From positions 1 to 35,400 of IMG/VR virus record IMGVR_UViG_3300009370_000085: DNA of 35,400 bases; one strand, given 5' to 3'. Within the stretch, counting starts at the first letter, position 1, and the number at the start of each line of letters is the position of its first letter. The position numbers and the translations under genes were made by a program. The notes beneath the pieces were generated by a model. It had not been told where the DNA came from. It was given only the letters and a program-made list of their open reading frames with translations, and ran no database searches. This document shows positions 1 to 35,400 of this stretch, in pieces. The stretch comes from a virus.

Positions 1-11
1 GGGACGAGGGG

Positions 12-242
12 ATGACACCGACGGAGCGGGAGTTTGGCCGGTTGGAGGCGGAGATCCAGCAGTTGGTGCATCGGAGCCGGAATGACCGTCAGGTGCTGAT
101 GGGGTTGCAGGAGGAGTTGGAGGCGCTGTCGCTGGCGGTGGAGCGGCTCCGGGCGCGGCTGACGGCGGCGGTTGGGATCGCGGTGGCGCTGGCGGGGGTG
201 ATCGCGTGGCTGGTAGACGTGGCGATCACGGTGGGGCAGTGA
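12..242 (+). CDS. Small coiled-coil protein with C-terminal membrane segment
   Basis: A 76-residue protein of unknown family. Residues 5-50 are charged and heptad-like (coiled coil likely), and residues about 52-72 form one hydrophobic segment (AVGIAVALAGVIAWLVDVAI) close to the C-terminus. It is therefore probably a tail-anchored inner-membrane protein. The start ATG follows a purine-rich GACGAGGGG. A role in lysis or superinfection control is possible but nothing in the sequence proves it. It is the last rightward gene before a convergent repeat-rich gap. Confidence 0.6.
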   Translation: MTPTEREFGRLEAEIQQLVHRSRNDRQVLMGLQEELEALSLAVERLRARLTAAVGIAVALAGVIAWLVDVAITVGQ

Positions 243-250
243 GGAGTTCT

Positions 251-316
251 AGTCCTAGTCAGAGTAGGAGTCCTAGTCAGAGTAGGAGTCCTAGTAAGAG
301 TCAGAGTCACAGTCAG
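251..316. repeat. AGTNNN hexamer tandem repeat
   Basis: Eleven consecutive hexamers all begin with AGT. The first part has an 18-bp higher-order unit (AGTCCT AGTCAG AGTAGG) present twice and then decaying. It starts 8 bp after the stop codon of the preceding gene and is non-coding on both strands as far as I can see. Confidence 0.85.
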
Positions 317-370
317 GAGTCATAGGGAAAGCGCCACGCGAACGGGCCCTTACGCGAAACGTGTCGGTGT

Positions 371-428
371 GCAAGTGGACCGATTGGGTCGCTTTCGGAC
401 GGATTCGGCGCGTTATTGGTCCACTTGC
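371..428. repeat. Long inverted repeat in convergent intergenic region
   Basis: GCAAGTGGACC (371-381) is perfectly complementary to GGTCCACTTGC (418-428). Extending inward to 384 and 415, 13 of 14 positions pair. The 30-36 nt loop contains TCGGACGGATTCGG. It lies between a rightward gene ending at 242 and a leftward gene ending at 542, so it could be a bidirectional terminator or a protein-binding or recombination site. There is no T-tract to make it a classical terminator. Confidence 0.6.
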
Positions 429-443
429 GCCGCTCAACGAAGT

Positions 444-492
444 GAACAACTGAACTTCTGAACAACTGAACTCATTCAGTTAATCAGTTAAT
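444..492. repeat. Short direct and inverted repeats, AT-rich
   Basis: GAACAACTGAACT occurs at 444-456 and 460-472 (16-bp period). AACTGAA (464-470) is inverted as TTCAGTT (475-481) with a 4-nt loop. CAGTTAAT occurs at 477-484 and 485-492. The stretch is far more AT-rich than its surroundings and runs into ATATATTG. Function is not evident; a regulatory or origin-like role is possible. Confidence 0.55.
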
Positions 493-541
493 CAATATAT
501 TGTACGACCCCTCAAAGGCCGCCTGGGGTGGGGCAGGGAGG

Positions 542-736
542 TCAGGGCTCGAGCGCGGCCTCGAATTGGGCGTCGAGCTCGGCTTTGTTGTGGACTCGGA
601 GGGGTTGGCCCTTTCCGCGAGGGGTATTCGCCTCGATGCTTCGGAACTCGGCGAGCAGGGCGGTGCAGAATTGGGCGACGGCGCTGCGGGCGCCGTGGAC
701 GTGCCGGACGTTGTCGAGGAGCTGATCGAGCGTCAT
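542..736 (-). CDS. Hypothetical small protein, leftward
   Basis: A 64-residue, mostly helical-looking soluble protein with no family I recognise. The ATG at 736 is preceded on the minus strand by a good ribosome binding site (AGGGAG) and lies 8 nt downstream of the stop of the other leftward gene (745-1239), so the two form an operon. No membrane segment or cysteine pair motif is visible; one Cys occurs near residue 24. Confidence 0.6.
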   Translation of the reverse strand: MTLDQLLDNVRHVHGARSAVAQFCTALLAEFRSIEANTPRGKGQPLRVHNKAELDAQFEAALEP

Positions 737-744
737 GGGTCTCC

Positions 745-1239
745 CTAGCCGAGGACGGTGCGCCCGCCGAGCATGGTCTCGTTGCCGGCGAGCGATGAGC
801 GACGGCGCGCGTTGAAGCCAGTGCGGCGGGTGGGGGCCGGCGTGGTGTAGCGAGTCTGAGTGGCAGCCATGCGGGCGGTCTCGCGCTCGAGGGCCACGGC
901 GTTTTCGTCAAGTTTTTGACGGCGGACGCGGCCCGAGAGGAGGGTGCTGCCCCGGGTGGGTCGTTCAAAGGGACCGGGCGGTCCTTCTTCTTCCCGTCTG
1001 TAGAAGCCGGGATCCATGCCCACGACCGGGCGTTCGCCCCGGAAGCGGTTCACGGCGTCGAAGAATGTGAGCCCCTGGTGCTCGGATAGGGCGTGGTGGA
1101 ACCCCTCGGGCTGCATCGACATCCCACGTCCCGCCAGGAAGGTCGGCCGGCCCCGTCCGCGCCTGTTGTTGGCCGGCTGGCCCGCGAAGAACTGCCGCTC
1201 GCGCTTTGCAGCGCGCGCCCTTTGGTTTCTGGGCCTCAT
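745..1239 (-). CDS. Hypothetical basic protein, leftward, divergent from terminase
   Basis: A 164-residue protein rich in Arg, Gly and Pro with no recognised fold. Its C-terminal tail (RRSSLAGNETMLGGRTVLG) resembles the tail of the small protein at 3393-3620 (RTSVLAGEAP then RPRLLG), a pattern also seen in small proteins near phage portal genes. The ATG at 1239 has no clear ribosome binding site. The frame stays open to 1329, but that extension would overlap the terminase small subunit gene. It diverges from the packaging genes across about 37 bp. Confidence 0.55.
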   Translation of the reverse strand: MRPRNQRARAAKRERQFFAGQPANNRRGRGRPTFLAGRGMSMQPEGFHHALSEHQGLTFFDAVNRFRGERPVVGMDPGFYRREEEGPPGPFERPTRGSTLLSGRVRRQKLDENAVALERETARMAATQTRYTTPAPTRRTGFNARRRSSLAGNETMLGGRTVLG

Positions 1240-1250
1240 TTCGATATGAT
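1222..1250 (+). promoter_or_regulatory. Sigma70-like promoter before packaging genes
   Basis: TTGGTT (1222-1227) and TATGAT (1245-1250) are separated by exactly 17 bp, just upstream of the terminase small subunit start at 1277. The -10 is a five of six match to consensus, and the -35 is weak. The promoter overlaps the start of the divergent leftward gene. Confidence 0.45.
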
Positions 1251-1252
1251 AG

Positions 1253-1264
1253 CTTCCCAGGAAG
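1253..1264. promoter_or_regulatory. 12-bp dyad CTTCCCAGGAAG, copy 1
   Basis: An exact 12-mer with CTTCC/GGAAG arms around a CA centre. The same 12-mer recurs at 6835-6846 and 15693-15704. This copy lies immediately downstream of a promoter-like -10 and 12 bp before the terminase start codon, which fits an operator or a phage-specific control site. Confidence 0.6.
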
Positions 1265-1276
1265 GAATTGCACCAG

Positions 1277-1939
1277 ATGCCCGAACTTCGCAATCCGAGG
1301 TGGGAATCGTTCGCGCGCTTCACCGCCATCGGGAAAAAGAGGGCGGAAGCCCACAGGCTCGCGGGCTACACGGCGAAGAGCGAGCGGAACCACGCCGCGC
1401 TCGCCACCCGCCTCCTCTCCCGGCACCCCGAGATCAAGGCTCGGGTGACCGAGATCGAGGAAGAGCTGCGGTCGAACGCGGTCGCAAAGGCGGGGCTCGA
1501 CCGCGAGTACGTGCTGACGGAGTTGCGGAAGAACCACGAGAAGTGCGCGACCCCCGAGCAGATCATCGGGCGCGACGGCGAGCCTTCCGGGGAGATGAAG
1601 TTCAACGCGGCCGGCTCGAACAAGGCGCTCGAGTTGATGGGCAAGGAACTCGGCATGTTCGCCGACCGGCTCATCCTCGACGATTTCGACGAACACCTCC
1701 AGGGCATGAGCGGAGAAGACCTACGGGCCTTCGTCGCCTCCATTGCCTCCGAGGTGGGGATACGGGTGGTGAACCAAAGCGATGAGCAAAGCAGAGACTG
1801 GATCCTCAAAAACGCGCCCCGTTACGGACTCCGAGTTGAGGAACTCGGCGAAGGTGCTGACGGCGCTCAAGATGAAGAAGCTGGCGCTGTACGGCCCGTA
1901 TCCGAAGCAGAGGGCGTTCCACGATCTCGGGTCCACTAA
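1277..1939 (+). CDS. terS: Terminase small subunit
   Basis: About 220 residues. The N-terminal part (FARFTAIGKKRAEAHRLAGY) has the helix-turn-helix signature of small terminase subunits that recognise the packaging site. It is followed by a charged helical region (residues 45-75), as expected for oligomerisation. ATG at 1277 is chosen because AAGGA lies upstream; a TTG at 1268 is the alternative. Position directly before the large subunit supports the call. The frame continues 158 nt into the large subunit gene, an unusually long overlap, so the last roughly 50 residues may be a read-through tail. Confidence 0.75.
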   Translation: MPELRNPRWESFARFTAIGKKRAEAHRLAGYTAKSERNHAALATRLLSRHPEIKARVTEIEEELRSNAVAKAGLDREYVLTELRKNHEKCATPEQIIGRDGEPSGEMKFNAAGSNKALELMGKELGMFADRLILDDFDEHLQGMSGEDLRAFVASIASEVGIRVVNQSDEQSRDWILKNAPRYGLRVEELGEGADGAQDEEAGAVRPVSEAEGVPRSRVH

Positions 1940-3224
1940 GCGCGAGCGGGCGCTGCTCGCGGGCAACCAGTTGGGGAAGACCTGGAGCGCCGGCAATGAG
2001 ATGGCGTACCACCTCACGGGCGAATACCCCGAGTGGTGGAAGGGCCGGCGGTTCGTGAAGCCGATCCAGGCGTGCGCGTCGAACACGAACAACGAGACCG
2101 TGCGGGATAACCCGCAGCGGATCTTGTTAGGGAAGAACGGCGAATGGGGCACGGGAACCGTACCGAGGTCTGCTGTCGCAAAGAAGCCTACGATGAGTCG
2201 GGGCTTCCCCGACCTTGTCGATGTCGTGCAGGTCAAGCACAAGAGCGGCGGCATCTCGACGTGCCAGTTCAAAGCATACGATCAGGGCCGCAAGTCGTTT
2301 CAGGGGTATACGTGGGACGCGATCTGGTGCGACGAGGAACCTCCGGCCGACGTGTACGCGGAGATTCTCGCGCGGATCACCGCGACCGGCGGGATCATCT
2401 TCCTCACCATGACGCCGCTGCTGGGGATGAGTGAAGTGGTCTCGATGTTCTACCCCGAGCCGAACACGCCGTATCGCGGCCTCGTCCAGATGGACATCGA
2501 GGACGCCGGCCACTTCGACAGCGAAGAGCGCGACATGGTCGTCGCGAGTTACCCCTCGCACGAGAGAGAGGCGCGCTCTCGAGGCCTCCCGCTCCTGGGC
2601 TCTGGGTTGGTGTTCCAGATCCCGCACTCGACAATCGAGGTCGAGCCGTTCGACATCCCCAATTTCTGGCCGACGATCATCGGCTGCGACTTCGGCTACG
2701 GGGACCACCCCTTCGCGGCCGTAAAGGTGGCGTTCGATCGAGACAGCGATCGGTACTACGTCACGAACGAGTACCGCGAGAAGACGCCCTCGCCCGCGAT
2801 TCACGCCTCGTCGTTGCGGCCCTGGGGTGAAGACACGCCCGTGGCGTGGCCGCACGACGGCAACCGCGACTGGGGCGAGGCGGGACCGATCGCGCAGATC
2901 TACCGCAAGGAAGGTCTGCGGATGCTTCGCAAGCACGCGACGTTCGCAGAGGGTGGATATTCGACAGAGGCGGCAATTCAAGTAGCGCTGTCTCGAATGC
3001 AGACGGGTCGTCTCAAGGTGTTTTCGACTTGCACGCAGTTGTTTTCGGAGTTGTCGACGTACCACAGGAAGAAGGGTCAGATCGTTAAGCAGTACGACGA
3101 CCTCATCAGTTCGCTCTACAAGGCGATCATGATGATTCGTTTCGCTCGCGTGCCGGACAGCACGCGCAAGTTCGTGCCGCAGGTGGAGAGCGAGTTCGAC
3201 CCGTTCGACTGGAGGGAGGCGTGA
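1782..3224 (+). CDS. terL: Terminase large subunit (packaging ATPase-nuclease)
   Basis: 480 residues. The ATPase has a Walker A-like GNQLGKT at residues 61-67, Walker B with catalytic acid AIWCDEE at 180-186, and a coupling motif LTMTP at 208-212. The nuclease domain begins at GCDFGYGDHP (301-310, with D303 a probable metal ligand), and a late acidic pair YDDLIS near 438-443 completes the RNase H-type site. The protein pumps phage DNA into the prohead through the portal and cuts it. The start at 1782 has no strong ribosome binding site, so translation is probably coupled to the overlapping small subunit gene. Residue M31 is a possible alternative start. Confidence 0.93.
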   Translation: MSKAETGSSKTRPVTDSELRNSAKVLTALKMKKLALYGPYPKQRAFHDLGSTKRERALLAGNQLGKTWSAGNEMAYHLTGEYPEWWKGRRFVKPIQACASNTNNETVRDNPQRILLGKNGEWGTGTVPRSAVAKKPTMSRGFPDLVDVVQVKHKSGGISTCQFKAYDQGRKSFQGYTWDAIWCDEEPPADVYAEILARITATGGIIFLTMTPLLGMSEVVSMFYPEPNTPYRGLVQMDIEDAGHFDSEERDMVVASYPSHEREARSRGLPLLGSGLVFQIPHSTIEVEPFDIPNFWPTIIGCDFGYGDHPFAAVKVAFDRDSDRYYVTNEYREKTPSPAIHASSLRPWGEDTPVAWPHDGNRDWGEAGPIAQIYRKEGLRMLRKHATFAEGGYSTEAAIQVALSRMQTGRLKVFSTCTQLFSELSTYHRKKGQIVKQYDDLISSLYKAIMMIRFARVPDSTRKFVPQVESEFDPFDWREA

Positions 3225-3391
3225 TGATGGGACCGCCCGGAACCGGAGACAAGACGCCGGCGATGCTCGAGCAGCAGCGCCGACTCCAAGCCATTGGAAA
3301 CCGCACCAAGCGAGGCGGAAAGAGTCCGATGCTCGCCGCGCTTGGCGGAAGCACAGGATCCGTTTCCCAGACGTTTCTGGGTGGAGGTTGA
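3224..3391 (+). CDS. Small hypothetical protein between terminase and portal
   Basis: A 55-residue frame starting at an ATGA overlap with the terminase stop. Upstream GGAGGGAGG is an excellent ribosome binding site. The protein is Gly- and Gln-rich and ends in SVSQTFLGGG. The next small gene starts 1 nt after its stop, which supports it being a real operon member. Small proteins of this size commonly sit between terminase and portal in podoviruses; the function is unknown. Confidence 0.6.
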   Translation: MMGPPGTGDKTPAMLEQQRRLQAIGNRTKRGGKSPMLAALGGSTGSVSQTFLGGG

Positions 3392-3392
3392 T

Positions 3393-3620
3393 ATGGCACC
3401 TGTTGCCTTGATCGCGTCTATCGCAATGGGCGCCGCACAGTTGGCGCAGGCCGGCGCCTCGGACATGCCCGACCCGTCAAAAGAAGCCGCAAAGGCCGAA
3501 GGGAAGCGCCGCCGACTCGTCAAGTCGCGCGCGGGACAGCGCAGCCACCGAACGTCCGTGCTCGCGGGTGAAGCGCCGGATCCGCAGGTGTATCGACCTC
3601 GTCTGCTAGGGGAGTCTTGA
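3393..3620 (+). CDS. Small hypothetical protein before portal
   Basis: 75 residues, with a hydrophobic N-terminus (PVALIASIAMGAAQLAQAG) followed by a basic, charged segment and a tail RTSVLAGEAP ... RPRLLG. The ATG at 3393 has GGAGG 6-7 nt upstream. Its stop overlaps the portal start (TGATG). The RTSVLAG/LLG tail resembles that of the leftward gene 745-1239. It could be a small virion or assembly factor; no function can be assigned. Confidence 0.65.
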   Translation: MAPVALIASIAMGAAQLAQAGASDMPDPSKEAAKAEGKRRRLVKSRAGQRSHRTSVLAGEAPDPQVYRPRLLGES

Positions 3621-5248
3621 TGGCGTACCAGGACGAGCGCACAAAAAAGCTATGCCGCCAGTTCTCCGACGCGCAAGACCGTCGTCGGAACTGGGAGAAC
3701 CTGTGGCAAGAGATCGCCGACCACGCGCTCATGCGGCGCGACTTCACGGTCAAGCGCGAGCCCGGTCGACAGCGCGGAATCCGCGTCTATGACACGACGA
3801 GCCGCGACGCGAACAACCTGCTGGCGGCGGCCCTTCACTCCCTGCTGACCAACCCAGCAACGAGGTGGTTCGACCTACGATACCTGTCGGAAGATCTCAA
3901 TCAGGTGGACGAAGCCATCTGGTACCTCGACGAGATCAAGACGCTGGCGCTCAACGCTTTCGCGCGACCCCAGTCGGGGTTCACCACGCAGATCGCCGAG
4001 GTCTATAACGATCTCCCCGGCTTCGGCACGGGCGTCATGTTCATCCAAGAAGATATCGAGCATGGGCCGAAGTTCGTCTCCCGGCCGCTGTCCGAGACGT
4101 TCATTGACGTGGACGAGTCAGGGCGGATCGCCGTGGTGTTCCGCAGCTTCGAGATGCGAGCGTGGCAGGCGGTCGACTTCTTCGGCGAGGACGACCTCCC
4201 CGAGAAGATCGTCAAGGCGGCGAAGGCCGACTCGAACCAGGAGTTCGAGTTCCTGCACATCGTGCAGCGCCGCGCGCTCCCGATCCCTGGCAACCTCGAC
4301 GCCTCGGGGATGCCCTGGGAATCGGTCTACATTTCGATGGACGGCAAGGAGATCGTGCGCGAGGGCGGTTTCTGGGAGAACCCGTACATGGTGGCGCGGT
4401 GGACCGTGGACGCGGGCGAGATCTACGGGCGCGGCCCAGGGGTCGACGCGCTGCCCGAGCAGAAGATGCTCAACGCCATGTGGCGCACCTACATCCGCAA
4501 CGCCGAGAAGGCGGTGGACCCGCCGCTGCTCGTGGACGACGACGGCGTGCTGCCGGGGAGCCAGCTCCGCGTGACTCCGTCCGCGCAGATCGTCGTGCGT
4601 AACGATGGCGGCGGCGGTGACCCGGTGCGCTACCTCGAGAGCCGCGCGCAGTTCCCGTGGGCGAGCGACATCATCGAGAGCCGTTCTCGCAAGATCGAGA
4701 AGGCGTTCCACAGCGAGATCATCCAGGCGTTCCAAGACCCGCGGATGACGGCGACCCAGGTCATCGAGCTCGCGCGTCTCTCGCAGCGGATCCTGTCTCC
4801 CGTGCTCGGCCGGATGCAGGTCGAGTTGCTCGAGCCCATGATCGAGCGGGTCATCGGGATCCTCTCGAGGCGCCCCGACTTCCCTGCGCCCCCGGATTTC
4901 CTGGGCGGCGAGGAACTCAAGATCGAATACGTCAGCCCGGTGGCGCGGGCGCAGAAGGCGTCTGAGTCGCAGGCGATCCTCGACTCGTTCAGCGCCGCCG
5001 CGGCGGTCTCCGAAGCCGACCCGAGTGTGATGGACAACGTCGACCTCGATGTGGCGATCCGAAAGATATTCGAGGGCAACGGCGTCCCGGTCCAGGTGCT
5101 GCGCCAGCAGGACGACGTTGCCGAGATTCGCGAGGCGCAGGCGCAGCTCGCGGAGCAGCAACAACAGCAGCAACAGATGGCGCAGGGCGGCGACACGATC
5201 GCCAAACTGCTGCCGGGCATTGCGAAGCTGTCTGAGATGCCGGGTTGA
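3620..5248 (+). CDS. Portal (head-to-tail connector) protein
   Basis: 542 residues, the size of T7 gp8-type connectors. Characteristic parts are the N-terminal helix with WENLWQEIADHALMRRDF, the clip/stem region with YDTTSRDANNLLAAALHSLL, and the C-terminal helices ending in a seven-Gln tract (residues 513-519). It forms the dodecameric ring at one capsid vertex through which DNA enters and leaves and to which the tail attaches. ATG 3620 overlaps the upstream stop. A preceding TTG at 3617 is in frame but unnecessary. Confidence 0.92.
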   Translation: MAYQDERTKKLCRQFSDAQDRRRNWENLWQEIADHALMRRDFTVKREPGRQRGIRVYDTTSRDANNLLAAALHSLLTNPATRWFDLRYLSEDLNQVDEAIWYLDEIKTLALNAFARPQSGFTTQIAEVYNDLPGFGTGVMFIQEDIEHGPKFVSRPLSETFIDVDESGRIAVVFRSFEMRAWQAVDFFGEDDLPEKIVKAAKADSNQEFEFLHIVQRRALPIPGNLDASGMPWESVYISMDGKEIVREGGFWENPYMVARWTVDAGEIYGRGPGVDALPEQKMLNAMWRTYIRNAEKAVDPPLLVDDDGVLPGSQLRVTPSAQIVVRNDGGGGDPVRYLESRAQFPWASDIIESRSRKIEKAFHSEIIQAFQDPRMTATQVIELARLSQRILSPVLGRMQVELLEPMIERVIGILSRRPDFPAPPDFLGGEELKIEYVSPVARAQKASESQAILDSFSAAAAVSEADPSVMDNVDLDVAIRKIFEGNGVPVQVLRQQDDVAEIREAQAQLAEQQQQQQQMAQGGDTIAKLLPGIAKLSEMPG

Positions 5249-5562
5249 GCGAAGAAACACACGGGTACGACATTCCGGGCGAGGACGCCGCTGCCGCGGC
5301 AGCGCGGTTCCGCGATCTCGAGGAAACTCGCGCCTCATTTCAGAGGACGTTCGAGTCGGTCGACGGCAAGCGCGTCCTCGCCTTTCTTCGCGACTTCTGC
5401 CGCCAGCACCGCGCAAGCTATGTGCCCGGCGACACGAACGAGACGATCTACAACGAGGGACGCCGCTCGGTGTTACTGCTGCTCATGAAATATCTGCACC
5501 TCGATGACGAGGAGCTCCTTCGGCTGTCGATGAACCAAGCGCAGCGCAGGCTGCGAAACTAG
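5245..5562 (+). CDS. Bbp19-like phage protein
   Basis: 105 residues, read from a TTG that overlaps the portal stop (TTGA). The central segment (FLRDFCRQHRASYVPGD followed by NEGRRSVLLLLMKYL) matches my memory of the small Bbp19-like family found next to portal genes in Bordetella BPP-1-type podoviruses. The role is unknown; head assembly is suggested by its place between portal and scaffold. It lacks an ATG near its start, so translational coupling to the portal gene is likely. Confidence 0.6.
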   Translation: MSEETHGYDIPGEDAAAAAARFRDLEETRASFQRTFESVDGKRVLAFLRDFCRQHRASYVPGDTNETIYNEGRRSVLLLLMKYLHLDDEELLRLSMNQAQRRLRN

Positions 5563-5581
5563 TCCCGACCAGGAGAGAGCG

Positions 5582-6493
5582 ATGGCAGAAGCAGAGCCGG
5601 CGGTGGAAACCCCGGTCGAAACGACCGAGTCCGCAGACGCGCCGATCGAGGCGCAGGAGAGCCCGGCGCTCGAGGAAGTGCCGCGAGCAACGGGATACGA
5701 CTGGAAGGGGTTGCGGGGCACGCTTCCCGACGAAACGCGCGACCACACGCTGCTCGACACGTTCGACGAGTCTGGGTTCGAGGGGCTCGTCAAAGAGCAC
5801 ATCAACCTTCAGCGCCTCGTCGGCGGCGAGAAGGTGACGAAGCCGACCGAGAAGAGTCCGCCCGAGGACTGGGACCGCTTCTACAACTCGCTGGGTCGGC
5901 CCGAAGAGGCTGGCGGCTATGACCTGGGCGACTTTGCGCCGCCCGAGGGATTGCCCTGGGACGATGGGCTTCAGGGCAAGATGCTCGAGGAGTTCCACAA
6001 GGCGGGGCTCACCGGCAAGCAGGCCAACGAGGTGATGCGCGGCTATCTGGCGGCGCAGAGTCAGTCGTTCGAGAGCGTGCAGGAGCAGATGGCTGCGGCC
6101 GGCGAGCAGTCGGAGAAGGCGCTGCGAGAGGAGTGGGGGGCCGAGTTCGACGGCAACAGCCAGCTCGCGACCCGCGCCTTCAAGGCGACCTTTGGGGAGG
6201 CGTTCGATCAGATCGCCTCGCTCGTCGTGGACGGGAAGATGCTGGGCGACCACCCGGTCTTCATCAAGGCGTTCCACAACCTGGGGAGCCGGATGCAGGA
6301 AGACGGTTTCGCGGGAGCCAGCGCCACCACGGGCTTCGCACAGTCGCCCGAGTCGGCCCAGGCCCAGATCACCGAGATGGAAGCGTCTCGCGAGATTCAG
6401 CAGGCATTCGTCGATCGCGGCCACCCCGAACACGCCGCCGTCAAGCGCAAGCTCGACGCGCTCTACCGCGCCGCGTACCCGGAGGAAAGCTAG
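5582..6493 (+). CDS. Capsid scaffolding protein
   Basis: 303 residues, acidic, with an N-terminal Glu/Pro/Ala-rich disordered stretch. It then has the block EDWDRFYNSLGRPEEAGGYD, typical of scaffolding proteins of T7-like phages, followed by long helices and a basic C-terminal end. Scaffolding proteins guide coat assembly and leave before or during DNA packaging. Location between portal and coat supports this. ATG 5582 is preceded by GGAGAG. Confidence 0.82.
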   Translation: MAEAEPAVETPVETTESADAPIEAQESPALEEVPRATGYDWKGLRGTLPDETRDHTLLDTFDESGFEGLVKEHINLQRLVGGEKVTKPTEKSPPEDWDRFYNSLGRPEEAGGYDLGDFAPPEGLPWDDGLQGKMLEEFHKAGLTGKQANEVMRGYLAAQSQSFESVQEQMAAAGEQSEKALREEWGAEFDGNSQLATRAFKATFGEAFDQIASLVVDGKMLGDHPVFIKAFHNLGSRMQEDGFAGASATTGFAQSPESAQAQITEMEASREIQQAFVDRGHPEHAAVKRKLDALYRAAYPEES

Positions 6494-6823
6494 GTGGGAT
6501 TCGTGACTCGTGGTGTAATCCACGCAATTTTCCCGGCCGAGCAGAAGACCGAGCGGTTCCGGGTGCGGGAGTTCGTGCTCGAGATCGGCAGCGACTCGAA
6601 GTACCCGCAGTTGTGCAAGTTCCAACTGACGGGGGATCGGTGCGATCTGGCAGATGGGATGAACGAGGGGGACGAGGTTCAGGTGGACTTCCAGATCCAG
6701 GGGCGCGCGTGGAACAGCCCACAGGGCGACACCCGGTATTTCAACAGCCTCAACGTCTGGGAGCTCGAGCGGCTGAAGGCCGCGGAACTCCCGCCGCCCG
6801 TCGCGTCGGAGGTGCCGTTCTAG
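6494..6823 (+). CDS. DUF3127 family protein
   Basis: 109 residues, starting with GTG directly after the scaffold stop, with GGAGG 8 nt upstream. The pattern GVIHAIFPAEQKTERFRVRE, KFQLTGDRCD and GDEVQVDFQIQGR fits the DUF3127 family, an OB-fold-like domain suspected to bind single-stranded DNA. Its placement between scaffold and coat genes is odd for a DNA-metabolism protein. It may serve in replication with late expression, or have been recruited to the head module. Confidence 0.72.
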   Translation: MGFVTRGVIHAIFPAEQKTERFRVREFVLEIGSDSKYPQLCKFQLTGDRCDLADGMNEGDEVQVDFQIQGRAWNSPQGDTRYFNSLNVWELERLKAAELPPPVASEVPF

Positions 6824-6830
6824 GGGAGGG

Positions 6831-6859
6831 TTGCCTTCCCAGGAAGCTATCTGTATGTT
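6831..6859 (+). promoter_or_regulatory. Capsid promoter with embedded dyad, copy 2
   Basis: TTGCCT (6831-6836) and TATGTT (6854-6859) are spaced by 17 bp. The 12-mer CTTCCCAGGAAG occupies 6835-6846, between the two hexamers, so a bound protein would directly affect promoter use. It lies about 145 nt upstream of the coat start codon. Confidence 0.5.
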
Positions 6860-6942
6860 GCCCATATCTGGGTAGCCGCCGCGCGGTCCAGATGCTCGCC
6901 CGAAAGCAGGGCCGGGTACGCCACGTTAGTGCGAGAGCGGGT

Positions 6943-6958
6943 CCACGCGCGAGCGTGG
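6943..6958 (+). other. GNRA-loop hairpin in coat leader
   Basis: CCACGC-GCGA-GCGTGG forms a perfect 6-bp stem with a GCGA (GNRA-class) tetraloop about 47 nt before the coat start codon. It could stabilise or delay decay of the coat mRNA or be a processing site. There is no T-tract, so it is not a typical terminator. Confidence 0.45.
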
Positions 6959-7004
6959 GGAGTCCCTCGAGGAATCGTCAACTGATTCACGAGGAGACCC
7001 CTAC

Positions 7005-7889
7005 GTGTCCACACAGATCACGACCGCATTCGTCAAGCAGTATTCCGCTGGCGTGCGAATGCTTCAGCAGCAAGTCACCTCACGGCTCCACGACGCCGTG
7101 ATGGTGGACCCGGGCGTTCAAGGCGACCGCGCCTTCTACGACCAGGTCGATGCGACCAACATGTCCGAGGTGACGAATCGCCACGGCGATACCGAGTACA
7201 CGGACACCCCGCACAAGCGACGCATGGTGACGCTCTCGACCTACGAGGTCGCCGACCTCGTGGACCGCGCGGACCAGCGGCGCCTGCTCAACGACCCGGT
7301 CAACCCGTACAGCCGCAGCATGGCCTCGGCAGCGAATCGCCAGACGGACGACGTGATCCTCGCGGCGTTCGACGCCACGGCGAAGACGGGCGTGGACGGG
7401 TCTGGCACGGCAGCGTTCGACTCGGACTACTCGTTCAACGCGACGGGAGCGAGTCAAGCGCTCGAGGTCAACGACCTCATCAAAGCGCGTCGGCTCCTCG
7501 AGGCGGCAGAGAACGAAGAGGACGACGGCGAGAACAAGTGGTGCATCGTCATGTCCGCGGTCTGTCGGGAGCAGTTGCTCCAGCAGACCGAGGTCACGAG
7601 CGCCGACTACGCCACGGTCAAGGCACTCGTCAACGGGCAGGTGAACACCTTCCTGGGCTTCGACTTCATCAAGTCGCAGCGTGCGGCGATCACTGCCGCT
7701 GGTATCCGCGACGTGTTCGCGTGGGTGAAGAAGTCGATGCAGCTCGCGGTCGGCGAAGAGCCCCGCGCGTTCATCGACCGCCTGCCGCAGAAGCGCCACT
7801 CGCTCCAGGTCCGCTACGAGCAGGACTGCGGCGCGACGCGCATGGATGAGAAGGGCGTCGTTCGGATCCTCGTGGACGAGGTGCCGTAG
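7005..7889 (+). CDS. Major capsid protein
   Basis: 294 residues, starting with GTG and preceded by GAGGAG at 8-9 nt. The sequence matches the compact podovirus coat type: N-terminal QYSAGVRMLQQQ, then TEYTDTPHKRRMVTLSTYEVADLVD and a C-terminal RYEQDCGATRMDEKGVVRI. This family is expected to adopt the HK97 coat fold. The gene has its own promoter-like site, a leader hairpin and an immediate strong terminator, as expected for the most abundant virion protein. Confidence 0.88.
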   Translation: MSTQITTAFVKQYSAGVRMLQQQVTSRLHDAVMVDPGVQGDRAFYDQVDATNMSEVTNRHGDTEYTDTPHKRRMVTLSTYEVADLVDRADQRRLLNDPVNPYSRSMASAANRQTDDVILAAFDATAKTGVDGSGTAAFDSDYSFNATGASQALEVNDLIKARRLLEAAENEEDDGENKWCIVMSAVCREQLLQQTEVTSADYATVKALVNGQVNTFLGFDFIKSQRAAITAAGIRDVFAWVKKSMQLAVGEEPRAFIDRLPQKRHSLQVRYEQDCGATRMDEKGVVRILVDEVP

Positions 7890-7900
7890 CACTGAGCTCG

Positions 7901-7936
7901 GGGGCGCCGCCGGGTTGAACTGGCGGTGCCCCTTTT
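7901..7936 (+). terminator. Rho-independent terminator after coat gene
   Basis: GGGGCGCCGCC (7901-7911) pairs with GGCGGTGCCCC (7922-7932) in an 11-bp stem with one G-T wobble. The 10-nt loop is followed by TTTT. It begins 11 nt after the coat stop codon and would end or attenuate the coat transcript. Confidence 0.85.
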
Positions 7937-7959
7937 GTGCATAAGGGTGCGACAGAGTT

Positions 7960-7978
7960 GCGGGCGATGGTCGCCCGC
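7960..7978 (+). other. Leader hairpin before cement gene
   Basis: GCGGGCGA (7960-7967) pairs perfectly with TCGCCCGC (7971-7978) around a TGG loop, 35 nt before the next start codon. It has no T-tract. It may protect read-through transcripts or affect translation of the next gene. Confidence 0.5.
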
Positions 7979-8013
7979 GGCGAGTGCGGCCCGAAAGCAA
8001 TCTGAGGTACATC

Positions 8014-8568
8014 ATGGCCGGTCCCTATTACAGCGACCACTTCACTGCCACGACGAGCGGTACGTCGATCGACGACCCCCGCACCAAGGTGGCGAGCGGC
8101 GTCAAGCACGCTGCTGTCCGGTACAGCCGAGCGAGCGTCACGGCGCCCGCGTCGATCACGACGGGGGAGATTCTTCACGCCATGAAGCTCAAGTCGGGCG
8201 ACCGGGTCAACGCGATCTACATCTCGTGCCCCGGCTTCACGGGCACCTCTCAGCCGGCCAGCATCGGTCTCTACGACGGCGACGGCGTGGTCATCGATGC
8301 GGACATCCTCGCCGACGAGGCCACTGCACCGATGGATGACCTCACCACCGCGATCGACCGCGTCGATGTGTTCGCAAACGCGGGAGCGGCCATCGAAGAG
8401 GAAGATGTCGGCAAGCCCCTCTGGGAGCTGGCAGACGAAGGCGCTGGGACGTACTCCGAAGACCCGCTCGAGGAGTGGTACGTCTCGATCACGATGGGGA
8501 CGGAGAGTTCCGTCACTGCCGGCGCCGAGATCGTCCTCGAGGTCTTCTACACGTCGGACGGCAACTAG
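8014..8568 (+). CDS. Probable capsid cement/decoration protein
   Basis: 184 residues, predicted mostly beta (GPYYSDHFTATTSGTSIDDP, then GDRVNAIYISCPGFTG and EWYVSITMGTESSV). The ATG at 8014 has GAGG about 7 nt upstream. I assign the role from position right after the coat gene and from the beta-rich composition, as with Bbp16-type cement proteins in BPP-1. No motif proves it; another minor head protein is possible. Confidence 0.5.
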   Translation: MAGPYYSDHFTATTSGTSIDDPRTKVASGVKHAAVRYSRASVTAPASITTGEILHAMKLKSGDRVNAIYISCPGFTGTSQPASIGLYDGDGVVIDADILADEATAPMDDLTTAIDRVDVFANAGAAIEEEDVGKPLWELADEGAGTYSEDPLEEWYVSITMGTESSVTAGAEIVLEVFYTSDGN

Positions 8569-8574
8569 TCGCAG

Positions 8575-8641
8575 CCCTTCTTCTCCGCTTCCCGGCTAAG
8601 AAGGGTTCGACGGGCCGGGGGGAGGCGAGCGCCCCCCGGCC
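8575..8641 (+). terminator. Two strong hairpins after cement gene
   Basis: CCCTTCTT (8575-8582) pairs with AAGAAGGG (8598-8605). GGCCGGGGGG (8613-8622) pairs perfectly with CCCCCCGGCC (8632-8641). The second is a 10-bp GC stem with a 9-nt loop followed by TAATCC rather than a T-run. Together they probably form a terminator or transcript-stabilising end between head and tail modules. Confidence 0.55.
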
Positions 8642-8659
8642 TAATCCACAGGGAGAGTG

Positions 8660-9271
8660 ATGGCGTCTGAGACATCCATCGCAAACGCCGCACTCACGCT
8701 GCTGGGCGAGCGGCGCATCAACGACCTCGACGAAAACTCCAAGACAGCCAACGTGCTGAAGGAGCGATTCGACGAGGTCCGCGATGCGCTGCTTCGGCGG
8801 CACCCGTGGAACTTCGCGACGACCCGCGTCGAGGTCGCGAAAGACACCGCGGCCCCGACCTGGGGCTTCGACAATTCCTACACCCTACCGAGCGATCTGC
8901 TCCGGCTGCTCGAGGTCGAGAACCCGAACCACTGGCCCTACCGGGTAGAGGGTCGGAACATCGTCACCGACCTCGAGAGCCCGCTTCAGATCGCGTACAC
9001 CCGACAGGTTACCGTCGTCAACGACATGGACGTGCTGTTCCGTCAGGCACTCGCCGCGGAGCTCGCTGCCGAAGTCGCTGAATCGATTACCGGCGACGAC
9101 GGGAAAGTGCGCGACATGCAGGCGATCGTGATGGGCAAGATCCGCGAGGCCCGGAACACTGACGGTCAAGAGCCGTCCCCGCGCGCCATCGAGAGCTCGG
9201 AGTGGCTCGACGCCCGAGAAGAGTCGGGACCGCAGCGGGGTATCCCGTCAGGCGTCGGGACGCCTCTGTGA
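8660..9271 (+). CDS. Tail tubular protein A (tail adaptor), first copy
   Basis: 203 residues, with the adaptor signature ETSIANAALTLLGERRI at the N-terminus, RFDEVRDALLRRHPWNFA, and WGFDNSYTLPSDLLRLLEV. T7 gp11-type adaptors form the ring between portal and tail nozzle. ATG 8660 is preferred over an in-frame GTG at 8657; GGGAGA precedes it. A second copy of this domain forms the C-terminus of the protein at 10673-12568, with a 36-nt exact match between 8702-8737 and 12035-12070. Confidence 0.87.
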   Translation: MASETSIANAALTLLGERRINDLDENSKTANVLKERFDEVRDALLRRHPWNFATTRVEVAKDTAAPTWGFDNSYTLPSDLLRLLEVENPNHWPYRVEGRNIVTDLESPLQIAYTRQVTVVNDMDVLFRQALAAELAAEVAESITGDDGKVRDMQAIVMGKIREARNTDGQEPSPRAIESSEWLDAREESGPQRGIPSGVGTPL

Positions 9272-9284
9272 GTGAGGTCACCGC

Positions 9285-9743
9285 ATGGCTCTCGGAGACC
9301 TGACGCTATTCAACGATTTCGCTAGGCAACTAGCGGAAAAAGAGATCGATCTCGCCGACGACGCATACAAGCTGATGCTCGTCAGCAACGCCCTCGTGCC
9401 CGTGGCAACGCAGGCAACCCCGACCCATAGCACCTACAGCGGGACGGAGGTCAGCGGGTCCGGTTACGTCTCGGGCGGCGCCACCGTCAGTTCCACGATG
9501 GGGGTCTCGCTGGCGGCAGCGGTCGCGAGCTGGACGGTGGGCGCGGGCCCGCACGCCACATGGACGGCAACCGCGGGCGGCCCGAGCAATATCCGCTGGG
9601 CCATCCTGTACAACGACACGGCAGCCGCAAAGCCTGCCGCCGCGTTCGTCGATATCGGCGCGGGCTCGGACGTGAACCTCGCGACGACCAGCGTCTATGT
9701 GACGTTCAATACCACCGCGATTGCCCAGATCGAGGTGAGCTGA
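9285..9743 (+). CDS. Conserved phage virion-type protein
   Basis: 152 residues. The N-terminus LTLFNDFARQLAEKEIDLADDAYKLMLV and the later EVSGSGYVSGG, RWAILYND and VTFNTTAIAQIEV fit a widespread family of small beta-rich phage proteins found in structural operons. Their exact role is not known to me; a tail or head decoration role is likely. Its stop overlaps the next start (TGATG). Confidence 0.6.
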   Translation: MALGDLTLFNDFARQLAEKEIDLADDAYKLMLVSNALVPVATQATPTHSTYSGTEVSGSGYVSGGATVSSTMGVSLAAAVASWTVGAGPHATWTATAGGPSNIRWAILYNDTAAAKPAAAFVDIGAGSDVNLATTSVYVTFNTTAIAQIEVS

Positions 9744-10009
9744 TGGGCGCCACCTATCGGTGTCAACGCAGCGCCTATGCGAAACGACGATTTGGTCATG
9801 CGGTCAACCGACTTGACCGCTGCGCCGCTTGCCGGCGGGATGAGTGTCTGCATGATGCCGTGGTCAAACGGGGAGCTGTCCGTCCCGTCTACCCGCGCCC
9901 GCGTCTTTGGCAGCTTTTAGATTCCATGCCGACAGTTCGCGACTTTGCTCCGGCGCCACCAGAATGGCGGCGTGCGTTTGTTCTTGATTCGTTGCCGGGG
10001 TCGCGATGA
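9743..10009 (+). CDS. Hypothetical Cys-containing protein
   Basis: 88 residues, basic, with cysteines CQRS, CAAC and C (residues 7, 28-31, 36) that could bind a metal, and a Pro/Arg-rich C-terminal half. The start overlaps the previous stop and the stop overlaps the next start (ATGA), so it is translationally coupled in a structural operon. Base composition is lower in GC than the head genes. Family not recognised. Confidence 0.55.
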   Translation: MGATYRCQRSAYAKRRFGHAVNRLDRCAACRRDECLHDAVVKRGAVRPVYPRPRLWQLLDSMPTVRDFAPAPPEWRRAFVLDSLPGSR

Positions 10010-10680
10010 GTCACGTCCTGCCGTTCACGATTGACGGGTACACGTTCACGCACACCGACGGCAACGCCGAGCTCGATTCGTTCACTCGGGCAGAAATGTC
10101 AAAGGAGCGGGACAAGGCAACCGGTGTCTGGCGCCCCAACGGGTGGGGCCGGTGCCTTGAGAATCAGACGCACCTTACATTCGCCGTAACCGATTCCGAT
10201 GGGGACTATTTCGGTTCCTGGATGATGTACCGGGTGCAGTCGGTTGATGGAGACCCAAACGTCATCAGCGCCTTGCTGGCCCCGATGTTCCCCGACATCG
10301 AGGCCGTCGCGGTCGTCGGAGAAGCCCGCGCACCGAGCGGAGAGATCCTGAACGCGGACGAGGTCGCAGAGTCGCAGGCGCGGTGGGCGCAGTTCTGGCG
10401 TCGGAACTTTGCCTGGATGGAGTGGCAAGTCATGAACCCGATGCCGCTCGAGGGGGGCGGGAACCTCGTCGTCGACCATTGGCGCTTCCCCCAGACGGAT
10501 GACGGTGACCCGGCGGGACAGTGTTGGCAGAAACTCGAGCCAGCATTCGAGCAGTTCTCGAAACTCGAAGTCGATTGGAACAATCACATGCCGGGGATGG
10601 GGCCGTGCCCCGCGAGAACGACTGGCTGGAAGGCAATCGACCCCGATCCAGGTCGCGCACGCGGATCAATCCATGCCTGA
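10006..10680 (+). CDS. Hypothetical phage protein
   Basis: 224 residues. The start is an ATGA overlap, and the last codons overlap the start of the adaptor fusion gene by 8 nt. It begins with a small beta-like domain (LPFTIDGYTFTHTDGNAELD), has an acidic centre and an Ala/Trp-rich helix (QARWAQFWRRNFAWMEWQVM). It belongs to the low-GC segment inserted between the two adaptor copies. I do not recognise the family; a structural accessory role is inferred from neighbours only. Confidence 0.6.
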   Translation: MSHVLPFTIDGYTFTHTDGNAELDSFTRAEMSKERDKATGVWRPNGWGRCLENQTHLTFAVTDSDGDYFGSWMMYRVQSVDGDPNVISALLAPMFPDIEAVAVVGEARAPSGEILNADEVAESQARWAQFWRRNFAWMEWQVMNPMPLEGGGNLVVDHWRFPQTDDGDPAGQCWQKLEPAFEQFSKLEVDWNNHMPGMGPCPARTTGWKAIDPDPGRARGSIHA

Positions 10681-12568
10681 GACGACGATCGCCCCAGCGA
10701 CTTCCGCAAACGCCGACACGACTGTCGGTGATGCCGCGTACACGAGCGTCACGATTGCTGGTATCGAGTGGGACGACGCATGGCACCAGTTCGGTCGTGA
10801 TGACGAGAAGACGGCCGCAAACCACGGCGCGATCCAACACTATGATACGAGCGGCATCCCGCTGGGCGCGCACGTATCCGGTGCCAAGATCGAAGTGAAG
10901 GCGTCGGACGCAGATTCGGGTGCATTTACCGCAAGCCTCGACGTTCTCGCGCGCACCACCCGCGTGGATCAGGTGACCGAGCAGGTTCACGATGCCCAGG
11001 TAATCTACTACCCAGACTCGGGGATCTTCCCGGTTCACGCGCTATGGGATGATGCCCGGACCTCTGGAAGTGACAAGAGCATCGTCATGCCGCTCACCAC
11101 AGATCACGGCACTGGCGGCGTCGCGCAAGCGTGGAGGTGCGACACGGCTCCGGCGGCGGGGACGACTTTCGCGTACCACTATTTCTTTTTGATTCGCAGT
11201 GGTTCGATGTCTTCGACAACTCTCCGAGTGAAGATATACGAAGCAAGCGGAAGCGCGGGGAATTGGGTTAAGGGTGATCTGATCGATTCTGGGTACCCAC
11301 GTGATGCCGACGACGTTTCCACTTCTGCTCTGGCACCCGTCTCTTTTGGTACGGAAGCCGGGGTCGACCCGGCGACTGGTCTTCACGTACACGCTAACGG
11401 TTGGTCTCCAATTGTGGGCAACACGTATATCAGCGAATTGACCTTCGATGGTGGGACCGGATCTTCAAGCATCTCCGCGGGGATATTGACCACCGCGGAT
11501 GGTAGTGAAGACAACGCACTTATCGTCGCTCGTTACAACGTCACGCCAGCACGAGTCCTGCAGGGCTTCGGTGGGTATACCCAGTACCTCGCTGGTGCCC
11601 GGGTCAAAGATGCGACCAAGCAGGGCTCGGGGAGCACGTTTACCCCGCCGACGTTTGCGTCGGGCACGGTGTATTCGTTCGGGTCCGTGGAGTACAACGG
11701 AGACGCGAACTTTACGGAGGCGTCGAACTTCAAGTCAGATCTACAGGCGGCGCTTTCGGCGAGGACATCGACCGCCGACTGGACCGGCGTGCGGATCCAA
11801 GACTTTGCCGGGACGACGGACGACAGGAGGCGGCGGTTCCACTCGTCTAAGGCCGGCACGGCGACCAGCGGAAGCCTGAAGGGGATGCTGCTCACGCTGA
11901 CGTGGTCGCTTCCGGCCACCGTCACGGTGACCCCACGTCCGAGCTCAGTCTTCAACGAGACGATCATCGAGGAGCCGGGGCCGAGCCTGCGGGCGCCCTC
12001 GGAAACCTCGATTGCAAACGCCGCCCTGGTGATCCTGGGCGAGCGGCGCATCAACGACCTCGACGAAAACGCAAAGTCGGCAAACGTCATCCAGACCCGT
12101 TTTGACGACGTGCGCGATGCGCTCCTGCGCGCCATGACTTGGCGGTTTGCCACTCGCCGGGCGCAGATCGCGGCGTCGGGGACTTCGCCCGCCTGGGGCT
12201 ACACGTACACGTACCCGCTTCCGTTCGATTGCCTGCGGGTGCTCGAGGTCGACGACCGCTGGGGCTTTGGCTGGCGGGTCGAGTCGAACGCGATCGTCAC
12301 GAACGTCGAGTCGCCGCTGGCGATTACTTACGTGGCGCGCGTCGAGGATCCGATCGAGATGGACTCCGAGTTCCGGCAGTTGTTCGCGGCGGCGCTGGCC
12401 GTCGAGCTCGCGGAGACGATTACCGGGGACTCGCGAAAGCTCGAGACGGCGGCGCGGCGCTTTGGTGCCTTGCTCGAGTCGGCTCGCGCCACGAACGGCC
12501 AGGAGGAGTCGCCGCGAGATCCTGCGCTGACGGCGTGGCAACTCTGGCGCGGGGAAAAGGAGCGATAA
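10673..12568 (+). CDS. Large virion domain fused to a second tail tubular protein A
   Basis: 631 residues in two parts. Residues 1 to about 440 are Ser/Thr/Gly-rich and beta-type (for example AYTSVTIAGIEWDDAWHQFG and PGSGST-like turns), encoded by low-GC DNA; no family recognised. Residues about 442-631 are a complete adaptor domain: ETSIANAALVILGERRI, RFDDVRDALLRAM, WGYTYTYPLPFDCLRVLEV. It is clearly homologous to 8660-9271. The adaptor part would sit in the tail ring, placing the N-terminal domain on the tail exterior, possibly as decoration or a receptor-binding element (inference). ATG 10673 is chosen because it gives the usual short overlap. Confidence 0.8.
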   Translation: MPETTIAPATSANADTTVGDAAYTSVTIAGIEWDDAWHQFGRDDEKTAANHGAIQHYDTSGIPLGAHVSGAKIEVKASDADSGAFTASLDVLARTTRVDQVTEQVHDAQVIYYPDSGIFPVHALWDDARTSGSDKSIVMPLTTDHGTGGVAQAWRCDTAPAAGTTFAYHYFFLIRSGSMSSTTLRVKIYEASGSAGNWVKGDLIDSGYPRDADDVSTSALAPVSFGTEAGVDPATGLHVHANGWSPIVGNTYISELTFDGGTGSSSISAGILTTADGSEDNALIVARYNVTPARVLQGFGGYTQYLAGARVKDATKQGSGSTFTPPTFASGTVYSFGSVEYNGDANFTEASNFKSDLQAALSARTSTADWTGVRIQDFAGTTDDRRRRFHSSKAGTATSGSLKGMLLTLTWSLPATVTVTPRPSSVFNETIIEEPGPSLRAPSETSIANAALVILGERRINDLDENAKSANVIQTRFDDVRDALLRAMTWRFATRRAQIAASGTSPAWGYTYTYPLPFDCLRVLEVDDRWGFGWRVESNAIVTNVESPLAITYVARVEDPIEMDSEFRQLFAAALAVELAETITGDSRKLETAARRFGALLESARATNGQEESPRDPALTAWQLWRGEKER

Positions 12569-15500
12569 ATGGCGCGCGCAAAACCGATTCAGAACAGCTT
12601 CAACGGGGGAGAGTTCTCGCCCCGCATGTATGGTCGCACCGACATCCAGAAATACGGTGCCGGAGCACAGGCAATCGAGAACTGGCACATTATGCCAGAG
12701 GGTGGCCTCGAGCGTCGCTCTGGTTTTCGGTACGCCTCCGACGCGGCGTCGGGTTCGACTCGGCTCAAGGAGTTCATCTTCTCAGACGGTCAGGCGTATG
12801 TAATGGAGTTCTCGAACCAGAGCATCCGCTTCTTTCGCAACGAGGGACTGCTCGTCCACCAGACGCTGTCTGGGATCCAGGCGTCGACCGAGGTCAGCTC
12901 CAACACATCCGAGTTCACGGTCGTCGGCCACGGCTACAACGACGAAGACGGCCCGCTCCACATCACGACGGACACGACACTCCCGCCGCCGCTCGCGGTC
13001 TCGACCGACTACTACGTGCGCCTTCCCGAGTCGCACAGCCTTCCTTCTGCGTCGGCAGTAACGCCCGGGTCCGAGTTGTTCACGGTAGGGGCGGGGCACG
13101 GGTACTTCGATCAGATGGGTCCGTTTCGGCTGACCACGACGGGGTCGCTGCCGAATGGTCTGGACTTCGAGCAGGACTACTACATCGTCTTCCAGTCGGC
13201 GACGACGTTCAAGCTCTCGACGATGCCCGGCGGGTCGGTCGCCGCGTTCAGCAACAACGGAACCGGGACGCACACGATCGAGCCGACGGGCGCCTACAAG
13301 CGGGACAAATTTCGCGTCGCTGCCACCCCGACGGGTGCCGCGGTCGATATCACGGCGCCGGGCTCTGGCCTTCACACGCTGACGCCGACGACGAGCCCGC
13401 GGCCGGCGGTTACGCTCTCGACGCCGTACCAGACGGCCGATATTCCTGACCTTCAGTTCGCCCAGTCCGCGGACGTGCTCTACATCGCGCACCCGAGTCA
13501 CGCGCCACGCAAGTTGTCGCGCGTGTCGGCGCAGGGGTTTTTCCTCGAGGAGATCGATTTCCGCGACGGGCCGTATCTGACCGAAAACACAACCGCAGAC
13601 ACCATTGAGCCAAGCGCGACAACCGGCAACGGAATCACGCTGACCTGCACGAAGGCGATCTTCAAGGGTTCGGACGTGGGGCGTCTGGTCAGGATCTACG
13701 ACTCGGCAAGCGGGCCGCACTGGGGCTACGCAAAGATCGTCGGCGTCAACCCGCTCGAATTTCAGGACGCGGACATCGAGGCGCACGATTTTGCCCCGTT
13801 GGACGTGACCGTTGGCAACGACCAGATCGCGATCACAAGTCACGGGATCGACACGGGCGAGGCGGTTCGGGTGAAGGAGGTCGGCACAATCCCAGGCGGG
13901 ATCGTCGCCGCGACGCTGTACTACGCGCGTGCGGTAACCGTAAACATAATCACTCTGCACCCGACGCGATCCGATGCCATTGCCAACACCAACCGTCTCG
14001 ACATCTTGACCCAGGGGTCAGGCGCAGTGTGCGCGCGATTGGTCTCGTCCGTGATCGACGTAGCGGCTCACGGCTACTCTGGCGGTGAGGGTCCGGTGCA
14101 GCTCTCGAACTCGGGCGGGGCCTTGCCGGAGGGGCTCGCGGCGGGGACTGACTACTACGTCGTTGCGGTTGATTCCAACTCGTTTGCACTCTCGCTGACG
14201 CGCGGCGGGGAGACTGTTGGAATCACCGACAACCAGGGAGGGGGCACACACTCCGTGCAGGGCGCGTCCGCGCCGTCCCCGACCTGTACGGCTAACGTGA
14301 AGTCTGATTTTCGTGCGGCGACCGCCAGCGCCGCGTGGAGGCTCGGTGCGTGGAGCAGCGATGCCGATATCGGGTATCCCCGCTCGGTCTCCTTCCACGA
14401 GCAGCGGCTCTGGTTTGCGGGGAATGCCGGAGCTCCGCAGACGATCTACGCCTCGCGGACTGCCGACTTCGAGACCCATAGCCCGACCGGGACGCTCACG
14501 ACGGACGAGACCGACCTCGACTCGACGGTGAGCGACAGCAACGGCATCGTCGCCACCATCGGCTCGAACGAGATCAACGTGCTGCGCTGGCTGTCCCCTT
14601 CGCGGACTCTTCTCGCGGGGACGAGTAAACGGATATGGAACCTTCAGCCCGCCTCGGACGCGAGCGGGTTCTCACCGACGAACACCGAGGCGCAACCCGG
14701 CGGGACGCGGGGTGCCAGTTCGGTGCAGCCCGTGGTGGTCGACAACCGCCCGGTCTTCTGCTCGAACACAGGGCTCAAGATCGGGACCGCGGGGTACTCG
14801 ATCGACTCGGACTCCTACGTCGGGCAAGACCTGACGCTGGTCGCCGAGCACGTCCTTCGGCCCGGCGCCGTGCAGTTGGCCTACGCCGCGGACCCGTGGA
14901 GCACGGTCTTTGCCGTGCGGACAGACGGAGAGCTCGCCGCGCTCACGCTGATCGTCGATCAGGAGATTGCCGGGTGGGGGCGCTTTGTCCTGGGTGGCGC
15001 CTACGTGGCCTCGTACTCGCGATCCTTCACGACGACGGACGTGAGCACGGTCGCCGATACGATCACCGACACGGCTCACGGCATCGCCACGGGCTCCCAG
15101 GGCCGGTTCAAGACGACCGGGTCGATGCCGGCGCCGCTTGAGGAGCACAAGGACTACTGGGTCCGGGCAGTGGACGCGGACACTCTGGCGGTCTTCGAGA
15201 ACGCCAAGGACGCCAACGACGACCGTTCGAGGATCGACCTTACAACGGTCGGGGCGGGGACCATCGAGTTCGGGATCGCGACGAACGCGAAGGTGCTCTC
15301 GGCGGCAGTGATCCCGGCGCCCACGGGCGACCCCAACGCGGTGGGGCGAAACAACATCGACCACGACCAGTTGTGGGTGATCGCCCAGCGCACGATCAAC
15401 GGCGCGACCAAGACGACCGTGGAGTACCTCGAGGACGTATTCGAGCCGACGGATGCCCCCGAGAACGGGTTCTTCGTCGATTCGGGGGCGACCTACAACG

Positions 15501-16006
15501 GGGTCGCAGCCACCAGCATCACCGGGCTCACCCACCTTGCGGGAGAGCTCGTAGACGCTTTGGCCGACGGCAAGGTCATCCAGGCGGCTCGCGTCTCAGA
15601 CGCTGGCGTGCTGACGCTGGACGACGCTGCCTCCAAGGTTCATGTGGGGCTTCGCTACCCCAGTGCTTTCGTGAGCCTTCGACAAGCGTTACCTTCCCAG
15701 GAAGGTAGTTCGGAGATGACCCTGGGGCGGATCGAGCACCTCGTGCTCCGGCTCGACTCGTCGCTGGGGGGGGAGTTTGGGCACTCGCTGGATCACATGA
15801 CGGATTTGTCAGATCTGCTGCTGCCGCACGACCACCTGTTCGACACGGTGCCGCCGCTCTACAGCGACGACATCGAGGTGGCCCTGGACGCCCCCTGGGA
15901 GACGAGCAACCGATTCGCGGTGCGCCAGACGCAGCCGCTGCCCTTCACGCTGCTGGCGGTGAGCACGCCGATGCAGAAGGGCCGCAGGGGGAACCGGAGC
16001 CGATGA
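12569..16006 (+). CDS. Tail tubular protein B (tail nozzle), enlarged
   Basis: 1145 residues against about 790 for T7 gp12. The N-terminus (FNGGEFSPRMYGRTDIQKYG then NWHIMPEGGLERRSGFRY) is diagnostic of nozzle proteins. Extra length comes from about five copies of a small repeat near residues 113-157, 167-236, 418-485, 494-563 and 825-902. The pattern is HGY-GP-L-LP-GL-DYYV-F-LS-GTHT. The C-terminal part has the conserved PVGPLRY-like region and ends basic. The start follows the adaptor stop directly, with AAGGAG upstream. The third dyad repeat lies inside its 3' part. Confidence 0.85.
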   Translation: MARAKPIQNSFNGGEFSPRMYGRTDIQKYGAGAQAIENWHIMPEGGLERRSGFRYASDAASGSTRLKEFIFSDGQAYVMEFSNQSIRFFRNEGLLVHQTLSGIQASTEVSSNTSEFTVVGHGYNDEDGPLHITTDTTLPPPLAVSTDYYVRLPESHSLPSASAVTPGSELFTVGAGHGYFDQMGPFRLTTTGSLPNGLDFEQDYYIVFQSATTFKLSTMPGGSVAAFSNNGTGTHTIEPTGAYKRDKFRVAATPTGAAVDITAPGSGLHTLTPTTSPRPAVTLSTPYQTADIPDLQFAQSADVLYIAHPSHAPRKLSRVSAQGFFLEEIDFRDGPYLTENTTADTIEPSATTGNGITLTCTKAIFKGSDVGRLVRIYDSASGPHWGYAKIVGVNPLEFQDADIEAHDFAPLDVTVGNDQIAITSHGIDTGEAVRVKEVGTIPGGIVAATLYYARAVTVNIITLHPTRSDAIANTNRLDILTQGSGAVCARLVSSVIDVAAHGYSGGEGPVQLSNSGGALPEGLAAGTDYYVVAVDSNSFALSLTRGGETVGITDNQGGGTHSVQGASAPSPTCTANVKSDFRAATASAAWRLGAWSSDADIGYPRSVSFHEQRLWFAGNAGAPQTIYASRTADFETHSPTGTLTTDETDLDSTVSDSNGIVATIGSNEINVLRWLSPSRTLLAGTSKRIWNLQPASDASGFSPTNTEAQPGGTRGASSVQPVVVDNRPVFCSNTGLKIGTAGYSIDSDSYVGQDLTLVAEHVLRPGAVQLAYAADPWSTVFAVRTDGELAALTLIVDQEIAGWGRFVLGGAYVASYSRSFTTTDVSTVADTITDTAHGIATGSQGRFKTTGSMPAPLEEHKDYWVRAVDADTLAVFENAKDANDDRSRIDLTTVGAGTIEFGIATNAKVLSAAVIPAPTGDPNAVGRNNIDHDQLWVIAQRTINGATKTTVEYLEDVFEPTDAPENGFFVDSGATYNGVAATSITGLTHLAGELVDALADGKVIQAARVSDAGVLTLDDAASKVHVGLRYPSAFVSLRQALPSQEGSSEMTLGRIEHLVLRLDSSLGGEFGHSLDHMTDLSDLLLPHDHLFDTVPPLYSDDIEVALDAPWETSNRFAVRQTQPLPFTLLAVSTPMQKGRRGNRSR
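15690..15707. promoter_or_regulatory. 12-bp dyad CTTCCCAGGAAG, copy 3, extended palindrome
   Basis: Here the arms extend to 8 bp (TACCTTCC / GGAAGGTA around CA), the best palindrome of the three copies. It lies within the nozzle gene, about 300 bp upstream of the ejection-protein genes, so it might control an internal promoter. Confidence 0.55.
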
Positions 16007-16452
16007 CGCACGTCGTGCCGTGTACGCCGGATCACTTGCGCTCGATCGAGTCCTTGTCGCCGCCCGAGAGCCGCCGGGTGACGCTGCAGAACCTCGAGGA
16101 GTCCAACGCGGTCGCGCTGGTGCTCGAGGAGTACGCGCGGACGCTGCTGATCGACGAGGTCGTGGCGGCGTGTTTCGGCGTCTGGCCGATGTGGCCCGGC
16201 GTTGCTCGCGCCTGGAGCGACCTCTCGGAGTTGGCCCTGCGTCACCCGAAGGCGCTCCACGGCGCGGTGCGCTCGCAACTGTCTGGGGTGCAGGAATCGC
16301 TGGGTCTGGCCCGCGTGGAAGCGGTGGTCCGACACGATTTCGAGGAAGGGGCTCGCTGGGTCAAGCACCTCGGTTTCGAGCTCGAGGGCACGATGGCGAA
16401 CTACGGGATCGACGGAATCGGCGATTACGATCTCTACGCGAGGGCGTACTGA
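16003..16452 (+). CDS. gp13-like / GNAT-like virion assembly protein
   Basis: 149 residues. The C-terminal half (RVEAVVRHDFEEGARWVKHL, GFELEGTMANYG, DYDLYARAY) has the shape of an acetyltransferase-like (GNAT) fold, as in T7 gp13 and its many podovirus relatives. These are thought to help in assembly of the internal core rather than acetylate. The ATGA overlap with the nozzle gene and position before the gp14-like gene support this. Catalytic activity cannot be judged. Confidence 0.72.
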   Translation: MTHVVPCTPDHLRSIESLSPPESRRVTLQNLEESNAVALVLEEYARTLLIDEVVAACFGVWPMWPGVARAWSDLSELALRHPKALHGAVRSQLSGVQESLGLARVEAVVRHDFEEGARWVKHLGFELEGTMANYGIDGIGDYDLYARAY

Positions 16453-16961
16453 TGGCTGGTGCCGGGCTAACCGGGCTGGGCTCGCTTGGCGGCGTCGGCC
16501 TCGCCGACGTGAGCGGCGGCTTGAGCGCCTTCTCGCAGATCGGCGGCGGCATTGCGAGTTTCGTGCAGGGCAAAAAGAACGCCAAGATGCTCAAGGAGCT
16601 GGGGATCATTGCCGCCCGCGAGGAGCGGGTGAGGACGGCGCGACTGCTCGGAGCGCAGCAGACCGCCGCGGCGGCGAGCGGTATCGACCCGACCAGCGGA
16701 TCCGCCCTGGACGTACAAGCCGAGACGGCGCTCGAGGGCGAGATCGCCGCGCTGATGGCGCAGTTCGACTACGACTCGCAGGCCGAGGTCGCGCGCAACG
16801 AAGGCACCCAGGCGCTGATCGGCGGCCTCCAGAACGCTGCCGGAACAATCCTGGGCGGGCAGCTCGCAAAGCTCGGGCAAAACCCGAGGACGCGGACGCC
16901 CACGTCTTACAAAGCGCCTGCCCGGAACTTCAACGCCGCTGACTACTCGGGGTACGCCTGA
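16452..16961 (+). CDS. Internal virion protein, gp14-like
   Basis: 169 residues. The Gly-rich hydrophobic N-terminus (LTGLGSLGGVGLADVSGG) is followed by a long charged helix with EERVRTARLLGAQQTAAAAS, GIDPTSGSALDVQ and DYDSQAEVARNEG. This is the recurrent signature of the smallest ejection protein (T7 gp14 analogue), which forms an outer-membrane pore at infection. Start and stop both overlap neighbours. Confidence 0.8.
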   Translation: MAGAGLTGLGSLGGVGLADVSGGLSAFSQIGGGIASFVQGKKNAKMLKELGIIAAREERVRTARLLGAQQTAAAASGIDPTSGSALDVQAETALEGEIAALMAQFDYDSQAEVARNEGTQALIGGLQNAAGTILGGQLAKLGQNPRTRTPTSYKAPARNFNAADYSGYA

Positions 16962-18484
16962 TGCCCAGGATCCCCACCGTCGAGCGTGACCTCGCCCCGC
17001 GCGTGCCGGCGCTTCCCCGCGTCCGCGCCCCGCAACTCGCAGCAAACCAACTCTCTGCGACGATGAATCAGGTCACCGACTTCGCGCTCGAGCAGCGGGG
17101 TCGAGAGATCAAGCGGCAGCAGCGCCAGAGCATCTACGAGGCGGAAAGCAAAGTCAGCGCAGTCTTGGCAGAGGCTCTCGCCGAGTTCGGCAATCGAAAC
17201 GACTACAAGGTGTTCCCCGGCGAGCACGACGCCTTCGTCAACCAGCGGATCGAGGAGATCACCAACGGGATCGAAGACCTCGATGTGGCGGATGTCGTTC
17301 GGGCTGCTTCGAGCAGGCAAGCGCAACGGCAGTCGATGGCGATGCAAACCCGAGCCGCGCAACTCTCGCAGGCCGCGACGGTCGCCCATCTGGACGAGGG
17401 CATCAAGCAAGACGCCGCGCGCTACGGGCTTGCCTCAGACGATGCGGGCCGTGCCGCGGTTACCCGCGACGTAAAGAAGCGCCTCGAGGTCGCGCGCCGC
17501 TCGGGGGACATCAGCGAGGCCGATTACGTCAAGCAGTGGAGCACCTTCAACCAACACGGTGCTGTCGCTCTGGCGAAACGCCTCATCAACGAAGACCCAG
17601 AAGAGGCGCTGCGAAAGCTCGAAGACCCAAGCGACTCGGTGCTGAAGGTGCTGGACGGTGAGAAGCGCGAGGCGCTCATCGCGACCGCGCAGAACAAGAT
17701 TGCGAGCACGCAGGGTGGCCGAGCCGCGGCGCTGCGAGAGGCGCGCAACCAGCAGGAGAAAGACTTCCTCGAGCGCATCTACGCTGGAGACTTGCCAGGG
17801 ATCGACGAGTTACTCGAGAGCGACCTGACACCCGAGCGCGTGCAATCCCTGGTCAAACTCACGACCGATGCTGCCGCTGGGCAGTTGTCGATTCAGCAAG
17901 ACCCTGGTGTGTCTTCGTCGTTGTGGGAGCGCATTTACAACTCGGAGCACCCCAGCCCCATCTACAACGAGGCACAAATCTGGCACTACGTCGGCAAGGG
18001 GATCACGGTCGACGACGCAAGGCTAATGACCGAGCAGTTCCAACAGAAGGAAGCGCAAGCCAACCAGGGTGCGTCGTCCTTTTGGAGCGGGCAGAAGTCG
18101 AGCCTTCGCCGTCAGATCACGGGAGTCACCGCGTTTTCTGCCTTCTCGGGGCCAAAGATCGCGCAGGAGCGGTGGCGGGCCTATGAGGCCACGATTGAGC
18201 GGAGGCGACTGGAAAAGCAGCGCGAAGGCGTTGAAGTCTGGGAGATGCTCAACCCAGACTCCGAGCACTACATCTTGCACGACGTGCCGCCGGCACCGAC
18301 ACCGCAGGAAATGGCGGCAAGCGTTCTCCAGTCGAGAGCTGTTGGGAGAAGCGCTGCTGGCGAAACGACCGACATCACGGGCGCCGTAGTTCCGGCACCA
18401 CCCCCCGCACCGCCGGGTAGACCGCCTCGACGCGACGGCGAGACGCCCGATGAATACATGCGGCGCATCGAGTCGGGGCGCTAA
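16961..18484 (+). CDS. Internal virion protein, gp15-like
   Basis: 507 residues, almost entirely charged helices rich in Glu, Arg, Gln and Ala. It has a Pro-rich tail (VVPAPPPAPPGRPPRRDG) and a final DEYMRRIESGR. Size, order and composition fit the second ejection protein of T7-like phages (T7 gp15, 747 residues), which forms part of the periplasmic ejection channel. I see no enzymatic motif. It is coupled to gp14-like by a TGATG overlap and to the giant protein by direct adjacency. Confidence 0.72.
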   Translation: MPRIPTVERDLAPRVPALPRVRAPQLAANQLSATMNQVTDFALEQRGREIKRQQRQSIYEAESKVSAVLAEALAEFGNRNDYKVFPGEHDAFVNQRIEEITNGIEDLDVADVVRAASSRQAQRQSMAMQTRAAQLSQAATVAHLDEGIKQDAARYGLASDDAGRAAVTRDVKKRLEVARRSGDISEADYVKQWSTFNQHGAVALAKRLINEDPEEALRKLEDPSDSVLKVLDGEKREALIATAQNKIASTQGGRAAALREARNQQEKDFLERIYAGDLPGIDELLESDLTPERVQSLVKLTTDAAAGQLSIQQDPGVSSSLWERIYNSEHPSPIYNEAQIWHYVGKGITVDDARLMTEQFQQKEAQANQGASSFWSGQKSSLRRQITGVTAFSAFSGPKIAQERWRAYEATIERRRLEKQREGVEVWEMLNPDSEHYILHDVPPAPTPQEMAASVLQSRAVGRSAAGETTDITGAVVPAPPPAPPGRPPRRDGETPDEYMRRIESGR

Positions 18485-21400
18485 GTGGCGAGCGGACTCG
18501 AAAGACTCGACGAACTCGCCGAGGCCGGTTTCGACCGTGATGAGATCTTGTCCTACAAGGAACGAGAGAAGGACAAACTCATCGCGGCGGGGTTCAGCAA
18601 CGCCGAGGCCAGCGAATACTGGGGCGATCCGGTCATCGGCCCAATGTCCAACGACGAGTACCGCCGCGCCGCCGCCGAGTTCACGCAGACGTGGCTCCCG
18701 CATCATGGCGCAAAGGAAGCCACGAACATCGGAGAGGTGTGGCGCGCTGGGTTTCAGGCGTCGGCGACCGGGCTCGCGATCAACGAGAAGCTGCCAGACC
18801 TTGCTGTACCCGAGAACGCCTCGACGTTTGACAAGGTCGTTTCGGGCGCAGCCACCCTCGCTGGAGATTTTCCCTGGATGGTCGCTGGAGGCATGGTCGG
18901 CGGTGTTAGCGGTGCGCCTACGGGTCCAGGGGCCGCGCTAACCGGGGCGGGAGCCGCGTTCGCCCTGCCGGCGGCCGTGCGGGAGCTCCTCGTCCAAAAG
19001 TACGAGAAGGGCGAGGTCGAGACCTTCGGCCAGTTCTGGGAGCGATTCAGCGGTGCTCTGATCGAGGCCGGCAAAGGCTACCTGACCGGGGTGGCGACGG
19101 TAGGCGCAGGTCAAGCCGTCAAGGGTGCCCAGTTCGTCAAGGGTCTGCCGAAACCGTTGCCCACGGCGGCTCCGCTCGCAGCAGAGATCACGACGCTGAC
19201 GGCGGTCGGTTCGGCGCTCGAAGGCGAGGTGCCCACCGCCGAGGACTTCGTCGTCAACAGCGTGTTGCTCGGGGGCCTGAAAGCCGTCAAGCCGACCGTT
19301 CGTGGCGTGTACCGCGCGAAGGAATCGCTGGCGCCTACCGGGCAGCACATCCTGCGAAACCTCGAGCGCGTCTACGCGCGGACGGGTCGTCGCCCGGCCG
19401 AGGTCGTCGAGGACGCGAAGTCGGACCCGTCAATCCTCGAGGACATCGCGTCGACCAACCGCCAGATCCCGCGCGCCTACGAGGAACTCGCGAAGGCAGA
19501 AGAGGCACGCTCGAAGCCGAAGGACACCGAGGGCGAAGGAGCGGCAGGGGCTGAGCCCACACCCCGTGCTGCCGAGGCCGGGGGTGCGACCGAGATAGGT
19601 CCGAGGGTAGCCGTTGATTTTGCGGGTGGCGGAACAATGGAGGCGGCGATGGGAAAGCACGCCACCATACACGCCGCAGAAATAGATCCAAAGGTTTCCG
19701 CCGAGTACAACCGGGCACACGGCACTAATTTCAAACCCCAGAATGTTCACGACGTTGCCCCGGCACAGATCGCCAACGCGGATCTGTACCACGCGAGCCC
19801 TGTCTGCAAATCATTGAGCCCCGCAAACATTGGCCGGAAGGTCATGCAGCGTGACATTGATTCGGCAGAGAAAATTGCGTCAAACATCCTCGTGGGCCGT
19901 CCGAGAACCGTTTCGATTGAAAACGTCCCCGAGTTCGCGACGAAGCCGGAACTGATGGACCCGATCACTAGGGCGCTGGATGAGGCCGGCTATACCTGGG
20001 ACGTTTTGATCCATGACGCTGCCGACTATGGTGGTGCGATGACGCGCAAGCGGATGGTCATCCGGGCAGTGCGGGATGGCGATCTCCCTCCCGTCCCTGC
20101 GAAGAGAGAGCCTGGCGACTGGTACAAGGTAATCGAGGATCTGATTGATGACGCACCAGACGCCCCATTTGGGAAACCACGCGGAAAAAGAGCAGCAGCC
20201 GGAAAGGGGAATTGGGAACAGGCGCGGATCACCGAGATGGCAGAAAAAGGTGAACTGGATCTGTCGGAACCGATCATCACGATGGGCGGCTCTGCGGGTT
20301 CCGCGGTTGCCTACGCCAGAAACGCGGGCGTCCCTGCCCCAACGCTGAAGGCAACATCGAAGGAGAAAGCCAGGATCATCCTACCTGACGGGCGGGTGAA
20401 GGAACTGACGACTCGAATGATGGCTAGGCTGATGGGGTTGCCCGATTCGTTTCGCATCCCCGAAGATAAGGGTTTAGCGAAGACAATCCTCGGAAACGGA
20501 ATCCACGCCGAGACGACGAGGAACTTCATCGAGCCGCTTGCTCAGGTCGGCGCACGTTCCGAAGCCCCCACCCCCCGCGCCGGCGAGCCGCAGGTTCCAC
20601 CGCAGGCGGAACAGCGCATGTCAATCGAGTCGGAATTGACCTCCGCGCGGGAGGAAGCCGCACGCATCGCGAAGACCTCTGCAAAGGAGCTGCGAGAGCA
20701 GGGCGTGATCGGCAAGGACGGCGAGTTCACGACAAAGAAGGCGGCGGTCGAGGCGGCAAAAGAAAAAGTCAGTGGGCTGCAAGAGAGATTGCTCGACCTC
20801 GCGCGGGAACCCGAAGGCGAGCCCGCCGACCCCGCCGGCCTAGCCCTCGAGCGCGACGCCGCAGTAGACCACATCCTGGGCAAAGTCGTCCGTGGTGCGC
20901 GAGACAAGCCAGAGCGCCCGGACTTCAACACGTTCTACCGACTGTTCGTGGACCGACTCGACCCGATTCGCCGTGCCGTCGAGAGCATGGAGCCCGAGGC
21001 TGCAACCGAGGCCAACGCATACCGTCTCATGCGGATGCTCTCTTCTGCCAGCGCGAAGGCAGAGCACTTCATCACGCGCGGCACGTTTGACTTCAAGACG
21101 CTGGCGGAAACCGGGCCGTCCATGCGGTCGATCTTCGACCGGCACCCTGGCGAGCTCGATGGACTTCGGAGTTATCTGGTAAGCGCGCGCGTCCTCGAGC
21201 TCTCGGAGCGCGGCGTCGAAACCGGGATCGACGTCGGGAAGGCTCGTCAGGTCGTCGACAAGTATGCCAGCCGCTACGAGCAAAGCCGGGCTGACCTGTT
21301 TGAGTTCCAGGGTGCCGTCCTCAAATACGCAAAAGACGCAGGCGTCATCTCGCAGAAGACTTTCGAGTTGATGCTCGAAGCCAACAAGAACTACGTCCCG

Positions 21401-24079
21401 TTCCATCGACTCATGGATCCCCGCCCCGGAAAAGCGGGGGCCACGATCGGTGCGACCACGCCGCTCTATCGCATCAAAGGCTCGGAGAGGGAAATCCTTG
21501 ACCCGCTCGAGTCAATCATCTTGAACACGCACATGCTGATACGCGCCGCTGATCGCGCACACGCACTGGATCAGTTCTTCAGCATGGTCGAGCGTACCGG
21601 GCGAGACGATCTGGCGAGGAAGAAGAAGCGCAAGGTGCGCCCGATTACGCTCGACGAAGGCGAGGCCAAGAAGTTCGCGAGACTGTTCAGCGAGCAGATG
21701 GAGCTCACGGAAGAGCAGGCTCGCCAACTAGAAATCGGGTTCACCGAGGAACTCGCCATTTTCCGCCCGGCGGCGTCCCAGGTTCGCGAGACCGGGGAAG
21801 TGGTGCGGATGAACAAGGGGAAGAAAGAGGTCTGGCAACTCGACCCAGAAATCGCCGAGGCGATTGCCACTCTTGATCAGGTCGAGACGAACGCCTTCAT
21901 CAAGTTCCTCGAGGGGCCGGCCAAGTTGCTCCGCGCGGGCGCGGTCCTCTCGCCCGAGTTCATGGCGCGCAATCCGATTCGCGACACGTTCGTTGCGTAC
22001 CTCCAGAGCGACAGCGGGTTCCGGCTTTTCGCCGATTCAGTCTGGGGCGCGTTCTCCGTCGCGAGCACCTACAAGCCGACGCGAGGAGCTGTCAAGGCTG
22101 TTGCCGGGAAGGCCCGCGCGAAGCGGCTGGAAAACCTCTACTACGAGTGGATGCGAAGCGGCGGGCCGATGGCCGAGTTGGTGGCCCTCGACCGTCGCTA
22201 TCTGGCGACCGACATCCGCAAACTCGACGGCCAGCTCAAGATGACCGAGCGCGTCCGCAACTACGTCGACCCGCGAAACATCGTCGAGGTGTTGCGCTTG
22301 ACCTCGCAGATGATGGAGCAGGCGACGCGGGTCGGCGAGTACGGCAGGGCGCGCAAGCAGGGGGCAAGCATCCGCGAGGCGGGGTTCCGTAGCCGGGACG
22401 TGTCGCTCGACTTTGCGCGTGCGGGCTCGGTTGCCAAGGAGATCAACAAGGCGGCGGCGTTCTTCAACGCGCAAATCCAAGGGCACGATCTGCTGCTGAA
22501 GAACGCGAAGGAAAATCCGCAGCGGTTTCTGGCAAAGGGGTTCGCCTCGATCACGCTTCCCTCGATCGCGATCTACGCATACGCCAACAGCACCGAGCAG
22601 AGGCGGCGCACGTATGCCGAGATCCCCGACTGGCAGCGGGACTGGTTCTGGGTGTTTCCCGTTCCGAGCGCCGAGGCAACGGGGGTGGACAGGGATTTCG
22701 GGCTCGGTGTGACCGCAGAGTACGGAGGCGAGGTCTGGGCGCGGATGCCGAAGCCGTTCGTCTACGGTTACCTCTTCGGCACGATTCCCGAGAAGTCGAT
22801 GGCGCACATCCTCGAGCACGACCCGGATGCGCTCGACGGCGTCCTCGACACGTTGCTCCAGCAGGGGATGGTGAGCCCGATGCCGAGCGGGCCGCTTGTC
22901 GCCGTCGAGCTCTACGCGAACAGATCGATGTGGACGAATCGGCCGATCATCCCGACTGACCGCGAGCGCCTGCTGCCGGAGTTCCAATACTCGCCGTACA
23001 CGACGGCGCTCTCGAAGCAGATCGGGCGCGTCCTCTCTGACTTGCCGTTTGGCATGTCGGAGGTCGACCTTCCCCTGGTCGGCCCGCTTCGCTTCAGCCA
23101 GATGTCGTCCCCTGCGGCAATCGATTACACCGTGCGCGGGCTGACCGCGGGGCTGGGCTCGACGGTGTGGAAACTCGTGAGTGATGGACTCGAGGCGTCT
23201 GGCCTCGTGCCGGAGACAGTGGACCCTGCGAAGACATGGTCCGACATCCCTGTAGTGAAGGGGTTCATGGTGCGCCATCCGACGATGGCGGCGCAATCGA
23301 TCGCCGACTTCTACGACCGGAGCCAGCCATACATCCAGAAGGCAGAGACCTACACCACCCTGGTGCGCGCTGGTGAGGTCGACCAAGCGATGCGGCTGCT
23401 GGACCGTGATGGGTACGAGATTGAGAGCCTTGGCGGGCTCTCGGGCATCCGCTCCGAGATCGGAGCCGCGGCAAACGCGGCAAACGGCATCTGGATCATG
23501 CCGGGCTGGACTCCAGAAGAAAAGCGGCATCTGATCGACCAACTCTACATCCAGGCGATCGGGACAGCGCGCCTCGGGCTCGAGATCATCGACGACTTTG
23601 AACAGTCTCCGAACCAAGTTGTGCCGCAGGAACAACAACGTAGTCCCGAGCCGGAGCTTCCGCCGGTCTCGTTGGTGCCGCCCGAGCCTGTCCGCACGCC
23701 ACGCTTTGAGATTCAGGACATGGGCTGGTCTCTCTTGGAGGGTGTTAGCGGGGAAACTCTTGACCCTGGCGCCGTCGAAGTGTTGCGACTGGCAAAGGAG
23801 CGGATCCGGTACCACTCCAAAGACGCGGATCTCGTGGTCACCGATGCCGAGCGAACGCGCGACCAGCAGCGCAAGTTAAACCAGCGCGATGGGAAAGCCG
23901 AGGGCTGGGTCAGCGGTCATGAGAGCGACGTGGCAATCGACATTCGAGGACACGACTTCACTCAAAAGCAACGGGAAGACATTGCGTATTTCGTGAAGAC
24001 TCGAGCGACGACTCCTGGGATCCAGTACGAAATCGCGTACAAGGACAAGCACATCCACTTTGAGTGGGATTCACTGTGA
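18485..24079 (+). CDS. Giant ejection protein (gp16-like) with internal C5 DNA methyltransferase and C-terminal M15 peptidase
   Basis: 1864 residues from a GTG directly after the preceding stop. Residues 1-330 contain charged helices and Gly/Ala-rich hydrophobic stretches. About 370-685 is a C5-cytosine methyltransferase: motif I DFAGGG (about 376-381), motif IV SPVCKSLSPAN with the candidate nucleophile Cys, motif VI ENV (about 479-481), motif VIII TRKRMVIR (about 520), LTTRMMARLMGLPDSF (about 640) and motif X GNG (about 671). Residues about 780-1400 are helical, with NPIRDTF near 1163, resembling large polyvalent-protein associated domains. The C-terminus has SGHESDVAID (1810-1819) and HIHFEW (1856-1861), the zinc-site pattern of M15 peptidases. 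By position it is the T7 gp16 analogue, expected to be ejected into the cell and to locally open peptidoglycan. Confidence 0.88.
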   Translation: MASGLERLDELAEAGFDRDEILSYKEREKDKLIAAGFSNAEASEYWGDPVIGPMSNDEYRRAAAEFTQTWLPHHGAKEATNIGEVWRAGFQASATGLAINEKLPDLAVPENASTFDKVVSGAATLAGDFPWMVAGGMVGGVSGAPTGPGAALTGAGAAFALPAAVRELLVQKYEKGEVETFGQFWERFSGALIEAGKGYLTGVATVGAGQAVKGAQFVKGLPKPLPTAAPLAAEITTLTAVGSALEGEVPTAEDFVVNSVLLGGLKAVKPTVRGVYRAKESLAPTGQHILRNLERVYARTGRRPAEVVEDAKSDPSILEDIASTNRQIPRAYEELAKAEEARSKPKDTEGEGAAGAEPTPRAAEAGGATEIGPRVAVDFAGGGTMEAAMGKHATIHAAEIDPKVSAEYNRAHGTNFKPQNVHDVAPAQIANADLYHASPVCKSLSPANIGRKVMQRDIDSAEKIASNILVGRPRTVSIENVPEFATKPELMDPITRALDEAGYTWDVLIHDAADYGGAMTRKRMVIRAVRDGDLPPVPAKREPGDWYKVIEDLIDDAPDAPFGKPRGKRAAAGKGNWEQARITEMAEKGELDLSEPIITMGGSAGSAVAYARNAGVPAPTLKATSKEKARIILPDGRVKELTTRMMARLMGLPDSFRIPEDKGLAKTILGNGIHAETTRNFIEPLAQVGARSEAPTPRAGEPQVPPQAEQRMSIESELTSAREEAARIAKTSAKELREQGVIGKDGEFTTKKAAVEAAKEKVSGLQERLLDLAREPEGEPADPAGLALERDAAVDHILGKVVRGARDKPERPDFNTFYRLFVDRLDPIRRAVESMEPEAATEANAYRLMRMLSSASAKAEHFITRGTFDFKTLAETGPSMRSIFDRHPGELDGLRSYLVSARVLELSERGVETGIDVGKARQVVDKYASRYEQSRADLFEFQGAVLKYAKDAGVISQKTFELMLEANKNYVPFHRLMDPRPGKAGATIGATTPLYRIKGSEREILDPLESIILNTHMLIRAADRAHALDQFFSMVERTGRDDLARKKKRKVRPITLDEGEAKKFARLFSEQMELTEEQARQLEIGFTEELAIFRPAASQVRETGEVVRMNKGKKEVWQLDPEIAEAIATLDQVETNAFIKFLEGPAKLLRAGAVLSPEFMARNPIRDTFVAYLQSDSGFRLFADSVWGAFSVASTYKPTRGAVKAVAGKARAKRLENLYYEWMRSGGPMAELVALDRRYLATDIRKLDGQLKMTERVRNYVDPRNIVEVLRLTSQMMEQATRVGEYGRARKQGASIREAGFRSRDVSLDFARAGSVAKEINKAAAFFNAQIQGHDLLLKNAKENPQRFLAKGFASITLPSIAIYAYANSTEQRRRTYAEIPDWQRDWFWVFPVPSAEATGVDRDFGLGVTAEYGGEVWARMPKPFVYGYLFGTIPEKSMAHILEHDPDALDGVLDTLLQQGMVSPMPSGPLVAVELYANRSMWTNRPIIPTDRERLLPEFQYSPYTTALSKQIGRVLSDLPFGMSEVDLPLVGPLRFSQMSSPAAIDYTVRGLTAGLGSTVWKLVSDGLEASGLVPETVDPAKTWSDIPVVKGFMVRHPTMAAQSIADFYDRSQPYIQKAETYTTLVRAGEVDQAMRLLDRDGYEIESLGGLSGIRSEIGAAANAANGIWIMPGWTPEEKRHLIDQLYIQAIGTARLGLEIIDDFEQSPNQVVPQEQQRSPEPELPPVSLVPPEPVRTPRFEIQDMGWSLLEGVSGETLDPGAVEVLRLAKERIRYHSKDADLVVTDAERTRDQQRKLNQRDGKAEGWVSGHESDVAIDIRGHDFTQKQREDIAYFVKTRATTPGIQYEIAYKDKHIHFEWDSL
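19592..20540 (+). other. Embedded C5 methyltransferase module
   Basis: In-frame segment of the giant ejection gene that encodes the full methyltransferase, including the DWYKVIEDLIDDAPDAPF segment typical of free-standing phage and bacterial enzymes. Rows counted by hand are about 50-58 % GC (one row 65 %) against about 68 % upstream. It is bordered by similar linkers, EPTPRAAEAGG and EAPTPRAGEPQ, consistent with insertion of a cassette. Confidence 0.8.
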
Positions 24080-24112
24080 CCAACCTCTGCCGGGAAGCAG
24101 AACTGATGAAGG

Positions 24113-26110
24113 ATGACCGTATCGACGACGAATAGTGCCGTCTCGTACACGGGCGACGGATCGACCACGGCGTTTGCCGTGACGTTCGAGTTCATCGACT
24201 CGTCCGAGGTCAAGGTCTATACGCGGGTCATCGCGAGCGGGATCGAGACGCTCAAGTCGCTCACCACCCACTACACGCTGGCCGGCGGGAGCGGGTTGAC
24301 GGGGACGGTCACGTTCCTGACCCCGCCTCCCTCGACCGAGCAAGTACACATCATCCGCGACACGACGCGGACGCAGCCAAACGACTTCACGCCTTCGCAG
24401 CGGTTCCCGAGCGCCAGTGTCGAGCGGGCGCTGGACCGAGCAGTGATGAGCGGGCAGGACATTCTCGGGACGGTATCTGACCGGGCAATAACGATTCCGG
24501 TCACGGACCCCGCGGCGGGCTCCGACCTGCCGAACGCAGTCGACCGCGCGAGCAAAGTCCTGGGTTTTGATTCTGCTGGCGTTCCGACAATGATCGAGAA
24601 CCTCGTAAGTGGAGAAAGCGTTACATCCACAGGTTCAACCACCGCGAGGACACTTGCTGAGCGTTTTTCCGAGATAAAAAACGTCAAAGACTTTGGCGCA
24701 AAGGGCGACGGCGTGACGAACGACACGGCGGCCGTCGAGGCGGCGATGGCTGCCGTGCCCTCGACGGGTGGACGGGTGTTCTTCCCAAACGGGACATATC
24801 TCGTGAAGGATGTCGAGATCCCGGCTGTCAGCGAAATCGAACTGTACGGCGATTCGGGGCGGTCGTGGACGGAGACGGGCGGCGCTCAGCTCAAGGCGCT
24901 CGACGGAACAGTGTCCTTCCTGCTCGCGAATACCAACTACGCTCAGAGCAGCGGAACAGCTGGGCCTCCCCTCGTGATTCGTAACCTTCGCTTCAACGGA
25001 GACGACCTCGCGACGGATTGCTTGATCCTGACGAATTTCCAATCCGAGGTGTCGGACTGCCACATCTTCGGCGCGACACGGGACGGTTTGCAACTGAGTT
25101 GCTCGATGGCGAACGGGGCGACGATTTCCAACAACAACGTGAACAGCCGCGTGCTCGGTTGCAAGATTCAGGACAACGGAAGGTACGGAATGAATCTTCG
25201 TTCGGACCTGTTTCAAGACAAGGTCACAGACGTGAACGCCGAGAACAATATCATTCACAACAACGGAGACGACGGCGTTAACTGTGATTCTTCGGGTGGC
25301 CTCACGTTCTTCGGAAACCGAGTGTTCAGTAACGACGGCTGGGACATGGACATCCTAAAGGCGGGTCCGGGAGTCATTATCCTATCGAACCATTTCGGCG
25401 CGCAGAATACCGAGACGATCGTCGAGTGGGGGGTGTCGGTAAGTCGTCAGGCGGCGGTGGCGATAAGGTCAATCGGAACGACAAGAACGGCGCTCCTAGC
25501 AAACAACCGTATCGCCGGAGTCGTGTACGTTCTCGAGGGTAGCTCGGCGACAGACGCAAGGCTGATGTCCGCCGGCAACGTCTATCAGAACACGGAGCCG
25601 GGTGACGCATACCTGTATCTCCAGTCTACGACAAAGATCGTTGTCTACTCTACCGGCGACTCGTTTGAGACGGCAGAGCCGTTCAGGTCGAACCTGACCA
25701 GCGGCAACAACGCGCAGTTCTTCGTCTCGAATTCGACATCTCGCTCAAAGGGGAAGACGTTGCCGCTGGACGGAGAGCATAACCCCGTGGGCAGTTCTGT
25801 TCCGGTGAAGTCGAGATCGGAAGTGGTTGCGTTCGCAGACGCAGACGCCACCCCATCGGTTGCCGGTGGGTATTTGTTCAAGACGGCAAATACGGGAGCT
25901 ACCACAATCACTGCACTCGATGACGGGCACGAGGGTCAGGTCATTCGTGTGATCTTCAATGACGCCAACACTACCGTCGATTTCACCGGAACAAACCTGA
26001 AGGGAAACGTCGGAGTGGATTGGTCTCCAGCGACAAACGATCACATGACGTGCGTGCATAACGCGGCGACCGGGCTGTGGCACTGCGACATCTCGGACAA
26101 CACAGCATGA
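24113..26110 (+). CDS. Tailspike 1 (beta-helix)
   Basis: 665 residues. Residues 1-150 are a T7 gp17-type N-terminal anchor (SYTGDGSTTAFAVTFEFID, then PSASVERALDRAVM). KNVKDFGAKGDGVTNDTAAV (about 190) starts a pectate-lyase-type beta-helix, which in podoviruses binds and often cleaves surface polysaccharide. The C-terminal 80 residues (GYLFKTANTGATTITALDDG and on) form a separate small beta domain. The anchor is GC-rich and the helix clearly AT-richer. Its stop overlaps tailspike 2 (ATGA). Catalytic residues cannot be named from sequence alone. Confidence 0.85.
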   Translation: MTVSTTNSAVSYTGDGSTTAFAVTFEFIDSSEVKVYTRVIASGIETLKSLTTHYTLAGGSGLTGTVTFLTPPPSTEQVHIIRDTTRTQPNDFTPSQRFPSASVERALDRAVMSGQDILGTVSDRAITIPVTDPAAGSDLPNAVDRASKVLGFDSAGVPTMIENLVSGESVTSTGSTTARTLAERFSEIKNVKDFGAKGDGVTNDTAAVEAAMAAVPSTGGRVFFPNGTYLVKDVEIPAVSEIELYGDSGRSWTETGGAQLKALDGTVSFLLANTNYAQSSGTAGPPLVIRNLRFNGDDLATDCLILTNFQSEVSDCHIFGATRDGLQLSCSMANGATISNNNVNSRVLGCKIQDNGRYGMNLRSDLFQDKVTDVNAENNIIHNNGDDGVNCDSSGGLTFFGNRVFSNDGWDMDILKAGPGVIILSNHFGAQNTETIVEWGVSVSRQAAVAIRSIGTTRTALLANNRIAGVVYVLEGSSATDARLMSAGNVYQNTEPGDAYLYLQSTTKIVVYSTGDSFETAEPFRSNLTSGNNAQFFVSNSTSRSKGKTLPLDGEHNPVGSSVPVKSRSEVVAFADADATPSVAGGYLFKTANTGATTITALDDGHEGQVIRVIFNDANTTVDFTGTNLKGNVGVDWSPATNDHMTCVHNAATGLWHCDISDNTA

Positions 26111-28347
26111 CCGTCACGACCTCATCAACGAGCGCGCTCTACAACGGGGACGGAACCACGGTGAGTTTTGCCGTGGACTTTCAGTTCTTCGCCACGTCCG
26201 AGCTGAAGGTCTACAAGCGGGTCGCGGCGACGGGCGTGGAGACGCTCCAGGTCGAGGGCACGGACTACGATGTGACGGGCGGCAGCGGGCTCACGGGCCG
26301 CGTTGATTTCGGCACGGCACCGCCGTCGACCGAGCAGGTTCACATCCGCCGGGAGAGCCCGAAGACGCAGCAGAACGACCTGACGCCGTCCAACCGCTTC
26401 CCCAGTGCGAGCGTAGAGCGGGCCTTGGACCGGGCGGCGATGCGGGACCAGGAGGACTCGAGGGAGCTGAGTCGCGCGATGCTGGGTCCGGTGACCGACA
26501 GCGTGGACATGACGCTGCCGAGCTCGGTGGACCGGGCATCCAAGGTGCTCGCGTTCGACTCGAGCGGCGCGCCTATCGCCAGCACTCAAGGCGACCAGAG
26601 TCTGCTGACGGTTACTGCAACGGGCACGACGACGGCACGGTCTCTGGCAGAGCGCGCGGTGGATGTAGTCCACGTAAAGGATTTTGGCGCGAAGGGTGAC
26701 GGCGTCACGGACGACGCCGCCGCTATCGACGCTGCTCTGGCTTTTGTGAGAGACACGGATGCCGTGCTCGACTTTCGCGATCCAAGCGGGCAGCACTACA
26801 TCAGCAGCACGGGGAATCACTTTGCGCGAGGCTGCGCTCTTCTTGGCTCCGAGAACTCTGGCGAGCGTCCTCATGGCGTATCGGGACCAGAGGGCACTCT
26901 TATCAGTTTCAAGTCCACTTCGGCAGCTAACCCAGGGATCAAGTTTGGGTTCAATACGTCCATTGCCGGATTTACTTTCTACTATCCCGACCAAAGTACC
27001 GGCGGGACGTTTACGACCTATGGGCCGACGTTGCAGGGCGATCACACAAGCGCAAAAGCGAGATCCTGCAACATCACGAACAACACGTTCGTGAACAGTT
27101 ACCACGCGATCTCGGACGGTGTCGCTGTCGCCTCTGGGAATTCTATGGGTTTCGGCCGGATCTCAGGCAATCGCATCTGTGCGCTGAGTGTGGGGGTGTC
27201 CATCGCTGCAACCGCGGCAGAGATCACGGTCGCGGATAACGTGTTCAGCTACGGATTTTGGGTACAGCGCAGTGCCGCTGCCTCAGCAACGATTTCGTCG
27301 ACAGCAACTGCGATCAGGCTTGGCGATTCGACTAACGAAAATCTAGACGGACTTCTGCTTGTCAATAACGCCATATACGGGTTCAATAAGGGTATTGACT
27401 GCACCGGGCGAATGAACCTGAATACCATTAGCAACGGGTACATCGATGGGTGTTACATCGGAATCGATGTGCATTCTGGTGGAGTAATCGGGTTCGCGAA
27501 CATTTCCAACATTGTATTTATATCAATTGACCCGAACGATGCGACGCGACTTGACGGGTGCGCGATTCGCATCCGAACGGCCGGCGTCATAGCGATGAAC
27601 GTGAATATCTCAGGGTGTTCGTTTACTCAGAGTAACGGCGACCAATTTGACTTGGCCTTCTCCCACGCTGCGTTTGGCGCAGTCAATATCTCTGGGTGCA
27701 TCTTTCGCAATGTTGGAGTCGCAGACACTGCAAGTCCTCAGTCGAAAGAGTACAACCACGTCAGGATCGACGAGAGTGCAAGCGCGGGCGGCTTGATCCG
27801 CGCCGTTGTAAGCAACTGCATGTTCTTCAATACGGCAAACCAAACCAACAGCGAGACAGTCGGCATCGAAATTGTCGACGCGCAAGAGATAACTGTAACC
27901 AACTGTTACTTCGAGCGGATGAAGGAATGCGTCCGCGTGACCAGCGCAGGCCGGCTTTTGATCGACAACTGCAACTCTCGGGCTTCTGTTTCTGGCAACT
28001 CAGATCTGGTGCTGACTTCTGTCGCGAACCTGACCGTAGGTAAGAACCACTGGTCGTCCGACGCCGCAGAAGATTCGGTGGCCTCTGCCGCGGCGCTGCC
28101 GCTGCCGCTCTCGACAATTGCAGAGTCCTACCTCGTGACTGGGACGGCCGACATTACGTCGATCACGGGCGGGTGGAAGGGCCGCAAGGTGGTGCTCTGG
28201 TTCAACGGCACTGCCGCGAGCACTGGCTTGACAGACGGGGGCACTCTCAAGTTGGCCGGCAACTTTGGTTACACGCCCGGCGACACGATCACGCTGATCA
28301 ACGTGGACGGGACGAACTGGCACGAGATTTCTCGGAGCGCGAACTGA
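26107..28347 (+). CDS. Tailspike 2 (beta-helix), paralogous anchor
   Basis: 746 residues. The N-terminal about 150 residues are clearly homologous to those of tailspike 1 (SALYNGDGTTVSFAVDFQFF, PSTEQVHIRRESPKTQQNDL, PSASVERALDRAAM). VVHVKDFGAKGDGVTDDAAA begins another right-handed beta-helix, with many Asn/Gly/Cys turn repeats, unrelated in detail to that of tailspike 1. The C-terminus (ITGGWKGRKVVLWFNGTAAS) is again a small beta domain. Its helix DNA falls to about 40-50 % GC. Two different spikes on one anchor type suggest two receptor specificities. Confidence 0.85.
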   Translation: MTVTTSSTSALYNGDGTTVSFAVDFQFFATSELKVYKRVAATGVETLQVEGTDYDVTGGSGLTGRVDFGTAPPSTEQVHIRRESPKTQQNDLTPSNRFPSASVERALDRAAMRDQEDSRELSRAMLGPVTDSVDMTLPSSVDRASKVLAFDSSGAPIASTQGDQSLLTVTATGTTTARSLAERAVDVVHVKDFGAKGDGVTDDAAAIDAALAFVRDTDAVLDFRDPSGQHYISSTGNHFARGCALLGSENSGERPHGVSGPEGTLISFKSTSAANPGIKFGFNTSIAGFTFYYPDQSTGGTFTTYGPTLQGDHTSAKARSCNITNNTFVNSYHAISDGVAVASGNSMGFGRISGNRICALSVGVSIAATAAEITVADNVFSYGFWVQRSAAASATISSTATAIRLGDSTNENLDGLLLVNNAIYGFNKGIDCTGRMNLNTISNGYIDGCYIGIDVHSGGVIGFANISNIVFISIDPNDATRLDGCAIRIRTAGVIAMNVNISGCSFTQSNGDQFDLAFSHAAFGAVNISGCIFRNVGVADTASPQSKEYNHVRIDESASAGGLIRAVVSNCMFFNTANQTNSETVGIEIVDAQEITVTNCYFERMKECVRVTSAGRLLIDNCNSRASVSGNSDLVLTSVANLTVGKNHWSSDAAEDSVASAAALPLPLSTIAESYLVTGTADITSITGGWKGRKVVLWFNGTAASTGLTDGGTLKLAGNFGYTPGDTITLINVDGTNWHEISRSAN

Positions 28348-28577
28348 TGACCTGGGAGGAGATCGGCCAGTACCTGCTTCCCGCGACGATCGTCTGGGCG
28401 TTCTGGATCACCCGCCAACTTTTGCAGATGCGGCGTGATCAGGACGAACTGCGCGGGCTCAAGCAGGCGGTCGAGGACAACGCGCGCGCGACGCGCGAGC
28501 TCATCTACTACATCCGCTGGAGCGTGAAGTTGCAAACTGGGCGCGACGCACCGCCGTACACGGGGGGGCCGGGCTGA
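28347..28577 (+). CDS. Small membrane protein, lysis cassette
   Basis: 76 residues. The N-terminal hydrophobic segment (YLLPATIVWAFWITRQLL, about residues 9-26) is followed by a charged coiled-coil-like region (RRDQDELRGLKQAVEDNARA). Start and stop overlap neighbours (TGATG at both sides). Placement directly before the endolysin suggests a lysis role such as a holin or pinholin, but one membrane segment is not decisive. Confidence 0.6.
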   Translation: MTWEEIGQYLLPATIVWAFWITRQLLQMRRDQDELRGLKQAVEDNARATRELIYYIRWSVKLQTGRDAPPYTGGPG

Positions 28578-28981
28578 TGCCGGCTTTCAGCGCGCGCTCG
28601 ACCGCGCGCCTGCTGACCTGTGACGAGAGACTGGTGGAGCTCTTTCGCCGGGTCGTGGTGCGCCACGACTGCACGATCCTGTGTGGCGCGCGCAGCGAGG
28701 CCGATCAGAACGCGGCTTTCGAGTCAGGCCGCTCGACCAAGCGGTGGCCGGAGTCGCGGCACAACTGCCCGGAGGAGGGGGTGCGCTCGCTGGCGGTGGA
28801 CGTGGCCCCGTACCCGATTGACTGGAATGACCTCGAGCGGTTCAACCGCTTCGCCTTCTACGTGTTCGGGGTGGCCGACTCGCTCCAGCTCCCCCTGCGG
28901 TGGGGCGGGAACTGGGACGGCGACGAGGATCTCGACGACCAGACCTTCTACGACCTCGTCCACTTCGAGGTGAAGCTATGA
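28577..28981 (+). CDS. Endolysin, M15-type L-Ala-D-Glu/D-Ala endopeptidase
   Basis: 134 residues, typical of T5-type endolysins. Zinc-site motifs are SRH (60-62) with AVDVAPYP (73-80) and DLVHFEV (126-132). WGGNWDGDED (109-118) is characteristic of phage M15C enzymes. It would cut the peptide stem of Gram-negative peptidoglycan. No signal peptide, so it depends on a holin. It is translationally coupled on both sides. Confidence 0.9.
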   Translation: MPAFSARSTARLLTCDERLVELFRRVVVRHDCTILCGARSEADQNAAFESGRSTKRWPESRHNCPEEGVRSLAVDVAPYPIDWNDLERFNRFAFYVFGVADSLQLPLRWGGNWDGDEDLDDQTFYDLVHFEVKL

Positions 28982-29523
28982 CCAGCGAGTTCTCGCAGCC
29001 TTTTCCGTCTCCGTCTCGACCGGCAGACCCAGGCGGGTCCGCTCCTCGTACTGCTGACGAAAGACGTGGTCAGGGATCCCACTGCGATGATGGCGCCGCG
29101 GTCCCGCAGGATCCTCGCAGCGACAGGGGTATCGGGTCACCCGGTAATTCGCAGGGCGATCTTGGAGCGGATGACCGCAGCAGCAAAACGTCGGCATCGC
29201 AGACTCGGTGGGACCGGGTGCAGCGTACCGACGCCGGGCTGGTGCGACCAGCCAAAACCCGCGGCCCGCGGTTCGAGGCGCTCGAGTCCGCAATCGAGCA
29301 ACTGCAGGTGATCGACCCGACCTTCACGGGGACGATGTACGCGATCTCGAAGCGGATGCGCGGGGTGGGCCACCAGCGCGTGGTGAACCTGATCACGGGG
29401 CAGACGCGCCCCTGGGCCATCTCGGCCCACATGATGTTTGAACTACTACGAGTCTTCCGCGAGTGCGGGAGTCTCAAGGCATCGGATTTCATGATGCCGA
29501 AGGAGGAAACGTGGCGGAAATAG
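28978..29523 (+). CDS. Hypothetical protein, uncertain start
   Basis: 182 residues from an ATGA overlap with the endolysin. The first 85 residues are polar, low in complexity and encoded by less biased codons, so a later start is possible. The C-terminal 80 residues (EQLQVIDPTFTGTMYAISKR, GVGHQRVVNLITGQTRPWAI, FELLRVFRECGSL) look like a folded helical domain of unknown family. A leftward frame 28976-29197 competes for the same N-terminal DNA. No function is assigned. Confidence 0.5.
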   Translation: MTSEFSQPFPSPSRPADPGGSAPRTADERRGQGSHCDDGAAVPQDPRSDRGIGSPGNSQGDLGADDRSSKTSASQTRWDRVQRTDAGLVRPAKTRGPRFEALESAIEQLQVIDPTFTGTMYAISKRMRGVGHQRVVNLITGQTRPWAISAHMMFELLRVFRECGSLKASDFMMPKEETWRK

Positions 29524-29738
29524 TGAACCTGAACGCGATTTTCGGTGGGAAACCATGGTTCAAGTCGGTGACAGCCTGGGGGCTCGTGGCGCTGGTCGGC
29601 GTCACGTCGGGTCTCGACGAGGCGTGCGCGGCCGGGATGCTCTCAGAGGCGCACTGCGTAACGGCGACGGCGTGGGCGACGAACATCGGTCTGGTTCTTA
29701 CTGCACTGGGCATCCGGCGGGCCGCGGGTGGGGGCTGA
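29511..29738 (+). CDS. Holin-like membrane protein
   Basis: 75 residues from GTG 29511, chosen because AAGGAGGAAA lies just upstream. There are two hydrophobic segments (SVTAWGLVALVGVTSGLD and ATAWATNIGLVLTALGI) separated by a short polar loop with two Cys, and a small basic end. Size, topology and location between endolysin and spanins fit a class II holin; sequence alone does not prove it. Confidence 0.55.
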   Translation: MAEIVNLNAIFGGKPWFKSVTAWGLVALVGVTSGLDEACAAGMLSEAHCVTATAWATNIGLVLTALGIRRAAGGG

Positions 29739-29946
29739 ACTGCTCGCCCCTTTCGCGAAGTGGGGGGCGGCGCTGGCCGGTGCCTGTCTGGCCGTCTGGT
29801 GGGTGCATCACCGGGTTCGGATTTCGGCGAAGGCCGAGCTCGAGCGCGACATGCACCGGGGGGTGATCGATGCGGTCGAAAAAGGTGAGCGCGCTCGCCG
29901 GCTCGCTCGTTTGCGCGATCGTCGCAAGCGCATCGACGAGCTGTAG
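29728..29946 (+). CDS. Inner-membrane spanin (Rz-like)
   Basis: 72 residues from a GTG overlapping the holin-like stop. There is an N-terminal membrane segment (WGAALAGACLAVWWVHHRV) and then a charged helix (ELERDMHRGV and RARRLARLRDRRKRIDEL). It is short for Rz but has the expected topology. The next gene begins inside it in another frame, the classical Rz/Rz1 arrangement, and encodes a lipoprotein. Confidence 0.65.
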   Translation: MGAELLAPFAKWGAALAGACLAVWWVHHRVRISAKAELERDMHRGVIDAVEKGERARRLARLRDRRKRIDEL

Positions 29947-30112
29947 GACGGTGTACGTGAAGGCGCCGATCCCGCCGCCCCCACTTGCGGGCGAGGAGGT
30001 TCGGCTCGAGCTCCATGCGCTCGAGGGCACCGAGACGTGCGAGGCGACGCGCGACTTCTTGCTCGATGAAGTGGGCCCCTACTTTGCCGGGCTGAGAGCG
30101 ATCCGCAGGTGA
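29870..30112 (+). CDS. Outer-membrane spanin lipoprotein (Rz1-like)
   Basis: 80 residues. The N-terminal signal KKVSALAGSLVCAIVASAST is followed by Cys (STSC lipobox, somewhat atypical) and then a Pro-rich stretch (APIPPPPLAGEE), as in Rz1. It starts 77 nt inside the Rz-like gene in a different frame. The two proteins would connect inner and outer membranes and fuse them in the last step of lysis, which implies a Gram-negative host. Confidence 0.65.
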   Translation: MRSKKVSALAGSLVCAIVASASTSCRTVYVKAPIPPPPLAGEEVRLELHALEGTETCEATRDFLLDEVGPYFAGLRAIRR

Positions 30113-30381
30113 AGCTCGGAGACAAGATCCGCCACGCGGCAACGCGGTCGGTGCGAAAGAGCGCGAAGATCGACGCATGGCTTCAGATCCACCCCGATCT
30201 GCGGGAGCGGCTCGACGAGGCGGCCGAGGTCTTCGCCGTGACGCGGACGAGCAACTTCGGCTGGCGCAAGTTCGCGAAAGTACTCGAGGAGGAGCTGCCG
30301 GATTTCCCCCCCGGCTATCAGCACGTCCAGGCTTGGTTCCAGCGCACCTACCCGGAGAGGTTCAACAATGGGAGTGGGTGA
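30109..30381 (+). CDS. Small protein with possible winged-helix domain
   Basis: 90 residues from a GTGA overlap. Basic N-terminus; the C-terminal half (FGWRKFAKVLEEELPDFPPG, HVQAWFQRTYPERF) has the look of a winged-helix/HTH segment, as found at the N-terminus of some phage metallophosphoesterases. It overlaps the metallophosphoesterase gene by 14 nt, so the pair may be a split version of a fused protein. Function is inferred only. Confidence 0.55.
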   Translation: MKLGDKIRHAATRSVRKSAKIDAWLQIHPDLRERLDEAAEVFAVTRTSNFGWRKFAKVLEEELPDFPPGYQHVQAWFQRTYPERFNNGSG

Positions 30382-31399
30382 CAAGATCCGAGACGAGGCG
30401 GCAGAGGTCGAGCGGGCGAGGGCGATGGGGGCCATCGCGGCGCAGGTACGCACGACGAAGGAGCTGCGCGCGCTCGTGCGAGGTTTGACGGACGAGCTCG
30501 AGGAGACGCGCCGCGACCTTGCGGTGGCGCTCGGCACGGGCGGGGCCAAGCCGATCAAGCTGCGCCCGGCGAAGGCGAAGGCGGGGGCGGTCACCCCCGT
30601 CTGCCTCTGGAGCGATTGGCACATCGAGGAGGTCGTCGAGGCTTACGCGACGGCCGGCCGCAACGAGTACAACCCGGAGATCGCGCGGCTGCGGTACGAA
30701 CGCCTCATGGGCCGCACGGTGGAGCGGATCCAGCAGGCTGCGAAGTGGAACTCGGTGGGGGAGATCGTCGTCTGGCTGGGTGGTGACTTCATGAGCGGCC
30801 ACATCCACGCGGACCTCGTCGAAGTGACCGCCTCAAGTCCGACTGAAACGGCCGTCCAGGTCTACGACTGGCTGCGGGAGGGGCTGCTCTACGTGGCAGA
30901 CGCCACGAAGTGCCGCGTGCTGGTCCCCACAAGCTACGGCAACCACGGTCGGATCACGACGGGCAAGCCGCGGATCGCGACGGCGGCAAGCCACAATCTC
31001 GAGCAGATGGTCTACCAGTCGCTGGCTCGCGACCTCAAACCCGACGACCGCTTCGTCTTCGACATCACGAAGACCGCGTTCAAGTACCTCGACCTGGGGA
31101 ACTACGTCCTGCGGTTCAACCACGGCGACGCTTTCCGGTACGGCGGCGGGATCGGGGGGATCCACGTCCCGCTCCAGCGGGCGATCGGGCGGTGGAACGC
31201 GGAGACCCCGGCCCAAGTCACCTGCATCGGCCACTGGCACCAGCGGCTCGACCTCGAGCACTCGGTCGCGAACGGCTCGCTGATCGGCACCAGCGAGTAC
31301 TCGCGGCGGTTCGGGTTCGAGGAACCGTCTCAGCAGATGTTCCTCGTGGAACGCTCTGCAAGGCGCAAGGGGGCGGTCTTCCCGCTCTGGGTGGACTGA
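30368..31399 (+). CDS. Metallophosphoesterase
   Basis: 343 residues. An N-terminal coiled coil (about 1-60) precedes a calcineurin-type phosphoesterase domain with all metal motifs: SDWHIEE (82-88), GGD (138-140), GNHGR (191-195), NHGD (251-254) and GHWHQ (288-292). The substrate is unknown; phage members are suspected to act on nucleic acids or nucleotides. ATG 30368 overlaps the previous gene by 14 nt, and its stop overlaps the next start. Confidence 0.87.
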   Translation: MGVGDKIRDEAAEVERARAMGAIAAQVRTTKELRALVRGLTDELEETRRDLAVALGTGGAKPIKLRPAKAKAGAVTPVCLWSDWHIEEVVEAYATAGRNEYNPEIARLRYERLMGRTVERIQQAAKWNSVGEIVVWLGGDFMSGHIHADLVEVTASSPTETAVQVYDWLREGLLYVADATKCRVLVPTSYGNHGRITTGKPRIATAASHNLEQMVYQSLARDLKPDDRFVFDITKTAFKYLDLGNYVLRFNHGDAFRYGGGIGGIHVPLQRAIGRWNAETPAQVTCIGHWHQRLDLEHSVANGSLIGTSEYSRRFGFEEPSQQMFLVERSARRKGAVFPLWVD

Positions 31400-31707
31400 T
31401 GGGTCGCAGGCGCAAAGAAGATCGCCTGCGGGACGTGTGGCAGTGGCTGCTGGACGAATTTCCTGTGCGCCGGCCTGCGACGCTGCGGGTCAAGCCACTG
31501 GACAAGGAGCATCAGGGCTATGTTCTGGACGGTCCTGAAGGCATCGAAGTCTGCATCGATGCGCGCTCGCCCCTCTGGGCGCAGACGGAAACGCTGATCC
31601 ACGAGTGGGCGCACGTCCGAGCCCGCCGAACGAAGCACGGCCCGGCGTTCCTCAAGGTGCAGTACGAGATCGAGGAGAGGTTCTGGCGGTGGCGCAAATC
31701 CTGTTAG
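31399..31707 (+). CDS. Putative SprT/WLM-type zinc metallopeptidase
   Basis: 102 residues from a TGATG overlap. The single zincin motif LIHEWAHVRAR (HEWAH at 68-72) is followed by TKHGPAFLKVQYEIEERF, whose His80 could be the third ligand, as in SprT-like minimal proteases. No signal peptide. It might cut DNA-bound proteins or host targets, but the substrate is unknown. Confidence 0.68.
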   Translation: MGRRRKEDRLRDVWQWLLDEFPVRRPATLRVKPLDKEHQGYVLDGPEGIEVCIDARSPLWAQTETLIHEWAHVRARRTKHGPAFLKVQYEIEERFWRWRKSC

Positions 31708-31907
31708 ACATCGACGACCCGGTCGCGGAGACGGCCGCGCGCCTGATCGCGCACCGCTCGCACGAGGGGTTCAAGGAGTACGGTGCGCGTTCGATTCTCG
31801 AGCGCAAATTCCAGGCGCTCGACCTGTGCAACGAGGCGATCGACGAGGCGGTCGACATGGTCATCTACCTCGTGGCGCTGCGCGAGAAACTCAAGGCGCT
31901 GAAGTGA
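31689..31907 (+). CDS. MazG-like all-alpha NTP pyrophosphohydrolase fragment-type protein
   Basis: 72 residues from GTG 31689, overlapping the previous gene by 19 nt with GAGGAGAGG upstream. The pattern GFKEYGARSI then LDLCNEAIDEAVDMVIYL fits the helical core of small phage MazG-like proteins (E..E ... E..D metal residues). A nucleotide pool role is possible. The call rests on a short pattern. Confidence 0.45.
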   Translation: MAQILLDIDDPVAETAARLIAHRSHEGFKEYGARSILERKFQALDLCNEAIDEAVDMVIYLVALREKLKALK

Positions 31908-31922
31908 GTGGGGGCTGAGCCG

Positions 31923-32789
31923 ATGCATTCCATATTTCGCGTGATCGCCGCCGCTTTTCCCTTGCTCCTCGCGCCAGCGACGCACGGCGCGCCGGACCAG
32001 TGGAACTCATTCAATGCCTGTAAAGACGGCTTGGACCTCGAAGACGCCGGCCGAAGCTACCAGTACCGTCTGTTCGCGGAGGGTGGGACATCCGACGGCA
32101 CCTTCACGGGGATCACCACGGTCCCTGAGTGGCTACCCATCCTCGTCGCCCTGGACCGAGCGACCGACGGCCTGTGGAACGCGACGCAGAGCACTCTCCC
32201 AGACCACTACGGGCCCGGCCTCCACTACTTCGACACCGACCTGAGGACGACCCGTATGCTCGAGGTGGGGAGCGGCGAGCCGGACGGGATCTCTCTGGAC
32301 TGCGCGGGGACCGCCGCATTCAGCGATACCGCAGCCTGGGTCGCTACCTCTTCTGCGCCAGGGACCCAGCTCGCCTTCACTCACGTCGCATTCCGCGTGA
32401 CCGCAGCGACCGGGAACATGAAGGTCTGGGCAGTCCTCATCGACGCCTCGAGCCCACCCACCATCGCTCTCGTCGATGCCATCCGGCTAGACACCTTGTC
32501 GGGGAAGACCGCGTCGCAGCCCGCGTGGGAGGACGTGAAGATTTCCCTCGAGATGTTGCTGCATCCGGGGCTCGGTGGTGGGATCACGCGGACCTACATC
32601 GCCGGAAGCCCGCACAGTGCCTTCCGATCATCGATCGACGACCTCTGGTCGGAGCCCCAGGCGCTCCCAGAGGAGCCACCAATCGAGACAGAGGAGCAGA
32701 GAGCCGACATCAACAAAGACGGCGCGGTCGGCGGGCCCGACTTCACGCTTCTCGCCGCTCACTGGGGGAACGTCGGGATCGAGCACTGA
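31923..32789 (+). CDS. Secreted protein with C-terminal dockerin-like calcium loop
   Basis: 288 residues from ATG 31923 (an in-frame GTG at 31908 is the alternative). A signal peptide (FRVIAAAFPLLLAPATHGA) is followed by a beta-rich domain of unknown family with two cysteines. The last 28 residues contain DINKDGAVGGPD followed by FTLLAAHWG, matching one dockerin-type calcium loop with D, N, D and D at the ligand positions. Dockerin ends are common in secreted proteins of some environmental bacteria and unusual in a phage, so this may be a host-derived accessory gene. Its role is unknown. Confidence 0.68.
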   Translation: MHSIFRVIAAAFPLLLAPATHGAPDQWNSFNACKDGLDLEDAGRSYQYRLFAEGGTSDGTFTGITTVPEWLPILVALDRATDGLWNATQSTLPDHYGPGLHYFDTDLRTTRMLEVGSGEPDGISLDCAGTAAFSDTAAWVATSSAPGTQLAFTHVAFRVTAATGNMKVWAVLIDASSPPTIALVDAIRLDTLSGKTASQPAWEDVKISLEMLLHPGLGGGITRTYIAGSPHSAFRSSIDDLWSEPQALPEEPPIETEEQRADINKDGAVGGPDFTLLAAHWGNVGIEH

Positions 32790-32828
32790 ACGCGAGCCGG
32801 GGCGATGGGGAAACTCTGGGGAAACTTT

Positions 32829-33020
32829 TTACGCAGCTCCGTTCAGAACGCGGGCGCGCATCTCGGGGAACCGCCTCCGCGCAATCACGGCGGCGCACTC
32901 GTGGCAGCGATCAAGCCGCGCGAGGGTCTGCTGGACGCGAGGGTGCCGGTAGACGGTGATCGGGCGCTGGCAGATGATGCAGGGCCAACTGATCTCGATC
33001 ACCATCCCGCTGTCGATCAC
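32829..33020 (-). CDS. Small zinc-ribbon-like protein
   Basis: 63 residues from a GTG that overlaps the upstream stop (TAGTG), with GAGGAG 8 nt before it; ATG at 33005 is the alternative. Two Cys pairs, CIIC and CHEC, separated by about 20 residues form a probable zinc site, and the C-terminus is Arg-rich. As the last gene of the leftward recombination operon it may bind nucleic acid. Family not recognised. Confidence 0.6.
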   Translation of the reverse strand: MIDSGMVIEISWPCIICQRPITVYRHPRVQQTLARLDRCHECAAVIARRRFPEMRARVLNGAA

Positions 33021-33856
33021 TAGAACGGCTCCTCGGGCGCGGGCGTGAACGCCTCGAGCGCCTTGCAGAACGCGCCGAACGCGCTGGGCCGGATCGAATC
33101 GCACAGATGGAGCAGGGCGTCGTCCTTCTTGCTGCCGACCGCGCAGGGCTCGAAGCCTTCCTTCTTCAGCACCTTGTTCAACACGTGGAAACCGTGCATC
33201 CCGTGCGGCTTCCCGGCCTGCACGGCGAGGGCGACGATCGCGTTGGCCTGCGACTCGCTGATCTGCGCTCGGTGGCGTTCGCCGAACGCCTGCCCCTTCG
33301 TGTCCGCGGTCTGGTCGCCGAGGATCTCGACGACGGGGGGCCGCGGCGGTGGGGAAGGGGCAGGCGCCGGCTCCTGCGGCGGCATCTCCTCTGCGGGAGT
33401 GCCGCTGTAGCCTGCGAGCTCGGGGATCCAGCGCAGCACCTGACCGAGCGCCTTCGAGGTCGCCCTGGTCTGCGCCATCGACTTGATCGCGTGGCGTTCT
33501 GCGGTGCGCCAGCGGGACTCGTCGCGGTAGCACCCGCTCTCGGCCGCGCCGATCACGTCACCGCCCGAGCGGACGACCTCGACGCGGGCCTCGTAGCCCT
33601 CGAGCTGGCCGGTCTCCGGGTTGCGCGCTTCCTTCGTCCAGACCGTGCGGGGGCTCACGCCTACCATCGCGCCTAGCGCGCACCACGCCTCGACGCGGAG
33701 GTGTTTGCCGTGACCGATCCGCACGCTGAGCCCCTGCGCCTCGACCATGTCGGCCAGCGGCTTCGCGATCTGCATCCCCAACTCGATCCCGCCAGCGCCC
33801 TGAAACCCCACGATCTCGGCGCTCTCGACCACGACCAACTCGCTCTGCTCGCTCAT
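33020..33856 (-). CDS. Putative single-strand annealing recombination protein
   Basis: 278 residues from ATG 33856, with a strong GGAGGGAA site. The centre has WTKEARNPETGQLEGYEARV, GAAESGCYRDESRWRTAERH and AIKSMAQTRATSKALGQVLR, then ELAGYSGTPAEEMP. This pattern is widespread in phages and resembles Rad52/ERF/RecT-type annealing proteins, though I cannot confirm the fold. A Pro-rich linker (about residues 170-190) separates a C-terminal helical domain. Its place before the zinc-ribbon gene and opposite the replication genes suits a recombination role. Confidence 0.5.
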   Translation of the reverse strand: MSEQSELVVVESAEIVGFQGAGGIELGMQIAKPLADMVEAQGLSVRIGHGKHLRVEAWCALGAMVGVSPRTVWTKEARNPETGQLEGYEARVEVVRSGGDVIGAAESGCYRDESRWRTAERHAIKSMAQTRATSKALGQVLRWIPELAGYSGTPAEEMPPQEPAPAPSPPPRPPVVEILGDQTADTKGQAFGERHRAQISESQANAIVALAVQAGKPHGMHGFHVLNKVLKKEGFEPCAVGSKKDDALLHLCDSIRPSAFGAFCKALEAFTPAPEEPF

Positions 33857-33978
33857 GCTTCCCTCCCCACCACGTACAAAGCGGGGACACCCGCGCGCGT
33901 CCCGCCCGCGCGAATGCCCCCGCTCCCGGCGCCCGCGACCGTCGCGCGCACCCCTCTCTTGACCCCCCCAGGGCTCAT
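33853..33978 (-). CDS. Small Gly/Arg-rich protein in leftward operon
   Basis: A 41-residue frame whose ATG overlaps the upstream stop (ATGA) and whose stop overlaps the next ATG (ATGA). Such precise 4-nt coupling on both sides supports translation, although the product (MSPGGVKRGV ... ALYVVGREA) is low in complexity. It also positions ribosomes for the annealing protein. No function known. Confidence 0.45.
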   Translation of the reverse strand: MSPGGVKRGVRATVAGAGSGGIRAGGTRAGVPALYVVGREA

Positions 33979-34094
33979 GAGAGGACAAACCAGACTGTGA
34001 TGAGAGCGACGACGGAGGCCGCGCCGGTCAGCGCGCCATCCCACCAAGCGACGAGGAGCTCTTCGTCGTACCGAAATCGGAACCCGTGTCCCAT
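33975..34094 (-). CDS. 39-residue membrane protein, first gene of leftward operon
   Basis: ATG 34094 is preceded on the minus strand by GGGAGG at 4-5 nt. The product has a charged N-terminus (MGHGFRFRYDEELLVAWWDG) and one C-terminal membrane segment (ALTGAASVVALITVWFVLS). Its stop overlaps the next start (ATGA). Phages often encode such early small membrane proteins; the function is unknown. Confidence 0.55.
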   Translation of the reverse strand: MGHGFRFRYDEELLVAWWDGALTGAASVVALITVWFVLS

Positions 34095-34111
34095 GTCGCC
34101 TCCCGTTCAGA

Positions 34112-34195
34112 GGACATCATGGGACATTTTGCCATCGAATGCAAAAGTGTTTGGCATTATGCCCGAGTTGTTCTATTGATTTCCTCCAATGTCCC
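34112..34195. promoter_or_regulatory. Divergent control region with operator-like repeats
   Basis: This stretch separates leftward and rightward operons. GGACAT occurs at 34112-34117 and 34122-34127, one helical turn apart. GGGACATT (34121-34128) is inverted as AATGTCCC (34188-34195). TTTTGC (34127-34132) is inverted as GCAAAA (34141-34146), and GGCATTATGCC (34153-34163) is a palindrome. A leftward TTGCAT-17-CATGAT promoter is possible. The Cro-like protein encoded just downstream is the natural candidate to bind here. Confidence 0.55.
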
Positions 34196-34208
34196 AGTCG
34201 GAGCAATC

Positions 34209-34481
34209 ATGGGCCGAGGACCGGAACTGGTGAATCGGTGGCGCGCGGCCAACGGGGTCACCGTGGCGACGCTCGCCGCTTCGATAGGCGACGACGGCCA
34301 GCAGATCGGCAAGTGGCTTTCCGGCCATAGGGAGAAGATCCCGCTGCGCCTCGTCGTCGGGCTCGCGGAGGTCACGGCGATCCCTGTGTGGGACATCGCG
34401 ACGCCCGAGCAGGGCGCGCTCATGCGTCAGGTCGTTTCCGTCGTCGCGATGGCGGCGGTCTGGCCGGGGGAGGCAGCGTGA
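34209..34481 (+). CDS. Cro/C1-like helix-turn-helix regulator
   Basis: 90 residues from ATG 34209 with CGGAG 6 nt upstream. The segment TVATLAASIGDDGQQIGKWL with following SGHREKIPLRLVVGLAEV is a Cro/C1-type HTH, and PVWDI is a usual end of such domains. The C-terminus is short and hydrophobic. It probably regulates the divergent region just upstream. Its stop overlaps the Gp157-like start (GTGA). Confidence 0.7.
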   Translation: MGRGPELVNRWRAANGVTVATLAASIGDDGQQIGKWLSGHREKIPLRLVVGLAEVTAIPVWDIATPEQGALMRQVVSVVAMAAVWPGEAA

Positions 34482-34966
34482 AACTGTACGAAGTGCGGCC
34501 CGAGATTGAACTGATTCTGGCGCAGGGAGAGGTCGATCCTGACACGGGCGAGGTGCTCGGCATCACTGACGGCCAGTGGCAGCAGATCGAGGAGCTCGAG
34601 ATGCACGGCGACGACCTGGCCCTCGAGCTCGCGGCCTACATGGTCGGGGAGCGGCTCGAAGCCAAAGCGGTCAAGGAGCAGGCCGACGCGCTCGCGGCGC
34701 GGGCGAAGCGCCACGCCAACCGAGCCGAGCGGATCAAAGCGTACATCGCGAGCAACATCGAGCCGGGCCACAAGATCCGCAACGACGTGGTCGAGATCTC
34801 GTGGCGCTCGTCGACCCGCGTCGAAATTTCGGACGAAGACATGGTCCCGATGGAGTTCATGCGGATCGCGATGGCTCCAGACAAAACGAAAATCAAGGAT
34901 GCGCTGAAAGCAGGAGAGGTGCCGGGTGCTGCGCTGGTGAAGCAGAGGAATCTCACGATCAAGTGA
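34478..34966 (+). CDS. Siphovirus Gp157-like protein
   Basis: 162 residues from a GTG with GGGGGAGG upstream. A long charged coiled coil (about 45-95) leads to IKAYIASNIEPGHKIRNDVV, EISWRSSTRVEISDED and APDKTKIKDALKAGEVPGAA, the hallmark of the Gp157 family. This family occurs near single-strand binding and recombination genes of phages and was named from a streptococcal phage protein linked to phage resistance. The exact function is unknown. Confidence 0.85.
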   Translation: MKLYEVRPEIELILAQGEVDPDTGEVLGITDGQWQQIEELEMHGDDLALELAAYMVGERLEAKAVKEQADALAARAKRHANRAERIKAYIASNIEPGHKIRNDVVEISWRSSTRVEISDEDMVPMEFMRIAMAPDKTKIKDALKAGEVPGAALVKQRNLTIK

Positions 34967-34986
34967 ATCGAGCCCTGGGGGGGGCG

Positions 34987-35400
34987 ATGAAGAGAGGCAC
35001 ACCGGACCACCCGAAGACGAAGCGGTTGGCGAGGCGGCTCGGTCTATCGAGGCCGGCGGCAGTGGGCACCCTGGAGATGCTCTGGCACTTCACGGCGAGG
35101 TACGCGCCGATGGGGAGTGTCGCGATCCACGCGCCCGAGGACATCGCGGACGCCGTCGACTGGGACGGTGATCCGAGCGAGCTGATCGAGGCGCTGGTCG
35201 AGTGCGGCTGGCTGGACGGCGACTGGTACGTCCACGACTGGCACGTCCACTGCGACGAGGCCACCAGGAAGTCGCTCGAGAGGCGCGAGGAGACCCACTT
35301 CGCGAACGGGACGCCCGTTAGGCAGACAAAGTCTGCCAATGGCAGACAACGGCAGACAAAGTCTGCCTCTCCCTCTCCCTCTCCCTCTCCCTCTCCCTCT
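34987..35400 (+). CDS. Phage replication initiator-like protein, 3' end outside window
   Basis: At least 138 residues, cut by the window edge. The N-terminus (DHPKTKRLARRLGLSRPAAV, TLEMLWHFTARYAPMGSV, IADAVDWDGDPSELIEALVE) is the winged-helix domain common to phage replication-initiation and replisome-organiser proteins. Residues about 112-127 are encoded by iteron-like repeats (RQTKSA twice), followed by a Ser-Pro repeat linker. As in lambda O, the origin may lie within its own initiator gene. GGGGGG precedes ATG 34987. Confidence 0.72.
   Translation, partial: MKRGTPDHPKTKRLARRLGLSRPAAVGTLEMLWHFTARYAPMGSVAIHAPEDIADAVDWDGDPSELIEALVECGWLDGDWYVHDWHVHCDEATRKSLERREETHFANGTPVRQTKSANGRQRQTKSASPSPSPSPSPS
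35321..35367. repeat. Iteron-like dyads, candidate replication origin
   Basis: GGCAGAC-AAA-GTCTGCC is present twice (35321-35337 and 35351-35367) with a further half-site GGCAGAC at 35341-35347, giving five copies of the 7-mer. They lie in frame inside a replication initiator-like gene. This resembles origins whose iterons are bound by the encoded protein. Confidence 0.65.
35368..35400. repeat. TCTCCC hexamer microsatellite
   Basis: At least five TCTCCC units run to the window edge, encoding Ser-Pro repeats in the initiator-like protein. One strand is pure pyrimidine, a composition able to form triplex DNA or ease unwinding. The full length cannot be seen. Confidence 0.8.

Follow-up and report, generated by a model that had tools for sequence, protein, structure and literature searches.

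Why should a phage embed a DNA-modifying enzyme within a giant virion-type protein, and could such an enzyme act on the phage's own DNA as that DNA enters the cell? These questions are raised by a viral stretch of 35,400 nucleotides (IMG/VR record IMGVR_UViG_3300009370_000085, positions 1 to 35,400; hereafter the window), in which the gene at the position of T7 gene 16 encodes a protein with an internal C5-cytosine DNA methyltransferase domain. We examined the domain itself, the backbone that carries it, its cysteine content and its nearest relatives, and weighed on that basis what the enzyme may be doing.

A C5 methyltransferase domain within a giant protein

The open reading frame (18485-24079, plus strand) begins with a GTG right behind the preceding stop codon, and the first residue of its product lines up with the first residues of related proteins. 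It contains zero internal stops over 1864 codons, bearing out the proposal of the first-pass annotation that the methyltransferase is embedded without stop or frameshift. Only two domains of the product reach the Pfam threshold, PF00145 and LPD38 (Table 1). The PF00145 match covers aa 379-681 (E = 1.4e-22; 81 bits against a cut-off of 22), and a search of the whole 35,400-base record returned it as the one match to this family (19619-20527), with no second C5 enzyme found elsewhere in the record.

Table 1. Features of the window from the tail genes to the tail fibre, including the parts and motifs of the giant protein
Feature	Coordinates	Strand	Basis or remark
Tail protein phrog_394	10499-12568		profile
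Tail protein phrog_376, gp12 position	12569..16006	+	profile
gp13-like internal virion protein (phrog_308 / phrog_4177), 149 aa	16003..16452	+	profile
gp14-like internal virion protein phrog_418, 169 aa, 0 Cys	16452..16961	+	profile
gp15-position protein, 507 aa, 0 Cys	16961..18484	+	gp15 by position only
Giant gp16-position protein	18485..24079	+	1864 aa: N-terminal domain, C5 methyltransferase, LPD38 core, C-terminal domain
Conserved N-terminal part, aa 1-335	18485..19489	+	common to relatives without the enzyme
C5-cytosine methyltransferase domain, aa 370-692	19592..20560	+	PF00145, PDB match, AlphaFold model
Motif I VDFAGGG, cofactor loop	19613-19633	+	
Motif II AAEIDP	19673-19690	+	
Motif III NVHDV	19742-19756	+	
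Motif IV SPVCKSLS with catalytic Cys441 (codon 19805-19807)	19796-19819	+	
Motif VI IENVPEF, catalytic Glu479	19916-19936	+	
Motif VIII YGGAMTRKR	20027-20053	+	R521 and R523 clade-invariant
Target-recognition region, approximate, aa 583-638	20231..20398	+	boundary by inference
Motif IX LTTRMMARLMGLPDSF	20405-20452	+	
Motif X ILGNGI	20486-20503	+	
Backbone core, aa 815-1704	20927..23596	+	homologous to relatives without the enzyme
LPD38 domain PF18857, aa 1376-1591	22610..23257	+	Pfam, E 6e-28
C-terminal extension, aa 1736-1864	23690..24076	+	tentative M15/VanY-type peptidase, by motif
Tail fibre/spike, T7 gp17-type N-terminus, gp17 position	24113..26110	+	sub-threshold PF03906, phrog tail-fibre matches

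The principal C5-methyltransferase motifs (I-IV, VI and VIII-X) are all present and in order. The textbook form of motif IV in these enzymes is PPC. Here it reads SPVC instead, a form that is invariant in 12 of 12 aligned rows of the embedded clade described below, with SLS in the window enzyme where the clade has NFS or QFS; in a phmmer domain alignment Cys441 stands in register with the PPC motif of M.HaeIII. The catalytic residues C441, E479, R521, R523, G670 and N671 are invariant across the clade.

A first AlphaFold model, built on a shallow set of 8 sequences, was mediocre (pLDDT 64.6) and still matched M.HhaI with a Z of 18.9. The second, built on 20 sequences (pLDDT 92.6, pTM 0.90), contains a class I methylase fold with a recognition lobe and matches M.HhaI (Z 26.0, rmsd 2.9, 291 residues) and M.HaeIII (Z 26.0, rmsd 3.1, 279 residues); Dnmt2-type enzymes were also among the fold-search matches. 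These motif and fold matches are not due to chance. It is virtually certain that the domain has a C5 methyltransferase fold, and it is very probably active as an enzyme. The description of a complete C5 enzyme in the first-pass annotation, which had proposed a profile search as a check, is upheld by the PF00145 and M.HhaI matches; the domain lies where it had been placed, and motifs II, III and IX, which had gone unlisted, are present as well. The window enzyme shares the complete fold and the motif order with M.HhaI and M.HaeIII. Unlike those free-standing partners of restriction enzymes, it is one domain of a virion-type protein and has a short recognition region.

The backbone and its insertion slot

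Profiles back a T7-type gene order as read in the first-pass annotation, running from gp11-, gp12-, gp13- and gp14-like products through the gp15 and gp16 positions to a gp17 N-terminus. The gp13-like gene occupies the position of genes labelled acetyltransferase in relatives. The giant protein had also been called gp16-like, which is true by position only. Comparison of a profile of 18 backbone relatives with the single T7 gp16 sequence (hhalign) gave a probability of 0.9%, a PDB profile search returned no T7 gp16 match for the backbone, and Pfam gave no match to an N-terminal transglycosylase domain, which is not universal in the gp16 family and is absent in P22 (PMC8954989). By its domains, the protein is instead of the LPD38 polyvalent type: it combines disparate domains (PF00145 and LPD38, PF18857) with a phage structural-gene context, two of the marks of phage-type polyvalent proteins according to Iyer et al. 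(2017). It thus resembles gp16 of T7 and P22 in gene position and order, in large size and in carrying an enzymatic domain as a module, and differs from them in its methylase insert, with no sequence homology detected and no transglycosylase match at the N-terminus. Because homology to T7 gp16 is not detectable, a T7-like topology would hold by analogy only. Hydropathy peaks near aa 147-170 and aa 1348-1366 flank the enzyme together with most of the core, an arrangement like that in T7, but both are too weak for a claim of membrane segments.

The C-terminal extension carries a pattern found by eye, SxHxxxxAxD ... HxH (SGHESDVAID ... HIHFEW), that resembles an M15/VanY-like metal site. Pfam gives a sub-threshold match to DUF5715 (E = 0.0025 when the extension is searched alone), searches against PHROG, PDB and phage relatives gave no match, and the extension is missing in the closest relative. 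We tentatively regard it as an M15/VanY-type peptidase, which might take the peptidoglycan-cutting role of T7 gp16 by means of another fold.

Viral contigs scanned with the full-length giant protein as sole query gave no matches, and relatives of the backbone came from alignment queries. Among named relatives the nearest is MW202898 (1280 aa), which can be aligned to aa 1-335 (32%) and 814-1704 (30%), has only a short linker where the window protein has its enzyme, and lies in an identical gene order. MW202898 (L002:6001-9843) was deposited as a 'type I restriction enzyme methylase'; Pfam finds LPD38 only, and the label looks wrong. Eighty IMG/VR relatives, mostly of 1160-1320 aa, are co-linear in the same way, and among 146 core-bearing open reading frames collected the C5 enzyme occurs in one, that of the window. 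A comparison of relatives with and without the insert, also proposed in the first-pass annotation, therefore yields co-linear flanks with the enzyme missing in close relatives; in these alignments the enzyme is an insertion relative to homologues that align on both flanks. Third-position GC is 65% in the enzyme domain versus 79% in the N-terminal part and 82% in the core, in keeping with later acquisition of the domain, although a tail-fibre region of the same phage is equally low. Flanking direct repeats, sought as a trace of insertion, came to one imperfect 17-nt pair (82%), which is unconvincing.

In other phages the place in front of the core is taken by different cargo, namely a Zeta-toxin-type kinase, an adenine methylase or an ART domain. 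One relative (L134) combines an N6-methylase with a helicase and ART, and a small methylase domain is the cargo in L139 and in Vibrio phage 41E34.2. The Zeta-toxin-type kinase occurs in the same backbone in L040:6521-11284, L133:5784-10523, L138:5787-10193, L141:5790-10532 and L128:4243-9804, the last with a histidine phosphatase in addition; these five LPD38 proteins are otherwise Cys-free. The slot of L012:6947-11614 appears by eye to hold ART-like and ParB-like modules, which Pfam did not confirm.

A single cysteine and a clade of embedded enzymes

The giant protein contains exactly one cysteine in 1864 aa, the catalytic nucleophile Cys441. The Cys rate of the remaining genes of this phage predicts 14.8 (P(<=1) ~6e-6), shuffling of codon positions gave a mean of 20.6 and a minimum of 9 in 2000 trials, and TGY triplets in the gene number 1 in frame versus 62 and 49 in the other two frames. 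The depletion extends to the family: counted from the first methionine, 116 of 118 distinct LPD38-core proteins are Cys-free (151,071 residues, 33 clusters at 50% identity), the exceptions being the window protein and L139. The LPD38 proteins of L139 (139-6600) and L142 have 2-3 internal Cys (aa 973, 1128 and 1297 of the open frame) together with a small methylase-like domain.

The same scarcity marks known ejected proteins. T7 gp15 and gp16 have zero Cys, a state from which the window protein departs by just its catalytic one. The N4 virion RNA polymerase gp50 (3500 aa) also has none, versus 12 in the N4 DNA polymerase (859 aa), and the absence of Cys in N4-type virion polymerases has been tied to passage through the tail or periplasm (PMC3715699, PMC2784036). 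These polymerases are giant, ejected, Cys-free polypeptides that deliver enzymatic activity to the host ahead of any gene expression (PMC2784036, PMC3715699), as the window protein may also do; the polymerase works without any Cys, however, whereas the window enzyme keeps one that is indispensable. What is new here is that the chemistry of the enzyme needs a Cys and that precisely this one stays. This single-Cys adaptation is the most striking feature of the locus, and suggests an enzyme that reaches the host in a functional state and protects the phage DNA on arrival. Shewanella phage Y11 (L312:3065-13183) encodes a 3372-aa protein labelled 'methyltransferase' and a 481-aa neighbour, both with zero Cys; the larger is a candidate for a further ejected giant.

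Closer relatives, with 47-54% identity, came from a query that combined the window enzyme with the embedded enzyme of L182. Of 83 phage C5 enzymes placed in a maximum-likelihood tree, 12 form one clade (100/100) made up of 8 embedded and 4 shorter enzymes, and the 71 free-standing enzymes all fall outside it; the window enzyme sits on a fairly long branch. Because sampling was query-driven and several branches are long, a single origin of the clade is suggested, not proven. Free-standing phage enzymes such as ORF010 of Planktothrix phage PaV-LD belong to the same family (about 28-32% identity), but have their own gene, lie in early or replication regions where examined and contain 4-19 Cys. 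Among the isolated phages in the collection no embedded-clade member was found, the best matches being free-standing enzymes at about 28-31% identity.

Counted from the likely start, the catalytic Cys is the only Cys in 10 of the 12 clade members. It is the sole one in L297 (3483 aa), L298 (1438+ aa, contig end), L299 (3530 aa), L296 (1786 aa, 5' open), the L304/L182 protein (3893 aa, 5' open) and the shorter L301-L303 frames, and in L300 a second Cys occurs only upstream of the likely start. Members with 4-6 Cys lie in other backbones, L306 (4907 aa) and L263 (3484 aa). The L306 frame (162-14882) joins the C5 methylase to a GHKL ATPase, ART and YunG and has 5 Cys. The L263 enzyme (3-10454) is embedded in a giant protein in the genome of Prevotellamassilia timonensis (Bacteroidota), at a locus that is probably a mobile element.

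Clade enzymes are fused to unrelated backbones, of LPD38, LPD22, LPD1/LPD5 and ART-PolyVal types. Those of L297-L299 contain LPD22 or DUF7178, not LPD38, and their podovirus-type records have a PF12236 portal gene and, a short way upstream, a gp14-like gene of phrog_418, weakly matched in L297 (E 8e-4). A scan of the clade's records for phrog_9854 gave no match, but as it matched nothing anywhere it does not indicate absence. Compared with known phages, the part of the L182 protein before the enzyme matches LPD5-type phage proteins and the part after it has no match. In the clade alignment the short recognition region is conserved to the same degree as the catalytic parts (mean pairwise identity 53% versus 42-72%), a hint that the members may share one short target.

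Modification of entering DNA and its alternatives

Methylases within giant virion proteins have precedents. P1 DarB is one for protection in cis, and DarB-type proteins couple an EcoKI/TaqI-type adenine N6-methylase to a SWI2/SNF2 helicase and LPD36 (PMC5512222). JC1 gp69, a 4515-aa LPD38 protein with an adenine methylase, was detected in purified virions with 51 unique peptides (PMC9144972). Like P1 DarB, the Bcep22-like proteins and JC1 gp69, the window protein is a giant with an internal DNA methylase for which protection of the entering DNA is proposed, and would share their place in the virion; it further resembles JC1 gp69 in having LPD38 near its C-terminus and in the position of the gene, which in JC1 stands behind that of a 510-aa virion protein (PMC9144972). 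Unlike the DarB type, it has a C5-cytosine enzyme with a catalytic Cys and lacks a helicase; Pfam found no dyad of adenine N6-methylase and SWI2/SNF2 helicase in it. The founding survey of polyvalent proteins describes the methylases in its main text as adenine-type, with 'cytosine' appearing only in a reference title (PMC5512222). Because adenine versions (DarB, Bcep22-type) were already known, novelty lies in the cytosine enzyme with its single-Cys form. The first-pass annotation, which cited DarA/DarB of P1 as related logic, needs correction to that extent.

By analogy with these systems, the giant protein is very likely a virion component, and its ejection into the cytoplasm is likely, with indirect backing from a cassette that, like T7 gp15/gp16 and the N4 polymerase, is Cys-free apart from Cys441, and from the JC1 virion data. 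T7 gp16 lies in the capsid core and is ejected, its C-terminal part coming to lie on the cytoplasmic side where the DNA enters (PMC8954989); were the LPD38 protein to behave in the same way, the enzyme would sit where the DNA emerges, with host S-adenosylmethionine (SAM) at hand. The backbone would be kept in the capsid and ejected with or ahead of the DNA, and the methyltransferase domain would refold in the host, use host SAM and methylate a cytosine within a short recognition site of the phage DNA during entry, shielding it from restriction before any phage gene expression. The tail channel and the oxidising periplasm would select against Cys while the chemistry needs one, which would explain the loss of all but Cys441. 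The activity after ejection, the target, the antirestriction role and the reason for the Cys loss are inferences. On balance we lean towards a virion-packaged, ejected C5 methyltransferase that modifies entering phage DNA and is carried as cargo in the largest ejection protein of a podovirus; that methylation of entering DNA is its main role seems somewhat probable. Points that weigh against this reading are the lack of detected homology to T7 gp16, the 2-3 Cys tolerated in the L139/L142 lineage, the 4-6 Cys of some embedded clade members, and SLS in motif IV of the window enzyme.

Across the whole window, many 6-base palindromes are under-represented (GACGTC 1 versus 17 expected, TGCGCA 0 versus 12, ACGCGT 0 versus 12), a shortage that resembles that of phages under type II restriction pressure. 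As a guide to the target of the enzyme this was rejected: many 6-mers are avoided and none is specific.

Expression of the gene is presumably late, which would allow the enzyme to work on progeny DNA rather than on entering DNA, newly made gp16-position protein methylating replicating phage DNA before packaging and its presence in virions being incidental. Synthesis of virion proteins is late and takes place in cytoplasm with SAM available, and the free-standing phage C5 enzymes of early or replication regions work by expression; the Cys loss, too, would fit if the domain need merely pass with its backbone. For such a role, however, a free gene would suffice without fusion, whereas clade members occur as fusions with a number of unrelated backbones, in three cases behind gp14-like genes, and the other cargo of the LPD38 backbone is effector-type. 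We therefore regard late action as unlikely, while giving it some weight. That same cargo bears on a second alternative, in which the substrate of the ejected enzyme is the DNA or some other nucleic acid of the host, whose methylation alters host expression or defence: the Zeta-type kinase and ART are expected to act on the host, and the Dnmt2-type enzymes among the fold matches act on tRNA. The nearest structural matches are nevertheless the restriction-modification enzymes M.HhaI and M.HaeIII, and few ejected copies, if numbers are as for T7 gp16, would suit a local substrate on the entering DNA, which makes a host target improbable.

A catalytically inactive domain, kept as a DNA-binding or spacer module, would accord with the slightly deviant motif IV (PVCKSLS) and the fairly long branch, but not with the retention of every clade-invariant catalytic residue or with Cys441 as the sole Cys left in a backbone otherwise cleared of them, and we give it very little credence. 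A chimera in which assembly fused the ejection gene with an unrelated methylase gene is scarcely credible: although the evidence comes from a single, unannotated metagenomic contig and the domain differs from its flanks in third-position GC, both junctions are in frame over 1864 codons, the frame as a whole contains one Cys, and independent contigs show the architecture again.

Extended beyond the window, modification of entering DNA would imply a distinct clade of virion-delivered C5 methyltransferases on unrelated ejection backbones, stripped of Cys save the nucleophile and methylating entering phage DNA, with the delivery route limiting the number of Cys; we put forward this wider reading tentatively, at slightly under an even chance. 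Whether tail-ejected enzymes act on entering DNA after refolding is a hard question to test. A C5 mark is covalent and can be read by bisulfite or nanopore sequencing minutes after infection, so that here the question becomes directly testable. The single-Cys pattern would also serve as a sequence test for ejected proteins, and the enzyme would be a natural example of adaptation to a delivery route that leads along a narrow channel and across an oxidising compartment.
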